Shown: positions 1 to 64,000 of the stretch, in pieces | Layout of the letters: each line of letters starts with the position of its first letter | Numbering within the stretch: position 1 is the stretch's first letter | Assembly: GCF_000964005.1 (NCBI RefSeq) | Contig: NZ_JXYP01000018.1 | Coordinates: 124,001 to 188,000, forward strand | Source of the DNA: Williamsia herbipolensis | GTDB taxonomy: Bacteria > Actinomycetota > Actinomycetes > Mycobacteriales > Mycobacteriaceae | Direction: 5' to 3' | Length of the DNA stretch: 64,000 bases | Notes under the pieces: generated by a model | The model's input: only the letters and a program-made list of their open reading frames with translations | Databases searched by the model: none | Told to the model about the DNA's origin: nothing | Program-made: the position numbers and the translations under genes

Positions 1-1021
1 CGGGCAGCCCGACACCGCCGGCGTTGCGCGGGGGGAGATCGGCGTCGGCGAGTCGGCGGGCCCGGTCGATGGCACCGAACCAGCGGCGCGCGAGGCGGCG
101 CTGACGGTGGCCGCCGAACACGGGGAGTCGGGTGAGATCCTCGGCGGTCGCGGGGGAGGCCTGCGCGGCGGCGACGATCGCCGAATCGGGCAGTACCCGG
201 CCCGGCGCGATGTCCCGTTCGATCGCGAGTTCCTCACGGGAGGACCACAGTTCGCGGACGATCGCCAGTGCCCGGGTCGATTTCACCGTGTGCAGCGACG
301 ACGTCCGGCGCCACCGGTCGACCCTCGGCGGCGGTTCGGGTTTCGTGCGGACGTGTTCGAACTCCTCGGCCGCCCACTCGTCCTTGCCGGCCGCGACGAG
401 GTCGGCGGCGACGGCGTCGCGTAGCTCCACCAGCACCTCGACGTCGAGGGCGGCGTAGTTCAGCCAGTCCTCGGGCAGCGGTCGGCGCGACCAGTCGGCG
501 GCACCGTGCCCTTTCACCAGTCCGAGGCCGAGATGGTGGGCCACCATGGCCGCGAGGTTGACCCGGGGCAGACCCAGGAGTCGTCCGCCGAGTTCGGTGT
601 CGAACAGGTCGGCGCACACGAAGCCCAGTTCGCGCAGGCAGGGCAGGTCCTGATCGGCGGCGTGCAGGACCCACTGCGGTCCGTCCAGGGCGGCGATCAC
701 GCCGCCCAACGCGTCGGGGTGGTCGATGGGGTCGATGAGGAAGGAGCCCGAACCGCGTCGGCGGATCTGCACGAGATACGCCCGACCGGAGTAGCGGAAG
801 CCCGACGCGCGCTCGGTGTCGAGGGCGACCGGTCCCTCGCCCGCGGCGAGACGTGCCGCCGCCTCGTCGAACTCGGCCGGGGTGCGCAGTACGGGCGGCA
901 CGCCCTCGGCGGGCTGGGTCAGCGGGGTGATCTCCGGTTCCGCGGCCGCCTCGGGGGCGTCCGAGGCCGGCACGGAACCGGGATCGGGCGCTGTGGGATC
1001 AGACGCTGTGGGATCGGTCAT
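1..1021 (-). CDS. rnd: Ribonuclease D, HRDC-containing (3' end beyond window)
   Basis: A minus-strand frame opens with ATG at 1021 and stays open to the left edge, giving at least 340 residues. After a low-complexity acidic leader of about 45 residues comes a DEDD-type 3'-5' exonuclease fold: the first metal-binding site is LDTE (about residues 67-70), a later Asp sits in HAADQD (about 120) and the closing Tyr/Asp site is YAALDVEVL (about 195). The HRDC region starts near residue 250 and is cut by the window edge. RNase D trims structured RNA 3' ends, mainly tRNA precursors. The next gene to the right on the same strand encodes a DUF3000 protein, the same pairing seen in mycobacteria. Family assignment is firm; the C-terminal length is unknown. 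Confidence 0.92.
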   Translation of the reverse strand, partial: MTDPTASDPTAPDPGSVPASDAPEAAAEPEITPLTQPAEGVPPVLRTPAEFDEAAARLAAGEGPVALDTERASGFRYSGRAYLVQIRRRGSGSFLIDPIDHPDALGGVIAALDGPQWVLHAADQDLPCLRELGFVCADLFDTELGGRLLGLPRVNLAAMVAHHLGLGLVKGHGAADWSRRPLPEDWLNYAALDVEVLVELRDAVAADLVAAGKDEWAAEEFEHVRTKPEPPPRVDRWRRTSSLHTVKSTRALAIVRELWSSREELAIERDIAPGRVLPDSAIVAAAQASPATAEDLTRLPVFGGHRQRRLARRWFGAIDRARRLADADLPPRNAGGVGLP

Positions 1022-1032
1022 GGGGCGACCAC

Positions 1033-1626
1033 TCAGGTGGCCGCGCCGCCGACACCGAGGTTGGTGACACCGGTCGGCGGCAGACCCGCCGCCGACGACA
1101 GCACCTCGCAGAAGGCCTCGACGTGGGCGGAGAGGTCGGTCCCGGTGGCGGTCCAGGACGCACGCAGCTCGAGTTGGTGTGCCCGGGGCGGGCCCGAGAT
1201 GTCGCCGTAGCGGACCGATGTCGTGGAGGTGACGGTGCCGCCGAGGGCGGTGATGTCGGTGACCGCCAGGGCGTCGGCCAGCCAGCTCCATGCGACCTCG
1301 GGGAGCAGGGGATCGGTGGCCAGTGCTGCCTCGACCTCGGCCTGGACGAACGCGACGAGACGCATCGTCCCGTTCCAGGCGTCCTGGCCGTCGGGGTCGT
1401 AGAGCAGGATCAGTCGTCCGAAGGCGCTGCCGTCGGAGTCGGTCGGGATCTCACCGTCGGGTTCGGGTTGGGTGACCTCGGCGCCGATGGCGTGGCTGTA
1501 GGGCGCGAGGCGCTGGGGCGGACGGATGCTGCCGACCTCGATGTCGGGACGGATCCGTGCCGCATGCATCGAGTCGACCGCGCTGCGGAAATCGACAGGC
1601 TCCGCGCAAGCCCCGGGTGAGGTCAC
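1033..1626 (-). CDS. DUF3000 domain-containing protein
   Basis: The 197-residue protein matches the actinobacterial DUF3000 family in length and layout. It has a short N-terminal segment, a central part with [16 protein letters not shown], and a C-terminal part rich in WxxA repeats ([25 protein letters not shown]). No signal peptide or membrane segment is visible. It ends 11 bp upstream of the RNase D start on the same strand, so the two are probably co-transcribed. The biochemical function of the family is unknown. ATG at 1626 is the only sensible start. Confidence 0.85.
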
Positions 1627-1660
1627 ACCGGAGACGGTAGGCCGAACGGACTCGTCCGTG

Positions 1661-1722
1661 CCGGAGGCGCGCCGTCGTCACAGCCGGAGGCGCGCCGTCG
1701 TCACAGCCGGAGGCGCGCCGTC
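1661..1722 (+). repeat. 23-bp tandem repeat, about 2.7 copies
   Basis: Copies begin at 1661, 1684 and 1707; the third is partial. The unit contains ccggaggcgcgcc followed by gtcgtcacag. It fills the space between the divergent DUF3000 and hemE genes and so lies in their shared promoter region. The copies are identical over their overlapping length. Confidence 0.85.
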
Positions 1723-1747
1723 TGCGGAGTGGGTCGCACATGGCAGC

Positions 1748-2818
1748 ATGAATTCGGTGATGACCCCCTCGATCCCCGACCACGTCCGACGGATGCCGTT
1801 GATCGCCGCCGCCACCGGCGACCGACCGTCGCGCCGGCCGGTCTGGTTCATGCGTCAGGCAGGCCGCTCGCTGCCGGAATACCGCGAGCTGCGGGTGGGG
1901 CGCGGGATGCTCGAGTCCTGCTTCGACGCCGATCTGGTCACCGAGATCACCATGCAGCCTGTCCGTCGCCACGATGTGGACGCCGCGATCCTCTTCTCCG
2001 ACATCGTGGTGCCGCTGCGCGCGGCCGGTGTCGATCTCGACATCGTGGCCGGCACCGGGCCGGTGATCGCCCACCCGGTCCGCGACCGCGCCGCGGTGCG
2101 CGCTCTGCCGCGCCTCGACCCGAAATCGGTGGGGTCGGTCGCCCATGCCGTGGGAAACATCCTGGGTGAGCTGCCCGAGCACACCTCCCTCATCGGGTTC
2201 GCGGGCGCCCCGTTCACCCTCGCGTCGTACCTCGTCGAGGGCGGGCCCAGCCGCAACTACGAGCGCACCAAGGCCCTCATGCACGGCGAGCCGGAGGTGT
2301 GGAACGAACTCGTCGGCGCGCTGGCCGACATCACCATCACCTTCCTTCGCGTCCAACTCGAGGCGGGCGTGCACGCGGTGCAGTTGTTCGATTCGTGGGC
2401 GGGGATGCTCTCGCTGGCCGACTACGAGCGGTTCGTCGCCCCCCACAGCCGTCGGGTCCTGGCCGAGGTCGCCGATTTCGGCCGTCCGCGCATCCACTTC
2501 GGGGTGGGCACCGGGGAGCTGCTCCACGCCATGGGCGAGGTGGGCGCCGATGTCGTGGGCGTCGACTGGCGGATCCCTCTCGACGTCGCCGCGCGAAGTA
2601 TCGGATCCGGGAAAGCAGTGCAGGGCAACATCGATCCCGCGGTGCTCTTCGCGCCGTGGGAGGTGGTGGAGGGCCACGTGCGCCGCGTCGTCGCCGAGGG
2701 TGACGCCGCTGTCGCGGCCGGTGCGGCCGGCCACATCGTCAATCTCGGTCACGGCGTGCTGCCGTCGACCGACCCGGATGTGCTGACGCGGATCGTCGAG
2801 CTCGTCCACACGTTGTGA
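1748..2818 (+). CDS. hemE: Uroporphyrinogen decarboxylase
   Basis: HemE removes the four acetate carboxylates of uroporphyrinogen III to give coproporphyrinogen III in the cytosol. The signature [16 protein letters not shown] lies near residue 33, and the family's [13 protein letters not shown] and the later [11 protein letters not shown] are both present. ATG 1748 gives 356 residues, the usual family length; ATG 1760 is the alternative and neither has a strong ribosome-binding site. It is the first gene of a haem operon. Its TGA overlaps the GTG start of the next gene (GTGA at 2815), and the following gene encodes the oxidase that acts on its product. Confidence 0.95.
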
Positions 2819-4275
2819 CCTCCCCGACGACCACCAACGCCACCGCGGCCACCGGCACGACCGTGCGCGTCGCGGTCGTCGGTGCCGGTGTCTCCGGGCT
2901 GGTGGCCGCCTACCGGCTGCGGCAGGCTCTGGGTGCGGCGGCGGTGATCGACGTGTTCGACGCATCCGACACCCCGGGCGGTCTCCTCGCCTCGCGCCGG
3001 CTCGACGGGCACCTGCTCGATGCGGGCGCCGAGTCGTTCATCGTGAGACGCCCCGAGGCCGTCGGCCTCGTCGAGGAACTCGGTCTCGCCGATCGGGTGG
3101 TCAGTCCCACGTCCCGTCGTCCCGCGATCCTGGCCGCCGGGCGGTTGCGTGACCTGCCGCGACCCACCCTGATGGGGATCCCGGCCGACGTCGATCAGGT
3201 CGTCGACCTCGTCGATGCGGTCGATGTCGAACGGATGCGCGGCGACGTCGGTCGCCCGATGGACTGGACGACCGGCTCCGATCGCTCGGTGGGGGAGCTC
3301 GTCGCCGATCGCTTCGGGCGCTCGGTCGTCGACCGCAGCGTGGACCCGATGCTGTCGGGGGTCTATTCGTGCCGCTCCGACGACATCGGTGTCCGGGCGT
3401 CGCTACCGGCGTTGGCCGCCCGGCTCGACTCCGGCGCACCGGATCTAACCACGGCGGTGAACGAACTGCTCCCGCCGCCGTCGACGGCTCCGGTGTTCGG
3501 TGCGCTCGACGGCGGTTACCGGTTGCTCGTCGATCGCCTGGTGCAGGCCGGTGGCGCGACGATGCATCTCGGTTCGCCCGTGTCGTCGGTGGACGCTGAC
3601 GGTGCCCGGTGGACGGTGACCCTCGACTCCGGACCGCAGAGCTCCCACGACGCCGTCGTGGTCGCACTGCCCGCGCCGGCGGCGGCCACGGTCGTCGCGC
3701 ACGCGGCCCCGCAGGCGGCGCGTGGTGTCGCGACCGTCGCCACGGCCAGTACGGCGCTGGTGATGCTCGCGATCACCCCCGACGTGGCGCTGCCCGAGCA
3801 TTCGGGCGTGCTGATGGCCACCGGTGAGGCCACCACGGCGAAGGCGATCACCTTGTCGTCGCAGAAGTGGGCCCACCTCGCCTCCGACGGCGGGCCGGGG
3901 CTGGTACGCGCCTCGTTCGGACGCTACGGCGATCCGGTCGATCACCTCACCGACGACGACCTCGTGAGCGCGGCGGTCGCGGATCTGGCCACGATCGTCG
4001 ACCTGGCCGGTGGATCGAGACCGCTCACCGCCGCCGACCTGGTCGACTCGACGGTGCAGCGGTGGCCGGTGGGGTTGCCGCGGTACGCGCCGGGCCACCG
4101 GGATCTGGTGGCCTCCGCGCTCACCGACGTACCGCCGGGCCTGGTGTTCTGCGGCTCCACCTACGACGGTGTGGGCGTGCCGGCGTGCATCGCGCGCGCG
4201 GGTGTCGCGGCCGCGCAGGTGGTGACCCATCTCGCCGACCGGGGCCCACACGGCGGTGGCACGATGGGGTCATGA
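2815..4275 (+). CDS. hemY: Coproporphyrinogen/protoporphyrinogen oxidase (HemY/HemG family)
   Basis: This FAD enzyme has an N-terminal dinucleotide-binding site ([15 protein letters not shown], about residues 23-37) and the amine-oxidase-like C-terminal FAD region ([14 protein letters not shown]). At 486 residues it is of normal length. Because the next gene encodes coproheme decarboxylase, the likely physiological reaction is oxidation of coproporphyrinogen III to coproporphyrin III, as in the coproporphyrin-dependent haem route of Actinobacteria. That pathway assignment is inferred from context. The GTG start overlaps the hemE stop, and its own TGA overlaps the hemQ ATG, which suggests coupled translation. 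Confidence 0.93.
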
Positions 4276-4967
4276 CGCGACTCGATTACGCCGAACTCAA
4301 CTCCACGGTCCGCTACCTGATGTTCTCGGTCTTCGCCGTGCGCCCGGGGGAGCTGCCCGACGACCGGGCCGACGTGATCGCCGAGACCCGTACGTTCGTG
4401 GAGAAGCTCGAGACGACCGGGGTGGTGGTGCGCGGCCTCTACGACATCGCCGGGATGCGCGCCGACGCCGACTTCATGATCTGGTGGCACGCGGAGAACA
4501 TCGAGGACCTGCAGCGGGCCTACGCCGATTTCCGGCGCACCACCGCGCTCGGCCGGGTCAGCAACGCGGTGTGGAGCAATGTCGCACTGCATCGTCCGGC
4601 GGAGTTCAACAAGAGCCACCTGCCCGCCTTCATCACCGGTGAGGAGGCCGGCGCGTACATCTGTGTGTACCCGTTCGTGCGGTCCTACGAGTGGTACCTG
4701 CTGCCCGACGACGAGCGACGCAAGATGCTCGCCGATCACGGGATGGCCGCGCGGGCCTACAAGGACGTGCGTGCGAACACCGTGTCGTCGTTCGCGCTCG
4801 GCGACTACGAGTGGCTGCTGGCGTTCGAGGCGCCTGAGCTGCACCGGATCGTCGATCTCATGCGCGACCTGCGTGCGACCGAGGCCCGCATGCACGTGCG
4901 CGAGGAGACCCCGTTCTTCACCGGGCCGAGGGTGCCGGTCGAGCAGTTGGTGAGCTCGCTGCCCTGA
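4272..4967 (+). CDS. hemQ: Coproheme decarboxylase (chlorite-dismutase-like, HemQ/ChdC)
   Basis: The 231-residue protein belongs to the chlorite dismutase fold group. ChdC oxidatively decarboxylates coproheme to haem b. Key features visible are Tyr133 in [14 protein letters not shown], which aligns with the radical-forming tyrosine of the family, and His156 in [12 protein letters not shown], the expected proximal haem ligand. The start ATG at 4272 forms ATGA with the hemY stop. The haem operon ends here, and msrB lies convergent 30 bp downstream. Confidence 0.94.
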
Positions 4968-4997
4968 CCGACGGGCCCTGCCCGGCGGCCCGAGGTG

Positions 4998-5435
4998 TCA
5001 GGCCTCTTCGAGCCGCATCGAGATGCTGTTGATGCAGTACCGGAGGTCGGTGGGGGTGTCGTACCCCTCGCCCTCGAACACGTGGCCGAGGTGGCTGTGG
5101 CAGTTGGCGCAGAGCACCTCGGTCCGCTTCATGCCCATCGAGCGGTCGACCTTCTCGATGATCGCCTCACCGGCCAGCGGGCTGAAGAACGACGGCCAGC
5201 CGCAGTGGGATTCGAACTTCTGGTCGCTGCGGAAGAGCTCGGCGTCGCAGGCCCGACAGCGGTAGACACCGGTGGTCTTCGTGTCGGTGTACTCGCCCAC
5301 GAACGGGGCCTCGGTGCCGGCCTGGCGCAGCACGCGGTACTCCTCGGGGGTGAGCTTCGCGCGCCACTGCTCGTCGGTCAGGCCCGCGGCATCGGAGACG
5401 GGGGTCGAACCGGCGGTGTTGGAATCGGTGGTCAT
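4998..5435 (-). CDS. msrB: Peptide-methionine (R)-S-oxide reductase
   Basis: MsrB reduces the R epimer of methionine sulfoxide in proteins. The 145-residue protein has the two zinc CxxC pairs (Cys60/63 and Cys109/112) and the catalytic cysteine in RYCIN (Cys134). The core motif HCGWPSFF is present. ATG at 5435 is chosen: longer versions of this frame run into the upstream aftC gene and look unlike protein. The start overlaps the aftC stop by four bases, so msrB is probably the distal gene of an aftC-msrB unit. Confidence 0.95.
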   Translation of the reverse strand: MTTDSNTAGSTPVSDAAGLTDEQWRAKLTPEEYRVLRQAGTEAPFVGEYTDTKTTGVYRCRACDAELFRSDQKFESHCGWPSFFSPLAGEAIIEKVDRSMGMKRTEVLCANCHSHLGHVFEGEGYDTPTDLRYCINSISMRLEEA

Positions 5436-6643
5436 GCCTCCACGGTAGCGCGCTGCTCCCGCAGGTCGAGCCAGCGGAACAACAGCACACAGAACACCGC
5501 GATCATCAGCAGCGACCAACCCCAGGTGACCTTGTTGTACTCGATCGCACGCCCGAACGCGGCCCACCGAGTCGACAGGAACGAGTCGAACGTCATGCAC
5601 CCGGCGACACCGAGCCACGCCGGCCAGTTGCGCATCACCGATCCTGGCCGGACGACGGTCATGAGCAGTGGGAACAGCAGCATCGAGTAGTAACCCTGGC
5701 CGAGCGACAGCACGAGGAACGACGTCGCCAACAGGACACCGGACGAGGTCGCCATCCACAGTAGCTCGTCGGTGCGGCGGTACTGCCTGTAGAGGAACCA
5801 CAGGCTGAACACGGCCATCAATACGAACGCGATGCGCAGCACGTACAGCAGCCAGGGCTGCACGCCGAAGTACGCGCCGTTGCCGGCGATCGAGCTGTTG
5901 TAGTAGTCGCGGGCCTCGCCGAGGTAGGGCACGGTCCGCTTCACGAAGTCCATCGGGTCGGCCGTGAGCGGCCAGGCCAGCGCGGTCAGCACGAGTGGCA
6001 CGCCGACGGCGCCCACGAACACCTTCCACTGCCGCGAGAGCAACGGCAGCAGGAGGAGAACGGCCAGCACGGGTTTGACGGCGAACGTGATCCCGAGCGG
6101 GACACCGGCCCAGAGGTCCTTGCGTTTGAGCGCGAGGGTCATGAACAGGACCTCGCCGAGCAGCACGAACGAGTTGAAGTTCGTGAAGATCAGGGTGTGC
6201 GAGACGGTCTCGGTGCAGAAGAAGAAGAACAGCACCGCGGGGAAGGCCACCGACGATGAGGAGAACCCGAACAGCTTCACGAGGAAGTACGCCGCGGCGA
6301 TCAGCGCGATCACCGACACGACGATGAACAGCCAGCGGGCGCGCTCGGGGTCGATGTAGGCCAGCGGCGCCATCAGCAGCGTCCCCGACGGCGGGTAGAG
6401 GTAGTGCGGGTCGACGGTGTTGTAGTTCTCGCCGTAGACCGCCTGGCCCCGGAGGAACGCCAGGCCCGCGTTGTACACCGGGGTGAAGTCGTCGGTCCGG
6501 TCGCCGTTGACGCCGAGGATCAGAGAGCGGTGGATGACCAGCAGCACGGTGATCGGCCACAGCGCGAGCGACACGATCCGGGCGGTGTCCATCGTCGGGA
6601 GCAGCCGCCGCGAGGTCAGGTCGGGTTCGTGGGCAACCGGCAC
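5432..6643 (-). CDS. aftC: Alpha-(1->3)-arabinofuranosyltransferase AftC (GT87/DUF2029)
   Basis: This polytopic membrane glycosyltransferase has 403 residues and about ten hydrophobic segments. The acidic motif typical of the GT-C fold is in the first periplasmic loop (GDRTDDFTPVYNAGLAF), followed by the conserved DPHYLYPPSGTLLMAPL. In mycobacteria AftC introduces the alpha-1,3 branches of arabinan in arabinogalactan and lipoarabinomannan, using decaprenyl-phosphoryl arabinose. The adjacency to msrB and the haem operon matches the aftC locus in M. tuberculosis (Rv2673/Rv2674), which supports the specific assignment. ATG 6592 is an alternative start. Confidence 0.88.
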   Translation of the reverse strand: MPVAHEPDLTSRRLLPTMDTARIVSLALWPITVLLVIHRSLILGVNGDRTDDFTPVYNAGLAFLRGQAVYGENYNTVDPHYLYPPSGTLLMAPLAYIDPERARWLFIVVSVIALIAAAYFLVKLFGFSSSSVAFPAVLFFFFCTETVSHTLIFTNFNSFVLLGEVLFMTLALKRKDLWAGVPLGITFAVKPVLAVLLLLPLLSRQWKVFVGAVGVPLVLTALAWPLTADPMDFVKRTVPYLGEARDYYNSSIAGNGAYFGVQPWLLYVLRIAFVLMAVFSLWFLYRQYRRTDELLWMATSSGVLLATSFLVLSLGQGYYSMLLFPLLMTVVRPGSVMRNWPAWLGVAGCMTFDSFLSTRWAAFGRAIEYNKVTWGWSLLMIAVFCVLLFRWLDLREQRATVEA

Positions 6644-6729
6644 CGACGAACCGTACTACGGCACCGGCGGCCGAGGGCGCAGGGGGACGAAGGCGGTCGG
6701 ACGCGCCGCGGTCCGCCACGGCCGTGATG

Positions 6730-8340
6730 TCAGGACGGGCAGGCGCCGGTGTCGGGGATCTCGCCGGACTCGGCGTACCGCGTGACGATGTCGGCGGCGC
6801 AGTCGGAGTGGGCGGCGACCGAGAAGCCGAGCCCGTCCCACGTGACGGTGCTGGTCTTGGCACCCGCCGAGACGAACAGCGGCTCGAGGGCGCCCGAACC
6901 GGTGCCACCGTTGATCGTGTCGTCACCGCTGGTGAGCAGGAGGACGGGGACGTCGAATCCGCTCGGTCGAAGTGCGGCGGGGCCGGCCGGCCACCCCGAG
7001 CAGCGCAGCAGCGACAGGGCGGTGTCGGTGCCGGTGAACCGGTACTGCCCGCTCCACGACGTGACGAGGGCGCCGATCTCGTTCTGACCCACCGGCTGCG
7101 AGGTGTCGTTGCACCGCGACAGCAGCTGTCCGTCGGTTCCACGGAGTGCGCGGGCCCGGGCGGCGGACTGGGTCAGCCCACCGACGTCGCCGGCGATCGC
7201 AGACGACAGCAGTCGGGACACCCGGGCCACGGTGCTCGTCCGATCGGTGGTCGTGACCGCGAGTTCGGTGGTGATCGCGCTGAGGACGTCGGCGTCGGAG
7301 AGGGTCGCGAGCCGCCCGGCCGCTGCGCGGTCGATCAGCGACAGGATCGCGGCCCGTGCACCGGTGCCCAGTGAGCAGTTCGCGGATGCACAGTCGGTCG
7401 CGAAGGTCGTCAACGCGGCGTCGGTACCCGCGGCGACCTGTTGCGCGCGATCCCGTGCCGACGCCAGGTAGGCGGGGGGAGTGTCGAGCACGAGCCGTGC
7501 GACCCGGTTGCGGTAGAGCCCGGCGTAGGCCAGGGCGACATCGGATCCGGCGCCCACCCCGACGATGCCGATCCGGTCGACACCCCAGATCGTCCGCAGA
7601 CGTTCGAGGTCACCGGCGGTGTTGGCGGCGGTGTAGGCCAGCTGATGCGGGCTGATCGTCTCCGAACAGCCGTCGGAGGCCTCGGCCGCGGTGGTCGCCA
7701 GCCGGGTCTGCCGTGGTCCGACACCGCTCGCGGCGTCACTGCTGTCGAAACCGTTGTCCAGCAGGGTGTTGCGTTCGCGCACCGTCAGGCAGTCGAGCGG
7801 CGAGCTCGCGCCGGTGCCACGTCGGTCGATCGCGACGAGGGGATGGGAGGCCAGCAGGGTGCGGCCGGGGCTGTTCGCGACGAGGACCGCGGTCAACGCC
7901 GACGGGATGTCGCTGCCCGAGGTGAGCACCAGCGGCGCGGCCGACGCGGGGGTGCTGGTGAGTCGCACCCGCACCGCGGCCACGTCGACGGCGTCGATGG
8001 TGGCGACCCCGGGGGTGATGCTGGCCTGGAAGTCGGCGCACTCGATGCGCACGTCGGCGGCCGTCGCCGACAATCCGTAGCGACCCGCGACGTCGTCGGG
8101 ACACGTCCGCCAGCCGAGATCGGTACGGGGTGCGTTCAGTGCCGGTGCGGCCGGCGCCTCGGTGCTCGCGGCGGGGCCGCCACCACCGCCGCCGTTGTCG
8201 ATGACCAGACCCGGTCCGGTGTCGGGACCGACGGCACATCCCGCGAGCAGGGCCCCGACGATCGCGAGGACCACGACCACGGTCGCCGATCGCGGGGACC
8301 GGAGCTGGGGGACGCGAGGCATACCGGCGAGCCTAGTCAT
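6730..8340 (-). CDS. TAP-like alpha/beta-hydrolase lipoprotein, possibly inactive
   Basis: The N terminus is a lipoprotein signal peptide (hydrophobic run, then LAGC as lipobox, lipidated Cys about residue 35). The mature protein is a tripeptidyl-aminopeptidase-like alpha/beta hydrolase of about 500 residues. The usual nucleophile elbow (G-x-S-x-G) reads GVGAGSD, with Gly in place of Ser. The place where the family normally has its catalytic His reads GLGFSVAAHSDC. A TSGDD motif could hold the acid residue. It is therefore either a degenerate enzyme or uses displaced residues. The start is uncertain (ATG 8340 or 8322); longer versions overlap the neighbouring reductase gene. Its position matches the M. 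tuberculosis Rv2672 locus. Confidence 0.75.
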   Translation of the reverse strand: MTRLAGMPRVPQLRSPRSATVVVVLAIVGALLAGCAVGPDTGPGLVIDNGGGGGGPAASTEAPAAPALNAPRTDLGWRTCPDDVAGRYGLSATAADVRIECADFQASITPGVATIDAVDVAAVRVRLTSTPASAAPLVLTSGSDIPSALTAVLVANSPGRTLLASHPLVAIDRRGTGASSPLDCLTVRERNTLLDNGFDSSDAASGVGPRQTRLATTAAEASDGCSETISPHQLAYTAANTAGDLERLRTIWGVDRIGIVGVGAGSDVALAYAGLYRNRVARLVLDTPPAYLASARDRAQQVAAGTDAALTTFATDCASANCSLGTGARAAILSLIDRAAAGRLATLSDADVLSAITTELAVTTTDRTSTVARVSRLLSSAIAGDVGGLTQSAARARALRGTDGQLLSRCNDTSQPVGQNEIGALVTSWSGQYRFTGTDTALSLLRCSGWPAGPAALRPSGFDVPVLLLTSGDDTINGGTGSGALEPLFVSAGAKTSTVTWDGLGFSVAAHSDCAADIVTRYAESGEIPDTGACPS

Positions 8341-8354
8341 CGCCGCGGGAGCAC

Positions 8355-9104
8355 TCAGTTGTCGTCGGAGGCGGCGGTGCTCTCGCCTCGCTCGCCCCGT
8401 ACCCACCGGGTGAAGAGGAAACCCTCGTCGTCGGCGAGCACGTGTGCGCGGCGCAGGCGACGCGTGCCGCCGGTGTCGCCGTGGGTGATGCGCCCGGCGT
8501 CCCCGCCGATGAGGGTGGGGCCGGTGGTGAGGCACAGCTCGTCGACGAGATCGTCGGCGAACAACGCGGCGAGCAGACCGGGCCCGCCCTCGCACAACAC
8601 CCGGGTGCGACCGCGGTCGGCGAGGTGTGCCAGCGCGCGATGCAGGTCGACGTCGTCGGTCCCGCAGTCCAGGAGTGTCGCGCCGGCCTCGACGAGCCGG
8701 GCACGTCGGTCGGCCGGTGCGCCCTCGTGGGTGAGGACGACGGTGCTCGCCGCGGTGACCGCGTCCTGGTCGGCGTCGAGGTGCAGAGATCCCGACACGA
8801 TCGCCAGCGTGGTGATCGACGGGTCGTCGCCCTCGGGGTCGATCGGGCCGTACCCCTCCTGGGTGACGGTGGCCGAGCCGACGAGCACCACGTCGGCGAG
8901 GTCACGCAGCAACCCGAACACCTGCTTGTCGCCGTCGCCGCCCAACCCGGCCGAGAGGCCGTCCGCGGCCGCCGCACCGTCGAGCGAGGTCACCATGTTG
9001 GCCCGGACATGACACGTGCCGGCGTCGGTGGCGGGGTAGGCGTAGAGATCGGTCAGGGCGTCGCGGTCAACTGTGAGCTGAGTCGCTTTCTGCAAGAGGT
9101 ACAC
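8355..9104 (-). CDS. Pyrimidine reductase family protein (RibD C-terminal domain)
   Basis: The 249-residue protein is a stand-alone RibD-C/dihydrofolate-reductase-like domain. Visible features are MVTSLDGAAAADGLSAGLG near residue 37, the LVGSATVTQEGYGP segment and the NADPH-binding CEGGPGLLAALFADDLVDEL near the C terminus. Enzymes of this type reduce the ribosylamino-pyrimidine intermediate of riboflavin synthesis, but many stand-alone actinobacterial copies have no proven substrate. No riboflavin genes lie nearby. It is divergent from the zapE gene, with about 34 bp between the starts, and lies 15 bp upstream of the lipoprotein gene. Confidence 0.85.
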   Translation of the reverse strand: MYLLQKATQLTVDRDALTDLYAYPATDAGTCHVRANMVTSLDGAAAADGLSAGLGGDGDKQVFGLLRDLADVVLVGSATVTQEGYGPIDPEGDDPSITTLAIVSGSLHLDADQDAVTAASTVVLTHEGAPADRRARLVEAGATLLDCGTDDVDLHRALAHLADRGRTRVLCEGGPGLLAALFADDLVDELCLTTGPTLIGGDAGRITHGDTGGTRRLRRAHVLADDEGFLFTRWVRGERGESTAASDDN

Positions 9105-9138
9105 CAGGTCATTTCTACGGCGTCGCTAGTGTCGGCGC

Positions 9139-10152
9139 ATGACCGCACGTCTGAGCGACCGCTCGCCCCAGGTTCCGCCGGAGGAACTGGTGGACGAGAT
9201 GGTGCCGCCGACGATGTTCGACGAGGTCAGCTTCGACAGCTACATACCCGACCCGAACGAGCCGTCGCAGTCCGCGGCGGTGGCGAGCTGCCGGCAGTTC
9301 GTCGAGCGGGCGCGCGGGGCACGGGCGGGCAAGCGGAAGCTGTTCGGGAAGAAGACTCCCGGGCAGGGCATCGGCCTGTACCTCGACGGCGGCTTCGGCG
9401 TCGGCAAGACCCACCTTCTCGCGTCGATCTACCACGAGATGCCCGGCCCGAAGGCGTTCGCCACCTTCGTCGAGGTCACCCACGTCGTCGGTGCCCTGGG
9501 CTTCACCGCGGCCGTCGATCGCCTCAGCGACCACAGCGTGATCTGCATCGACGAGTTCGAGCTCGACGACCCGGGCGACACGATGTTGGTGTCGCGGCTG
9601 CTCACCGAGCTCACCGCCCGCGGCGTGTCGATCGTCGCGACGTCGAACACCCTGCCCGGTCAACTGGGCGAGGGGCGCTTCGCCGCGCAGGACTTCCTGC
9701 GCGAGATCCGCAAGCTCGCGGCGGTGTTCGAGACCGTGCGCGTCGACGGACCCGACTACCGGCATCGCGACCTGCCGCCGGCGCCCGAACCCCACACCGA
9801 TGCCGAACTCGCCGAGCTGGCGGGCAAGACCGAGGGCGCGACTCTCGACGACTTCGACGAGCTGTGCAAGCATCTCTCGACGCTGCACCCCTCGAAGTAC
9901 AAGGCGCTTGTCGAGGGCGTCACGCTGGTCTGCGTGTCGGGTGTGCACCCGGCCCCCGATCAGACGGTCGCCCTGCGCATGGTGGTGCTCGCCGACCGTC
10001 TCTACGACGCGAACATCCCGTTGATGGTCTCGGGGTCCAAGCTCGACGAGATCTTCACCGAGGAGATGCTCGCCGGTGGCTACAAGAAGAAGTACCTGCG
10101 TGCGACGTCGCGGTTGCTCGCGCTCTCTCGGTTCGCCGAATCGACCAACTGA
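9139..10152 (+). CDS. zapE: Cell division ATPase ZapE (AFG1 family)
   Basis: This 337-residue AAA ATPase of the AFG1/LACE1 group has Walker A GGFGVGKTHLLAS (about residues 80-92), Walker B VICIDEFELDDPGD (about 135) and sensor-1 region VATSNTLPGQL. The family acts with the Z-ring in proteobacteria and in mitochondrial protein quality control in eukaryotes; its role in Actinobacteria is inferred only. ATG 9139 is preceded by a short divergent promoter region shared with the reductase gene. The 3' end is followed 11 bp later by a convergent acetyltransferase gene. Confidence 0.9.
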   Translation: MTARLSDRSPQVPPEELVDEMVPPTMFDEVSFDSYIPDPNEPSQSAAVASCRQFVERARGARAGKRKLFGKKTPGQGIGLYLDGGFGVGKTHLLASIYHEMPGPKAFATFVEVTHVVGALGFTAAVDRLSDHSVICIDEFELDDPGDTMLVSRLLTELTARGVSIVATSNTLPGQLGEGRFAAQDFLREIRKLAAVFETVRVDGPDYRHRDLPPAPEPHTDAELAELAGKTEGATLDDFDELCKHLSTLHPSKYKALVEGVTLVCVSGVHPAPDQTVALRMVVLADRLYDANIPLMVSGSKLDEIFTEEMLAGGYKKKYLRATSRLLALSRFAESTN

Positions 10153-10162
10153 CTTAGCAGGG

Positions 10163-10711
10163 TCAGCGCAGTGCGCGGACCATCACGAAGTCGCGCTGCT
10201 CGTCGCCGTTGAGCCAGAACGACTTACGGCCCACCTCGACGAACCCCGCCTTGCCGTAGAACCGTTGCGCCCGCAGGTTGACGTTGCTGACCCCGAGCCA
10301 CACCGCGACGCTTCCGCGCTCGGCGCAGGCCGAGACCGCGGTCGACATCAGCTCGTGTGCCACACCGGCGCCGTGCGCCCGCGGCAGCACGTACATCTTG
10401 GACAGCTCCGAGACGGGCCGTTGCGTGACCACCGCCCGTACCTCGGGATCGGTGGGGTCACCGTGCAGAACGAGTGAGTACCCGACGATCGCGCCGTCGA
10501 CCCGGGCGACCACCACGTCGCGGTTCTCGTCGGAGAGATGATCGCGGAAGTGCGCCGCCGTGAGGTTCTTGCCGATGAAATCGGCCGTGTCGGCGTCGGT
10601 GGTGCCGGGGGGACAGGCAAGCGGGAACGTCGCCGCTGCGACGTCGGCGATTTCGGTGGCGTGATCGGGGCAGGTGTCGATCGTGACGATCACATCGGTG
10701 GGCACGGTCAC
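10163..10711 (-). CDS. GNAT family N-acetyltransferase
   Basis: The protein shows a typical GNAT core of about 180 residues. The acceptor-binding strand is GAIVGYSLVLHG, the acetyl-CoA pyrophosphate loop is LPRAHGAGVAHELM, and the C-terminal motif is NLRAQRFYGKAGFVEVG. The substrate is not predictable. The start is uncertain: GTG 10711 is used here, with GTG 10723 and 10705 nearby. The upstream extension of the frame to 10,966 is shadow sequence over the DnaA-box palindrome and the next gene. Confidence 0.85.
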   Translation of the reverse strand: MTVPTDVIVTIDTCPDHATEIADVAAATFPLACPPGTTDADTADFIGKNLTAAHFRDHLSDENRDVVVARVDGAIVGYSLVLHGDPTDPEVRAVVTQRPVSELSKMYVLPRAHGAGVAHELMSTAVSACAERGSVAVWLGVSNVNLRAQRFYGKAGFVEVGRKSFWLNGDEQRDFVMVRALR

Positions 10712-10786
10712 CGATTCCAGCACACGGCGCCGTCGATCCCGCCTTCGCGGTCCGTCCGTACCACTCAGAGCCGCCGTGTCAATCCC

Positions 10787-10817
10787 GTTGTCCACAGCGA
10801 AAGGCGCTGTGGACAAC
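10787..10817. promoter_or_regulatory. Palindromic pair of exact DnaA boxes
   Basis: A perfect 13-bp inverted repeat (10787-10799 and 10805-10817, 5-nt loop) contains TTGTCCACA at 10788-10796 and its reverse complement at 10808-10816. TTGTCCACA is the high-GC actinobacterial DnaA box. The palindrome lies between the divergent acetyltransferase gene and the plus-strand 151-aa gene. It may act as an operator for one of them or as a DnaA-titration site; no AT-rich unwinding element or dnaA/dnaN genes are nearby, so a chromosomal origin is unlikely. Confidence 0.75.
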
Positions 10818-10857
10818 ACTTTTGGCGAGACGACCTCGCCGGCGCACAGTGCAGGGC

Positions 10858-11313
10858 ATGACGACACGACGCACGCTCTCCGACCCGACGCCCGACGTCG
10901 CGACGGCCTCGCAGGCCTTGCACACCGACCAGCTACGGGAGGGATGGCACACCCTGATGGGTCCACTCGGCTTCTCCGAGACCCTGCTCTGGTTCGCGTT
11001 CGTCGACGCGACCGGACATGTCCTCCCGGCCCTCAACCGACTTCCACTCGACGGTCCACCTGACGCGTTCCTGGCCGACCTGCTGTTCTACCGACTCTCG
11101 GAGGTCATCGACGGAGACGACGTCGTGAGCGTCGCGATGCTCATCACCCGGCCCGGGGTGGATACGATCTCGCCCTGGGATCGCGGATGGGCGCGGTTGT
11201 TCTCCGCTGCCGCCGAGCTCGCCGAGGTGACGATCGAGCCCATCTTCCGGGCCAATGACGCCGATCTCGTCGAGGTGCGCGATGACGGGACCGTGACGCG
11301 TTCCGTCGCCTGA
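10858..11313 (+). CDS. Conserved hypothetical protein, 151 aa
   Basis: ATG at 10858 follows an AGGG ribosome-binding site. The product has no signal peptide, membrane segment or known catalytic motif. It carries a Trp/Phe-rich core (LREGWHTLMGPLGFSETLLWFAFVD) and a C-terminal part resembling a small alpha/beta protein. Codon use is normal for the chromosome. The gene lies about 40 bp downstream of the DnaA-box palindrome. I do not recognise the family. Confidence 0.7.
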   Translation: MTTRRTLSDPTPDVATASQALHTDQLREGWHTLMGPLGFSETLLWFAFVDATGHVLPALNRLPLDGPPDAFLADLLFYRLSEVIDGDDVVSVAMLITRPGVDTISPWDRGWARLFSAAAELAEVTIEPIFRANDADLVEVRDDGTVTRSVA

Positions 11314-11456
11314 GGGTGTCGCCACGCTGATCGACCGGACGTTCGTTCGTGCACTGCGCAATTGCCAGTCCGAATCCTCCGCGTCTCCCTACCGGCTGCG
11401 ATGCCCGGTCAGGACCGACCAAGAGGATGCGTCGGGTCCTGAACGGTCACCGGAGA

Positions 11457-11753
11457 TCAGAGCTTGCTGGCGAGTATGTCGAGGTAGCTGATGTCGGGTG
11501 GCGTGGAGAAGAGTTCCTCGGCGCGTTCGCCGAGCGCCTTGCCGACCGGTCCGTTGAGGTGGGTGTCACGGGCGTCGTCGTCGGGGAACGCGTCGATGAT
11601 GCCGTAGGTCGAGGGACCGAACTGTACTGCGAACCAGGGCTTCGTGTCGGGCTCCTGCTCCACGAGGGGCAGCGCCGATCGAAGGAAATCCTCCACCGCG
11701 CCCTCTTTTCCGGGTCCGGCTTCGAGTCGGACCAGTAGCGCTTTGTTGACCAT
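11457..11753 (-). CDS. Antibiotic biosynthesis monooxygenase (ABM) domain protein
   Basis: The 98-residue protein is a single ABM/dimeric alpha-beta barrel domain. It opens with KALLVRLEAGPGKEGAVEDFL, followed by WFAVQFGPSTYGIIDAFPDDDARDTHL in the middle. Such proteins are small cofactor-free oxygenases or stress proteins; the substrate is unknown. The start ATG 11753 is supported by AGGAG eight bases upstream, and the 29-residue upstream extension of the frame is rejected. This is the last recognisable chromosomal gene before the accessory region. Confidence 0.85.
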   Translation of the reverse strand: MVNKALLVRLEAGPGKEGAVEDFLRSALPLVEQEPDTKPWFAVQFGPSTYGIIDAFPDDDARDTHLNGPVGKALGERAEELFSTPPDISYLDILASKL

Positions 11754-12647
11754 GGCGGATCTCCTGTTTGAAGTTGTCGGACGTGGTCCAGCATCACACC
11801 ATCGATCGGTAAAGGGAAGGATTCGCGAGCCCGGATTCACGCAATACTGTCCCGCCTCTGGTAATCGTGAAATTTTGAGAGGAGACTGGCCGGTACAGAG
11901 AACGGTCGTGTCCGCAGGACGATCGGCGTGGTCTGCCGAGGCGCCAGGATCCTTTGTGTTTCAGGGGTTTTGAGGACCTACTCCGCGGTCGTCGGTCTCG
12001 CGGGTGATTCGGGCGTCACGCTCGCCGGAACTTTTGTCCGCCACACGATGTCTCCGCCGCTGAACACCCTTGGCGTCGATCCCGGTGATGAATCGTGTTC
12101 TTTCAGAACGCGAGTGACCGGGCGGGGGCGGGTGTCAGTTCGAGAGGCAACGTTGTGTGTATGAGGCGAGGCGCGGTGGTCGCGGCCATGACCGGAATGT
12201 GGCTCCCGTCTGGAGTCCAATGGCGCACAGAGAGTTTCGGGACGCCGGGCGTGGAATCTCGATCATTGGATGTGCGTTTCACGAAATCGATTTCGCTGCC
12301 GTGTCCCGTGCGTGCGCCCAGGGCCCAGCGGCTGGTCGAGGCCACGGCGCCACGTCCCCGCACTGCCGCGGTCTCGGCGCGGCCGACAGGACTCCGTAGC
12401 GGGAGGTGCGGGCCATCGCCGAACGGTTCGCCGGGCGCCGTCTCGCGTGACGCAGCGAGGTCGGTACGAGAGGAGCGCGAGACCGAGGATCGGGCCAGGT
12501 TCTCGGCACGTGAAACAGAGACGGTCTCCGGAGGTCGCTGCGCTCGGCTCGGCGAGTGAGACCGGTCGCCTCATCCGTCAGCCCGGCCAGGGCATCAGAT
12601 CATCTCACTCACTGCCGACCAGGTCACGGCAGGTCAGACACCAAGAA
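11754..12647. other. Gene-poor stretch, nothing supported
   Basis: About 900 bp hold several short open frames on both strands, but none has a ribosome-binding site combined with protein-like composition, and they overlap heavily. I see no RNA gene or mobile-element remnant. The stretch lies just outside the left attachment site of element 1, so it belongs to the chromosome flank. Confidence 0.5.
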
Positions 12648-12670
12648 AGCCCCGGTGGAGTACCGGGGCT
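12648..12670 (-). terminator. Original tRNA-Val(GAC) terminator, stranded outside attL
   Basis: A perfect 9-bp stem (12648-12656 with 12662-12670, 5-nt loop) is followed on the minus strand by TTCTT. It lies 14 bp beyond the attL repeat, in the position expected for the terminator of the minus-strand tRNA-Val gene before element 1 inserted. The tRNA is now about 7.7 kb away. Confidence 0.7.
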
Positions 12671-12684
12671 GACCTGTTCGCCTG

Positions 12685-12729
12685 TGGTGCGCGATACTGG
12701 GATTGAACCAGTGACCTCTTCCGTGTCAG
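12685..12729. repeat. attL of element 1 (45 bp)
   Basis: Identical over 45 bp to 20408-20452. It represents the stranded 3' half of tRNA-Val(GAC), from the anticodon loop to the discriminator, plus three flanking bases. The 5' half is absent here, so this copy is not a gene. Confidence 0.95.
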
Positions 12730-12859
12730 TTATCGCTTCTCGGTGTTCGCGACGTACCGCGGAATACCGGGAGAAGTATCAAAGTACCCGTCTATCTGTC
12801 TATATCGCGGTCTGACGTACCAGTGAGCTACCGGCGGAAACTGGGGGGTACCGCCGCAA

Positions 12860-12879
12860 GTGCGTGCAGAGTGCGTGCA
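12860..12879. repeat. Candidate integrase arm-type site, left copy
   Basis: A 20-bp sequence with an internal direct repeat of GTGCGTGCA is repeated exactly, in the same orientation, at 20319-20338. The two copies lie about 130 bp inside attL and about 70 bp inside attR. Paired repeats just inside both ends are typical of arm-binding sites for tyrosine integrases; binding is inferred. Confidence 0.6.
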
Positions 12880-12940
12880 GGGATTACTCCGCTCGACCGT
12901 GGTCCCCCGAACGGAGCTGCACCGGTGCTAGCTTCTGCGC

Positions 12941-13579
12941 GTGGGTGCACTGGAGTTCTGGTCTCACGTCGTCGACTCGCTCGCGTGGCCGCTGACGGCG
13001 GGCGTCGCTGTCGTCGTTCTGCGTCGCTCTATCAGTCGGGTACTGGAAGGTTTTGTCGCGATGTTCGCGCGCGCGACTAAGTTCAGTGCCGGCGTCGGGT
13101 CCGGCCAGATCGCTATGGAGCTAACAGAAGAGCTCACGGAGGAGCTGCGCGAAGAGAATGAAGAGCAGCCGCAAAACGACGCCCCGCCAGTCGCGGACGA
13201 CCCCGTGGAAATGTCGAAACACGAGAGGCTTAAGCGGCTCTTAGCGGTCGATCAGCGCGCAGCGATGCTGTCCGCTTTTGTCGACCTAGAGTCGGCGGCG
13301 CGTGACGCTGTGCGGCAGTTCGAGCCCGATCGGTCGAGCAGGACCATGTCGTTTCAGAAGCGAATCGAACTGCTCCGACAACACGGGTTGTCCGATTCAG
13401 CCGCTAAGAGCGCCAGGTACCTGTGGGGTATCCGTAACGAGCTGACACATGGATACGCGCAGGATTTGCGTCTGCCAGACGCGTACGAGATTGTGGCGCT
13501 CGCAGAAGAGCTGGAGCGCTCGATACGGCGCACGCAGTTGTTCGGAAATAGCGACGACGGCGTCACCGGCCCAACGTAG
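12941..13579 (+). CDS. Membrane-anchored HEPN-like protein (putative defence cargo)
   Basis: The 212-residue product has one N-terminal hydrophobic segment (about residues 9-28, SLAWPLTAGVAVVVLRR), a very acidic linker (about 60-90) and a C-terminal all-helical domain. That domain contains RNELTH at residues 165-170, an R-x4-H motif of the kind that forms the active site of HEPN ribonucleases. Many HEPN proteins act in abortive infection or toxin-antitoxin systems. The start is GTG 12941 without a clear ribosome-binding site; a TAGCTT hexamer about 8-13 bp upstream would fit leaderless transcription. The gene stands alone on the plus strand next to attL, a common cargo position. Base composition is lower in GC than the chromosome. 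The ribonuclease role is inferred. Confidence 0.65.
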   Translation: MGALEFWSHVVDSLAWPLTAGVAVVVLRRSISRVLEGFVAMFARATKFSAGVGSGQIAMELTEELTEELREENEEQPQNDAPPVADDPVEMSKHERLKRLLAVDQRAAMLSAFVDLESAARDAVRQFEPDRSSRTMSFQKRIELLRQHGLSDSAAKSARYLWGIRNELTHGYAQDLRLPDAYEIVALAEELERSIRRTQLFGNSDDGVTGPT

Positions 13580-13585
13580 GACGAT

Positions 13586-13732
13586 CTACGTCGTGACGGC
13601 CGCGATACCGGCGTGTGCCTGTGCGATCGCCGCATAGACGGCCGCGAGCCCTATGTTCGTCTTCTGCGCCTCGAGTTCGGCGGTGGCGACTGCGGTCTCA
13701 GCCGCGGTGACGTGTGCTGCCTTGCTTGCCAT
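13586..13732 (-). CDS. Small hypothetical protein, 48 aa
   Basis: A 48-residue alanine-rich, probably helical protein (starts MASKAAHVTAAETAVATAEL). ATG 13732 has GAGG eight bases upstream, which favours this short start over the 111-residue version of the frame. It lies convergent to the HEPN-like gene, the stop codons 6 bp apart. Function unknown; an antitoxin or immunity partner for the HEPN protein would be speculation, since the two are not in one operon. Confidence 0.45.
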   Translation of the reverse strand: MASKAAHVTAAETAVATAELEAQKTNIGLAAVYAAIAQAHAGIAAVTT

Positions 13733-14071
13733 GATCAACCTCGGTGTCTCGGTGGATCTCCCCGGCACTGTCATCGTATCGCCGGCACCCGACACGTCAG
13801 CGTTCCGCGGTCGGCACGCAGCGCCGCTGAGCGGAATATGTTCAGCGACAACGGTTCTCAGGGCTTGGACGGGTGCCCGGCGACATATTCGCGCGACTCG
13901 AGAATGGACCTCAACGCGCATATCCGCTGGTCAAAGCGGTATTTAGCTAGGTTAAGGCCATTTCTCCAATATCGTACAGACGCACGGCGTTAGTACGCGG
14001 CGTGGTCCTGCGTGATCGGCCGGGTGGGGGTCCCTCCCCCGGGGGGTGTGACTCGACCCCTCTCGACGACA
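13733..14071. other. Intergenic stretch, no gene supported
   Basis: About 340 bp between the 48-aa gene and the terminator of the minus-strand unit. It contains an AT-rich patch near 13,930-13,980 and a run of G and C tracts near 14,025-14,050. Short frames here lack start signals. Confidence 0.4.
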
Positions 14072-14111
14072 ACAGCCCCGACGTCCACCGGTGTGGTGGT
14101 GTCGGGGCTGT
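14072..14111. terminator. Strong hairpin downstream of the element 1 replication unit
   Basis: Perfect 11-bp arms (14072-14082 and 14101-14111) enclose a second, weaker stem. It lies 17 bp past the stop codon of the last minus-strand gene of the unit (14128), where a terminator is expected. Confidence 0.65.
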
Positions 14112-14127
14112 GTGCCGTTCTGCCGGC

Positions 14128-14376
14128 CTAGCGTTCGGTCGAGCCGCCGTCGGGTAGGTAGCGACCCATCCCGCGGTCACGGCCCGCGTAGGCCAGTGAC
14201 GCGGACGGCGGCCGTGCGTTGTCGCTCGACGGCCGGTAGTCGGAGTTCTCGACCATCGTGACCCCATCGACGACGTCGCCGGGCTGAGGGCCCGACCGTC
14301 GCTGTCGGTGCTCGTCGGTCAGGTACTTGGCGAACCCGCGGTCGGTGGTGCCACGGTCGCTCGAGCGCGCGCTCAT
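14128..14376 (-). CDS. Hypothetical protein, 82 aa, element 1
   Basis: The product is polar, rich in Arg, Ser and Asp, and has a repeated pattern: RGFAKYLTDE near the start and RGMGRYLPDG near the end. ATG 14376 overlaps the stop of the preceding gene as ATGA, which selects this start over the longer frame. It is the last gene of the minus-strand unit, just before a hairpin terminator. Family not recognised. Confidence 0.6.
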   Translation of the reverse strand: MSARSSDRGTTDRGFAKYLTDEHRQRRSGPQPGDVVDGVTMVENSDYRPSSDNARPPSASLAYAGRDRGMGRYLPDGGSTER

Positions 14377-15449
14377 GCCGCGGCCTCGGGTGTGCTCGAG
14401 GTGACACCGCTCGGTATCGGTCGCTTGCTCTCCGGTTGTGCGACCCACCACCTCAGCGCCGCGTGTGCAACGTCATCGGGTGCGACCCCCTCGAACGATG
14501 CGAGGCTCACTGTGACCCCCTGCCATGCGGACCCCTGGGTACGTTGTTCGGCTGTCGGCTTGTTCTCCTCGGTCAGCGCGAACGGACCCGAGCGCACCCG
14601 TGGGGGTCGGGTGAGCGTGAGTTTGCCGGCGGTCGAGGTGAACCCACGGTCGAGGATCGCTGCGACCCACTGTCGGACTGCTTGGGCATCGGCCCACGAC
14701 GACACCGCTTGCAACCACAGGCGCCGTGCCGCGAGCGCTCCCGCGTCGCCGTTGCGCACGAGGTCGGTATCGGTGGCGTCGACAGTGAGGTCGGCAAACT
14801 CGAGCCGCTGTGCTGCCTGCTGGGCGTCGGACACCGCGCCGCGGGCTGCGTCGAGTACGAGTGTGTCGATCTCGTCGAGGGTGTCTCGGACCCGCGCGCC
14901 GGCCTCGACGGTCATGCGGTGGTCGACCGCCTCGGCGAGCCGTGCTGCCTCGAAGGATGGCGCTGTCTGCAAACGCTCGTGCTCGTAGAAGCGCATCCCG
15001 CGTTCGACGATCTCAGGCACCCGGGCCTTGGCCTTGGACTGAGCCCACGCCTCGTCGAGCAGCCCTCGGGTGTGGTCGTCGACTTGTGCCGCTACAGCGG
15101 CGTTCAGCGCGGCGGCCTCGTCGGTGATCCGGCTGCGCACCCTGCGCGCGGTCGCCTCGATCAGGTCGAGTTGCAGCACCTCGGCGACCTTGGCTCCGAG
15201 GTCGCCGGCCGCGCCGAGCCCCGGTGCGGGCTTGTGCTGCGCCGGCGGTGTGGCCGGCGTGGGCGCGGGGTGGGTGACGACCTGACTCAGTCGCTTGTCT
15301 CCCATTTCGGCGAGCACCGCGGCGTTGGCCCGCTCGATGTCGTCGGCGCTGGCCGAATTGTCGTCGGCGTAGTCGGGTTCGGGCATGGGCTGGAATACCT
15401 GCGGCGCGTCGGGCCCGAGGTTGGGTGTGTGTCGGTGAGGTTGAGTCAT
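14373..15449 (-). CDS. Hypothetical helical protein, 358 aa, element 1
   Basis: A largely alpha-helical protein with a proline-rich stretch near residues 60-80 (HPAPTPATPPAQHKPAP). A long helical middle follows (DEAAALNAAVAAQVDDHTRG, ARVRDTLDEIDTLVLDAARG). No Walker, HTH, zinc or nuclease motif is visible and there are no membrane segments. ATG 15449 overlaps the stop of the upstream 84-aa gene as ATGA; the 63-residue upstream extension is antisense-like and is rejected. Its place behind the replication genes suggests a role in element maintenance, but I cannot name one. Confidence 0.7.
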   Translation of the reverse strand: MTQPHRHTPNLGPDAPQVFQPMPEPDYADDNSASADDIERANAAVLAEMGDKRLSQVVTHPAPTPATPPAQHKPAPGLGAAGDLGAKVAEVLQLDLIEATARRVRSRITDEAAALNAAVAAQVDDHTRGLLDEAWAQSKAKARVPEIVERGMRFYEHERLQTAPSFEAARLAEAVDHRMTVEAGARVRDTLDEIDTLVLDAARGAVSDAQQAAQRLEFADLTVDATDTDLVRNGDAGALAARRLWLQAVSSWADAQAVRQWVAAILDRGFTSTAGKLTLTRPPRVRSGPFALTEENKPTAEQRTQGSAWQGVTVSLASFEGVAPDDVAHAALRWWVAQPESKRPIPSGVTSSTPEAAA

Positions 15450-15700
15450 GGTGTTGTCCTCCTGTGGGTGTCTCCCCGGTGCCGGCCGCGGGTGCGGTCG
15501 GTGGTCTGTGTGGTGCGCTGTCGGGCCTCGAACGCCGCGCAGCGGGCCGCGTAGTCGTCGTCTGTGTCGGACGGCCAGCGGTAGAGCGGGTGGAATACCG
15601 ACGTCGTCGTGGGGCGTCGGAAGTCGGTGATCATCCACCGATCCATCGCCTCTCGGCGGTCGATCTCGGCGGGCTTGGCCGCCGGTGCGGGCTTGCTCAT
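15446..15700 (-). CDS. Hypothetical protein, 84 aa, element 1
   Basis: A small basic protein that starts MSKPAPAAKPAEIDRREAMD and contains WMITDFRRP and YRWPSDTDDDYAARCAAFEA. It is linked at both ends to neighbours: its ATG overlaps the stop of a short upstream frame (ATGA at 15697-15700) and its stop overlaps the start of the 358-aa gene. Function unknown. Confidence 0.6.
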   Translation of the reverse strand: MSKPAPAAKPAEIDRREAMDRWMITDFRRPTTTSVFHPLYRWPSDTDDDYAARCAAFEARQRTTQTTDRTRGRHRGDTHRRTTP

Positions 15701-15780
15701 GTCATAGCTCCGATCGCACCGGCGTTAGTCAGGTGGTTGGTGAGGTCGGACCAGTCGTGCACGGCCACGCGGGGGTCCAC
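15697..15780 (-). CDS. Possible 27-aa leader peptide
   Basis: GTG 15780 opens a 27-codon frame (VDPRVAVHDWSDLTNHLTNA...) that ends in ATGA overlapping the 84-aa gene. AGGGG nine bases upstream could serve as ribosome-binding site, but it lies inside the arm of the hairpin at 15781-15816. A longer 120-residue version of the frame runs through the iteron repeats and is not protein-like. Translation would couple to the downstream gene if real. Confidence 0.3.
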   Translation of the reverse strand: MDPRVAVHDWSDLTNHLTNAGAIGAMT

Positions 15781-15816
15781 CGTTTCCGACCCCCTCTTAT
15801 AGAGGGGTCGGAAACG
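15781..15816. repeat. Large inverted repeat at the edge of the putative origin
   Basis: Arms reading cgtttccgacccc(c)tct and its complement are separated by only three bases; the match is 16 of 17 with one extra C. It borders the iteron region on one side and the 27-codon frame on the other. It could be an origin structure, a terminator after the repA-like gene, or an RNA hairpin hiding the ribosome-binding site described for the leader frame. Confidence 0.6.
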
Positions 15817-15987
15817 TGAAGGGGTGGGTGCGTGAAGGGGTGCGTGATGGTCGCGACCTGCGGTTTTGCGTTCACGCGTGAAGGTGCGTGAAGCAAACGT
15901 GAAGGGCACCGTGAAGCTAAACGGCCGTGATGGTCGTGACCTGCGGTTATGCCGAGCAGGCCCCGAAAACGTGAAGGGTGCGTGAAG
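15815..15987. repeat. Iteron-like region, putative replication origin of element 1
   Basis: CGTGAAG occurs eight times in the same orientation, beginning at 15815, 15831, 15877, 15887, 15898, 15910, 15970 and 15981. A longer 27-bp unit is repeated at 15843-15869 and 15926-15952 with 25 of 27 bases identical. Directly repeated short sequences beside replication genes are the usual architecture of iteron origins. The region lies immediately downstream of the RepA-like ATPase gene, between it and the 84-aa gene. Origin function is inferred. Confidence 0.6.
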
Positions 15988-16013
15988 GGGCAGACCGCTC
16001 GTGTGATGGGTCG

Positions 16014-17171
16014 TCACGACGGCGACTCCAGTTCTCCCCCGCGTGCGGCCAGGTGCCACCGCGCGGGCTGTGGATCGGCCCCGCGGGTGCCGTCTGTGCG
16101 CACCAGGACTCCGCGGTCCACGGCCTTGTCGAGCCGGCGTCGAGCTTTCTCCCGGTGGGCAGCGGTCGGTCGAGCGGTATCGAACAACAGCACCGCGGCG
16201 TCGTCGGCCGTCGCACCCTTGGCCCCGTACTCCTTCACGATCTCGAGGACGTCGTGCGCAGTGCCGGTGGTGCTCGAGGTCCCGTCAGGCGCGTGCATCA
16301 CGCTGAGCGGACCCACGTCGTGCATGGGCTGTTTGAGGTGCAGGAGGCGCACGATCGGGTCACCGGACTCGCCGTGCAGCACCACGACTGACCCCGCGCC
16401 GTTGACGATGTGGGCCGAGCCGTAGATATCGGCGAGCGACTTGGGCGCGTTGCCATCGGCGCCACGCTTCACGAGGTGGTGCAGTTCGAGAACGTTGATG
16501 CCGGCCGCGATCACCCGGCCGCGGGCTCGGTTGTAGCCCGCGCCGACGCGATCCTCCGATAGCCCCACCGCGGCATCCTTCAGAGAATCGACCACCACCG
16601 CGTCACCGGCGTCGAGACCGGCAGCGCGGCATATCGCGAGGAAGCTATCTGTGTGGGTAGCGAAGTCGGCCAGCGGCGGCCCGCGCCATACGGTCAGCCG
16701 CGCCTCCAGCACCCCGCGGTCCTCGGCCGAGAAGATTCGAGCGAAGGCGCGCGCTGCCTGCGCGGGGCGGTCCATCGCGAGCACCAGCACGCGCGAGGCC
16801 GGCCGGACGGGGAATCCGAGCACCGACGACCGGAAACCGAGGAGAGCCGAGACCAGCTGAGCGGCAATGGTTGTCTTGCCCACGCCGCTCACACCGGCGA
16901 CGATCAGGGCCTCACCCTCAGCCCACAGGATGTTCTTCCCCTCACCCCACACAGCGGTCGGGATGTCGGGGGTGTCGAGGATGAATGCCGCGCCGTCTAT
17001 CAGCTGTTCCAGGGCTTGTGTGGCCTCGTCGCTGGTGTCCGGTTCGGACCCCTGAGCGCCGAACCAGCGCTCGGCGGCACGAAGGTAGGACAGGTGCGCG
17101 GGCTCCGAGGCTGCGTCGTCGTCGAGGTCATTGGGTGCATTGTTGGCGATCCACTCCGAGAAGGTGCTCAT
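16014..17171 (-). CDS. RepA-like RecA-fold ATPase / replicative helicase (AAA_25 type)
   Basis: The 385-residue protein has Walker A GVSGVGKTT at residues 93-101 and Walker B AVVVDSLKD near residue 215. A following ELHHLVKRG and HLKQPMHD fit the RepA/KaiC-like helicase core of plasmids and integrative elements. The C-terminal 90 residues (DVLEIVKEYGAKGATADDAA) look like a winged-helix domain. It starts with ATG 17171, overlapping the stop of the primase gene by four bases. Together the two form a primase-helicase replication pair placed next to the iteron-like repeats. Confidence 0.82.
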   Translation of the reverse strand: MSTFSEWIANNAPNDLDDDAASEPAHLSYLRAAERWFGAQGSEPDTSDEATQALEQLIDGAAFILDTPDIPTAVWGEGKNILWAEGEALIVAGVSGVGKTTIAAQLVSALLGFRSSVLGFPVRPASRVLVLAMDRPAQAARAFARIFSAEDRGVLEARLTVWRGPPLADFATHTDSFLAICRAAGLDAGDAVVVDSLKDAAVGLSEDRVGAGYNRARGRVIAAGINVLELHHLVKRGADGNAPKSLADIYGSAHIVNGAGSVVVLHGESGDPIVRLLHLKQPMHDVGPLSVMHAPDGTSSTTGTAHDVLEIVKEYGAKGATADDAAVLLFDTARPTAAHREKARRRLDKAVDRGVLVRTDGTRGADPQPARWHLAARGGELESPS

Positions 17172-18235
17172 CGTCGGCCCCCATCCGAGATTCGGACGAT
17201 CGCGCCGAACACGGCGCGCAGCATCTCGGCCTCGGCCTCCTCGACCGACCGGACACCGGCGTCACCGGACGATGCGCGGCGCGACAGCTCGGCTAGGAAC
17301 GCCTCGAGCACAACGCTCAGCGCAGCGGCCGCGCCCGGGTGCCCCTCGACGCCGGTCGAGAGCACGCGCCACGTCCGAGACACCAACGTGTCGTGTGCGC
17401 TTGCCCGCATCTGCTCGGCCAGGTTCGCGCGGCCGATGGCCGCGAGCATCGCGAGGTCCGGTTCACCCACCGGCAGTGCGTCGAGGTAGGCGTCGAGATC
17501 ATCGACAGTCACCTGCGCGATCTCGACTCCGGTGAGCCGCTGCCAATCGAACGGAACGCCGGTAGTGCGTAGCCGTGGACGGCGCCAACGCAATTCGTCG
17601 ACCCATCTCTCGGGTAGCGGTGGTGGGTAGTCCTCGTCCCCGGCGATGTCCTCATAACGGCGGTCGCCGATCCGCGACGGTGGCGCGATGACGTAGTGCC
17701 TACCGCCGGCACGGAGGTCGACCCCACGGCCCGCGGTAGCTCGGAACGTCACGTCGTCCGGCACGCTGAACCAGTAGTGCAAGCCGCCGTGCGGGGTCCT
17801 GGTCGCCGGACACGCGGGGAGCGGGCCGAGCCGGCTCTCGAGCGCCGTGATGGTCTCCTCGGCGCCGTGCTTGTGCAGGTCGATGTCGATTACTAGGAAT
17901 CCCCGCGGGACAGCGATCCCGATGTTCGCGTTGGGGTGTCGTCGCCATAGGTCACGGGCGCAGTCAGCGTCGGTGGTTGCGGCGTGGAACCCGTTGCGCG
18001 TCGCGGGCGCCTTGCCGTCGACCACGCAGGGAAACACTGGGGTGCCGGCGATGGCATATGCGACTGCCTGGCCGGCGAGGTCAACCTCAGCCGCGAGGTC
18101 TGCGGCGACAGTGGCCGGTTGTCCGAGCCCGGCGGTATCCTCGATGCCAGCGGTGTGGTTGAGCGCCGTTGCGGACGGGGACCCGTCGCAGTCGGGGTGA
18201 CTGCGGCGGGTTTTCTCGTTGTGAGGCATGTGCAA
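17168..18235 (-). CDS. Bifunctional DNA primase/polymerase (PrimPol)
   Basis: The 355-residue protein has the Prim-Pol domain in its N-terminal half: GTPVFPCVVDGKAP opens the fold and FLVIDIDLH supplies the metal-binding D-x-D. PHGGLHYWFSVP holds the conserved His, and GVDLRAGGRHYVIAPPS closes the active site. The C-terminal part is helical and probably a primase accessory domain. PrimPols start replication of many actinobacterial integrative elements and phages. Two ATG starts (18235, 18229) are possible. It lies 107 bp downstream of the HTH gene and overlaps the ATPase gene. Confidence 0.87.
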   Translation of the reverse strand: MHMPHNEKTRRSHPDCDGSPSATALNHTAGIEDTAGLGQPATVAADLAAEVDLAGQAVAYAIAGTPVFPCVVDGKAPATRNGFHAATTDADCARDLWRRHPNANIGIAVPRGFLVIDIDLHKHGAEETITALESRLGPLPACPATRTPHGGLHYWFSVPDDVTFRATAGRGVDLRAGGRHYVIAPPSRIGDRRYEDIAGDEDYPPPLPERWVDELRWRRPRLRTTGVPFDWQRLTGVEIAQVTVDDLDAYLDALPVGEPDLAMLAAIGRANLAEQMRASAHDTLVSRTWRVLSTGVEGHPGAAAALSVVLEAFLAELSRRASSGDAGVRSVEEAEAEMLRAVFGAIVRISDGGRR

Positions 18236-18342
18236 CGCTTTCTGTTACGCGGAACGGCGACAATGGTTTTCGCCGATGGGGTGACGCTCACGCGGTTGCC
18301 GGACGCGAGCGGTAGAGCTATCTCGGTTGTTGCGGGTCGAGG

Positions 18343-18543
18343 TCAGCTATTCGTCTGCTCCAACCACAGTTCGACGTCGAGCGGCCGATACATGACGCGC
18401 CGTCCGACGTGAAGGCAGCGGGGACCGCGTCCGAGGGTCTGCCAGTTCGAAAGCGTTTGCTCTCCGACTCCGAGGTAGGCAGCGGTCTCTTTTCGACTCC
18501 AGAGTCGGTTGGTGTCGGTTGGTACATGCGTGGTGGTCGTCAT
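18343..18543 (-). CDS. Excisionase-like helix-turn-helix protein
   Basis: A 66-residue MerR/excisionase-type winged helix: the recognition unit is WSRKETAAYLGVGEQTLSNW and the wing RVMYRPLDVELWLEQ. Proteins of this size next to a tyrosine integrase normally act as recombination directionality factors or element regulators. It is divergent from the integrase gene and heads the minus-strand replication unit. Confidence 0.8.
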   Translation of the reverse strand: MTTTTHVPTDTNRLWSRKETAAYLGVGEQTLSNWQTLGRGPRCLHVGRRVMYRPLDVELWLEQTNS

Positions 18544-18948
18544 GGGTCAGCTCTCTTGTGGGTAACTCGGCTCTACGTCTTGTATGAACCTCAGGTAAGC
18601 ACCCCGGGTGGATTTTCGCTACCCCGTATCGGCCGTAAAGCACTGTCGCAGAATCGAATTGGTAAGCTTTGGCGTCAAAGCTTACAACTCTGTGGCACAA
18701 CATGATTCGTTAGTGGGCACCATTCTGACTCCCTCGGGCGCGTCCCATACGGGCAGTTCACACGGCGTTTTTGAGACCTCGTTCGCGGTGCGACAACAGA
18801 GCGACGCGACGCGCACATGACCCGCGCGATGCCCGAACAGAAACCCGCAAGGTAGACCCGGAGGAATGTTTCGTGTCTCGGCGTGTCCCGCGGCGTGTCG
18901 TTGCCTTCTTCGAGTGACGTCTTAACATCGTGCGTACTCTGACTAACC
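18544..18948. promoter_or_regulatory. Divergent control region between xis-like and int genes
   Basis: About 400 bp with clearly lower GC than the flanks and no supported gene. It should contain the promoters for the minus-strand replication unit and the plus-strand integrase. A perfect palindrome (see 18662-18685) lies in the middle. Confidence 0.5.
18662..18685. promoter_or_regulatory. Perfect 9-bp inverted repeat, candidate operator
   Basis: GTAAGCTTT and AAAGCTTAC are separated by six bases (ggcgtc). An exact palindrome of this size in the control region between divergent regulator and integrase genes suggests binding of a dimeric regulator. No dedicated repressor gene is seen in the element apart from the HTH protein at 18343-18543. 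Confidence 0.6.
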
Positions 18949-20268
18949 GTGAGCACAGAACAGACGAGCAATCGACCGCGCCGGCGACCGGGCAACGTCC
19001 GAGTCTTCGACGCGCATTACAGCGACTATCGGCGGCGGGTGAAGCGAGCGAGCGGGTGGCACGTCGTCGACGGCCACGAGGTGCCTAAGCGCGAGCGGTG
19101 GCAGGTGCGCTACGTCGACCTCGACGGCCGCGAGCGCTACGAGACATTCGAGGCCAAGGGCAAAGCACAGGCACGCGCGGACACGCTCACCGCCGAGCTG
19201 ACGGACGGTTCGCACGTCGACCGACGAAAGTCTCAGACCACCGTCGCGACCGTCGCCGAGTCGTGGTCGGCGTCGCTGGTGTCCAAGGCGCAGAGCACTA
19301 GAGCGAACTATGCGTCGGTGCTCGCCAACCACGTACTACCAGCGTGGGGGAGTCGGGAAGTTGGCTCGATCACGCACGACGACGTCACACGGTGGGTTGC
19401 TGAGCTGACGCGCACCCCGCGCCGCGGATCGACGTCGGAGACACTGTCACCCGCGACCGTGCACAAGGCGTGGATCGTGTTCTCCGGTGTGCTCGATTAC
19501 GCGGTCGCTGACGGCCGTCTCCGCGCAAACCCTGCCGCCAAGGTCGAGCTACCCAAGATCACGTCGAGCGCTGACGTCTATCTGTCGCACGCGGAGGTCG
19601 GGCGTCTCGCCGCGGCCGCGGACTATCTCTACGCAAGTCGCTCCGATCGCCGGCGCGCCGGTCGCGACCGCGTAGGTGAGAAGACAGTCGACCTCGACCC
19701 CACGGGGGTGCCGATCATCCCGGATGCTGAGCCCTCCCCAGATGGTCTGCTGATCCGCTTCGGTGCGTATTCGGGGCTGAGGGTGGGGGAGTTGTCTGGC
19801 CTGCAGGTGCGTGACCTCGACCTCGAGCGACGCACTATCCATGTTCGACGAGCCAATACAGAGGTGGCCGGCCGGCTCGTCGCCGGTCTGCCCAAGGGTG
19901 GCAAGGTCCGGTCGCTCGACCTCGTGCCGCACCTCGTCGAGGATCTCCGCGCGCATATCGCGGGTAAGGCGCCGACTGACACTGTGTTCTGTGGTGCGAC
20001 AGGTGCGCCGCTGCGTCGCGGCAACCTCAACAAGCGCGTGATCGGGCCGGCCGCTGATCTCGCCGGCCTCGACGGCGTCACCGCGCACACGTTGCGTCAC
20101 ACCTACGCGAGTATCTGCGCGTCGGTTGGGGTCCGGATAGAGATTGTCTCCCGGTGGATGGGGCACGCCTCGGTCGCGATCACGCAACGGGTCTACGTCG
20201 GCCTTTTCGACGAGGATCTTTCGGCGTCCGCGGACCTCGTCTCCGCTGCGCTCGCGGCCTCGAAGTGA
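18949..20268 (+). CDS. int: Tyrosine integrase of element 1
   Basis: A 439-residue phage-type integrase. The N terminus (RWQVRYVDLDGRERYETFEA) is an arm-binding AP2-like domain, followed by a SAM-like core-binding domain (about 90-190) and the catalytic domain. Catalytic residues are visible in SGLRVGEL (Arg), HTLRHTYAS (His-x-x-Arg), MGHAS (His) and QRVYVGLF (Tyr nucleophile). GTG 18949 is used; there is no clear ribosome-binding site. The gene ends 140 bp from attR in tRNA-Val(GAC), the usual arrangement for tRNA-directed integrases. Confidence 0.93.
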   Translation: MSTEQTSNRPRRRPGNVRVFDAHYSDYRRRVKRASGWHVVDGHEVPKRERWQVRYVDLDGRERYETFEAKGKAQARADTLTAELTDGSHVDRRKSQTTVATVAESWSASLVSKAQSTRANYASVLANHVLPAWGSREVGSITHDDVTRWVAELTRTPRRGSTSETLSPATVHKAWIVFSGVLDYAVADGRLRANPAAKVELPKITSSADVYLSHAEVGRLAAAADYLYASRSDRRRAGRDRVGEKTVDLDPTGVPIIPDAEPSPDGLLIRFGAYSGLRVGELSGLQVRDLDLERRTIHVRRANTEVAGRLVAGLPKGGKVRSLDLVPHLVEDLRAHIAGKAPTDTVFCGATGAPLRRGNLNKRVIGPAADLAGLDGVTAHTLRHTYASICASVGVRIEIVSRWMGHASVAITQRVYVGLFDEDLSASADLVSAALAASK

Positions 20269-20318
20269 CGTCAAAGTCGAGCCGAGGACGTCGCGGTAGT
20301 CGGCGGTATCTGGACCTC

Positions 20319-20338
20319 GTGCGTGCAGAGTGCGTGCA
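20319..20338. repeat. Candidate integrase arm-type site, right copy
   Basis: Exact, same-orientation copy of 12860-12879, about 70 bp inside attR. Confidence 0.6.
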
Positions 20339-20357
20339 CGCGACCTCGGGTAGCAGA

Positions 20358-20392
20358 AGAGGCGGCCCCCGACACTCTCGGAAACCGCCTCT
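20358..20392 (-). terminator. Element-supplied terminator for tRNA-Val(GAC)
   Basis: 8-bp arms (20358-20365 and 20385-20392) with a 19-nt loop lie 19 bp downstream of the 3' end of the minus-strand tRNA gene, within element 1. It would replace the native terminator at 12648-12670 that was displaced by integration. Confidence 0.55.
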
Positions 20393-20407
20393 CAACTGGT
20401 CTAACTC

Positions 20408-20452
20408 TGGTGCGCGATACTGGGATTGAACCAGTGACCTCTTCCGTGTCAG
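20408..20452. repeat. attR of element 1 (45 bp), within tRNA-Val(GAC)
   Basis: Identical to 12685-12729. It restores the 3' half of the tRNA gene, so integration does not inactivate the tRNA. Confidence 0.95.
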
Positions 20453-20482
20453 GGAAGCGCTCTCCCACTGAGCTAATCGCGC
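20411..20482 (-). tRNA. tRNA-Val (GAC)
   Basis: 72 nt, minus strand. The acceptor stem gcgcgat pairs with atcgcgc, the discriminator is A, and the anticodon loop CTGACAC between cttcc and ggaag gives anticodon GAC. No CCA is encoded. The 3' 42 bases come from the element 1 attachment core. Confidence 0.96.
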
Positions 20483-20509
20483 GGGTATTTAATTGGGAAA
20501 CGCTCGTGG

Positions 20510-20580
20510 AGGCGGCGACGGGAATCGAACCCGTGTGCACGGCTTTGCAGGCCGTTGCCTCACCACTCGGCCACACCGCC
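20510..20580 (-). tRNA. tRNA-Cys (GCA)
   Basis: 71 nt, minus strand. The anticodon loop CTGCAAA gives GCA, and the discriminator is U, as usual for tRNA-Cys. It lies between tRNA-Gly and tRNA-Val(GAC) on the same strand; the three are probably one transcript. Confidence 0.96.
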
Positions 20581-20604
20581 ACGGTGGACTCAATCGCTCT
20601 TCCG

Positions 20605-20677
20605 AGCGGACGACGGGATTCGAACCCGCGACCCCAACCTTGGCAAGGTTGTGCGCTACCAGCTGCGCCACGTCCGC
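20605..20677 (-). tRNA. tRNA-Gly (GCC)
   Basis: 73 nt, minus strand. The anticodon loop TTGCCAA gives GCC and the discriminator is U. It is the first gene of the Gly-Cys-Val cluster, an arrangement also found in mycobacteria, where tRNA-Gly is the L5 phage attachment site. Confidence 0.96.
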
Positions 20678-20918
20678 GTGCGCCGCAAACCTTGTGGGCT
20701 CGCGGTGCGAAGCGAAACACTATCCGAATCGCGGGCGACCCAACAAATCCGCTGGTCATCGGTGAGTCCCCGGGGACACACCACCGATGAGACGTCGCCG
20801 TTTCGACGGTCGCGACGGGCCGCGGGCGGCCACGAGACGTCTGACCTCGATTGGCGGGATCACCCTGTCGTCGTGATAACGTTCTGCGGTCGTCGGCGAG
20901 GAACACCACGCCGATCGC

Positions 20919-20993
20919 GGTCCCGTGGCTCAGTGGAAGAGCGTCCCGTTCACACCGGGAAGGTCGCTGGTTCGATCCCAGCCGGGACCACCA
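20919..20993 (+). tRNA. tRNA-Val (CAC), CCA encoded
   Basis: Plus strand, divergent from the Gly-Cys-Val cluster. The acceptor ggtcccg pairs with cgggacc, and the anticodon loop TTCACAC gives CAC. The discriminator A at 20990 is followed by an encoded CCA. The 3' part is the attL core of element 2. Confidence 0.96.
20969..20992. repeat. attL of element 2 (24 bp), in tRNA-Val(CAC)
   Basis: Identical to 34158-34181. It covers the T-arm loop to the CC of the encoded CCA, so the tRNA stays intact after integration. Confidence 0.93.
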
Positions 20994-21061
20994 GGTAGAG
21001 GCGTTATTCGCCCGGTTCGGGCTATTACCGGGCCGTAGAGCGCCGCTCGAAAGGTGGTCGG

Positions 21062-22000
21062 ATGCCCGCTCACACTCGGGTCCGCCGCCTGCTTGAGCGA
21101 AGTGGTCGGATGCTCATCGACTTAAGTGGCGAGTCGAACCGGCACTTCACCTTGCGCCAGACTCGTCGTGACGAGACGGCCGAGGAGCGCAACATTCGCC
21201 AATACGTCGAGGCTCAGGGGTACGGGGGCGACGATGAGGTTGAGTCGGTCGCGCTGGTAAAACGTCACCGCTTGCTCGAACGCAGCTTCGAGGTGTTCGA
21301 CGTGCGTTGCGTGCGCAGTCGTTGGTGGGTGATCACCAACATGACCAATCTGTACAGCCAAGATGACTTCATCTCCGCCGACTACGCCTTCTCGTTCCAC
21401 CTCGGTTTGATGACGCGGCTGTGGGAACGCGACCGCGGCGAAGTCGCCCCCGAGGCGCGCTCGGTGAGTGAGCGGTCATGGCGCAAGCTCGACGACGCTG
21501 GCGAGGCGTGGGCGGCAGCGCGAGACACCGAGGACTTCCAGACGGTCGGCGTCAGGTTGCGCGAGGCGATGATCGCGCTCGTGTCGGATTATGCCGACGA
21601 TGACTGGGTTAGCGATGTGACCGATCGCCCTCAGCTGGCCAACGTCAAGGGCTGGCTCGAGGTGTTCGCCGGCAAGCTGTCGACCAAGCGGCGGCAACGC
21701 GCTTACCTACGGGGAGTCTGGGACAGAGCGTGGGATTTGGTCGTGCACCTGCAGCACGACTCATCCGCGCGAGAACCTGACGCCGCGATCGCGTTCAATG
21801 CGGTCGAGCACGCTCTCGAACTGTTCTCCCATATGCGCCTTTACATCGAGCGGGATAGCCCCGTTGAGTGTCCTCAATGCGGGTCTCGTCGGTTCTCGGA
21901 GACAACCGACTGGACCGACGATGAGCGCCTTGAGGTGTGGCAGGAGTGCTCAGCTTGCGGCTACGCCACCGAGCGAAGCGAGTGGCCGCTCAGCACCTAA
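21062..22000 (+). CDS. Zinc-ribbon protein of unknown function, 312 aa (defence-type position)
   Basis: ATG 21062 follows AAAGG at good spacing; ATG 21110 lies in a repeated gtggtcggatg context and is an alternative start. The N-terminal two thirds are mixed and then helical (FQTVGVRLREAMIALVSDYA, AYLRGVWDRAWDLVVHLQHD). The C terminus is a treble-clef-like zinc ribbon with CPQCGSRR and, about 25 residues on, CSACGYATE. I do not recognise a named family. The gene is the first inside attL and is followed in the same direction by the ApeA-like gene 82 bp later, so both may form a defence cargo unit. Confidence 0.65.
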   Translation: MPAHTRVRRLLERSGRMLIDLSGESNRHFTLRQTRRDETAEERNIRQYVEAQGYGGDDEVESVALVKRHRLLERSFEVFDVRCVRSRWWVITNMTNLYSQDDFISADYAFSFHLGLMTRLWERDRGEVAPEARSVSERSWRKLDDAGEAWAAARDTEDFQTVGVRLREAMIALVSDYADDDWVSDVTDRPQLANVKGWLEVFAGKLSTKRRQRAYLRGVWDRAWDLVVHLQHDSSAREPDAAIAFNAVEHALELFSHMRLYIERDSPVECPQCGSRRFSETTDWTDDERLEVWQECSACGYATERSEWPLST

Positions 22001-22082
22001 GACGGCGGCCCAGGGAGCCGCATCGGTCGACCGACTGAACTTGCCGCGTTCTGCCCGACGGTGAGGTAGCCGCCGGTTTACG

Positions 22083-23318
22083 GTGCCTGACATGGAGCCA
22101 TTCAAGGCCGATGGCCGCTTCTGGATCGCAACGACACACGACCGTGCGGCCGACGGGCAGCTCAGCTGGGGGCCTGGCGCCAAGGCTGAGCTGGTCCTCG
22201 CGATGCGAGTCATCGACGAGGTGGCCGCCCCGATCGAGCACTCGAATGGCACCACCACGATCATCCAATCGGGCGACCCGTACAAGATCGTGGAGGACGG
22301 CACGCCCCGAGTCCTGCACGGCGACACCGACCGAGGGCCGGTCACATGCGTCGATGCCTACCTCGGCCCGCCGAGCTTCGGCAGCGTAGCCACGGCGTTC
22401 GGTCAGCGGTGGGACGTCCAGACGCTTATCGTCGGGGCGCACCTGCCGGGCCACGACACAGCGCTCGACGCCGTGCGGTTCGTCCTCGACACCCCGGGCT
22501 GGTGGTCTCACCTCGCCGACGCCGAGACGGTCACCACCGCCGCTGGCGAACTCAGCTGCTCGCGCGACAGCGAGGGGGTGGTCTCGTTCGAATACCGACC
22601 CGTGGCGCCGCTGACGATCCGGTCGGCCGACCGCAGCCTGCGCTCAATGCAGACAATCGCGATGCTGGCGCTGGGCGCCGAGCTGACACTTCTCACGGTC
22701 AACGTGCGGGCTGCCGGCGCCCCAGAGTGGCTCATAGTGCTGACGCGCGATCAGGACCCGACTGAGACCTCGTGGCCGAGCCCCGACGACCTGCTCCCGC
22801 CGAGCTGGCTGACGTTGCAGCGCCTCGCCGACTGGCTCGCTCTCGAAAAACGGATGGACGGGCTCGCGGCGGCTGTCGCGTTCCCACCCGAGGCGGTCGC
22901 TGTCCAGGTGAGCGCGCTGGTCTCTGGCTCGCTCATCGAGGGCATCCACAAACGACTGGTCACGGACGATGACACCTACTTCGTCGATCGCGCCCGAGAC
23001 CTCTACGCCCGAGCGACCGCGATCCTGCCCGAGCCCGACCTCACCGGGTCTGTCGGCGCTGGCTGGGCTGAGCTGGTCAGGCAGGCCCGGAATGACCTCG
23101 CACACCACAACACCGGCCGCCCGTTCGAGAAGGTGTTTTGGGACTGGCTCATCGCAGAGTCGACGACGATGTGGGTGTTGCGCGTCTGTCTGCTAGCTGA
23201 GCTTGGTCTCGACGCCGCCGAGATGCAGGCTGCCGTCGATGATCACCAGCGCTACGGGTTCTACCGCGCCAACCTTGAGGCCCACATCCGCGAGCGCGAC
23301 GCGATCTCGGCACCGTAA
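22083..23318 (+). CDS. ApeA-like HEPN protein (putative anti-phage effector)
   Basis: The 411-residue product resembles ApeA-type abortive-infection proteins in layout. The N-terminal domain opens with GRFWIATTHDRAADGQLSWGP, similar to the GxWW...GxLxFxP start of the ApeA N-terminal domain. The C-terminal helical domain carries RNDLAH at residues 336-341, the R-x4-H HEPN ribonuclease motif. ApeA of E. coli is a single-gene anti-phage system. No membrane segments are seen. GTG 22083 or ATG 22092 may be the start; neither has a well-placed ribosome-binding site. The family assignment is by pattern recognition. Confidence 0.68.
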   Translation: MPDMEPFKADGRFWIATTHDRAADGQLSWGPGAKAELVLAMRVIDEVAAPIEHSNGTTTIIQSGDPYKIVEDGTPRVLHGDTDRGPVTCVDAYLGPPSFGSVATAFGQRWDVQTLIVGAHLPGHDTALDAVRFVLDTPGWWSHLADAETVTTAAGELSCSRDSEGVVSFEYRPVAPLTIRSADRSLRSMQTIAMLALGAELTLLTVNVRAAGAPEWLIVLTRDQDPTETSWPSPDDLLPPSWLTLQRLADWLALEKRMDGLAAAVAFPPEAVAVQVSALVSGSLIEGIHKRLVTDDDTYFVDRARDLYARATAILPEPDLTGSVGAGWAELVRQARNDLAHHNTGRPFEKVFWDWLIAESTTMWVLRVCLLAELGLDAAEMQAAVDDHQRYGFYRANLEAHIRERDAISAP

Positions 23319-23321
23319 GAC

Positions 23322-23526
23322 TCAGGCCGACCCGTCGAGGACGTCTGGGCCGCCGGCGGCGGGGAGGTCGCCGCGGTAGGTGACGGCCTCGCAGCGGCGG
23401 CACACCCAGGTGCGGCAGGGGGACTGGGCGCTGATTGGCCCAGCCGACGAGGTGTGTTCGGGGCGGACGCCAGTCACTACCGCAGACAGGGCAGCGGCGC
23501 GGCTTCCACTCGATGACGCGGGACAC
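23322..23526 (-). pseudogene. Frameshifted small zinc-ribbon gene (candidate)
   Basis: From GTG 23526 one minus frame reads VSRVIEWKPRRCPVCGSDW and continues to about 23,440. The adjacent frame then takes over as CRTWVCRRCEAVTYRGDLPA and stops at 23322. Joined, they would form a 68-residue protein with two Cys pairs typical of a zinc ribbon. A single-base shift between roughly 23,410 and 23,450 is needed. It may be a true pseudogene, a programmed frameshift or a sequence error. Confidence 0.35.
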
Positions 23527-23647
23527 GCGGGTGACCTCCTCGGCCCGCGACGAGTGAGCCACACGGTAGCGACGGCGTCCGACAACGCAGTCCGGCGGGC
23601 TACGCAGCGTTCCGTAGCGCTGCACCCTCGTTTCGTAGCGTTCGGGC

Positions 23648-23959
23648 ATGAGCACATCACCGACACCACAGCCCACCGGCCGAACCTCTCTGTCTGCCAG
23701 CGCAGATCAGGGGGGCGTCGCGCACGCCGACACCGTCAGCCACCCTCGCTCGCGCGACCCGCGGTCGTGGTCTGCACGGCTGGCGGTGCTCGCCAGCCGC
23801 GGCGAGACGACGGGGGAGCGGGTCGACGAGGCCCGCTCCGCACTCGCCTGGTGGGCGGTCTCGCGCCGTCTGACTGCTGAGGTCGAGTCCGGTCGGATGA
23901 CCCAGGCGAACGTCGACCGCGTCCTCGACCAACTCGCCGAACTTCCCCCGCCGCGTTAG
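23648..23959 (+). CDS. Hypothetical protein, 103 aa, paralogue of the 27650-27910 product
   Basis: The C-terminal 60 residues are helical (WSARLAVLASRGETTGERVD, EARSALAWWAVSRRL). They align by eye with the 86-aa protein encoded at 27650-27910, which reads RLAALASHG, then VEARAALAFHRVKRA at the same spacing. The N-terminal 40 residues are low-complexity. It is the first gene of the plus-strand unit that leads to the large terminase. Function unknown. Confidence 0.6.
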   Translation: MSTSPTPQPTGRTSLSASADQGGVAHADTVSHPRSRDPRSWSARLAVLASRGETTGERVDEARSALAWWAVSRRLTAEVESGRMTQANVDRVLDQLAELPPPR

Positions 23960-23999
23960 CTGCGGCGTCGTCCCAACACGACCCCCCCGAGGAGCCCCG

Positions 24000-24272
24000 A
24001 TGACGAACCGAACCCAGATCGAGTTCGAGATGCCCGACCTGACTGACCCCGACCCCGCGGCCGAGGCGGTTCTCCGCGAGCTGGCCGAGGTGCACCAGCC
24101 GATGGCGTGGCGCGAGTTGCGCCCGTTGTTGAAGGGGCTCAGTCGAACTCGGCGGCAGGCGCTGCTCGGTCGGCTGATCGGGGAGGGGCGCATCACCTGG
24201 ACCTGCCTGCGCCCTGGCGCCGACGTGGTCATGATCAACTCGCGGCCGATCCTCGAACGCGCGGTCGCGTGA
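24000..24272 (+). CDS. Small winged-helix-like protein, 90 aa
   Basis: ATG 24000 has GGAG at correct spacing. The sequence EAVLRELAEVHQPMAWRELR, then RRQALLGRLIGEGRITW, has the pattern of a winged helix (helix-helix-recognition helix-wing). Its stop overlaps the GTG start of the large terminase gene. Position suggests a DNA-binding partner of packaging or a regulator, but this is inference. Confidence 0.6.
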   Translation: MTNRTQIEFEMPDLTDPDPAAEAVLRELAEVHQPMAWRELRPLLKGLSRTRRQALLGRLIGEGRITWTCLRPGADVVMINSRPILERAVA

Positions 24273-25822
24273 CCACTGCTGCGGTGCGCTCGATGGTCGC
24301 CGCGGGTGCGCTGGCTGCTGCTCGTAGTCGGTTCATGCCCGACAACCCGGCTGAGCTGGCGCGCAAGTTCGAGCCCGGCTTCCGGGTGACGCCGACGATC
24401 CGGTTGCTGTCTGATGTCGCCGTGCGGTCGGTGACCGAGCCCGACCAGCGCGACATCGTGACCACGCCGCCGCGCACCGGAAAGTCGCGGCTGCTGGCGG
24501 TGTGGACCACGGTGTGGGCCCTGCGGCGCGACCCTGACGCACAGGTGGTGCTGGTCAGCTACGCCGACGACCTCGCGCAGTCGCACAGCCGCGAGGCCCG
24601 GGCGTTGATCGCCGAGCACGGCGCGGCCCTGGGGATTGCACTCGCCGCCGACAAGACCGCGGTGGGCAGGTGGCGGGTCGAGGGACGACGAGGTGGGCTG
24701 CTGGCGACCGGAATCAATTCCGGCGTCACCGGGTTCGGTGCCGACGTGCTCATCCTCGACGACGTCGTCAAGGACGCCGCCGAGGCAGACTCGGCCGCAC
24801 ACCGGCGGCGTGTCGTCAACGAATACCGCTCCACGCTCGCGACCCGCGTCCACCCCGGCGGCTCCGTGCTGCTGGTGATGACGAGGTGGCACGAACGCGA
24901 CCTCGCCGGGGAGCTGCTCGAGGCCGAGCCCGACGTGTGGACGCACACGAACGTCCCCGCGGTCGCCGAGGCCGGCGTCCCCGATGCGTTGCGGCGTGCG
25001 CCCGGCGTCGCGATGGTCTCGGCGCTGGGCTACACCGCTGACCACTTCGCCGCCCAGCGCCGCACGTCTGGCGAACGCGCCTGGGCGGCGCTCTATCTCG
25101 GTGTGCCGTCGGCGCCATCGGGCGGGCTGATCAAGGGGCACTGGCTCGACAGATGGCGGGTGGCCGCGGCCCCGGTCGCCCCGACGATGACCGTGGTCGC
25201 CGTCGACCCCGCGGACTCAGGGACCGGGGACGCCGCGGGAATCGTCGCCGCCTGCCTCGGGCGCGACGGTGTGGTCTCACTCGTCGCCGATGCCTCGGCG
25301 CAGATGACATCAGATCAATGGGCGCGCCGCGCCGTCGAGCTCGCGATCGAGCTGCAGGCCAGCGAGATCGCGGTCGAGTCGTTCGCCGCCGGGACCACGT
25401 ATCGCCGTGTGGTCCTCGAGGCGCTGGCACGGTACCGCCCCCAGCGGCCTATCCGGGTCACCGCCTGGCCGCCGAAGGGATCCGGTCGCGGTCGCGGCGA
25501 TGCCATGGCGCGCAGCTCGCCGCTGCTGCAGGCCCTCGAGACCGGAACGTGCAGGATCGCCGGGCACCTGCCGGCATTCGAGGAGGCCGCGACGCGGTGG
25601 CAGTCAGGGCAGCACCAGCCCGACGCCCTCGCCGCCGCGGTGATTGCCCACGACGTCTGCTCGCACGCCGCGCGGTCGGGTTCTCGGATCATCGCCCCGA
25701 CAGGGCGACTCGGCGACGGTCGCGGGCTCGGCGGCCCGCTCGCGCGCCGGGTCAGCGACGGCCCGCCGGTGGCCAGCCTCGACGCTCACCGCCGCCGAAT
25801 CACCGATGGGCGCGCCGGATGA
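24269..25822 (+). CDS. terL: Phage terminase large subunit
   Basis: The 517-residue protein, read from GTG 24269, has both terminase domains. ATPase: Walker A TPPRTGKS (residues 66-73) and Walker B VLILDDVVKDAAEAD (about 165), followed by the coupling segment LVMTRWHERDLAG. RNase-H-like nuclease: VVAVDPADSGTGDAAG, IAVESFAAG and HQPDALAAAVIAHD supply the acidic residues. The gene appears intact. TerL packages phage-type DNA into procapsids. It overlaps the upstream 90-aa gene (GTGA) and the downstream Cys-rich gene (ATGA). The small terminase candidate lies 3 kb away on the opposite strand, which is unusual. Confidence 0.93.
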   Translation: MTTAAVRSMVAAGALAAARSRFMPDNPAELARKFEPGFRVTPTIRLLSDVAVRSVTEPDQRDIVTTPPRTGKSRLLAVWTTVWALRRDPDAQVVLVSYADDLAQSHSREARALIAEHGAALGIALAADKTAVGRWRVEGRRGGLLATGINSGVTGFGADVLILDDVVKDAAEADSAAHRRRVVNEYRSTLATRVHPGGSVLLVMTRWHERDLAGELLEAEPDVWTHTNVPAVAEAGVPDALRRAPGVAMVSALGYTADHFAAQRRTSGERAWAALYLGVPSAPSGGLIKGHWLDRWRVAAAPVAPTMTVVAVDPADSGTGDAAGIVAACLGRDGVVSLVADASAQMTSDQWARRAVELAIELQASEIAVESFAAGTTYRRVVLEALARYRPQRPIRVTAWPPKGSGRGRGDAMARSSPLLQALETGTCRIAGHLPAFEEAATRWQSGQHQPDALAAAVIAHDVCSHAARSGSRIIAPTGRLGDGRGLGGPLARRVSDGPPVASLDAHRRRITDGRAG

Positions 25823-26229
25823 GCGACCTGTACGACGGCGACGCGACCGACCTGCCGTGCCTGACAGTGCAGGGCGGTGAGGTGTGCAGCGTGCCCGAGT
25901 GCCCGTGCGCGGACCTCAACGGCACGCTCCGGTCGACGGGTCGCGCCCGCCTTCTCGCTGCGCTGCTGACACCGCAGAGTGCGCCGTGCCAGTGCCCTCG
26001 GTGCGCCGCCAAGCCGATGAACGCGTTCTGCACCAGCGAGGCCGAGGCCGAGTTGGCAGTCGGTCACGTCTCGGACTGGCCGATGTTCCTGCTCGGGCTC
26101 GACGTCGTCGAATTCACCGGGGCGGCGTTGTGCCCGGCGTGCGGTGGGTGGGCGCCCGAGTTCGCCGACGCCGAAGCGGTGCCCGATGTGCCGAGCGTGA
26201 TCCTCGCGGGCGGGTGCCCGGTTCACTAG
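25819..26229 (+). CDS. Cysteine-rich protein, 136 aa, element 2
   Basis: ATG 25819 overlaps the terL stop. The product has about ten cysteines in zinc-finger-like spacing: CSVPECPC, CQCPRC, then CPACGGW. Two or more zinc sites are likely. Membrane segments are absent. It is the last gene of the plus-strand unit and ends 1 bp from the convergent peptidase gene. I do not recognise the family. Confidence 0.65.
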   Translation: MSDLYDGDATDLPCLTVQGGEVCSVPECPCADLNGTLRSTGRARLLAALLTPQSAPCQCPRCAAKPMNAFCTSEAEAELAVGHVSDWPMFLLGLDVVEFTGAALCPACGGWAPEFADAEAVPDVPSVILAGGCPVH

Positions 26230-26230
26230 C

Positions 26231-26785
26231 TCAGCCGAACAGGCCGAGCACGGTCCTGCGCAGCTGCTGCAGCTCGGCGGTGACGTCACCGGTCGCGGGC
26301 AGCGCGAGAACGGCACGGACGTCGCCGTCGTCGGCGAAGCCGTTTGCCTCGATCCTGGTGGCGAGGTCGGTGATGAACGGCCACAGCACTTCCACCGAGG
26401 CGCGGGCGTCGTCGAGCTCCGCCCCACCGTCGAGCGCGTAGTCCCGCGCCTGTATCACCGCCCGGTCGTCGAGGTGATCGGCGAGCGCGTCGCGGACGTG
26501 GCTCAGCGACATCGACGGCCCGCGCAGGAACCTCTCCTCGGCCAGTGGGCCCGCCCACGTTGCCGACAACGGCGCCTGCCCGTACCCGTCGGCGGTGATG
26601 CCGAACGTGCACCGGCCGGCGTGCCCGCTCGCGTCACCGGCCGCCACGAGCTCGGCGCGTTTGATACGGGTCACACCGGTGGAAACGCCCAGGACGCGGC
26701 CGACGAGGGCGTGGCCCGCCTCGTGGAAGCTCGTGGCCATACGCTCGAGCAGCGCTGGGTCCACGGTCGGTTCGGTGATCGTCAT
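26231..26785 (-). CDS. FtsH/M41-like zinc peptidase domain protein without AAA domain
   Basis: The 184-residue protein carries HEAGH at residues 21-25 in the context SFHEAGHALVGRVLGVSTG, which matches the peptidase domain of FtsH (M41). It also has GPLAEERFLRG and a later DYALDGG segment. There is no AAA ATPase module and no membrane helix, so it would act as a stand-alone peptidase or be inactive. AGGAG at good spacing supports ATG 26785. In a satellite genome it could process a phage or host protein; this is inference. Confidence 0.72.
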   Translation of the reverse strand: MTITEPTVDPALLERMATSFHEAGHALVGRVLGVSTGVTRIKRAELVAAGDASGHAGRCTFGITADGYGQAPLSATWAGPLAEERFLRGPSMSLSHVRDALADHLDDRAVIQARDYALDGGAELDDARASVEVLWPFITDLATRIEANGFADDGDVRAVLALPATGDVTAELQQLRRTVLGLFG

Positions 26786-26933
26786 GGTGGGTCTCCTGAT
26801 TCTCAGATCGTGCTTACATCGGTGTCACGCGGGTCGGCGCCGAGGGCGGCCGGTCCGTAACCAGCACCGCCCCCGGCGACGGCCATGTCGGCGGCGAGGA
26901 ACTTCCCGGTTACTCGTCGCCTCGCGTAGGTGG

Positions 26934-27653
26934 TCAAAGGGCGCCACCGCGTTCGTCTGCGGTCAGCTCGACGCCCAGGTCGGTGAGGGTCGCTCGGGCC
27001 TCGTCGCGGTGACGGCGTTCGCGGTCGGCGATGAGGTCGGTGGTGCCGCCGCTCTGCTCGGCGCGGTCGAGTGCGCGGCTCAACGCGGTGCACGCAGCGT
27101 CGAGGTCGCGCAGCGGCTCGAGTACCCGCTCGGAGGCAGACAGGGCGCCGCGAGTCGCGCCCGGCGGCAGAGCGCGGACCAGCAGCGCCGCCAACGGGTC
27201 CGAGGCCGACGCGGCGTGGTCGGTCAGAGCCTCGGCCCACGTTCCGTCCGCCATGGCGCCGTCGGCGATCTGCGGGGCCGTGGGCCGCCGGTGCAGCTGC
27301 AGCAGTGCGCGCCGCGCAGACGCCGCCTGCTCGAACGGCAGGCCCGCGGTGCGGTGGTGGGCGTCTGACTCGGCGAGAAGGCGGGCGACGACGGCGACGA
27401 GTCCGTCCACGGCGTCGGCGACGTCGTCGATCGCTGCGCGCACAGCCCGGGAGGATGTCGCAGCTGCCGCCCGATCGGCCAGCGGGTCGAGCGAGGCGGC
27501 CACCTCGAGGGCCAGGTCGAAACCTCCGTCGAGGACAACGGTCAGGTGCGCGCGGCGGCGCTCGCGTTGGGCGGCCTGGCGCTCAGCGGGGGCGTCGGGC
27601 AGCGCGGGCTCGGCGAACGAGAACACCCGCCGTCGTCGCAGTGCGCGCGTCAC
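26934..27653 (-). CDS. Hypothetical helical protein, 239 aa, element 2
   Basis: Read from GTG 27653, which overlaps the stop of the preceding gene (GTGA). The protein is Ala/Arg-rich and predicted all-helical (VRAAIDDVADAVDGLVAVVA, LRDLDAACTALSRALDRAEQ). It has no recognisable catalytic motif. The longer frame reaching 27,956 is shadow sequence over the 86-aa gene. It is not a recognisable capsid or portal protein. Confidence 0.6.
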   Translation of the reverse strand: MTRALRRRRVFSFAEPALPDAPAERQAAQRERRRAHLTVVLDGGFDLALEVAASLDPLADRAAAATSSRAVRAAIDDVADAVDGLVAVVARLLAESDAHHRTAGLPFEQAASARRALLQLHRRPTAPQIADGAMADGTWAEALTDHAASASDPLAALLVRALPPGATRGALSASERVLEPLRDLDAACTALSRALDRAEQSGGTTDLIADRERRHRDEARATLTDLGVELTADERGGAL

Positions 27654-27910
27654 GCCGGCACTCCCGCCTGCGCGGCCCGCAGCGACTCGCACAGGGCGTC
27701 GAGGTGGTGTTCGTCGAGCTGCCCGCGCTCGGCGTCGATGGCGCGCTTGACGCGGTGGAATGCGAGGGCGGCGCGGGCCTCGACGACTCGCGGGTCGTCG
27801 TGGGGCGTGCCGTGGCTCGCGAGGGCGGCGAGGCGGGTGCCCCACTCGATCGCGGACTTGGTCGACGGATCTATGCCGGTGAGGTCGGGCGGGGAGACGG
27901 TGGGGGCCAT
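27650..27910 (-). CDS. Hypothetical protein, 86 aa, paralogue of the 23648-23959 product
   Basis: The product contains WGTRLAALASHG and RVVEARAALAFHRVKRA, and closely parallels the C-terminal half of the 103-aa protein encoded at 23648-23959 on the other strand. ATG 27910; its stop overlaps the next gene. Helical, no known function. Confidence 0.6.
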   Translation of the reverse strand: MAPTVSPPDLTGIDPSTKSAIEWGTRLAALASHGTPHDDPRVVEARAALAFHRVKRAIDAERGQLDEHHLDALCESLRAAQAGVPA

Positions 27911-28138
27911 GGGGCGAACAGTAGGCTGCCTGCATGCAGCGCAGCCGCGCAGTCACGCAGGGGCGCAGCCACTTTCGCTAACACAGTCGGGGTTGTCAGG
28001 TGGGCTAAGTGTTGCGGCGGATGAGGCGCACAATCGGCGCAACGGAGCCAAGTAGGAGCCCAGGCGAGGCGAATAGCGGCCTGAGCTGCACGCACCGGCT
28101 GGGTTTAACCCGGCCGGAGGTGGAATGCGTTGGTATGT

Positions 28139-28618
28139 CTAGGTCTCGGTGCCCAGCTCGGCGACCCGCCGCTCGATTTGCGCCCTCAGCTCCGGCGGCA
28201 CCCTCGGCCCGCTGGTCTGTGCGGCGAGGTCATCGGCGGCCAGCACGGCCCGCAGCCGGTCGGCGCTGGTGGCCGGCGCCGCCTCGGCAGGGCCGGGCTC
28301 GGTTGTGCCCGGGTCGATCTCGATCACGTCGGCGACCGGCTCGGGCTCGGTGGTGCCCTCGCGCAGGCGTGCGACCGCGGTCCACTCGGACAGCTCGTCG
28401 CCACCGATGCCGGCGAGCCCGAGCACCTGACGGGCGACGTCAACCTGTAGCGGCCACAGCGCATCCTTGGGGCCTATCACCCGCCCGAACAGTTCTCGAG
28501 CCTCAGCGGCGAACTCAGCGGTCAGAGTGGCGGGGTCGAGCCTGCCCTCGGCGGCGTCGCGGGCGACCGCCATGCCAGCTTTGACGACGTCGTCGGTGGT
28601 GACGGTGTGGCTGCTCAT
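28139..28618 (-). CDS. Hypothetical phage-type protein, 159 aa
   Basis: The N-terminal half is folded-looking (GPKDALWPLQVDVARQVLG, GGDELSEWTAVARL). A Pro/Glu/Thr-rich linker follows, then a helical C terminus (PPELRAQIERRVAELG). ATG 28618 overlaps the stop of the small terminase-like gene. Position directly behind the terminase small subunit suggests a packaging-linked role; family not recognised. Confidence 0.6.
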   Translation of the reverse strand: MSSHTVTTDDVVKAGMAVARDAAEGRLDPATLTAEFAAEARELFGRVIGPKDALWPLQVDVARQVLGLAGIGGDELSEWTAVARLREGTTEPEPVADVIEIDPGTTEPGPAEAAPATSADRLRAVLAADDLAAQTSGPRVPPELRAQIERRVAELGTET

Positions 28619-29091
28619 GAGTCCATGACCTCCGCGTCGATGATCGGCGCCGGCCGAGTCTGGGCGAGGGCGAGCAGGTCGGCCTCGGCGCGATCGAGAA
28701 TGGCCGAGGCGGTCTGGGTCACCTGAACGTCATGCTCGTGACGCTCGGGTGCGTTGGCGCCGACGAGAGTGGCCCACTGACCGAGGTTGCGGTGCACCTC
28801 GCGGCTCAGCTTGACCAGAGTCTCGTCATCGCGAGAACGGGCGGCCTCAGCGAATCGGCCGACGAGGACTGACCGGACGATCCGCAGCGTCTCGCTGGCC
28901 GAGCGCCGGACCTCATCGACACCCTCGGCGGGCTCAGCACTCACGAACCGCCGCACCGCGACCTGCGCGGCGCCGCGGCTCTGGAACCCCTCGGCGTCGG
29001 CGATCTCCTGCCACGTTCGCCCGAGTGACCGCAACCGGTGCGCGCGCTCGGCACGCCGCCGACTGTCCTCACGACTCATGCTCGGTGCCAT
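28615..29091 (-). CDS. Small terminase subunit-like HTH protein
   Basis: The N-terminal helix-turn-helix (LGRTWQEIADAEGFQSRGAA) is followed by long helices (ASETLRIVRSVLVGRFAEAA, ETLVKLSREVHRNLG) suited to oligomerisation. This is the usual build of small terminase subunits of phages and satellites. ATG 29091 with GGAG close upstream is preferred over a TTG start at 29109. The G/C-palindrome region at 29,200-29,365, just upstream, could contain the packaging site. The large subunit is encoded on the other strand. Confidence 0.65.
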   Translation of the reverse strand: MAPSMSREDSRRRAERAHRLRSLGRTWQEIADAEGFQSRGAAQVAVRRFVSAEPAEGVDEVRRSASETLRIVRSVLVGRFAEAARSRDDETLVKLSREVHRNLGQWATLVGANAPERHEHDVQVTQTASAILDRAEADLLALAQTRPAPIIDAEVMDS

Positions 29092-29109
29092 GTCTCCATG
29101 GTGTCTCAA

Positions 29110-29373
29110 CTACGTGCACCCGAGAACGCCGACAGTGTTAGGGGTTGTGGCACTGCGACACAACGGAGTTCGCCGCCCGGGCTGCACGGCTCTGGCACTA
29201 TTCGATCGAGGGGGGTCGCGGGGGGTCGGGGGTCGACCCCCCCGGTCGTGAACGCGGACTCGGCTCGCACGGCTCGGTCGGCGAAGCCGGGCGACCAGGG
29301 AAAATAGAGTAGAGAATTGGATCGTATGACGCGCGAGACCGGGGGGGTCGAATAGCGACCCCCCTGACCCCCC
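29110..29373. promoter_or_regulatory. Palindrome-rich region upstream of the small terminase gene, candidate packaging site
   Basis: About 260 bp contain long G and C tracts arranged as palindromes: a ggggg-TCGA-ccccc type centre near 29,230 and the hairpin at 29342-29364. A short AT-rich stretch lies between them (29,300-29,330). No gene is supported. A cos or pac site next to terS would fit, as would a terminator plus promoter. Confidence 0.45.
29342..29364 (-). terminator. Hairpin downstream of the element 2 primase gene
   Basis: Perfect 9-bp arms GGGGGGTCG / CGACCCCCC with a 5-nt loop, ten bases past the primase stop codon. There is no T-run, so it is either a factor-assisted terminator or part of the palindromic region described for 29110-29373. 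Confidence 0.5.
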
Positions 29374-31941
29374 TCACCCCGCCGAGGGGGTCGCCAACGA
29401 CCCACCCGCAGGGGTCAGCTTCACGAGCCCGTCGGCGTTCCGCTCGACCGCCCCCTCGTCCTCCAGCCCCTCCAGCGCCGTGTCTGCGATGCGGCGCAGG
29501 TTCGCCTTGAACTTCCGCTTGCGCAGCCCCTCAGTGCCGTTCCACAACGCCGGGCCGTCAGCCTCGGCGAGGTAGCGCAGGATGCGGGTCCGCACCCTCG
29601 TCAGCTCATCCGCCCGGCCGTCGAGGGCCAGAGCGCCCGCGACCTGTTCACTGATGCGCTTCTCCGTAAGGCGCTCCTCCTCGGCCTCGACACGATCCCG
29701 CCGCCATTCCAGTGCGGTCGTGTGTATAGCAGCCGAGGTGCTCATCAGCATCTCGGCGAGCTCGACGTCGTCGCGGTGGACCACGGTGCGCCCGGGGTCG
29801 CAAAGGATCACGAGCAGCGCCGCGAGCCGGGCAACCGTCGCGGGCCGCTGCGCCTGCATCGGATCCGCGTTGCCGCCGTCGACCTCACCGCGTGCGCGAG
29901 CCAACGCCGCAGACCGCACCCACTCACACAGCTCGTCGTCGTACGTGAGGGGCTCCGCAGGCAGCGTCACCGCCAGCGGCCCGGGGTGAACCGGGGCGAC
30001 GTCGGGGATCGACGGGTCGGTCGCCGAGACGAACAGGAACCGCTGGGGGGTGCCGTACTCCATCTGTTCCGGCGTCGACAGCGCCGCGATCGCTTCGAGC
30101 TGGAACCCCACCTCCAGCCCCACGCTGTAGACGCGCACCTCGCGGCGCCGCTCGACGGATGCGTTGCCCTGGCCTAGCAGCTTCCCGCTCCACGCCGACC
30201 GCAGCGTCGGTCCGATGTCCTGCCCCCGTTTGTTGTCGATGATCCCGGCGACCAACGAGGCGCCCTCATCGCACTGCATCAGTAGGTTGTGGACCACCTG
30301 GCACCGTGCGGACTTGGCCGCGAGGCGATCCGGGTCCGGCCCCATGAACGCCTCCGCGACGCCGGGACCCGTGCCAACAGGCATCTCCTTGAGCGCCCGC
30401 CCGCCAGCGATCAGCCGACTGTCGAGCGGGTCGACGGGGGCGGCGTTGATCAGGTTCTCGGCCTCGGTCGCGGCGCTCGACTTGCCCGTACCGCTCGACC
30501 CGACGACGCCGACGAAGGTGTTCAGCGGCAGCGGACTCTTGACCCCAGTTCGGACGCGCACGACCGGGTCCACGCTGGCACTCAGGCGCGCCAGGACGAC
30601 CCCCAGCACCGCGTCGGCGCTGTTGACCCCCGAGTGAGCCGCAGCCCGGATGTGGGCCAGCGCAGGCCGCGCCGCCCAGAACTCCTCAGGCAGCCGGGTG
30701 TCCGCACGTCCTCGCAACGAGGGCTTGCCGGCGATTTGCGCAGCAGGGGGCGTGATTTTCCCGTGCAGCGAGCCGGGGAGCGTCAGCACGTTGCTGTCGT
30801 CGTGCAGGTCCTGGTCGGTCATAGCCGCCCCGATCTGGTGGTCGTAGTACCCCGCGGCGACGGCGTCGAGCCGGGTGATGGTGGTCTTGCCCTTGGCATA
30901 AAGCCGTTCAAACGGCTCGACGTCGTGATCGGTCCACAGGTGAAGCGGCGGGTCGATGGAGTCGCGGCAGAGGGTGCACCCCCGTTCGTGACCGACGGCA
31001 GACTTGGGGGAGGCGTGGGCACCCGGGGCGGTGAACGTCGGGCAGCCGCATGACTCGGGGCGCGGCCTCTCGGTCCACCCCAGCGGCTCCAGAATCTCCG
31101 CCCACGTCACCGACGCGCCCCACTGCTCGATGCGATCAGCGGTGGGGCTGTTGGCGTCGAACGCCCGGTCGGCCCGTGCAGCTCGCGCCGAGCCGTGCGC
31201 GCTTATCCGCTCGTGCAGCCAGTGGGGAAGCATCTCGACCTTGCCGGCCGTCTCGTACCGCCCCTCGGGGCGCACCGAGGGCGGCATCAGGACATAACTG
31301 CCCGACCACATGACGGCGTACTTGCCCTCCGGGTCGGTCAGCGACCCTGCTGCGCCGGGCAGTTCAACGTCCTCGGGCACGACGAACCACCAGTGACCGC
31401 CGTCGCGGTGGACCCACCCGCCGTGCTCATCCCGGGCGCCCGGCGTCCTGACGGTCGGAGATGCATCCTCGGTAAGCCCGGCGGTAGCGCGGAACGCTGC
31501 GGCCTGTTCGGCGGTGTCGCAGTCGACGACGACGATCCGCGACGGTCCTACGGCGACCGCGATGTTCGTCGGTGTCTGGCTGCCGTGGGCCTCGACGTGG
31601 GCGTCGAGGAAGCCGCTCAGGTGCGCGGGGTCGTCGGTCGCGAGGTGGACCCCGCGACTGGCCTTGCGACGTTGCCAGCCAACGTCTCCCGCCGCGCGTG
31701 CGGCCTCTTGGGCGGCCTTGTCCGCCGCGCGCCGCTGGCCGGAACCGCGCAGGTCGGCGGGCATCTTTGTGCCGGGGTGGCAGAACAGGATGTGCGCTCC
31801 CTCATCTGAGAGAGCATTGAGCTGGACGCGCACATCGTCGATGTCCCCCGGCTCGGGTGCTTCCGCGAGCAGCTGGGTCAACGCCTCGGCGCGCGAGACC
31901 GCGCTAGCGGCAGAGTGTTTAGTATTCTGGTCGAGAGTCAT
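29374..31941 (-). CDS. PrimPol-helicase fusion, 855 aa
   Basis: The N-terminal third is a primase/polymerase domain: NIAVAVGPSRIVVVDCDTAE holds the D-x-D, and DGGHWWFVVP the conserved His. The middle has zinc-like cysteines (CGCPTF, CTLC). The C-terminal half is a DUF3987-like ATPase with Walker A GVVGSSGTGKSS near residue 480 and a late winged-helix segment. Such fusions replicate phage satellites and small phages. It is divided from the HTH genes by a hairpin at 31968-31993. ATG 31941 has no clear ribosome-binding site. Confidence 0.85.
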   Translation of the reverse strand: MTLDQNTKHSAASAVSRAEALTQLLAEAPEPGDIDDVRVQLNALSDEGAHILFCHPGTKMPADLRGSGQRRAADKAAQEAARAAGDVGWQRRKASRGVHLATDDPAHLSGFLDAHVEAHGSQTPTNIAVAVGPSRIVVVDCDTAEQAAAFRATAGLTEDASPTVRTPGARDEHGGWVHRDGGHWWFVVPEDVELPGAAGSLTDPEGKYAVMWSGSYVLMPPSVRPEGRYETAGKVEMLPHWLHERISAHGSARAARADRAFDANSPTADRIEQWGASVTWAEILEPLGWTERPRPESCGCPTFTAPGAHASPKSAVGHERGCTLCRDSIDPPLHLWTDHDVEPFERLYAKGKTTITRLDAVAAGYYDHQIGAAMTDQDLHDDSNVLTLPGSLHGKITPPAAQIAGKPSLRGRADTRLPEEFWAARPALAHIRAAAHSGVNSADAVLGVVLARLSASVDPVVRVRTGVKSPLPLNTFVGVVGSSGTGKSSAATEAENLINAAPVDPLDSRLIAGGRALKEMPVGTGPGVAEAFMGPDPDRLAAKSARCQVVHNLLMQCDEGASLVAGIIDNKRGQDIGPTLRSAWSGKLLGQGNASVERRREVRVYSVGLEVGFQLEAIAALSTPEQMEYGTPQRFLFVSATDPSIPDVAPVHPGPLAVTLPAEPLTYDDELCEWVRSAALARARGEVDGGNADPMQAQRPATVARLAALLVILCDPGRTVVHRDDVELAEMLMSTSAAIHTTALEWRRDRVEAEEERLTEKRISEQVAGALALDGRADELTRVRTRILRYLAEADGPALWNGTEGLRKRKFKANLRRIADTALEGLEDEGAVERNADGLVKLTPAGGSLATPSAG

Positions 31942-31967
31942 GGCTCGGCTCGTTTCGAGGGGTTCGG

Positions 31968-31993
31968 CCCCGCCCGGTGGGCACCGGGCGGGG
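31968..31993. terminator. GC hairpin in the leader of the primase gene
   Basis: Perfect 11-bp arms (31968-31978 and 31983-31993) with a 4-nt loop lie between the HTH gene stop (32033) and the primase start (31941). The plus-strand side is followed by TTCTCTT; on the minus strand there is no T-run. It may attenuate read-through from the HTH genes. Confidence 0.5.
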
Positions 31994-32032
31994 TTCTCTT
32001 GGTTTCAGGGGTGGATCGCGCGCACGGGGATC

Positions 32033-32236
32033 TCACTCGCGCGTGGGAACCAACAGGGCGTCAAGGTCGGCACGGCGTATCCGCACCGCGGCGCCAGGAC
32101 GCCCGCCAACCCGGTGCGCCGGCAGGGAGCCGTCGGCGACCCGGCGCCGGATCGTTGCCAGTGAGACCCCGATCTCGGCCGCCGCCTCGCGCGCGGTCAG
32201 AACACCAACAGGCTCGGTATTGTTGCGTGTCAGCAT
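32033..32236 (-). CDS. Excisionase-like HTH protein A, 67 aa
   Basis: The core LTAREAAAEIGVSLATIRRR is an excisionase/MerR-type recognition unit and GAAVRIRRADLDALLVP the wing. GGAGGAG upstream of ATG 32236 is a strong ribosome-binding site. It is similar to the neighbouring 76-aa protein, sharing the PGAA-[IV]-R-[IV] pattern and the terminal D-[VL]-DA-x-x-VP. Confidence 0.78.
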   Translation of the reverse strand: MLTRNNTEPVGVLTAREAAAEIGVSLATIRRRVADGSLPAHRVGGRPGAAVRIRRADLDALLVPTRE

Positions 32237-32396
32237 CTTTCGTCTCCTCCTCGCCGAGTGCAGGCGACTACGGATGACACTAGGTGTGCACCATGCAGCG
32301 ATACTGTGGCGCTGTCGGCCCAGCTGTGGGCTGATGGCGGCGCTGTCCTCATGAGGCCACTCGGAGGGCGGCGCCGTCCCATCGGCGCGGCGGTGG

Positions 32397-32627
32397 TCAT
32401 CGGACGTCCTCAGGGATGATCGGGACGAACATTGCGTCGACGTCGGCGGCCTTGACGCGGATCGCAGCGCCGGGCTTCTGAGTTGCGCGGTAGCCGCACA
32501 AACTGCCGTCAGCGACCTTGTCGCGGATGAAGTCGGGGCCGAACCCGGTTCGCCTGGCCGCCTGGGGGATCGACTCCCAGATCGTGCCGCCGGGGGTCGG
32601 GGTGGTTCGAGGGGTAGTGGTGCTCAT
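32397..32627 (-). CDS. Excisionase-like HTH protein B, 76 aa
   Basis: IPQAARRTGFGPDFIRDKV is the HTH and GAAIRVKAADVDAMFVP the wing. GGAG upstream of ATG 32627 is well placed. It lies upstream of its paralogue at 32033-32236 and downstream of the integrase; one of the two is likely the recombination directionality factor and the other a regulator. Confidence 0.72.
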   Translation of the reverse strand: MSTTTPRTTPTPGGTIWESIPQAARRTGFGPDFIRDKVADGSLCGYRATQKPGAAIRVKAADVDAMFVPIIPEDVR

Positions 32628-32671
32628 CGCAGGTGCTCCGTGTGCTCAACAGATTGCGTCCCAGGCGTAAA

Positions 32672-32739
32672 CGTGAACGTGGGCGTGAGCGTGGCGCTGA
32701 GGGTGATCAGCAGGCGTGAACATGAGCGGGCGCGTGAGC
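32672..32739. repeat. Four CGTGA[A/G]C repeats between integrase and HTH genes
   Basis: Same-orientation copies start at 32672, 32684, 32715 and 32733. They lie in a 205-bp space without a gene, beside the integrase stop. They could be excisionase-binding sites or part of an origin; the element 1 origin uses the similar CGTGAAG. Confidence 0.45.
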
Positions 32740-32832
32740 TGGCCGGGGACTAGATGCGGCCAAGTCCTGATATTAGCGGACTTGGGCGGGTATCGGTTGG
32801 AACCCGCGAGTCTGTGCGTAGTGAGCTGCGGC

Positions 32833-33999
32833 TCAGTCGGTTTCGGCAGACATGGGCGCCGCTGCGAGCAGCGACAGCCTGTCCGCGAGGGCATCGGCCC
32901 GCCCGGCCGCGACGTGCTGATAGCGCATCGCTGCGGTGCTGGTGGTGTGGCCGAGGCGGTCCATGACCTCGCGGGTCGTCGCGCCGGTCAGGGCCGCCAT
33001 CACGCCGCCGAAGTGGCGCAGGTCGTGGAAGTGCAGCTCGGGCTTGCCGATCGCGGTACGCGCAGCGAAGAACGGCACGCGGAACCGGCCCTCGGCGTAG
33101 TGCTCACCGGAGACCGGATCGGTGAAAAGCAGCGCGGTCCGCTCGTCGCTGACATGCTGGCTCAGGTGAGCGGCAATGACCTCCCGCAGGTGTGGCGGCA
33201 CCGTCACCGTGCGGTTGGACTCGCGCGTCTTGGGCAGGCCGACGACGTACTCGCGGTTGCGGTAGGTCACACCCTTGGTGATGCGGAGGGTCGCGCAGTC
33301 GACGGAGATATCGGCTCGGGTCAGGGCGAACACCTCACCGCGGCGCATCCCGCACCACCCGGCCAGCAGGACGGCCAGTCGCAGCGGTGCAGGCATCGCA
33401 GCTGCCAGCTCAGACAGCTCGGCGGGCTCCAGCAATACGACGCCGCCGCGCTTCGTCTGCCTGACCGCCGACGCGCCCTTGATACGAGCGGGGGAGCGCT
33501 CGATGAGGCCGTCGTCGACCGCGGTGTTAAGGACTGCGGTCAACACCCCGTAGGTCCGCGCGTTGCGAGTGGGGTACTCCGTGCCCATCCCGGCGTACCA
33601 GGCGCGCACGTCGTCGGTGGTGATCGCGGCGAGCACGTGGTCGCCGAGAACCGGCACGATGTGCAGCTCCAACGCCGACCGATACGAGTCGCGGGTGCGC
33701 CGCGAGATGTTGCGGTGAGCCAGCCACCGCTCGGCGTACGTCTTGAGAGTCAGCTGTGCGGCCTTCTCGCGCTGGGCGCGCTCCGACGGCGGCGACCACT
33801 CGCCGGGCCGTCGGTTGTCGAGGTCGATGAGATCCTGCTCGGCGAGCAGCCAGGCCGCGCCTGAGTCCTTGGTCGGGAACGTGTGCGGCGCGAGGTGGGT
33901 CGCACCGCGGTGAAGGTACGACGCCTGCCAGCGCCCCGACGATCGCTGGCGAAGGCGTCCGAACGAGCGGCGGGTGCGAGTCTTGGGCGTTGGGGGCAC
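32833..33999 (-). CDS. int: Tyrosine integrase of element 2
   Basis: Read from GTG 33999, which has GGAG eight bases upstream, this gives about 388 residues; the frame continues upstream to 34083 with unlikely sequence. The N-terminal arm-binding part has GRWQASYLHRGATHLAPHTF, followed by a core-binding domain and the catalytic domain. Catalytic residues appear in GMRRGEVFAL (Arg), HFHDLRHFGG (His-x-x-Arg), LGHTT (His) and MRYQHV (Tyr). It starts about 160 bp from attR. It is not closely similar by eye to the element 1 integrase, so the two elements integrated independently. Confidence 0.92.
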   Translation of the reverse strand: MPPTPKTRTRRSFGRLRQRSSGRWQASYLHRGATHLAPHTFPTKDSGAAWLLAEQDLIDLDNRRPGEWSPPSERAQREKAAQLTLKTYAERWLAHRNISRRTRDSYRSALELHIVPVLGDHVLAAITTDDVRAWYAGMGTEYPTRNARTYGVLTAVLNTAVDDGLIERSPARIKGASAVRQTKRGGVVLLEPAELSELAAAMPAPLRLAVLLAGWCGMRRGEVFALTRADISVDCATLRITKGVTYRNREYVVGLPKTRESNRTVTVPPHLREVIAAHLSQHVSDERTALLFTDPVSGEHYAEGRFRVPFFAARTAIGKPELHFHDLRHFGGVMAALTGATTREVMDRLGHTTSTAAMRYQHVAAGRADALADRLSLLAAAPMSAETD

Positions 34000-34021
34000 G
34001 GGGTCTCCGAGGAATAGTGGC

Positions 34022-34042
34022 GGGCAATAGTTGGGCAATAGT
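34022..34042. repeat. Direct repeat upstream of the element 2 integrase
   Basis: GGGCAATAGT occurs at 34022-34031 and 34033-34042, between the integrase start and attR; possible arm-type or regulatory site. Confidence 0.4.
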
Positions 34043-34157
34043 GAGACCCACAGAGGCGAACTCACACCGACAGAGACCAACACTCGATCGGTTCTCTACC
34101 TGCAATGTTAGCCCTGAACGCGCAGCTTGCGGCCACATTCGCTCGGCCCGTCCCGCC

Positions 34158-34181
34158 GGTTCGATCCCAGCCGGGACCACC
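34158..34181. repeat. attR of element 2 (24 bp)
   Basis: Identical to 20969-20992 in tRNA-Val(CAC). The rest of the tRNA is absent here, so this is the displaced chromosomal 3' end. Confidence 0.93.
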
Positions 34182-34302
34182 CCCGCCTCATCTCGTCCTT
34201 TCGGACGGGACACCGTGAGTGTCCGATTCCGTAGGGTTGTCCCCGACGCCACCTCGTTCCGATGTGGTGCACACCGGAAGAGTCAGTGAGGACGACGCTG
34301 CG

Positions 34303-34785
34303 ATGACCGACCAGCCTGCCGCGATTCCCGACGAGTCGACCGACGGCGCCCGCACCGACACCGCACACGCCAGCGAACCCGGTGGGCTGCTGCCCGACGC
34401 GTTGCAGCGTCGACGCGACAAGATCGCCGAGAAGCCGACCCTGAACCTCGCGTACCGCATCGCGGTCGGCGTGATCGGCACCGCCGTCCTCGTCGTCGGG
34501 ATCATCGCGATCCCGTACCCCGGACCGGGCTGGCTGATCGTGTTCGCCGGCCTCGGCATCCTCGCGACGGAGTTCTCCTGGGCGCACCGACTCCTGATCT
34601 TCGCCCGCGCCAAGTACGACGCCTTCGCCGACTGGATCAAGGTTCAACACTGGTCGGTGCAGGCGCTGTTCGGGATCTTCACCTTCGCGATCGTGCTGGC
34701 CACGCTGTGGTTGCTCGGCGCTCTCGCGCTGGTCGGAGGGTGGGTCGGCTACGACCCGTCGTGGCTGGACAGCCCGATCTTCTGA
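34303..34785 (+). CDS. PGPGW-motif transmembrane protein (TIGR02611-like)
   Basis: The 160-residue protein has a polar N-terminal 45 residues and two hydrophobic blocks. The first contains IPYPGPGWLIVFAGLGIL, the hallmark of the PGPGW family of small actinobacterial membrane proteins. The second is a helix pair (ALFGIFTFAIVLATLWLLGA). Function unknown. ATG 34303 is preferred over an upstream frame opening at 34219. It is the first chromosomal gene after element 2 and precedes thrS by about 100 bp. Confidence 0.78.
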   Translation: MTDQPAAIPDESTDGARTDTAHASEPGGLLPDALQRRRDKIAEKPTLNLAYRIAVGVIGTAVLVVGIIAIPYPGPGWLIVFAGLGILATEFSWAHRLLIFARAKYDAFADWIKVQHWSVQALFGIFTFAIVLATLWLLGALALVGGWVGYDPSWLDSPIF

Positions 34786-34881
34786 CCGTCCCCCCATCGC
34801 CGATACCATCTACAGGCATTCCTCCCGTGGTCGTCCGGCCGCGGGGTTCGTTCCTGTCTTCACCTCGAGGAGTCGAAGTCC

Positions 34882-36954
34882 GTGCCTGAGAATTCTGTGG
34901 TCGCCAGCCCCGCCACGATCCGTGTGCCGGCCGCGACCACGGCGGGCACCGCGCTGCGTGAGGCGGACGCCCCGAACAAGGGACCCGAGGCGGTCGTCGT
35001 GGTGCGCGATGCCGACGGTGCGCTGCGCGATCTCTCGTGGGTACCGGCCACCGACACCGACGTCGAGCCCGTGATCGCCGCCAGCGAGGCCGGACGCAGC
35101 GTCATCCGACACTCCGCGGCGCACGTGTTGGCCCAGGCCGTCCAGGAGCTGTTCCCCGACGCCAAGCTCGGGATCGGCCCGCCGATCACCGACGGCTTCT
35201 ACTACGACTTCGACGTGAAGGATCCCTTCACGCCCGACGACCTGGTCGCGCTCGAGAAGAAGATGAAGCAGATCATCAAGTCGGGCCAACGCTTCTCGCG
35301 CCGCGTCTACGACTCCCTCGACGCCGCCAAGGCCGAACTCGCCTCCGAGCCGTACAAGCTCGAGCTGGTCGACGACAAAGGCTCGGCCGACGACCCCGAG
35401 GTGATGGAGGTCGGCGGGGGAGAGCTCACCGCCTACGACAACCTCAATCCCCGCACCGGGGAACTGATCTGGTGCGACCTGTGCCGTGGTCCCCACGTGC
35501 CGACCACCAAGTACATCGCCGCGTTCAAGATCACCCGCAGCTCCGCGGCCTACTGGCGCGGCGACCAGGCCAACGCCGGTCTGCAGCGCATCTACGGGAC
35601 CGCGTGGGAATCGACGGAGGCCCAGGACGCCTACCTCGAGCTGCTCGCCGAGGCGGAGAAGCGCGATCACCGTCGACTCGGCGTCGAGCTCGACCTGTTC
35701 AGCTTCCCCGACGAGCTCGGTTCCGGCCTGCCGGTGTTCCACCCCAAGGGCGGCATCATCCGCAAGGAACTCGAGGACTACTCGCGGGTGCGGCATTCGG
35801 CGGCGGGGTACGAGTTCGTCAACACCCCGCACATCACCAAGGGGCACCTGTTCGAGGTGTCGGGCCACCTCGACTGGTACCGCGACGGCATGTTCCCGGC
35901 GATGCACGTCGACGAGGAGCTCAACGCCGACGGCACCGTGCGCAAACCGGGCCAGGACTACTACCTCAAGCCCATGAACTGCCCGATGCACAACCTGATC
36001 TTCCGGTCGCGTGGCCGGTCGTATCGCGAACTGCCGCTGCGGATGTTCGAGTTCGGGTCGGTCTACCGCTATGAGAAGTCCGGCGTCATCCACGGCCTCA
36101 CCCGCGTGCGCGGCATGACCCAGGACGACGCGCACATCTACTGCACGCGTGAGCAGATGGCGGGCGAGCTGACGTCCCTGCTGACCTTCGTCCTCGATCT
36201 CCTCAAGGACTACGGTCTCGACGACTTCTACCTTGAGCTGTCGACCCGCAATCCCGACAAGTCCGTGGGTTCCGACGACGCGTGGGAGGAAGCGACCGCG
36301 ACGTTGGCGCAGGTGGCCGCCGATTCCGGGCTCGACCTCGTTCCCGACCCCGGTGGCGCGGCGTTCTACGGTCCGAAGATCTCGGTGCAGGTCAAAGACG
36401 CGCTCGGGCGGCACTGGCAGATGTCGACCATCCAGCTCGACTTCAACCTGCCGGAGCGTTTCGAACTCGAGTACACCGGCAACGACGGCGCCAAGCACCG
36501 GCCGGTCATGATCCACCGGGCGCTGTTCGGTTCCATCGAGCGCTTCTTCGGTGTGCTCACCGAGCACTACGCGGGCGCGTTCCCGGCGTGGCTGTCGCCC
36601 GTGCAGGTCGTCGGTATCCCCGTCGCCGAGGACTACGCCGATCACCTCGACGGGGTGATCGCGAAGCTGCGGGCGCACGGCATCCGTGCCGAGGTCGACC
36701 GTTCCGAGGACCGGATGCAGAAGAAGATCCGCAACCACACCACCGGTAAGGTCCCGTTCATGATGCTCGCCGGCGACCGCGACCAGCAGTCCGGTGCTGT
36801 CAGCTTCCGGTTCCGTGACGGCACACAGGTCAACTCGGTTCCGGTCGACTCCGCGGTCGCAGCGGTGGCCGACTGGATCACCACACGGCGCAACGAATCG
36901 CCCACCGCGGAGTTCTTCGCCGCCCTCGCACCCGCACCCGCCGGCGACTCGTGA
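34882..36954 (+). CDS. thrS: Threonine--tRNA ligase
   Basis: A class II synthetase of 690 residues. Order: N-terminal TGS domain (to about 70), the [20 protein letters not shown] editing domain, then the catalytic core. The core begins near [17 protein letters not shown], with the class II motif 2 region at [16 protein letters not shown] and zinc-binding residues in KPMNCPMH. The C-terminal anticodon-binding domain ([17 protein letters not shown]) follows. GTG 34882 has GGAG upstream. The 97-bp leader shows no T-box. Its stop overlaps the next gene (GTGA). Confidence 0.97.
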
Positions 36955-37508
36955 CCGGCGAGCAGATCCACGACAGCGGCGCCGGTGAGCCGGACCGGTT
37001 GTCGCGGTTGTGGAGTCCGCACCGGATGTCCTACATCACGTCGTCGATCAAGGAGCCGAGCTCGGGTTCGGCGAACTCGACGCACCCGTTCATCGACATC
37101 CCCACGATGTCCGACGAGGACGGGCTGGTCGTCGCGCGCGGTGAGAGCGTGTACGCCGTGCTGAACCTGTACCCGTACAACCCCGGGCACTCGATGATCG
37201 TGCCGTACCGACAGGTCGCCGACCTCGAGGACCTCACGCCGCAGGAGAGCGCGGAACTGATGGCGTTCACGCAGCGACTGATCCGCGCGATCAAGTCGGT
37301 GTCGCGGCCGCACGCGTTCAACGTCGGACTCAATCTCGGTGCCGCGGCGGGTGGTTCACTCGCCGAGCACCTCCATCAGCACGTCGTGCCGCGATGGGGC
37401 GGCGACGCCAACTTCATCACCGTGATCAGCGAGACGAAGGTGATGCCGCAGCTGCTGCGCGACACCCGGGTCCTGCTCGCCGATGCGTGGACGGCTCTCG
37501 AGGACTGA
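36951..37508 (+). CDS. HIT-family Ap4A phosphorylase
   Basis: The 185-residue protein has the histidine triad [10 protein letters not shown] in its C-terminal half and the family motif [16 protein letters not shown]. The M. tuberculosis orthologue in the same thrS-pgsA context (Rv2613c) is a diadenosine tetraphosphate phosphorylase, cleaving Ap4A with phosphate; that activity is inferred here. GTG 36951 overlaps the thrS stop, and pgsA starts 1 bp after its own stop, so it belongs to the PIM-lipid operon. Confidence 0.88.
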
Positions 37509-37509
37509 C

Positions 37510-38202
37510 ATGGCCAGATTCCTCTCCATCACCGGTCGCGCGGGGATGAGCAAGATCACCGTGCCGATCGCGCGGGTGTTGCTCAAGGCCGGTCTCACGC
37601 CCGACTCGATGACCGTCATCGGCGCCGTCGCATCGGTCGCGGCGGCGGTGACCCTGTTCCCGATGGGGCACCTGCTCGCCGGGGCGCTGGTCATCTGGCT
37701 GTTCGTCATGTTCGACATGATCGACGGCGCGATGGCCCGCGAACGCGGCGGCGGCACACGCTTCGGCGCCGTGCTCGACGCGACCTGCGACCGCATCGCC
37801 GACGGGGCCATCTTCGCGGCGCTGGGGTGGTGGTGCCTGCAGACCGAGGACCACCCGGTGCTGTTCGTCGGGATGATGATCTGCCTCGTCACCTCACAGG
37901 TCATCTCGTACGCGAAGGCGCGCGCCGAGGCCAGCGGACTCGATGGCAACGGCGGCCTCATCGAGCGTCCCGAGCGGCTCATCATCATCCTGGTCGGGGC
38001 CGGGTTCAGCGAGCTCGGCATGCCGTGGCTGATCGACGTCGCGGTGTGGCTGCTGGCCGTCGGCAGCGTCGTCACGGTCGGACAGCGGATGCTCTCGATC
38101 TCGAACTCTCCCGGGGCTCGCGACCTGCTGCCCATCGGTCGCCCCGCCGACCCCGAGACCGCGAGCGGTTCAGGACAGTCGACCCCGGAGTCGCCCGCGT
38201 GA
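37510..38202 (+). CDS. pgsA: Phosphatidylinositol phosphate synthase (CDP-alcohol phosphatidyltransferase)
   Basis: The product joins CDP-diacylglycerol to inositol 1-phosphate, the first committed step of phosphatidylinositol and PIM synthesis in Actinobacteria. The CDP-OH signature D-x2-D-G-x2-A-R-x8-G-x3-D-x3-D is complete (Asp69, Asp72, Asp90, Asp94). About six hydrophobic segments fit an integral membrane enzyme of 230 residues. ATG 37510 follows the HIT stop directly. The operon context with patA and pimA supports inositol-phosphate as acceptor rather than glycerol-phosphate. Confidence 0.93.
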   Translation: MARFLSITGRAGMSKITVPIARVLLKAGLTPDSMTVIGAVASVAAAVTLFPMGHLLAGALVIWLFVMFDMIDGAMARERGGGTRFGAVLDATCDRIADGAIFAALGWWCLQTEDHPVLFVGMMICLVTSQVISYAKARAEASGLDGNGGLIERPERLIIILVGAGFSELGMPWLIDVAVWLLAVGSVVTVGQRMLSISNSPGARDLLPIGRPADPETASGSGQSTPESPA

Positions 38203-39113
38203 CCTTCGGCGAGCGCGTCGCCGACCTCGGGTACGGCGCAGGCTGGTCGGTGGTGCGCCGACTGCCCGAGGCCCGGACACGTCGCGCCTTCGAGGCGGCC
38301 GGCGCCCGTATCGGGTCGCGGGGCGGCCCGGAGCAGTTGCGACGGAACCTCTCCCGGGTGCTCGGCGTGCCCCCCGATGCCGTGCCCGAGTCGTTGATGC
38401 GCGAGGCGATGCGCTCCTACGCCCGCTACTGGTTCGAGGCGTTCCGCTTGCCGGCGATGGACTTCACCACCGCCGCCTCCCGGGTGTACGTGGCACCCGA
38501 CGATCTCGCGCACTTCACCACCGCCTACGACCAGGGCAAGGGCGTCGTGTTCGCGCTGCCGCACAGCGGCAACTGGGACATGGCCGGGGTGTGGCTGGTG
38601 CAGCAGACGGGCCAGTTCGCCACCGTGGCCGAACGACTCAAGCCCGAGTCGCTGTTCGAGAAGTTCGTGGCCTACCGCGAGAGTCTCGGTTTCGAGATCT
38701 TCCCGCTCAGCGGCGGCGAGCAACCCCCGTTCGGCCTGCTGGCCGATCGGCTGCGCGCCGGTGGCGTCGTGTGTCTGCTCGGCGAACGCGACCTGGCACG
38801 ACACGGGGTGCCGGTCACCTTCTTCGGCGAACCCACGCGTATGCCGGCGGGCCCGGCCAAGTTGGCGATCGAGACCGGCGCCGCTCTCATGCCGGTCCAC
38901 CACTTCTTCACCGACGGCGCGTCGTCGCAGATCCTGTGCGACCCGCCGGTCGACGTCAGCGGGGGAGTCGCCGACGCGACCCAGCGGGTGGCGAAGGTGT
39001 TCGAACGCAACATCGCCGCGCACCCGCAGGACTGGCACATGCTGCAGCCCCTCTGGGAGGCCGACTGGTCGCAGGAGCGGCGGGACCGCATCCACGGGGA
39101 GTCCGGGCGATGA
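38199..39113 (+). CDS. patA: Phosphatidylinositol mannoside acyltransferase
   Basis: A 304-residue LpxL/HtrB-type acyltransferase. HSGNWD (His122, Asp127) is the catalytic H-x4-D, followed by the substrate-binding LLGERDLARHGVPVTFFGEPTRMPAGPA region (about residues 190-215). It transfers a fatty acyl chain to the 2-linked mannose of PIM1/PIM2 at the inner face of the membrane. GTG 38199 overlaps the pgsA stop (GTGA). pimA follows 16 bp later. Confidence 0.92.
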   Translation: MTFGERVADLGYGAGWSVVRRLPEARTRRAFEAAGARIGSRGGPEQLRRNLSRVLGVPPDAVPESLMREAMRSYARYWFEAFRLPAMDFTTAASRVYVAPDDLAHFTTAYDQGKGVVFALPHSGNWDMAGVWLVQQTGQFATVAERLKPESLFEKFVAYRESLGFEIFPLSGGEQPPFGLLADRLRAGGVVCLLGERDLARHGVPVTFFGEPTRMPAGPAKLAIETGAALMPVHHFFTDGASSQILCDPPVDVSGGVADATQRVAKVFERNIAAHPQDWHMLQPLWEADWSQERRDRIHGESGR

Positions 39114-39129
39114 CGGGGATCGTGCAGCG

Positions 39130-40254
39130 ATGAGGATCGGGATGATCTGCCCGTACTCGTTCGACACCCCCGGTGGTGTGCAGGCGCACGTGGTGGAACT
39201 CGCGCAGGTGTTCATCGAGCGCGGCCACACCGTGAGCGTCCTGGCCCCGGCCGCCGACACCTCGTCGCTGCCGGACTACGTCGTGTCGGTCGGACCGGCG
39301 CTGGCCATCCCGTACAACGGCTCGGTGTCGAAGGTGAACTTCGGGCCCGCCGCCTACCGTCGACTGCGCACCTGGATCCGTGACGGCGACTTCGACGTGT
39401 TGCACGTCCACGAGCCGAACGCGCCGAGCATCTCCATGCTGTCGCTGTTCGTCGCGCAGGGTCCGATCATCACCACCTTCCACACCTCCACCACGAAGTC
39501 GTTGTGGCTCAGTACCTTCCAGGGCATCCTGCGTCCGTACCACGAGCGGATCATGGGCAAGATCGCCGTGTCGGAGCTCGCGCGCCGCTGGCAGATGGAA
39601 TCGCTGGGGTCCGACGCGGTCGAGATCCCCAACGGCATCCACGTCGACTCCTTCGCCGAGGCGACACCGCTCGAGGGCTTCCCCCGCGAGGGACGATCGA
39701 TCCTGTTCCTGGGCCGCTACGACGAACCCCGCAAGGGCATCGACGTGCTCATGCGCGCCCTGCCGCGCATCGTCCGGTCGTTCCCCGACATCACGGTCCT
39801 CGTCGTCGGCAGTGGCCACGAGCGGGCGATGCGCCGACGTGCGGGCGCGCTGGCGGATCACCTGGTGTTCCTCGGGCAGGTCGACGACGCCACGAAGGCG
39901 CGCGCGTTGGCGTCGGTGGATGTCTACTGCGCGCCCAACCTCGGCGGCGAGAGCTTCGGCATCGTGCTCGTCGAGGCGATGGCGGCCGGCGCCGCGGTCA
40001 TCGCGAGCGATCTCGACGCGTTCCGTCGCGTCCTCGACGACGGACGCGCCGGACGACTCGTCCGCGCGGGGGATCCGGCCGCACTGGCCTCCGGCGTCAT
40101 CGAGGTCCTCGCCGACGACGACACACGACATGAGCTGGTCGCCCGGGCACAGCAGCGCGCCCGCCGGTACGACTGGTCGCGGATCGCCGACCAGATCCTC
40201 CAGGTCTACGAGTCGGTCACCGTGGGCTCCGGGAAGGTGTCGGTCAGCGACTGA
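39130..40254 (+). CDS. pimA: Phosphatidyl-myo-inositol mannosyltransferase PimA
   Basis: A GT4 glycosyltransferase of 374 residues with the GT-B fold. The N-terminal Gly-rich loop is PYSFDTPGGVQAH, FHTSTTKS is the PI-binding face, and the donor site is GGESFGIVLVEAMAAGA with the E-x7-E pair. It transfers mannose from GDP-mannose to the 2-position of PI. It ends the thrS-HIT-pgsA-patA-pimA unit. ATG 39130 gives MRIGMICPY, the expected N terminus. Confidence 0.95.
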   Translation: MRIGMICPYSFDTPGGVQAHVVELAQVFIERGHTVSVLAPAADTSSLPDYVVSVGPALAIPYNGSVSKVNFGPAAYRRLRTWIRDGDFDVLHVHEPNAPSISMLSLFVAQGPIITTFHTSTTKSLWLSTFQGILRPYHERIMGKIAVSELARRWQMESLGSDAVEIPNGIHVDSFAEATPLEGFPREGRSILFLGRYDEPRKGIDVLMRALPRIVRSFPDITVLVVGSGHERAMRRRAGALADHLVFLGQVDDATKARALASVDVYCAPNLGGESFGIVLVEAMAAGAAVIASDLDAFRRVLDDGRAGRLVRAGDPAALASGVIEVLADDDTRHELVARAQQRARRYDWSRIADQILQVYESVTVGSGKVSVSD

Positions 40255-40311
40255 CACCCGCCCCGGCGCAGACCGGGCGAACCGACCGACCACTGATCGA
40301 AGGGGCAGATG

Positions 40312-40812
40312 ATGACAATTTCGGCTGTGACGATCCTGATCGTTGCCATCGTGGTGGCGATCGTGTCCGTCGGCATCGGATGGATCTACAAGACGGCGAA
40401 CCGACTCGACCGACTCCACGTGCGCGTCGACCTCGCGTGGCAGGCCCTCGACGCCGCCCTGGCACGTCGCGCGGTGGTCGCCCGCACCATCGGGGCGGGC
40501 CTCGGCGCCGACGGTCGCGAGCTGATCGCGTGCGCCGACCGCGCCGAACGGGCCGATCGCGCCGACCGCGATCTGGCCGAGAACGAGGTGTCGGCCCAGC
40601 TCGCGAAGGTCGACTCGTCGACACTGCGCGCCCAGCTGGTCGCCGAGCTCGCCGACGCCGACACCCGCGTGATGATCTCGCGCCGGTTCTACAACGACGC
40701 CGTCCGCGACACCCTCGCGCTGCGCGGGCGTGGTCCGGTGCGACTGCTGCGCCTCGGTGGTACCGCCCCCGAGCCGCGATACCTGGAGATCGTCGAACGC
40801 GTCCTCGGCTGA
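40312..40812 (+). CDS. Small membrane-anchored LemA-like protein
   Basis: The 166-residue protein has one N-terminal membrane helix (VTILIVAIVVAIVSVGIGWI) and a helical cytoplasmic or extracytoplasmic domain. The segment TANRLDRLHVRVDLAWQAL resembles the start of LemA-type helical bundles. The second ATG (40312) has better spacing to AGGGG than the first (40309). Function unknown; it follows pimA by 57 bp. Confidence 0.65.
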   Translation: MTISAVTILIVAIVVAIVSVGIGWIYKTANRLDRLHVRVDLAWQALDAALARRAVVARTIGAGLGADGRELIACADRAERADRADRDLAENEVSAQLAKVDSSTLRAQLVAELADADTRVMISRRFYNDAVRDTLALRGRGPVRLLRLGGTAPEPRYLEIVERVLG

Positions 40813-40986
40813 GCTCGCGGGCGCGCAACCGGTGTGACCACCGTCATGGTCGCCATCGGTGCTGGTGACCGCGTCGGAGGCCACGGCGGGACGCCGCCGG
40901 TGGTGGGCCTAGAATTACGCGACACCCCACTGCGGGAATCACCGGTCGTGGCCGCCGCGACCGAGGCAGTACGTACGTCAGGAGAC

Positions 40987-41910
40987 ATGACAGTGACCAG
41001 CGAGGCAACCACCGAGCACGATCAGCCGACCGGTGCCGGGACGGCGCGCGTCAAGCGCGGTATGGCCGAGATGCTCAAGGGCGGCGTCATCATGGACGTC
41101 GTCAACGCCGAGCAGGCGAAGATCGCCGAGGACGCCGGTGCGGTCGCGGTCATGGCCCTCGAGCGCGTTCCCGCCGACATCCGTGCCGAAGGTGGCGTGT
41201 CGCGGATGAGCGATCCCGACATGATCGACGGCATCATCGCCGCGGTGTCGATCCCGGTGATGGCCAAGGCCCGCATCGGTCACTTCGTCGAGGCCCAGAT
41301 CCTGCAGAGTCTCGGTGTCGACTACATCGACGAGTCGGAGGTCCTCACCCCCGCCGACTACACCCACCACATCGACAAGTGGCGCTTCACCGTGCCCTTC
41401 GTGTGCGGTGCGACCAACCTCGGTGAGGCGCTCCGGCGTATCTCCGAGGGAGCGGCCATGATCCGTTCTAAGGGCGAGGCCGGCACCGGCGACGTCTCCA
41501 ACGCCACCACGCACATGCGCACCATCGGCGGCGAGATCCGTCGCCTCACCTCGCTGTCGGCCGACGAGCTCTATGTCGCGGCGAAGGAGCTGCAGGCGCC
41601 CTATGACCTCGTGGTCGAGGTGGCTCGTCTCGGACGCCTCCCGGTCACCCTGTTCACCGCCGGCGGCATCGCGACCCCGGCCGACGCGGCGATGATGATG
41701 CAGCTCGGCTCAGACGGCGTGTTCGTCGGTTCGGGCATCTTCAAGTCCGGGAACCCGGCCGAGCGTGCGTCGGCGATCGTGCAGGCCACCACCTTCCACG
41801 ACGACGCGGACGTGCTGGCGAAGATCTCGCGCGGTCTGGGGGAGGCGATGGTCGGCATCAACGTCGAGCAGCTCCCCGTCGGGCACCGGCTCGCCGAGCG
41901 GGGCTGGTAG
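40987..41910 (+). CDS. pdxS: Pyridoxal 5'-phosphate synthase subunit PdxS
   Basis: PdxS makes PLP from ribose 5-phosphate, glyceraldehyde 3-phosphate and ammonia supplied by PdxT. The 307-residue TIM barrel has the active-site lysines in [20 protein letters not shown]'s neighbourhood and [10 protein letters not shown] (the family's catalytic and product lysines). [10 protein letters not shown] binds phosphate. ATG 40987 with AGGAG upstream is chosen over an earlier frame opening. The PdxT partner lies 1.7 kb downstream, separated by a phosphatase and tesB. Confidence 0.97.
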
Positions 41911-41974
41911 CCGGTAGCCGCGGTGCGCGCGGGGGTGCACGAGCGACGATGGCGACGATGACGACGGGCGGGCG

Positions 41975-42775
41975 ATGACGATGGCAGCGGTGGCGACAGT
42001 GCGCGATTCCGCGGCCTCGGGGTCCCACGAGGTCGGCGGCTTCGGGATCGACTGGGCTGCGGTCAGCGATGTCGGCCTGGTCCGCGAGGCCAACGAGGAC
42101 GCGGCGCTGGTCACCGATCGGCGCTACCTGTTGGCCGACGGCATGGGTGGTCACGACTGCGGGGAGATCGCCAGCGAGACAGCGCTGGCCGCCCTGGGCG
42201 CCGTCGAACCGTCCGATCTGACGACCACCCGCGACGCCGTCCTCGGCGCTCTGCGTACCGCCGCCCACGACATCGGTGACATCGACTCGGCCAACGGCCG
42301 GCGCGCGGGCACCACGGTGACCGGCGCGCTCATCGTCGACTATGAGGGCGCCCCGCACTGGCTGGTGGTCAACATCGGGGACTCGCGCACCTACCGCTGG
42401 TCGGACGCCGTCATCGAGCAGGTGACCACCGACCACTCGCAGGTCCAGGAGCTCATCGACGCGGGGCATCTCACCCCGGAACAGGCCCGCGTCGACCCCC
42501 GTCGCAACGTCATCACGCGCGCACTGGGCGCGGGGATGGACGCCGAGGCCGACTTCTTCGTGTTCCCGGTCGTCGCCGGCGACGTCGTGCTGATCTGTTC
42601 CGACGGGCTCACCGGCGAGTTGCCCGATTCCGAGTTGGAGGAGATCATCGCCGAGCGCGCCGCGACACCGGACGCGCTCGCCGCCGAACTGGTGTCGGCG
42701 ACGCTGGCGCTGGGGGCGCGCGACAACGTCACCGTCGTGGTCGCGGCGGTTCGTCAACTGGGAGAAGAGGACTGA
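41975..42775 (+). CDS. PP2C-type Ser/Thr protein phosphatase
   Basis: The 266-residue PPM domain is complete: DVGLVREANEDAALV holds the first metal-binding Asp/Arg region, DGMGGHDCGE the second, and ICSDGLTGELPD and GARDNVTVVV the last two. There is no membrane segment or fused sensor, so it is a soluble phosphatase. It is followed with TGATG overlap by tesB. A regulatory phosphatase between pdxS and tesB/pdxT is not the order I recall for mycobacteria. Confidence 0.92.
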   Translation: MTMAAVATVRDSAASGSHEVGGFGIDWAAVSDVGLVREANEDAALVTDRRYLLADGMGGHDCGEIASETALAALGAVEPSDLTTTRDAVLGALRTAAHDIGDIDSANGRRAGTTVTGALIVDYEGAPHWLVVNIGDSRTYRWSDAVIEQVTTDHSQVQELIDAGHLTPEQARVDPRRNVITRALGAGMDAEADFFVFPVVAGDVVLICSDGLTGELPDSELEEIIAERAATPDALAAELVSATLALGARDNVTVVVAAVRQLGEED

Positions 42776-43623
42776 TGGCCACGATCGAGGAGATCCTGGA
42801 ACTCGAGCCGATCGACGCCGACATCTATCGCGGCAAGGCCTACACCAGCCAGCTGCTGCGCACCTTCGGCGGCCAGGTCGCCGGACAGGCGTTGGTCTCG
42901 GCCACCCACACCGTCGCACCCGAGTACCGCGTCCACTCCCTGCACGGCTATTTCCTGCGACCGGGCAACCCCGACGAGCCGACGATCTTCCTCGTCGACC
43001 GGATCCGTGACGGCCGCTCGTTCTGTACGCGTCGGGTCACCGGCGTGCAGGCGGGCGAGGCGATCTTCACCATGTCGGCGTCGTTCGGGGTGCCGTCGGA
43101 GGGACTGGTGCACCAGGACGAGATGCCGCCCGCGCCCGACCCGGAGACGCTCGAGGACCCGTTCCAGACCCGCACCGAGGCACAACGATCGGTGTTCCGC
43201 GAGTGGGAGAACTTCGACATCCGGATCGTCCCGGCCGATCAGATGGTCCGGGCCGAGCGTTTCGCCGCCCAGCAGCGGGTGTGGTTCAAGTACCGCCACC
43301 GGCTGCCCGACGACCAGGTGTTCCACGTGTGCACGCTGGCCTACATGAGCGACATGACGCTGCTCGGTTCGGCAAAGGTCGCCCACCCCGATTCCAACCC
43401 CCAGTCGGCGTCGCTCGATCACGCGATGTGGTTCCTGCGGCCGTTCCGCGCCGACGAGTGGCTGCTCTACGACCAGACGTCGCCCTCGGCCGAGGACGGT
43501 CGCGCGCTCACCCAGGGCCGCATCTTCGACACGAGCGGTCGGATGGTCGCCGCGGTCACCCAGGAGGGTCTGGCCCGGGTGGGTCGCACCATGCCGACTG
43601 ATCAGCACGCCCGACAGGGGTGA
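42775..43623 (+). CDS. tesB: Acyl-CoA thioesterase II
   Basis: A double hot-dog protein of 282 residues. The first domain contains [17 protein letters not shown] and [12 protein letters not shown], the second [17 protein letters not shown] and the final GLARVG. It hydrolyses acyl-CoA to free acid and CoA. The ATG start overlaps the phosphatase stop and the TGA overlaps the pdxT GTG start; the tesB-pdxT pairing is conserved in mycobacteria. Confidence 0.94.
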
Positions 43624-44237
43624 GCGGCACCGACCGGAGGCCGACGATCGGCGTGCTGGCCCTGCAGGGGGACGTCCGCGAACACGTGGCCGCGCTCGAG
43701 GCCGCCGGGGCCACCGCCGTCACGGTCCGCCGTCCCGCCGAACTCGACGCGATCGACGGCATCGTCATCCCGGGCGGCGAGTCGACCACCATGAGTCGAC
43801 TGCTCGACCTGTTGGACCTGCTGGTGCCGCTGCGGACCCGACTCGCCGAGGGCATGCCCGCCTACGGTTCGTGCGCGGGCATGATCCTGCTGGCGTCCGA
43901 CGTCCTCGACACCCGCCCCGACGCCCACCACCTCGACGCTCTCGACATCACGGTGCGGCGCAACGCCTTCGGACGTCAGGTGCAGTCGTTCGAGACCGAC
44001 ATCGACATCACCGACGTCCCCGGCGGGCCGATGCGGGCGGTGTTCATCCGCGCGCCGTGGGTGGAGGCGACCGGCGCGGGGGTTACCGTGCTCGGGCGCG
44101 TTCCCGACGGCCCCGCGGCCGGACGCGTCGTCGCGGTGCGGCAGGGCTCGGTGGTCGCGACGTCGTTCCATCCCGAGGTCACCGGCGATCTGCGCATCCA
44201 CCGCTATTTCACCGACATCGTCGCCGCAGGCGCCTGA
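43620..44237 (+). CDS. pdxT: Pyridoxal 5'-phosphate synthase glutaminase subunit PdxT
   Basis: A class I glutamine amidotransferase of 205 residues. The nucleophile is in [12 protein letters not shown], and the His-Glu pair in [20 protein letters not shown] forms the oxyanion region. It supplies ammonia to PdxS. GTG 43620 overlaps the tesB stop. Confidence 0.96.
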
Positions 44238-44340
44238 CGTCGACGGAACGACCTGGCCCGGCGGGTAACATCGCTTCTCGCAGCATGACGTACGGCACGC
44301 GCGGACTCCACGGCGCGGCCAGGAGAGAGGGGCACCGGCG

Positions 44341-45096
44341 ATGAGCGGCCATTCCAAGTGGGCCACCACCAAGCACAAGAAGGCGGTGGTCGACGCCAAG
44401 CGCGGCAAGATGTTCGCGAAACTGGTGAAGAACATCGAGGTGGCGGCGCGCACCGGTGGCGGCGATCCGTCGGGCAACCCGACGCTCTTCGACGCCATCC
44501 AGAAGGCGAAGAAGTCCTCGGTGCCCAACGACAACATCGAGCGCGCCCGTAAGCGCGGTGGCGGCGAGGAAGCCGGCGGCGCCGACTGGCAGACCATCAT
44601 GTACGAGGGCTACGGCCCCAACGGTGTCGCGGTGCTCATCGAGTGCCTCACCGACAACCGCAACCGTGCCGCGGGCGAGGTGCGCACCGCGATGACCCGC
44701 AACGGCGGGAACATGGCCGATCCGGGGTCGGTCTCCTACCTGTTCACCCGGCGCGGAGTGGTCACGCTGGAGAAGGCCGACCAGACCGAGGACCAGGTCC
44801 TCGACGCCGTTCTCGAGGCCGGAGCCGAGGAGATCACCGACCTCGGCGACTCCTTCGAGATCATCAGCGAGCCGACCGACCTCGTGGCCGTGCGCACCGC
44901 ACTGCAGGAATCGGGTATCGACTACGACTCGGCCGAGGCCAGTTTCCGTGCGTCGGTGGAGGTCCCGGTCGACGCCGAGGGTGCACGCAAGGTGTTCAAG
45001 CTCATCGACGCGCTCGAGGACTCCGACGACGTGCAGAACGTCTACAGCAACGCCGACATCAGCGACGAGGTCCTCGCCGAGCTCGACAAGGACTGA
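44341..45096 (+). CDS. YebC/PmpR family transcriptional regulator
   Basis: The 251-residue protein begins [20 protein letters not shown], the family signature, and continues with [13 protein letters not shown] and [14 protein letters not shown]. YebC proteins bind DNA or assist translation. It stands directly upstream of the ruvCAB region, the usual position in bacteria. The gene is convergent with the following 204-aa gene. Confidence 0.95.
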
Positions 45097-45097
45097 A

Positions 45098-45712
45098 TCA
45101 GCCGATCCCGCCCACCGCGGGACGGTCCGGGTGGTCGTAGCGGACGCTGATGTCGGCGAGATCACCGATGTCGTCGGTGTGTTCGACGAGGGCGTCGACC
45201 GTCCATCGATCGGCGTCGGGTGTGCGGCGCCCGAGCGCGGCCGCACTCATCTCCAGGCGGACCGTCGGTGACAGGGCCAGACCACGTCCGAGCAGCATCG
45301 GTCCGGCGATGATCAGCACCTGGTCGGCCGCCGCTGTGGTCGGCCGATCCCGCGGCGAGCGGTCGGTCGCCTCGTCCCACAGACGCGGCAACCAGCAGCC
45401 CGAGCGATGGACGGCGGTGACGACCTCGCGGTCGAGGGCGGCGTAGTCGAACCACATGGTCCGGTAGCTCTCGGCGTCGGTGTGCCCGAATTCTTTCCGC
45501 ACCGACGCCGGACGCACGTAGTCGCCGACCGCGACCACCCCCGCGGCCCGCCCCGTCGCGCGCAACGCGGCGGCCACACGCTCGGCCAGGTCGGTCGGAT
45601 GCGCTGCGTCGGCGCCGTCGACACCGGCCACGACCACCCCGGGGCGTCGGGTGATGACCTCGACACACAGGTCGACGAGGGCGTCGGGGGTGGTCGGACG
45701 GTAGGTGGGCAT
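45098..45712 (-). CDS. Uridine-kinase-like protein with degenerate P-loop
   Basis: The 204-residue product has the layout of a small nucleoside kinase. A strand-loop [20 protein letters not shown] stands where a Walker A is expected, then [12 protein letters not shown] and [10 protein letters not shown], and a Rossmann-like middle. The P-loop lacks the Gly-Lys-Ser/Thr, so nucleotide binding is doubtful. It is on the opposite strand between yebC and ruvC. Conserved hypothetical; function unknown. Confidence 0.65.
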
Positions 45713-45801
45713 CGGCGTCCATTGTGTCGTGTCGATCGGCGACGACGTCGGCCCGGACCGCTAGTATCTCGAACAGTTGTTCGTCTGCGGCGGGAGAATG
45801 C

Positions 45802-46407
45802 GTGCGTGTCATGGGAGTCGATCCCGGCCTGACCCGGTGCGGTATCGCACTCGTCGAGTCCGGTGGGGGCCGGGCGGTCACCGCGCTCGACGTCGATGTC
45901 GTGCGCACACCGTCGGACATGGATCTCGCCGAACGCCTCCTCGCGATCCACTCCGCGGCGGTCCACTGGATCGAGACCCACCGCCCCGACGTCGTCGCGG
46001 TCGAGCGGGTCTTCGCGCAGAACCAGGTGAGCACCGCCATGGGGACGGCGCAGGCCGGCGGCGTCGTCGCGCTCGCCGCGGCCCAGCATGGCATCCCGGT
46101 GCGCTTCCACACCCCCAGTGAGGTGAAGGCCGCCGTCACCGGCAGCGGTCGCGCCGACAAGGCGCAGGTCACCACGATGGTGACCCGCATCCTCGGGATG
46201 CAGACCAAGCCGCAGCCCGCCGACGCCGCCGACGCCCTCGCCCTGGCCATATGTCACTGCTGGCGAGGTCCGATCGCCGAGCGGCTCGCCGCCGCCGAGG
46301 CCCGTGCCGCGGTGCAGGTGGCCGCGGCCCGGGCCGCCGTCGCGCGTGCCGCCGCGGCCGACGCCGACCGTCGCGCGAAGGTCGCCGCGAACAGGACCCC
46401 ACGGTGA
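45802..46407 (+). CDS. ruvC: Crossover junction endodeoxyribonuclease RuvC
   Basis: RuvC resolves Holliday junctions. Catalytic acidic residues are seen in [11 protein letters not shown] (Asp7), [12 protein letters not shown] (Glu) and [11 protein letters not shown] (Asp pair). The C terminus carries an extra Ala-rich helix (about residues 165-195), so the protein is slightly longer than usual (201 residues). GTG 45802 has GGAG eight bases upstream. The stop overlaps the ruvA start. Confidence 0.96.
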
Positions 46408-47006
46408 TCGCATCGGTACGCGGCCCCGTCCTGCACATCGCGCTCGACCATGTCGTGATCGACTGCGGCGGTGTGGGTTACCGCGTTCTCGCGACTCCGT
46501 CGACGCTGTCGTCGTTGCAGCGGGGGAGCGAGGCGACGCTGCTCACGGCGATGATCGTGCGCGAGGACTCGATGACGCTCTACGGGTTCACCGAACCCGA
46601 CGCGCGTGATCTGTTCGCACTGTTGCAGACCGTCACCGGGGTCGGGCCCCGTCTCGCCATGGCCACCCTCGCGGTGCTCGAGCCCGCGGCGCTGCGGCAC
46701 GCGCTGGCCGATTCCGACGTCAAGGCGCTGTGCACGGTCCCGGGTATCGGCAAGCGCGTCGGGGAGCGGCTCGTGGTCGAGCTGCGCGACAAGGTCGACA
46801 GGACGGGCGCGACACCGGACTCGGGTGCCGGTGTCGTGGCCTCGATGAGCGTCGGCGATCAGGTCGTCGAGGCCCTCGTCGGTCTGGGCTTCCCCGCGCC
46901 GGCCGCCGAACGCGCCGTGGCCGCGGTCCTCGCCGACGAACCCGACGCCGACTCCGCCCGCACGCTGCGCACCGCGCTGGCCTCCCTCGGCCGGGGCGCG
47001 CGATGA
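46404..47006 (+). CDS. ruvA: Holliday junction branch migration protein RuvA
   Basis: 200 residues: an N-terminal OB-fold ([20 protein letters not shown]), two helix-hairpin-helix motifs ([28 protein letters not shown]) and a C-terminal RuvB-binding domain. GTG 46404 overlaps the ruvC stop and the TGA overlaps the ruvB ATG. Confidence 0.96.
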
Positions 47007-48115
47007 GCGAGGACACCTTCGGTGGCGCCGGCGACCCCGGTTCGTCCACCGACGATCGTGATGTCAGCCCGTTCACCGTCACCTCCGACGGCGATCTCGA
47101 CACCAACCTGCGTCCGCGCAGCCTCACCGACTTCATCGGCCAGCCACGGGTCTGTGAACAGCTCGAACTGGTGCTCGCCGGTGCCCGCGGCCGCGGCGGC
47201 ACGCCTGACCACATCCTGCTGTCGGGGCCACCGGGACTGGGCAAGACCTCCTTGGCGATGATCATCGCCGGCGAGATGGGCGCAGCCATCCGGGTGACCT
47301 CGGGACCCGCCCTTGAACGCGCCGGCGACCTCGCCGCGATGCTGTCGAACCTCGTCGAGGGCGACGTCCTGTTCATCGACGAGATCCACCGCATCGCACG
47401 TCCCGCCGAGGAGATGCTCTACCTCGCGATGGAGGATTACCGGGTCGACGTGGTGGTGGGCAAGGGACCCGGGGCCACGTCCATCCCGCTCGACGTCGCC
47501 CCGTTCACGCTGGTCGGGGCGACCACCCGCTCGGGGTCACTGACCGGTCCGCTCCGCGACCGGTTCGGGTTCACCGCGCACATGGAGTTCTACGAGCCCT
47601 CCGAACTGCTGCGGGTCATCACCCGGTCGGCGGGGATCCTCGGGGTGCGCCTCGACCACGAGGCGGGCGCCGAGATCGCCGGGCGCTCCCGCGGGACCCC
47701 ACGTATCGCCAACCGCCTGCTGCGGCGGGTGCGCGACTACGCCGAGGTCCGCGGCGACGGACGCGTCACCCTCGAGGTGGCCCGTGCGGCGCTACGGGTC
47801 TACGACGTCGACGAGCTGGGGTTCGACCGCCTCGACCGCGCCGTCCTCGGTGCGCTGGTCAAGGGCTTCGGTGGCGGGCCGGTCGGTGTGTCGACGCTCG
47901 CGGTCGCCGTGGGCGAGGAACCGGCCACCGTGGAGGAGGTGTGCGAGCCCTTCCTGGTCCGGGCCGGGATGATCGCGCGCACCCCCCGGGGACGGGTGGC
48001 GACGGCCGCGGCCTGGCACCATCTCGATCTCACCCCACCGGCGGGCGCGCTGAACGCCTCGTTCGGCGTACGGGTCCGCGACGACGGCGACTCGCTGTTC
48101 GGCCCGGAGTTCTGA
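47003..48115 (+). CDS. ruvB: Holliday junction branch migration ATPase RuvB
   Basis: 370 residues. Walker [11 protein letters not shown], Walker [13 protein letters not shown], sensor 1 LVGATTRSG and the Arg finger region LRDRFGF are complete. The C-terminal winged helix begins near [18 protein letters not shown]. Last gene of ruvCAB. Confidence 0.97.
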
Positions 48116-48332
48116 CGCCCGGACGCCCCCGGGAGCGACCGGGTTCTCTCCCGGCGGGCGAAGATTGTCTGGGCCCGCCGTCGAGATGGCACACTGGATG
48201 CTCGAGCGTGGCGGCCGCCACGCCCCCGCGCACCGTCTGCCCCACGCACACGTGGGAGTTGCGGCGGTGACCGTCCCGACCCGGCCGCTGCCACCCGCAC
48301 AGCCGGACAACACCAAGGATTGACCCACCACC

Positions 48333-48719
48333 ATGGAACTGCTCTTCCCGATCGTCCTCGTCGTCCTCGTCGGCTTCATGTTCCTGTCCGTGCGCCGTCA
48401 GAAGAAGGCCGCCGCCCAGGTCCAGGAGATGCAGGACGCTCTCCAGCCCGGTGCCCGCGTGCAGACCACCTCGGGCATGTACGGCACCGTGGTCGGCCTC
48501 GCCGACGGCGTCGTCGACCTCGAGCTGGCGCCCGGGGTCGTGGTGCGCTGGAACCGCCTCGCGGTCCGTGAGGTCGTGCACGCCGACGATCTCGCCGGAT
48601 CGTTCCCCGGCGCCGACACCACGCCGGCCGACGCGTTCGACGAGGACGACGACACCGGCTTCGACGCCGACGTCGATCGTCCGATCACGCTCGACAAGAA
48701 GGCCGACAGCGACAGCTGA
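48333..48719 (+). CDS. yajC: Preprotein translocase subunit YajC
   Basis: 128 residues: one N-terminal membrane helix ([17 protein letters not shown]), the YajC domain ([20 protein letters not shown]) and a long acidic C-terminal tail typical of actinobacterial versions. YajC associates with SecDF in the Sec export complex. It leads a yajC-secD-secF unit. Confidence 0.94.
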
Positions 48720-48813
48720 TCGAAACCACCCCGGCCGGCCACGTAGCCTGTCTGAGCGAGCCGCCGGGGATCAACCGGTGGCGAAACAGTCCATCCGAGG
48801 AGTCGTAGCACCC

Positions 48814-50394
48814 GTGGCACCGTCCAAACGTGAGATCCCGCCTGTGCGGTTGTTGAGCGTCTTCCTGTTGTTGATGGTCATCGTCTACGCACTGGTGTTC
48901 TTCACCGGCGGAGGCAAGCCCGAACCGAAACTGGGCATCGACCTGCAGGGCGGTACCCGGGTCACCCTCACCGCGCGCACGCCGGATGGCAGCGCGCCGC
49001 AGAAGGACCAGCTCGACAAGGCCAAGCAGATCATCGAGCAGCGCGTGAACGGCCTCGGTGTCTCCGGCTCCGAGGTCATCACCGACGGCAACAACCTCGT
49101 GATCACCGTCCCGGGCACCGACGGCCGTCAGGCCCGGACCCTGGGTCAGACCGCGCGCCTCTACGTCCGCCCGGTGGAGAACGTGCAGCCCGCGACCCCG
49201 CAGCAGGCGACACCCACGCCGGCGGGGCAGACCGCGGCACAGGCGATCGCCGCCGCCAAGGCGCTGCGCCAGGCTCCCGGCGGCGACGCCGCGGCCAACC
49301 AGGCGGCCGTGTCGAAGCTGACCGCGCAGATGGCCAAGACCGACTGCAACCCGCGCAACACCGACCCGCTGCAGGGCAACGACGACCCCAGCCAGTACCT
49401 CGTGGCGTGTTCGCAGGACGGTGCGCAGGTCTACCTGCTCGCGCCGCAGATCATCGACGGCCGCGACATCGCCGACGCGACCGCCACCACCAGCTCGCAG
49501 GGCGGCGCGTGGATCGTGCAGGTCGAGTTCCGCAACGCCGCGCGCGATTTCTGGCCCAAGTACACCGGCGCCAACATCGGCAAGCAGACCGCGTTCACCC
49601 TCGACTCGCGCGTGGTGAGCGCACCGCAGATCCAGGGCGCCATCACCACCCCGACCACCGAGATCAGCGGTAGCTTCTCGCAGTCCGGCGCCAAGGACCT
49701 CGCCAACGTCCTCAAATACGGGTCGCTGCCGTTGTCGTTCAAGTCGTCCGACGCGCAGACCGTCTCGGCCACGTTGGGCCTGTCGTCGCTGCGCGCCGGA
49801 TTGATCGCCGGTGCGATCGGTCTCGTCGCCGTGCTGCTCTACGCGCTGCTCTATTACCGCATGCTCGGGTTCCTCACGATGCTGTCGCTGATCGTCGCCG
49901 GGATCATGGTCTACGGCATCATGGTCCTCCTGGGCCGCTACATCGGCTTCACGCTCGACCTCTCGGGTATCGCCGGCCTCATCATCGGTATCGGCATGAC
50001 CGCCGACTCGTTCGTCGTCTACTTCGAACGAATAAAGGACGAGATGCGCGAGGGTCGCAGCTTCCGGTCTGCGGTTCCCCGCGGTTGGGCCCGCGCCCGC
50101 CGCACCGTCTGGTCGGGCAACGCGGTCAGCTTCATCGCCGCCGCCGCCATCTACTTCCTGGCCATCGGTGAGGTCCGCGGGTTCGCGTTCACCCTTGGAC
50201 TCACGACCATCCTCGACCTCGTCGTGGTCTTCCTCGTGACGCATCCGCTGGTCGCGCTGGCCAGTCGGTCGTCGTTCCTGTCCAAACCATCGGTCAACGG
50301 TCTGGGGGGTGTCTCGGAGGTCGCGAAGGAACGCCGTCTGGCCGCCGCGCGCTCGGGTGCCGGTTCCGCAGCGTCGCAGAAGGAGAGCGTCTGA
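48814..50394 (+). CDS. secD: Protein translocase subunit SecD
   Basis: A 526-residue RND-type export subunit: first membrane helix [16 protein letters not shown], then [14 protein letters not shown] large periplasmic domain follows with an Ala/Gln-rich insertion (about residues 130-190) and a C-terminal set of five helices ([34 protein letters not shown]). GTG 48814 with GAGGAG upstream gives the expected short N terminus; GTG 48778 is an alternative. Stop overlaps secF. Confidence 0.95.
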
Positions 50395-51551
50395 TGAGCG
50401 ACGACACCACCGGGTTCGACACCCCCACCGACGACCGCGCCAGCGAGGCCCGCAACAACGAGATCGCCAGGCGCCACTCGCTGCTGAGTCGCCTCTACAC
50501 CGGCACCGGCGCGTTCGAGATCGTCGGCAAACGCAAGATGTGGTACATCGTCAGCGCCGTGATCATGTTGATCTGCGTGCTGAGCATCGTGTTCCGCGGA
50601 TTCACCCTCGGCATCGATTTCGAGGGCGGTACCCAGATCTCGTTCGCCTCGACCCCGCAGACCTCCACCTCGGCGGTCGAGAAGGCGTTCTCCGACGCCA
50701 TGGGCACCGACCCGCAGACGGTGCAGACCGCCGGGTCGGGATCGAGCGCGACCGTGCAGATCCGTACCTCGACGCTGTCGCAGGCCGACACCGAGAAGAT
50801 AACCGCCGCACTCGTCGAACGGTTCGGCCCTCAGCTGACCGCCGACGACATCAACTCCTCCGACGTCAGCTCCACCTGGGGCGGTGAGATCACCGAGAAG
50901 GCGCTCATCGCGCTCGCGGTGTTCCTCGTCATCGTCCTGATCTACATCGCGGTCCGCTTCGACCGGGAGATGTCGGCCGCGGCCATGGCCTCGCTGATCT
51001 TCGACATCGTCTGCACCGCCGGCGTCTACTCGCTCGTCGGCTTCGAGGTGACCCCGGCGACCGTCATCGGCCTGCTCACCATCCTGGGCTTCTCGCTCTA
51101 CGACACGGTGGTGGTGTTCGACAAGGTCGAGGAGAACGTGCGGGCGGTCCTCAAGACGACCCGCCGGACGTACGCCGAGCAGGCCAACCTCGCCGTCAAC
51201 CAGACGCTGATGCGATCGATCAACACCACGGTCATCTCGGTGCTCCCGATCATCTCGCTGATGATCGTGGCCGTGTGGCTGCTGGGTGTGGGCACGCTCA
51301 AGGACCTCGGCCTCATCCAGCTCGTCGGTGTCGTGGTCGGTGCCTACTCGTCGATCTTCTTCGCCACCCCGCTGCTGGTCACACTCAAGGAGCGTCGCGG
51401 CGAGATCAAGAAGCACACCGAGAAGGTCCTGGCGCGCCGGGTGCGCATCGACGCCGGTCTCACCGAGCCGGAGCTGGCCACCGCGTCGGCCACGTCCCGG
51501 TCGGCCGGCTCGGAGGATCGCCCGTCCGGCAAGCGTCGCCGAACCCGATGA
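50394..51551 (+). CDS. secF: Protein translocase subunit SecF
   Basis: 385 residues with six membrane helices. [15 protein letters not shown] is the conserved first periplasmic motif, and [17 protein letters not shown] and [17 protein letters not shown] are the SecF hallmark motifs. It forms the SecDF proton-driven export pump with SecD. ATGA overlap joins it to apt. Confidence 0.96.
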
Positions 51552-52096
51552 CCGAGACGATCGAACGCGCACGGACGGCGATCGCCGACCACACGCGACT
51601 GGTGCCCGATTTCCCGTCGCCCGGTATCCAGTTCAAGGACCTGACGCCCGTGCTCGCCGACCCGGCCGGTCTCGCGTCGGTCACCGCCGCACTGGCCTCG
51701 GTGTCGGGTGACGTCGACCTCGTCGCCGGTATCGACGCCCGCGGGTTCCTCCTCGGGGGTGCGATCGCGCTGCACAGCGGTCTCGGTGTGGTGGCGGTCC
51801 GCAAGGCGGGCAAGCTGCCGCCGCCGGTCCACTCGGCGACCTACGACCTCGAGTACGGCTCGGCGTCGCTCGAGATCCCGGCCGACGGCATCGACCTGCG
51901 CGGGCGGCGGGTCTTCGTCGTCGACGATGTGCTCGCCACCGGCGGCACCCTGAACGCGGCCATCGGGTTGTTGCTCGACGCCGGTGCGATCGTCGCCTCG
52001 GCGGCGGTGGTCATGGAGATCGACGGTCTGCCCGGCCGTGCCGCGGTCACCTCGGCGCACCCGGATCTGACGCTGACCGCGCTCACCACCGGCTGA
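51548..52096 (+). CDS. apt: Adenine phosphoribosyltransferase
   Basis: 182 residues. The PRPP-binding loop is [14 protein letters not shown] and the family N terminus [19 protein letters not shown]. It salvages adenine to AMP. It sits between secF and relA as in mycobacteria; the overlap with secF suggests one transcript. Confidence 0.95.
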
Positions 52097-52166
52097 GGAC
52101 TACCATCGCCACCAGCGCCGCGACCACCGGACGACGGTGTTCCGTCGGCGAGTCGAGGAGGTGCGT

Positions 52167-54527
52167 GTGACCGATCAGCCCGACGTGCGCGAGACCGATG
52201 GGGCGTCGCTCGACGTCGCCACCGATACCGACCCCCATCCCGCGGTGAGCACCTCCACGCCGGTCGGATCGTCGACCTCGCGCCGCGTGCGCGCCCGCCT
52301 CGCGCGCCGGATGACCGCCACCCGCAACCCGATCCGTCCGGTCCTCGAGCCGCTCGTCGCCCTGCACCGCGATCTGTACCCCAAGGCCGACGTCGCGGTG
52401 CTGCAGCGCGCCTACGAAATCGCCGACCAGTACCACGACGGTCAGTTCCGCAAGTCCGGCGACCCGTACATCACCCACCCGCTCGCCGTGGCGACCATCC
52501 TCGCCGACCTCGGCATGGACACCACCACCCTGGTCGCGGCGCTGCTCCACGACACCGTCGAGGACACCGGCTACAGCCTCGAAGCGCTGGGCGCGGAATT
52601 CGGCGACGAGGTCGCCCATCTCGTCGACGGCGTCACCAAACTCGACAAGGTCGCCCTCGGCAACGCCGCCGAGGCCGAGACCATCCGCAAGATGATCATC
52701 GCCATGGCGCGCGATCCGCGGGTGCTGGTCATCAAGGTCGCCGACCGGCTGCACAACATGCGCACCATGCGGTTCCTGCCGCCGGAGAAGCAGGCCCGCA
52801 AGGCCCGCGAGACCCTCGAGGTCATCGCGCCGTTGGCCCACCGGCTCGGGATGGCGACGGTCAAGTGGGAACTCGAGGACCTCTCGTTCGCGATCCTGCA
52901 CCCGAAGCGCTACGAGGAGATCGTGCGCCTCGTCGCCGACCGCGCCCCGTCGCGCGACACCTACCTCGCGAAGGTGCGCACCGAGATCACCAAGACGCTC
53001 AACGGATCCCGCATCGACGCCACCGTCGAGGGACGCCCGAAGCACTACTGGTCGATCTATCAGAAGATGATCGTCAAGGGCAAGGAGTTCGACGACATCC
53101 ACGACCTGGTCGGCATGCGCATCCTGTGTGAGCAGATCCGGGACTGTTACGCCGCCGTCGGTGTCGTGCACTCGTTGTGGCAGCCGATGGCGGGCCGGTT
53201 CAAGGACTACATCGCCCAACCGCGGTACGGCGTCTATCAGTCGTTGCACACCACCGTGATCGGTCCGGAGGGCAAGCCGCTGGAGGTGCAGATCCGCACC
53301 CGCGACATGCATCGCACCGCCGAGTTCGGTATCGCCGCGCACTGGCGCTACAAGGAGACCCGCGGCCGCAACGGTGCCAAGCACGTCGACGACGCCAACG
53401 AGATCGAAGAGATGGCCTGGATGCGTCAGCTTCTCGACTGGCAGCGGGAGGCCGCCGACCCCGGCGAGTTCCTCGAGTCGCTGCGCTACGACCTCGCGGT
53501 CAAGGAGATCTTCGCGTTCACACCCAAGGGTGACGTGATCACGCTGCCCGCCGGTTCGACCCCGGTCGACTTCGCCTACGCGGTGCACACCGAGGTCGGA
53601 CATCGTTGCATCGGTGCCCGCGTGAACGGTCGCCTCGTCGCGCTGGAACGCACGCTGGAGAACGGCGAGGTGGTGGAGGTGTTCACCTCCAAGGCGCCCA
53701 ACGCCGGGCCCTCGCGCGACTGGCAGGGCTTCGTGGTCTCGCCGCGTGCGAAGACGAAGATCCGTCAGTGGTTCGCCAAGGAGCGTCGTGAGGAGGCGCT
53801 CGAGGCAGGCAAGGACGCGATCACCAAGGAGGTCCGCCGCGGCGGACTCCCGTTGCAGCGGTTGATGAGTGCGGAGTCGGTGGGCTCCATCGCGACCGAA
53901 CTGCGCTACGCCGACGTCTCGGCGCTGTACACCGCCATCGGCGAGGGCCACGTGTCGGCCCGCCACGTCGTCGGTCGACTGGTCGCCGCACTCGGAGGCC
54001 TCGACGACGCCGAGGAGGAACTGGCCGAACGGTCGACGCCGTCGACGATGCCGACGCGCACCCGACAGACCGGCGACGCCGGGGTCCTGGTGCCCGGTGC
54101 CGAAGGTGTCGTCGCCAAACTCGCCAAGTGCTGTACGCCGGTGCCCGGCGACGAGATTCTCGGGTTCGTGACCCGCGGTGGGGGCATCAGCGTCCACCGC
54201 ACCGACTGCACGAATGCCGATGCGCTGCAACAGCAGTCCGAGCGGATCATCGACGTCACCTGGGCGCCGTCACCGTCGTCGGTGTTTCTCGTCGCGATCC
54301 AGGTCGAGGCGCTCGACCGGTCCCGGCTGCTGTCGGACGTGACGCGCGTGCTCGCCGACGAGCGGGTGAACATCCTCTCGGCATCGGTGACGACGAGCCG
54401 CGACCGTGTCGCGATCTCCAAGTTCACCTTCGAGATGGGTGACCCCAAGCACCTCGGCCACGTGCTCAACGTGGTGCGCAACGTCGAGGGTGTCTACGAC
54501 GTCTACCGCGTGACGTCGGCGTCCTAG
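52167..54527 (+). CDS. relA: Bifunctional (p)ppGpp synthetase/hydrolase RelA (Rsh)
   Basis: 786 residues. The HD hydrolase domain shows [16 protein letters not shown] and [10 protein letters not shown], the synthetase domain [12 protein letters not shown] and [14 protein letters not shown], then a TGS domain ([20 protein letters not shown]) and a C-terminal ACT domain. Both catalytic halves look intact. GTG 52167 with a strong GGAGG six bases upstream is preferred over GTG 52137. It governs the stringent response. Confidence 0.96.
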
Positions 54528-54578
54528 CGGCGCGCGTCGACCGGTCCGACCGCGGGGTCGACCGGTCGCCGCGACCGC

Positions 54579-55568
54579 TCAGCTGACGGTGGCCTTCTCG
54601 ATCTCGACGGCCAGCTTCGGCTTCCCGTCGCCCGGCGTCGGTGCGTAGGTGACCGCGCCGGTGTTGGGATCCTGCGAGGGTCGGATGCCCGGCGTGAGTC
54701 CACCCTTGTAGACCTTGTCGAGCACCGCGAGCCCGGCGTCGTCGACCTTGCCGATGACGCTGTAGTTCGCCGGGAGCTCACTGTCGTTGATGACCAGGAA
54801 CATCTGCGCCGAACCGGTGTTCGCGCCCGAGGCCTGGCCGCCCTGACCGGGCTGATAGCTGTTGGCGATCGCCACCGTGCCTCGGGGATAGACCACCGAG
54901 GCCGGCACACCCAGCGACGCCATCTGCGGGTCCTGCGGGACGGCCTTGAGATCGGTGGGGAACTCGTCGGGGCTGGTCCACCCGGGCGCGCCGGCGCCGG
55001 TCGCGGTCGGGTCGCCGCACTGCAACACGGCGATCTTGCCCGTGCCGCCCTCGGTCATCCGGTGGCATTCGGTGTTGTCGTAGTACTTCTGGTCGATCAG
55101 CGAGGCCACGGCGGCCACGTTGCACGGCGCCGACGCCCGATCGAGCTCGATGGGGATGGTGCCCTGACTGGTGGTCAGCGTCGCGGTGAGATCACCCTTC
55201 TTGAGCTGACGGTCGGCCGGCATCTTCGCCGTGCGCTGCTTGGACTTGCCCGCGGTGAAGTCGGCGACGAACTGCTTGGCCCGGGCCAACTGCTCACCGC
55301 TGAGGTTCGGCGGGATCTGCGGCGGCTGGGAGAACGGGTTCGCGTCGGCGGGGGTCGGGGTGTAGGCGCACGCGGTGTAGCGGGCCTTCTCACGATCGTC
55401 GAGCACCTTGTTGGTGACCAACGTGCCCACGGTGGCGATGACGGCCACGGCGACGACCACGGAGGTGGTGACGACGATGATCTTGCGGCGTCGCGCGGCG
55501 GCCTGCTGCGTCCCGAGCCGGTGCTCGAGCTTGCGCTTGGCCTCGGCCCGACGCTGCTCGTTGGTCAT
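54579..55568 (-). CDS. Membrane-anchored cyclophilin-type peptidyl-prolyl isomerase
   Basis: The 329-residue protein has a basic cytoplasmic N terminus, one membrane helix (IIVVTTSVVVAVAVIATVG) and an extracytoplasmic cyclophilin domain. The latter holds YYDNTECHRMTEGG and GTVAIANSYQPGQGGQAS. The active-site Arg motif of classical cyclophilins (FHR) appears as CHRM. ATG 55568 is chosen; an upstream extension is less protein-like. It corresponds to mycobacterial PpiB (Rv2582). Confidence 0.88.
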   Translation of the reverse strand: MTNEQRRAEAKRKLEHRLGTQQAAARRRKIIVVTTSVVVAVAVIATVGTLVTNKVLDDREKARYTACAYTPTPADANPFSQPPQIPPNLSGEQLARAKQFVADFTAGKSKQRTAKMPADRQLKKGDLTATLTTSQGTIPIELDRASAPCNVAAVASLIDQKYYDNTECHRMTEGGTGKIAVLQCGDPTATGAGAPGWTSPDEFPTDLKAVPQDPQMASLGVPASVVYPRGTVAIANSYQPGQGGQASGANTGSAQMFLVINDSELPANYSVIGKVDDAGLAVLDKVYKGGLTPGIRPSQDPNTGAVTYAPTPGDGKPKLAVEIEKATVS

Positions 55569-55872
55569 CTGCTCACCGCCGACCTCGGGTTCGTTCGACG
55601 TGTTGTCCGAAGCGTTGTCTTTGCCGGTTGGGTCGCTGGGCACAGCCGCGATACCTCCATCGATGACCACTGGGACGCCGTGTGCGTCGTCGACGCACGG
55701 CTCGTGAGGAGGTGACGTCAGCCACCTCTGCCGCCTGCGAGTCTGCCAGCCGACCCTGTGAACACCTCTCAGGGGTGGGCGCGGGCGCCGGGCGTGTCCC
55801 ATGGCCGCGGCGGGAGAGCACCGTTCACAGGGGCCTTTGCGATGATGTACCGATCGACCGAAGGAGCAGACG

Positions 55873-56595
55873 TTGTTGATCACCGGTTTCGCCGCGGGGA
55901 TGTTCGCGACCAACTGTTATGTGGTCGCGGACCGTCCCGGTTCCGAGGCCGTCATCATCGACCCCGGCCAGGACTCGGCGGCGAGCGTGCGCGCCCTGCT
56001 CGCCGAGCACTCCCTGACACCGGTCGCGGTGCTGCTCACGCACGGTCACCTCGACCACACGTGGGACGCCGCGGTGTTGTGCGACGAGTACTCGATCCCG
56101 GCCTACATCCACCCCGCCGACCGGCACATGCTGGCCGATCCGGCGTCGGGGATCGGGCCGGCGTTGTCGTCGGTCATCGGCGGGATCGTGTTCCGGGAAC
56201 CGGAGAAGGTGATCGAGTTCGTCGACGGCGAGCCGGTCGACCTGGCGGGGATCGGTTTCGACGTCGATCTCGCGCCCGGCCACACACGGGGGTCGGTGTT
56301 GCTGTCGACCCTCGCCGACACCGGCGACGGCACGTTACCGGTCTGCTTCTCCGGCGACGTACTGTTTGCGGGGTCGATCGGGCGTACCGATCTGCCCGGG
56401 GGCGATCACGAGCAGCTGCTCCGCAGCATCGCCACCACGCTGTTGACCCGTAGCGACGAGACCCAGGTGCTGCCCGGACACGGGCCGCAGACCAGTGTCG
56501 GTCGCGAGCGGGCGGTCAACCCGTTCCTCGCCGGCCTGCCCGGCGTCGACGACAGCGCCGAGAACGGACCGAGGAAAGGACGACACGGACTGTGA
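55873..56595 (+). CDS. MBL-fold metallo-hydrolase
   Basis: 240 residues with the metallo-beta-lactamase motifs [35 protein letters not shown] and the final PGHGPQT. It is a glyoxalase II-like hydrolase; the thioester substrate is unknown. The start is TTG 55873, supported by AAGGAG seven bases upstream. Its stop overlaps the hisS GTG start. Confidence 0.92.
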
Positions 56596-57857
56596 GCTCT
56601 GTGTTCCAGGCGCCGCGTGGCATCCCCGACTATCTGCCGCCGAACTCGAGCCGGTTCCTCGCCGTCCGCGACGAGCTGATCCGTGCGGCGCGACTGGCCG
56701 GCTACTCCCACATCGAACTGCCGGTCTTCGAGGACACCGCGCTGTTCGCGCGGGGTGTGGGGGAGTCGACCGATGTGGTGTCGAAGGAGATGTACACCTT
56801 CGCCGACCGCGGTGACCGCTCGGTGACGTTGCGTCCCGAGGGCACGGCCGGGGTCATGCGGGCGGTGTTGCAACACGGGCTCGACCGCGGGCAGCTGCCG
56901 ATCAAGCTGAGCTATCACGGCCCGTTCTTCCGCTACGAGAAGCCGCAGACCGGCCGGTACCGCCAGCTGCAGCAGGTCGGCGTCGAGGCCATCGGTGTCG
57001 ACGACCCCGCTCTCGACGCCGAGGTGATCGCCGTCGCCGACGAGGGGTTCCGCCGCTGTGGCCTGCGCGGCTACCGTCTCGAGATCACCACCCTCGGCGA
57101 CGACACCTGCCGTCCCGCCTACCGGGAGGCGTTGCAGCAGTTCCTGTTCGGCCTCGACCTGGACCCCGAGACCCGTCGGCGCGCGGAGATCAACCCGCTG
57201 CGTGTTCTCGACGACAAGCGACCCGAGATCAAGGCGGCCACCGCCGACGCCCCGTTGATGATCGACTTCCTCTCCGATTCGGTGCGCGACAACTTCGCGG
57301 CCGTGCGGGGCCACCTCGATCGACTCGGCGTCGCCTACGAGGTCAACCCGCGGCTGGTGCGGGGTCTCGACTACTACACGAAGACGACGTTCGAGTTCGT
57401 CCACGACGGGCTGGGCGCGCAGTCGGGCATCGGTGGCGGTGGACGCTACGACGGGTTGATGAGTCAGCTCGGCGGCAAGCAGGAACTCTCGGGCATCGGG
57501 TTCGGACTCGGCGTCGACCGCACGGTCCTCGCCCTCGACGCCGAGGCTGTCCCGGACACCACCTCGGCGCGGTGTCGCGTCTACGGCGTCCCGATGGGGG
57601 AGGCGGCGCTCGACCGTCTCGTCGTGATCGCGGGCGAACTGCGGTCCAAGGGCGTCAGCATCGACATCGCCTACGGCGGTCGGGCCCTCAAGGGCGCCAT
57701 GAAGGGTGCCGACCGGTCGGGCGCGCGACTCGCGTTGGTGCTCGGCGATCGTGAACTCGAGTCGGGTCAGATCGAGATCAAGGATCTCGCCGACGGGTCC
57801 CAGCGCACCGTCGCCATCGGCACCGTCGTCGACGACGTGGTCGCCACGGTCGGCTGA
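56592..57857 (+). CDS. hisS: Histidine--tRNA ligase
   Basis: A class II synthetase of 421 residues. Motif 1 begins [11 protein letters not shown]; motif 2 is [22 protein letters not shown] (read in parts near residue 113), and the His-specific motifs are [14 protein letters not shown] and [13 protein letters not shown]. The C-terminal anticodon-binding domain follows. GTG 56592 overlaps the MBL gene stop. Confidence 0.96.
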
Positions 57858-57864
57858 GAACGCC

Positions 57865-59532
57865 CTAGTCGATGGTCCCGGCCACGCCGCCCGGGAGCAC
57901 GTCGAGGCTCACCCCGCCCAATCGCAGTGCGCGCGAGTGGAAGTCGCGCAGTGTCCGGTCGGGGTTCGCGCGCAGGTAGTCGTCGCGGGTGCGTTCCCAC
58001 ACCCGCTGCCCCAGTGCGTACGACGGCGCCTGGCCCGGCCAGCCGAGGTAGCGGTTGAGCTCGAAGCGCAGCACGTTGCGGTCCATCGCCACCGCGTCGC
58101 ACAGGAACCGCCACGCCTTGTCGGCGTCCCAGATGCCGCCGCCGACCGAGTCGGGGGCCGTCAACCCGCAGTGCACGCCGATGTCGACCACGACGCGGGC
58201 GGCGCGCAGACGTTGCGAGTCGAGCATCCCCATCCGGTCGCCGATGTCGGTCAGCCAGCCGAGTTCGTCCATCAGTCGTTCGGCGTAGAGCGCCCAGCCC
58301 TCCCCGTGCCCGGAGGTGAACGAGGCCAGTTTGCGCCACCGGTTCAGTTCGGGGCTGATCATGGCCTGGCCCAACTGCAGGTGATGGCCGGGCACACCCT
58401 CGTGGAAGACGGTGGTCGTCTCCTGCCAGGTGTGGAACACCGTCTGCTCCGGCGGCACCGACCACCACATGCGGCCGGGACGGGTGAGGTCCTCGCTGGG
58501 CATCGTGTAGTAGATGATCCCGACCGCCGACGGCGCGAGACGGCACTCGAGCGCGGTGAGACCGTCCGGGATGTCGAAGTGGGCCCCGGCGAGTCCGCTC
58601 GTGGCCCGGTCGGAGAGATCCTGCATCCACGTGACGAAGGCGTCGCGATCGGTCATCTGGTACCGCGGGTCGTCGTCGAGGGCGGCCAGCGCACCGGCGA
58701 TCCCGGCACCGGGTGCGATCTGCTCGGCCAGTGTCTCCTGCTCGGCCACGATCGACTGCAGGTGGTCGAGGCCCCAGGCGTAGGACTCGTCGGGATCGAT
58801 GTCGGTACCCACGAACTCCGCCGAGTGCAGCCGGTAGCGGTCGCGGCCCACACCGTCGCGCTCCACGGCGTTCGGGAGCACCTCGGTGGTGAGCACCTCG
58901 CGCAGTCGGTCGAAGGCCTCGGCGGCCGCCGGTCGGGCGCGGTCGAAGTCCTCGGCGAAAGTGGGCGATCCGGCGAGCGCGGTGGCCACGTTTGTCCAGA
59001 TGGCGTCGACCGCCTCGCCCGACTGGGCGGCGACGAGCTCGACCTGACGCCGTGCCACGGGCTCGCCGTGCCCGACCCGATGGCGCAGACCGGCCACGAT
59101 CGAGTCGACGCACTCCGGGATGGCGCGAACGCGCGACAGCAGGACCGATCGATCCTCGCCGGAGTCGGTGCCCATGAGGTCGAACACGTCCCGCATCGCC
59201 TGTAGCGGCGACTCGATGACGTTGACCTCGCCGACCCGGAGACCGGCGTCGTCGACGGCGAGTCCGCGGCCGAGCTGATCGGTCATCGTCGCGACGGTCA
59301 CCCGGTCGACGTCGTCGACCGGGGTCGCTGCGGCGAGGGCGCGCAGGGCCTCGCGCGCCAGGTCCGACCGCTCGGCGATCGCGTCGGGGGAGTAGTCGGT
59401 GAGTGCGTGGTCGTTGCCGCGCACGCCGGTGAGGGTGGAGAACACCGGATCGCCGGCACACGAACGCGCGAGGAAATCGTCGGCGATCGCGTCGATGGCG
59501 GTGGAGGTGCGGGGCGTCTCGGGACCGGTCAT
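57865..59532 (-). CDS. DUF885 family metallopeptidase-like protein
   Basis: 555 residues. The zinc motif is HEGVPGHHLQ (H-E-x4-H-H type) in the C-terminal half, followed by FTSGHGEGWALYAERLMDEL, which supplies the Glu ligand. No signal peptide is seen. DUF885 proteins are related to carboxypeptidase/thermolysin-like gluzincins; substrate unknown. ATG 59532 is used; ATG 59544 is possible. It is convergent with hisS, and a 21-bp repeat array lies directly upstream. Confidence 0.88.
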   Translation of the reverse strand: MTGPETPRTSTAIDAIADDFLARSCAGDPVFSTLTGVRGNDHALTDYSPDAIAERSDLAREALRALAAATPVDDVDRVTVATMTDQLGRGLAVDDAGLRVGEVNVIESPLQAMRDVFDLMGTDSGEDRSVLLSRVRAIPECVDSIVAGLRHRVGHGEPVARRQVELVAAQSGEAVDAIWTNVATALAGSPTFAEDFDRARPAAAEAFDRLREVLTTEVLPNAVERDGVGRDRYRLHSAEFVGTDIDPDESYAWGLDHLQSIVAEQETLAEQIAPGAGIAGALAALDDDPRYQMTDRDAFVTWMQDLSDRATSGLAGAHFDIPDGLTALECRLAPSAVGIIYYTMPSEDLTRPGRMWWSVPPEQTVFHTWQETTTVFHEGVPGHHLQLGQAMISPELNRWRKLASFTSGHGEGWALYAERLMDELGWLTDIGDRMGMLDSQRLRAARVVVDIGVHCGLTAPDSVGGGIWDADKAWRFLCDAVAMDRNVLRFELNRYLGWPGQAPSYALGQRVWERTRDDYLRANPDRTLRDFHSRALRLGGVSLDVLPGGVAGTID

Positions 59533-59555
59533 GAGCCCATGCAATCAGACCGGCC

Positions 59556-59799
59556 GCAGTTGGGCAGGTAACGACCGCAGTTGGGCAGGTAACGACCGCA
59601 GTTGGGCACGTAAAGATGCCAGTTGGGCACCGGATCGCTCCGTCGCGTGCCGCGTAGCCCAGCCGGCGCGTCACGTGCCCAGCCGGGGTCGTTACGTGCC
59701 CAACTGGCATCTTTATGTGCCCAACCGGGGTCGTTACGTGCCCAACCGGGGTCGTTACGTGCCCAACAGGCGTCTTTACGCGCCCAACTGAGGTTTCAG
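59556..59799. repeat. 21-bp repeat array in two opposed blocks
   Basis: Four units in one orientation start at 59556, 59577, 59598 and 59619 (consensus near gcagttgggcaggtaacgac). Six units in the opposite orientation start at 59674, 59695, 59716, 59737, 59758 and 59779 (cgtgcccaaccggggtcgtt). A degenerate centre lies between them. The array fills the gap between the stop of the minus-strand metallopeptidase gene (59796) and the start of the DUF885 gene. The 21-base period makes every frame a run of 7-residue repeats, so open frames here are artefacts. Confidence 0.9.
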
Positions 59800-60671
59800 A
59801 GGCGGTTGGTGGAGAAGGTGTCGCAGCTCGCGGGGTCGCCGGAGCGGTAGCCGGTGGTGAACCAGCGCACGCGCTGTTCGGCTGAGCCGTGTGTCCATCC
59901 CTCGGTGTCGTTGCGGCCCGAGAGGGTGTCGTCGCCGATCGCCTTCGCGGTGGTGATCACGTCCCCGATCTGCTCACTGGTCAGCGGTTCCAGCATCGCG
60001 TCGGGGCCCTTGTCGGCGTGTTCGGCCCACACGCCGGCGTAGCAGTCGGCCTGCAGTTCGAGGCGGACCGAACCCGAGGTGGCACCGCGGGATCCGAGTC
60101 GCTGGGCCTGGTCCATGGTGCCGAGCAGGTTCTGCACGTGGTGCCCGAACTCATGGGCGACGACGTACTCCTGGGCCAGCGGGGCGTTGCTGCCCCCGAG
60201 CTGATCGGACAGCGTCGTGAAGAAGGTGGGATCGAAGTACGCGGTCTTGTCGCCGGGGCAGTAGAACGGTCCGACCGCGGAGGTGGCCGAACCGCAGCCC
60301 CCGGTGGTGATCGCGTCGGCGAAGATCACCGTCTTGGGCTTGGTGTACCCGTCGACGAGGGTCGGCCACACCTTGTCGAGGCTGTTGGTGGTGGCGACGA
60401 TCCGACAGATGGTGTCGGTGTTGGCCTTGGCGATGGTGCAGCTGTCGATCTGGCTCTGGATGCCGGTGTTCGTCCCCGACGACCCGGACGAGACGCTGGA
60501 CGTCGAACCGCCGTCACCGCCGAGGATGTCACCGGGATTCACGCCGAACAGCACCGCCACGATCGCGACGATCAGGCCGGCACCGCCGCCGAGCGCGATG
60601 CGGCCACGTCCGCCGCCACCGCCGCCGGAGACCCCGCTGGTGTCGAGTGGACCGTCACCCTGGAACGTCAT
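59796..60671 (-). CDS. Neutral zinc metallopeptidase (YpfJ/KPN_02809 family)
   Basis: 291 residues. A Gly-rich cytoplasmic N terminus is followed by one membrane helix ([17 protein letters not shown]), with the peptidase domain outside. The zinc motif is [13 protein letters not shown], followed by [16 protein letters not shown] as in the family. ATG 60671. Its 3' end touches the 21-bp repeat array. Role unknown. Confidence 0.9.
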
Positions 60672-60790
60672 CGCTCTCCTGTCGGCTGCGCACGACTGCG
60701 AAACGCATTCGTGTTCGGAGGATGATCCTACGTAGGATCACGACCGTCGAGGCGACCCTCGGCGTCACCTTTTTCCATGAGAGGAAGCCC

Positions 60791-62593
60791 GTGCTGCGCA
60801 CCCATTTCGCCGGATCTCTGCGAGCCGACAACGATGGCGAGACCGTCACCGTCGTCGGATGGGTGGCGCGTCGTCGTGATCACGGCGGGGTGATCTTCAT
60901 CGATCTGCGGGACAGCTCCGGCCTGGTGCAGGTCGTGTTCCGCGACGAACAGGTCGCCGACATCGCCCATCGCCTGCGCGCCGAGTACTGCGTGCAGGTC
61001 ACCGGGGTCGTCGAGACCCGCCCCGAGGGCAGTGAGAACGCCAACCTCGCCTCGGGCGGCATCGAGATCAACGCCTCGGAACTGACCGTGCTCAACGAGT
61101 CGGCGGCACTGCCGTTCCAGCTCGACGAGTCCCCCGGTGAGGAGGCGCGCCTCAAGTACCGCTACCTCGACCTGCGCCGTGAGGGCCCCGCCGCCGCCAT
61201 CCGGTTGCGCTCGAAGGTCAACGCCGCCGCCCGCGCGGTTCTCGGTGCCCGTGACTTCGTCGAGGTCGAGACCCCGACCCTGACCCGTTCCACCCCCGAG
61301 GGTGCCCGCGACTTCCTCGTGCCCGCACGCCTGCGTCCCGGGTCGTTCTACGCGCTGCCGCAGAGCCCACAGCTGTTCAAGCAGCTGCTGATGGTCGGTG
61401 GCCTCGAGCGGTACTACCAGATCGCCCGCTGCTACCGCGACGAGGACTTCCGCGCCGACCGGCAACCGGAGTTCACCCAGCTCGACGTGGAGATGAGCTT
61501 CGTCGACCAGGACGACGTGATCGCCCTGGCCGAGGAGATCCTGGTGTCGTTGTGGGAGCTCATCGGGTACACCGTGCCCACCCCGATCCCGCGGATGATC
61601 TACGCCGAGGCGATGCGCCGCTACGGCAGCGACAAGCCCGACCTGCGGTTCGACCTCGAACTGGTGGAGTGCGCGGAGTTCTTCTCCGACACCCCGTTCC
61701 GTGTCTTCCAGGCCGAGTACGTCGGCGCCGTCGTGATGCCCGGCGGGGCGAGTCAGCCCCGTCGCCAGCTCGACGCCTGGCAGGAGTGGGCCAAGCAGCG
61801 CGGCGCCAAGGGCCTCGCGTACGTGCTCGTCGGCGAGGACGGCACGCTCGGCGGACCCGTCGCCAAGAACCTGTCGGATGCCGAGCGCGACGGGCTCGTC
61901 GCCCACGTCGGCGCGAAGCCGGGCGACTGCGTGTTCTTCGCCGCCGGACCGACCAAGGCGCAGCGCGCGCTGCTCGGCGCCGCACGCGGCGAGATCGCCC
62001 GCAGGCTCGACCTCATCGATCCCGCCGCCTGGGCCTTCACCTGGATCGTCGACGCCCCGCTGTTCGAGCCGACCGCCGACGCGACCGCCACCGGCGACGT
62101 CGCCGTGGGCTCGGGTGCCTGGACCGCGGTGCACCACGCGTTCACCTCGCCCAAGCCCGAGTCGCTCGAGAACCTCGAGGCCGATCCGGGTTCGGCACTC
62201 GCCTACGCCTACGACATCGTCTGCAACGGCAACGAGATCGGTGGCGGCAGCATCCGTATCCACCGCCGCGACGTGCAGGAGCGTGTGTTCGCGCTCATGG
62301 GCATCGACAACGCGCAGGCGCAGGAGAAGTTCGGATTCCTGTTGGACGCCTTCGCGTTCGGCGCGCCGCCGCACGGCGGCATCGCCTTCGGCTGGGATCG
62401 CATCACCGCGCTGCTGGCCCACGAGGGGTCGATCCGCGAGGTCATCGCCTTCCCGAAGTCCGGTGGCGGCGTCGACCCGCTGACCGAGGCCCCCGCACCG
62501 ATCACCCCCGCGCAACGCAAGGAGTCGGGCATCGACGCACCGCCGCCGAAGCCCGCGGCGCAGGCGCAGACGCCGCCTCCCGCCACTTCCTGA
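60791..62593 (+). CDS. aspS: Aspartate--tRNA(Asp/Asn) ligase
   Basis: 600 residues, bacterial-type AspRS. The N-terminal OB anticodon domain reads [20 protein letters not shown], then the class II core with [30 protein letters not shown] (motif 2) and the GAD insertion. Motif 3 is [13 protein letters not shown]. The C terminus has a Pro/Ala tail. GTG 60791 has GAGGA upstream. Whether it is discriminating cannot be told by eye; no gatCAB is in the window. Confidence 0.95.
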
Positions 62594-62607
62594 TCGACAC
62601 TCCCCCC

Positions 62608-63543
62608 GTGTTGCACCTGCGGATCATCGCGCCGGACCACTGCGCCGGCGACGTGGTGACCCTGCTGCGTGAGGCGGTCGGTGTCACCCACCTGATCGTC
62701 CATCCGGGTGCGGCGGTCGAACCGGCGGGCGATCTGGTGGAGGCCGACATCACCCGCGAGGCGGTCAACGACGTCCTCGACGACCTGCTCGCTCTGGGGC
62801 TCACCCACGACGGCGCCATCACCATGGAGCCGCTCGACACGGTGATCTCCGATGCGGCCGTGCGTGCGGAGAAGGACGCGCCGGGCGACCCCGACGACGC
62901 CATCATCTGGGAGGAACTGACCCGTCGGACGCGTGAGGACGCGACGCTCAGCGTCACCTTCGTCACGTTTCTGACCCTGGCGTGTCTGCTCGCCGCGGTG
63001 GGTGTCATCACCGATTCGCCGGTGACCGTCGTCGGCGCCATGGTGGTCGGGCCCGAGTTCGGACCGCTCGCCGGTATCGCCGTCGGGTTCGTCCGGCGTC
63101 GCTTGGACCTCGCGCGCCGATCGGTCTACGCGCTGCTCCTCGGGTTCCCGGTCGCCATGGTCGTCACCGGCCTCGCCGCCGTCCTCGGCGAGGCGACCGG
63201 AACGGTCGACATCACCGACGTGACCTCCGCCGACCAGGTCGACTTCATCTACCAGGTCGGACCGTTCTCGCTGGTGGTGGCGATCCTCGCCGGGGCCGCG
63301 GGGATGCTCTCCCTGGTGTCGGCGAAGTCGGCCGCACTGGTCGGGGTGTTCATCTCGGTGACCACCGTGCCCGCCGCGGGGTACGCGGTGGTGGCCGCGA
63401 CGCTGGGTCAGTGGCGCGTCGCGGCGGAGTCGACGGCACAGCTCGCGGTCAACATGGTCGGCATCGTGGTGGCCGGGGTCTGCGTGCTCGCGGTGCACCG
63501 TCTGCTGGCCCGTCGGCGCGCGGCGACGACCCCGGATCTGTGA
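62608..63543 (+). CDS. DUF389 family membrane protein
   Basis: 311 residues. A cytoplasmic ferredoxin-like N-terminal domain of about 110 residues precedes six hydrophobic segments. The family core VTVVGAMVVGPEFGPLAGIAVG lies near residue 140, and FIYQVGPFSLVVAILAGAAG near 215. Function unknown. GTG 62608 starts 14 bp after aspS. Confidence 0.87.
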   Translation: MLHLRIIAPDHCAGDVVTLLREAVGVTHLIVHPGAAVEPAGDLVEADITREAVNDVLDDLLALGLTHDGAITMEPLDTVISDAAVRAEKDAPGDPDDAIIWEELTRRTREDATLSVTFVTFLTLACLLAAVGVITDSPVTVVGAMVVGPEFGPLAGIAVGFVRRRLDLARRSVYALLLGFPVAMVVTGLAAVLGEATGTVDITDVTSADQVDFIYQVGPFSLVVAILAGAAGMLSLVSAKSAALVGVFISVTTVPAAGYAVVAATLGQWRVAAESTAQLAVNMVGIVVAGVCVLAVHRLLARRRAATTPDL

Positions 63544-63607
63544 TGGGATCGTCTGCGGGGCGTCGGTTCGCGACGCGGCCGCAGGTGACGGACAGGGGTA
63601 CACGGCG

Positions 63608-64000
63608 TTGACCATCAAGGTGGCACTGGAACACCGGACGAGCTACTCCTTCGACCGGCCGGTGAAGGTGTATCCCCACGTGGTCCGACTCCGCCCCGCA
63701 CCGCACTCCCGGACCCCGATCGAGGCGTACACGCTCTCCGTCGAGCCGGCCGGTCACTTCGTGAACTGGCAGCAGGACGCATTCGCGAATTATCAGGCGC
63801 GGCTGGTGTTCCCGGAGCCGACGACGTCGCTGAGCATCACCGTGGGTCTGGTCGCCGACCTCACCTCGATCAACCCCTTCGACTTCTTCATCGAGGACTG
63901 GGCCGAGGATTTCGGGTTCACCTATCCCGACGCGATGCGCACCGACCTCGAGGCCTATCTGCGACCGGTCACCGACACCACGCCCGGCCGCCACAGCGTC
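63608..64000 (+). CDS. Transglutaminase-like family protein (5' part only)
   Basis: A frame open to the right edge encodes the beta-sheet N-terminal domain of bacterial transglutaminase-like proteins: VALEHRTSYSFDRPV, VVRLRPAPHSRTPIEAY and NPFDFFIEDWAEDF. The catalytic Cys-His-Asp core lies beyond the window. The start is probably TTG 63608, which yields the family's usual N terminus; GTG 63620 is the alternative. Confidence 0.82.
   Translation, partial: MTIKVALEHRTSYSFDRPVKVYPHVVRLRPAPHSRTPIEAYTLSVEPAGHFVNWQQDAFANYQARLVFPEPTTSLSITVGLVADLTSINPFDFFIEDWAEDFGFTYPDAMRTDLEAYLRPVTDTTPGRHSV

Follow-up and report, generated by a model that had tools for sequence, protein, structure and literature searches.

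A diverged ApeA-type protein as proposed anti-phage cargo of a satellite-like tRNA-Val element in an actinobacterium

The tRNA-Val element and its genes

The window, a stretch of 64,000 nucleotides from Williamsia herbipolensis, holds a 13.2-kb element inserted at a tRNA-Val gene. Its parts are listed below, with the evidence for each in brackets.

20919-20993, + strand: tRNA-Val (CAC), the integration target (tRNA call)
20965-20992, + strand: att repeat on the tRNA side, at the 3' end of tRNA-Val (repeat search)
21062-22000, + strand: cargo ORF, 312 aa, with a C-terminal CxxC zinc ribbon (weak zinc-ribbon matches; plasmid relatives)
22083-23318, + strand: ApeA-family protein, 411 aa (PF18862, 8.7e-15; alignments; model pLDDT 85.7)
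24000-24272, + strand: small ORF preceding the large terminase, likened to a small terminase by its position only
24284-25822, + strand: large terminase (PF03237, 4.9e-13; phrog_38, 7.5e-86)
26231-26785, - strand: conserved satellite gene, HExxH, M41/M50-like (alignment, Pfam scan)
26934-27626, - strand: conserved satellite gene (conservation in related elements)
28615-29109, - strand: phrog_645 gene, "RNase E" by its PHROGs name (E 2.3e-16)
29374-31941, - strand: primase/polymerase (PF09250, 2.3e-14; phrog_906, 3.4e-118)
32833-34083, - strand: tyrosine integrase of the element (PF00589, 4.2e-13; phrog_1)
34154-34181, + strand: att repeat on the integrase side (repeat; empty site in congeners)

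The two att repeats are identical at 27 of 28 bases, and the integrase lies adjacent to the second. The site was empty in 7/7 congeners, with the flank gene directly after the tRNA (the contig of one congener, L089, starts within the tRNA). Elements with related integrases were found in the same tRNA-Val of two other genera, bounded by a 27-bp repeat at 983 and 14315 in L117 and by a 25-bp repeat in L115. Site-specific integration with an integrase of its own, one of the marks of a satellite, is present, in line with the earlier note's description of the gene as satellite cargo.

A second mark of satellites, packaging and replication genes without a full set of virion genes, is present as well. 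The start of the large terminase was taken from the gene call, its ORF opening at 24107. No Pfam family at E<=1 and no PHROG below E 0.07 was found for the small ORF upstream. Pfam and PHROGs recognized no capsid, portal, or tail gene among the scanned ORFs of the element, and the longer ORF covering 26934-27626, considered as a capsid, had no Pfam or PHROG match. The HExxH M41/M50-like protease pattern of 26231-26785 was aligned in seven elements. Together, the sequence data support an integrated, phage-satellite-like element. As a satellite, it may be mobilized by a helper phage.

Among described elements, the closest likeness is to mycobacterial candidate PICIs, which PMC10654092 presents as integrase-flanked phage-like elements, with three of the four mapped tyrosine-integrase examples at tRNA genes. 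These PICIs are defined by a major capsid gene, whereas the window element carries a large terminase and no recognized capsid.

A second integrated element lies immediately to the left, at window positions 12685-20452. It is bounded by an identical 45-bp repeat at 12685 and 20408 (tRNA-Val GAC) and contains an integrase (18949-20268), a Prim-Pol (17168-18229), and an AAA protein (16014-17171).

Family assignment of the 411-aa protein

The ORF at 22083-23318 has a GTG start, with an alternative ATG at 22092, three codons in, and its GC content per codon position (0.70/0.49/0.84) is coding-like. The following parts were distinguished in its product.

22110-22520, + strand: ApeA N-terminal domain, PF18862-matched part, residues 10-146 (Pfam; hhalign of the N-domain family)
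22815-23306, + strand: compact helical HEPN-type domain, residues 245-408 (AlphaFold2 models; hhalign 96.1%; Pfam HEPN_Apea below cut-off)
22938-22949, + strand: conserved E286-G-x-H289 on helix 274-292 (alignments of 9 and 15 proteins)
23088-23105, + strand: R336-N-x3-H341, closing helix 322-341, the predicted active-site motif of the RNase (alignments, model)

The earlier note had proposed an ApeA-type N terminus and a C-terminal HEPN domain and had named a profile search as the check, the outcome of which was divided. With Pfam ApeA_NTD1 (PF18862), the N terminus scored 55.4 bits (cut-off 25.5), residues 10-146 covering positions 3-118 of the 271-position profile. In contrast, the match of residues 328-378 to HEPN_Apea (PF18739) reached 18.4 bits (E 0.0031), below the cut-off of 24.4. 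The HEPN_Apea profile had no match in the genome from which the window comes, and across the phylum it matched in 7/396 genomes, the window's own not among them. When 10 relatives were scanned, all 10 passed the ApeA_NTD1 cut-off and seven passed that of HEPN_Apea. The 411-aa protein itself had no match in NCBIfam or PHROGs, and none in PADLOC even at E<=10.

Profile-profile comparison covered both domains. Three actinobacterial HEPN_Apea proteins from the phylum search served as the canonical set and were split into N and C parts, and the family profiles held 13 rows for the N part and 15 for the C part. By hhalign, the N domain aligned with its canonical counterpart at 97.1% (E 7.2e-11) and the HEPN part at 96.1% (E 3.4e-9), RNDLAH falling on RNYFIH, whereas controls with swapped domains (N versus C parts) gave 0.1%. 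Because other relatives contributed to these profiles alongside the window protein, the test speaks for the aligned family.

A protein search in 298 genomes of the order found matches in 4, and a PF18862 search in 200 genomes found matches in 12, the own genome being included in both counts. One match of the protein search coincides in contig and position with the locus L077, which places the host in the GTDB-type family of Mycolicibacterium wolinskyi, though in a different genus. Relatives were located at 14 genome-contig loci and in three plasmid records, the best plasmid relative being that on Rhodococcus jostii pRHL1 (L019; 36% identity over 95% of the protein). The top identity to any aligned relative was 33 to 38%, and the tree, with several long branches, left the position of the window protein without resolution. 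No match was obtained by tblastn against phages, and viral contigs searched with the single protein gave no pattern match, a search that detects close relatives only.

The earlier note had also pointed to R-x4-H at residues 336-341, which was confirmed as RNDLAH, the sole such motif in the protein. In 5,000 shuffles of the protein, R-x4-H arose in 52.5% and R[NDH]x3H in 7.9%. Since about half of the shuffles contain it, R-x4-H alone was rejected as evidence; the motif by itself is at chance level, and its evidential weight comes from conservation. R336, H341, E286, and G287 were invariant in 15/15 aligned proteins, and H289 nearly so. In the alignment of nine proteins, G11, G25, L27, G80, E286, G287, H289, R336, N337, and H341 were invariant in all nine. 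R[ND]x3H was present in 23/23 ApeA-type proteins checked, a count that includes the window protein and excludes eight other PF18862 loci.

Those eight, unaligned loci were inspected by eye. RNx3H was seen in three (L006, L007, and L016) and was absent from the other five (L009, L011, L014, L017, and L018), so the PF18862 family is not uniformly of the R-x4-H type. The proteins of L009, L011, L014, and L017 bear Y-N-x-x-K-H in place of R-N-x3-H and are perhaps a separate ApeA_NTD1 branch with a different active site.

An AlphaFold2 model built on a 15-row alignment had a mean pLDDT of 85.7 and a pTM of 0.82, and the HEPN part modeled alone reached a pLDDT of 91.2 and a pTM of 0.88. In the model, a beta-rich N domain with strands across the first 220 residues is followed by a C domain of eight helices (245-258, 261-266, 274-292, 300-314, 322-341, 348-372, 378-386, and 389-408). 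Helix 322-341 ends with H341, and helix 274-292 carries E286. According to PMC3710099, the HEPN motif ends helix 3, helix 2 bears a conserved acidic residue, and the two helices are separated by a variable insert; the predicted layout around E286 and H341 fits this description. The structure prediction proposed by the earlier note placed R336 and H341 at one helix end of a helical C domain, but the structural comparison stayed non-significant. Foldseek against the PDB returned no match at E<=0.001, whether the query was the complete model or its HEPN part, and the model had no significant match among viral models. The full model ranked RnlA third (E 0.1) and an HEPN toxin 13th (probability 0.66), and with the HEPN part, HEPN entries took ranks 1, 5, 9, 13, and 21 among the best 50 (best E 0.77). 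These non-significant ranks are no more than suggestive of an HEPN fold. A sequence search of solved structures with the 411-aa protein found none at E<=10. An alignment-based search gave 15 weak matches, and the best of them (E 0.003), to a coiled-coil-type protein, was set aside as chance.

In general, the Pfam match, the alignments, and the two-domain profile comparison support the assignment of 22083-23318 to a diverged actinobacterial member of ApeA, in agreement with the earlier note. The protein shares with ApeA the domain order, the N-domain profile, RNx3H, and the E-G-x-H helix, and both domains match by hhalign. It differs in an identity of at most 33 to 38%, in an HEPN score under the Pfam cut-off, and in a shorter Glu-Arg spacing.

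Proposed mode of action and competing readings

ApeA as a defense system reportedly goes back to Gao et al. 2020. PMC7699616 summarizes that study, and HEPN domains bearing the motif are described as metal-independent RNases in PMC3710099. Here, we propose that the diverged ApeA is cargo of the satellite-like tRNA-Val element and acts as a phage-sensing HEPN RNase, a reading to which we assign a probability of about 0.8. From the family, the protein is probably a phage-triggered HEPN RNase; the dimer, the trigger, sensing by the N domain, and growth arrest or an abortive outcome are inferred from the same source. The beta-rich N-terminal domain would hold the protein inactive and detect some sign that a phage has infected the cell. 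Deoxydinucleotides derived from degraded DNA may be the trigger, as the title of a 2026 ApeA preprint, and only the title, suggests. Two C-terminal HEPN domains would then pair into one metal-independent RNase site formed by R336 and H341, which N337 and E286 may assist. Such a site would cut RNA, possibly tRNA, so that translation would halt and no phage would be made.

The compact form of the HEPN domain raises the question of whether RNase activity has been lost. E286 and R336 are 50 residues apart in the window protein. Among 22 relatives, the Glu-to-Arg spacing was 81 to 104 residues in 19, making the window protein 31 to 54 residues shorter in this stretch, and 49 to 50 in L019, L021, and L010; these three are not independent, because the C-terminal part of L021 is nearly identical to that of L019. 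The short stretch and the HEPN_Apea score below the cut-off would both be expected of a degenerate HEPN domain. However, the conserved E, G, H, R, N, and H are all retained, the domain is predicted with a pLDDT of 91, and the pRHL1 relative, which has this spacing of 50 as well, clears the HEPN_Apea cut-off at 45.1 bits. Thus, a family member that has lost its RNase activity is highly improbable. The pRHL1 protein resembles that of the window in this spacing as well as in sequence, but it is encoded on a large plasmid, and the tree gives the pair no supported grouping.

The active RNase might instead be one half of a two-gene module, with the zinc-ribbon protein of 21062-22000 as its partner, antitoxin, or sensor. 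The two ORFs share the + strand and one cargo interval, with 82 bases between them; their GC contents (0.63 and 0.68) are lower than that of the element overall (0.70), and no terminator-like site was found in 20980-24300. A sigma-70 consensus scan of the same interval found no promoter-like site, a point against the main reading. In contrast, the two families never occurred together: relatives of the zinc-ribbon protein were absent from 31 ApeA loci (14 of them only 3 to 4 kb long), and ApeA was absent from nine loci of zinc-ribbon relatives (three only 3 to 4 kb long). The plasmid relatives also accompany other genes, and the two-gene system was rejected for this lack of co-occurrence, a partnership now appearing improbable. 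A third reading keeps the ApeA-type protein but has it serve the satellite itself, through interference with its helper phage or a toxin role in element retention, and not host defense in general. The gene does sit on a satellite-like element with a terminase, and satellite hotspot systems, according to PMC9122126, engage in competition between mobile elements. Nevertheless, an integrase-model match was present at only 3 of the 17 loci of relatives, and the family is therefore not bound to satellites. The third reading, which overlaps with the preferred one, is considered unlikely.

Relatives of the unannotated zinc-ribbon protein were found in 15 plasmid records, on actinobacterial and proteobacterial plasmids. 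Three of the six plasmid contexts viewed had defense-type neighbors, namely, N-6 methylases, a restriction endonuclease, and QatC/QatD, in one context each.

The cargo end in related elements

The earlier note had placed the gene beside attL and had called this the usual place for anti-phage cargo. The att repeat bears out the end of the element, but the ApeA gene is the second gene from attL, with 21062-22000 intervening. The second statement was compared with six related elements having both ends defined (L054, L055, L058, L115, L117, and L056, the last bounded by a 30-bp repeat with no tRNA); L053, L057, L059, L060, L061, and L052, whose ends are undefined, were dropped. The cargo end, opposite the integrase, was picked after inspection of the elements, and the counts are descriptive. 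Recognized defense families occurred at this end in two of the six, a suggestive pair in one, and none was recognized in three, which upholds the statement only in part. L058 has an XhoI-type endonuclease, an Eco57I-type methylase, and DUF4238. L055 has an HTH/M78 protein with RmrA-type PADLOC matches (best E 1.5e-17) and a DUF4411 protein. L117 has a DUF4238 protein and, in addition, a 320-aa ORF in which inspection by eye suggests an HNH-like CxxC pattern and which has no Pfam match, and L054, L056, and L115 have regulators or unknowns only. The PADLOC scan covered the cargo ends of L054, L055, L056, and L058.

In satellites of another type and from other hosts, variable cargo is likewise confined to one short interval; unlike theirs, the cargo end of the window element lies opposite the integrase, next to att. 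We tentatively suggest, as a possibility with the odds against it, that a widespread group of satellites in actinobacteria holds an interchangeable defense interval opposite the integrase, occupied in part by families that current tools miss, such as the compact ApeA (its HEPN domain perhaps regulated differently from that of canonical ApeA), the zinc-ribbon protein, and, in other elements, DUF4238.

The protein looks like a remote, compact form of ApeA, an anti-phage protein already known, with nothing new in principle, and the accepted view of how ApeA works stays unchanged. With this finding, ApeA is also represented on an actinobacterial satellite-like element; an open-access literature search found no paper on ApeA in satellites, which is not proof of absence. 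It also indicates that the compact HEPN form escapes profile-based tools (PADLOC and Pfam HEPN_Apea) and that one end of this group of related elements is a place to seek candidate defense genes. The DUF4238 proteins, at 14078-15031 in L058 and 12262-13233 in L117, lie at the cargo ends of elements from different genera. In L053, outside the cargo count, a C5 methylase lies close to the conserved genes.
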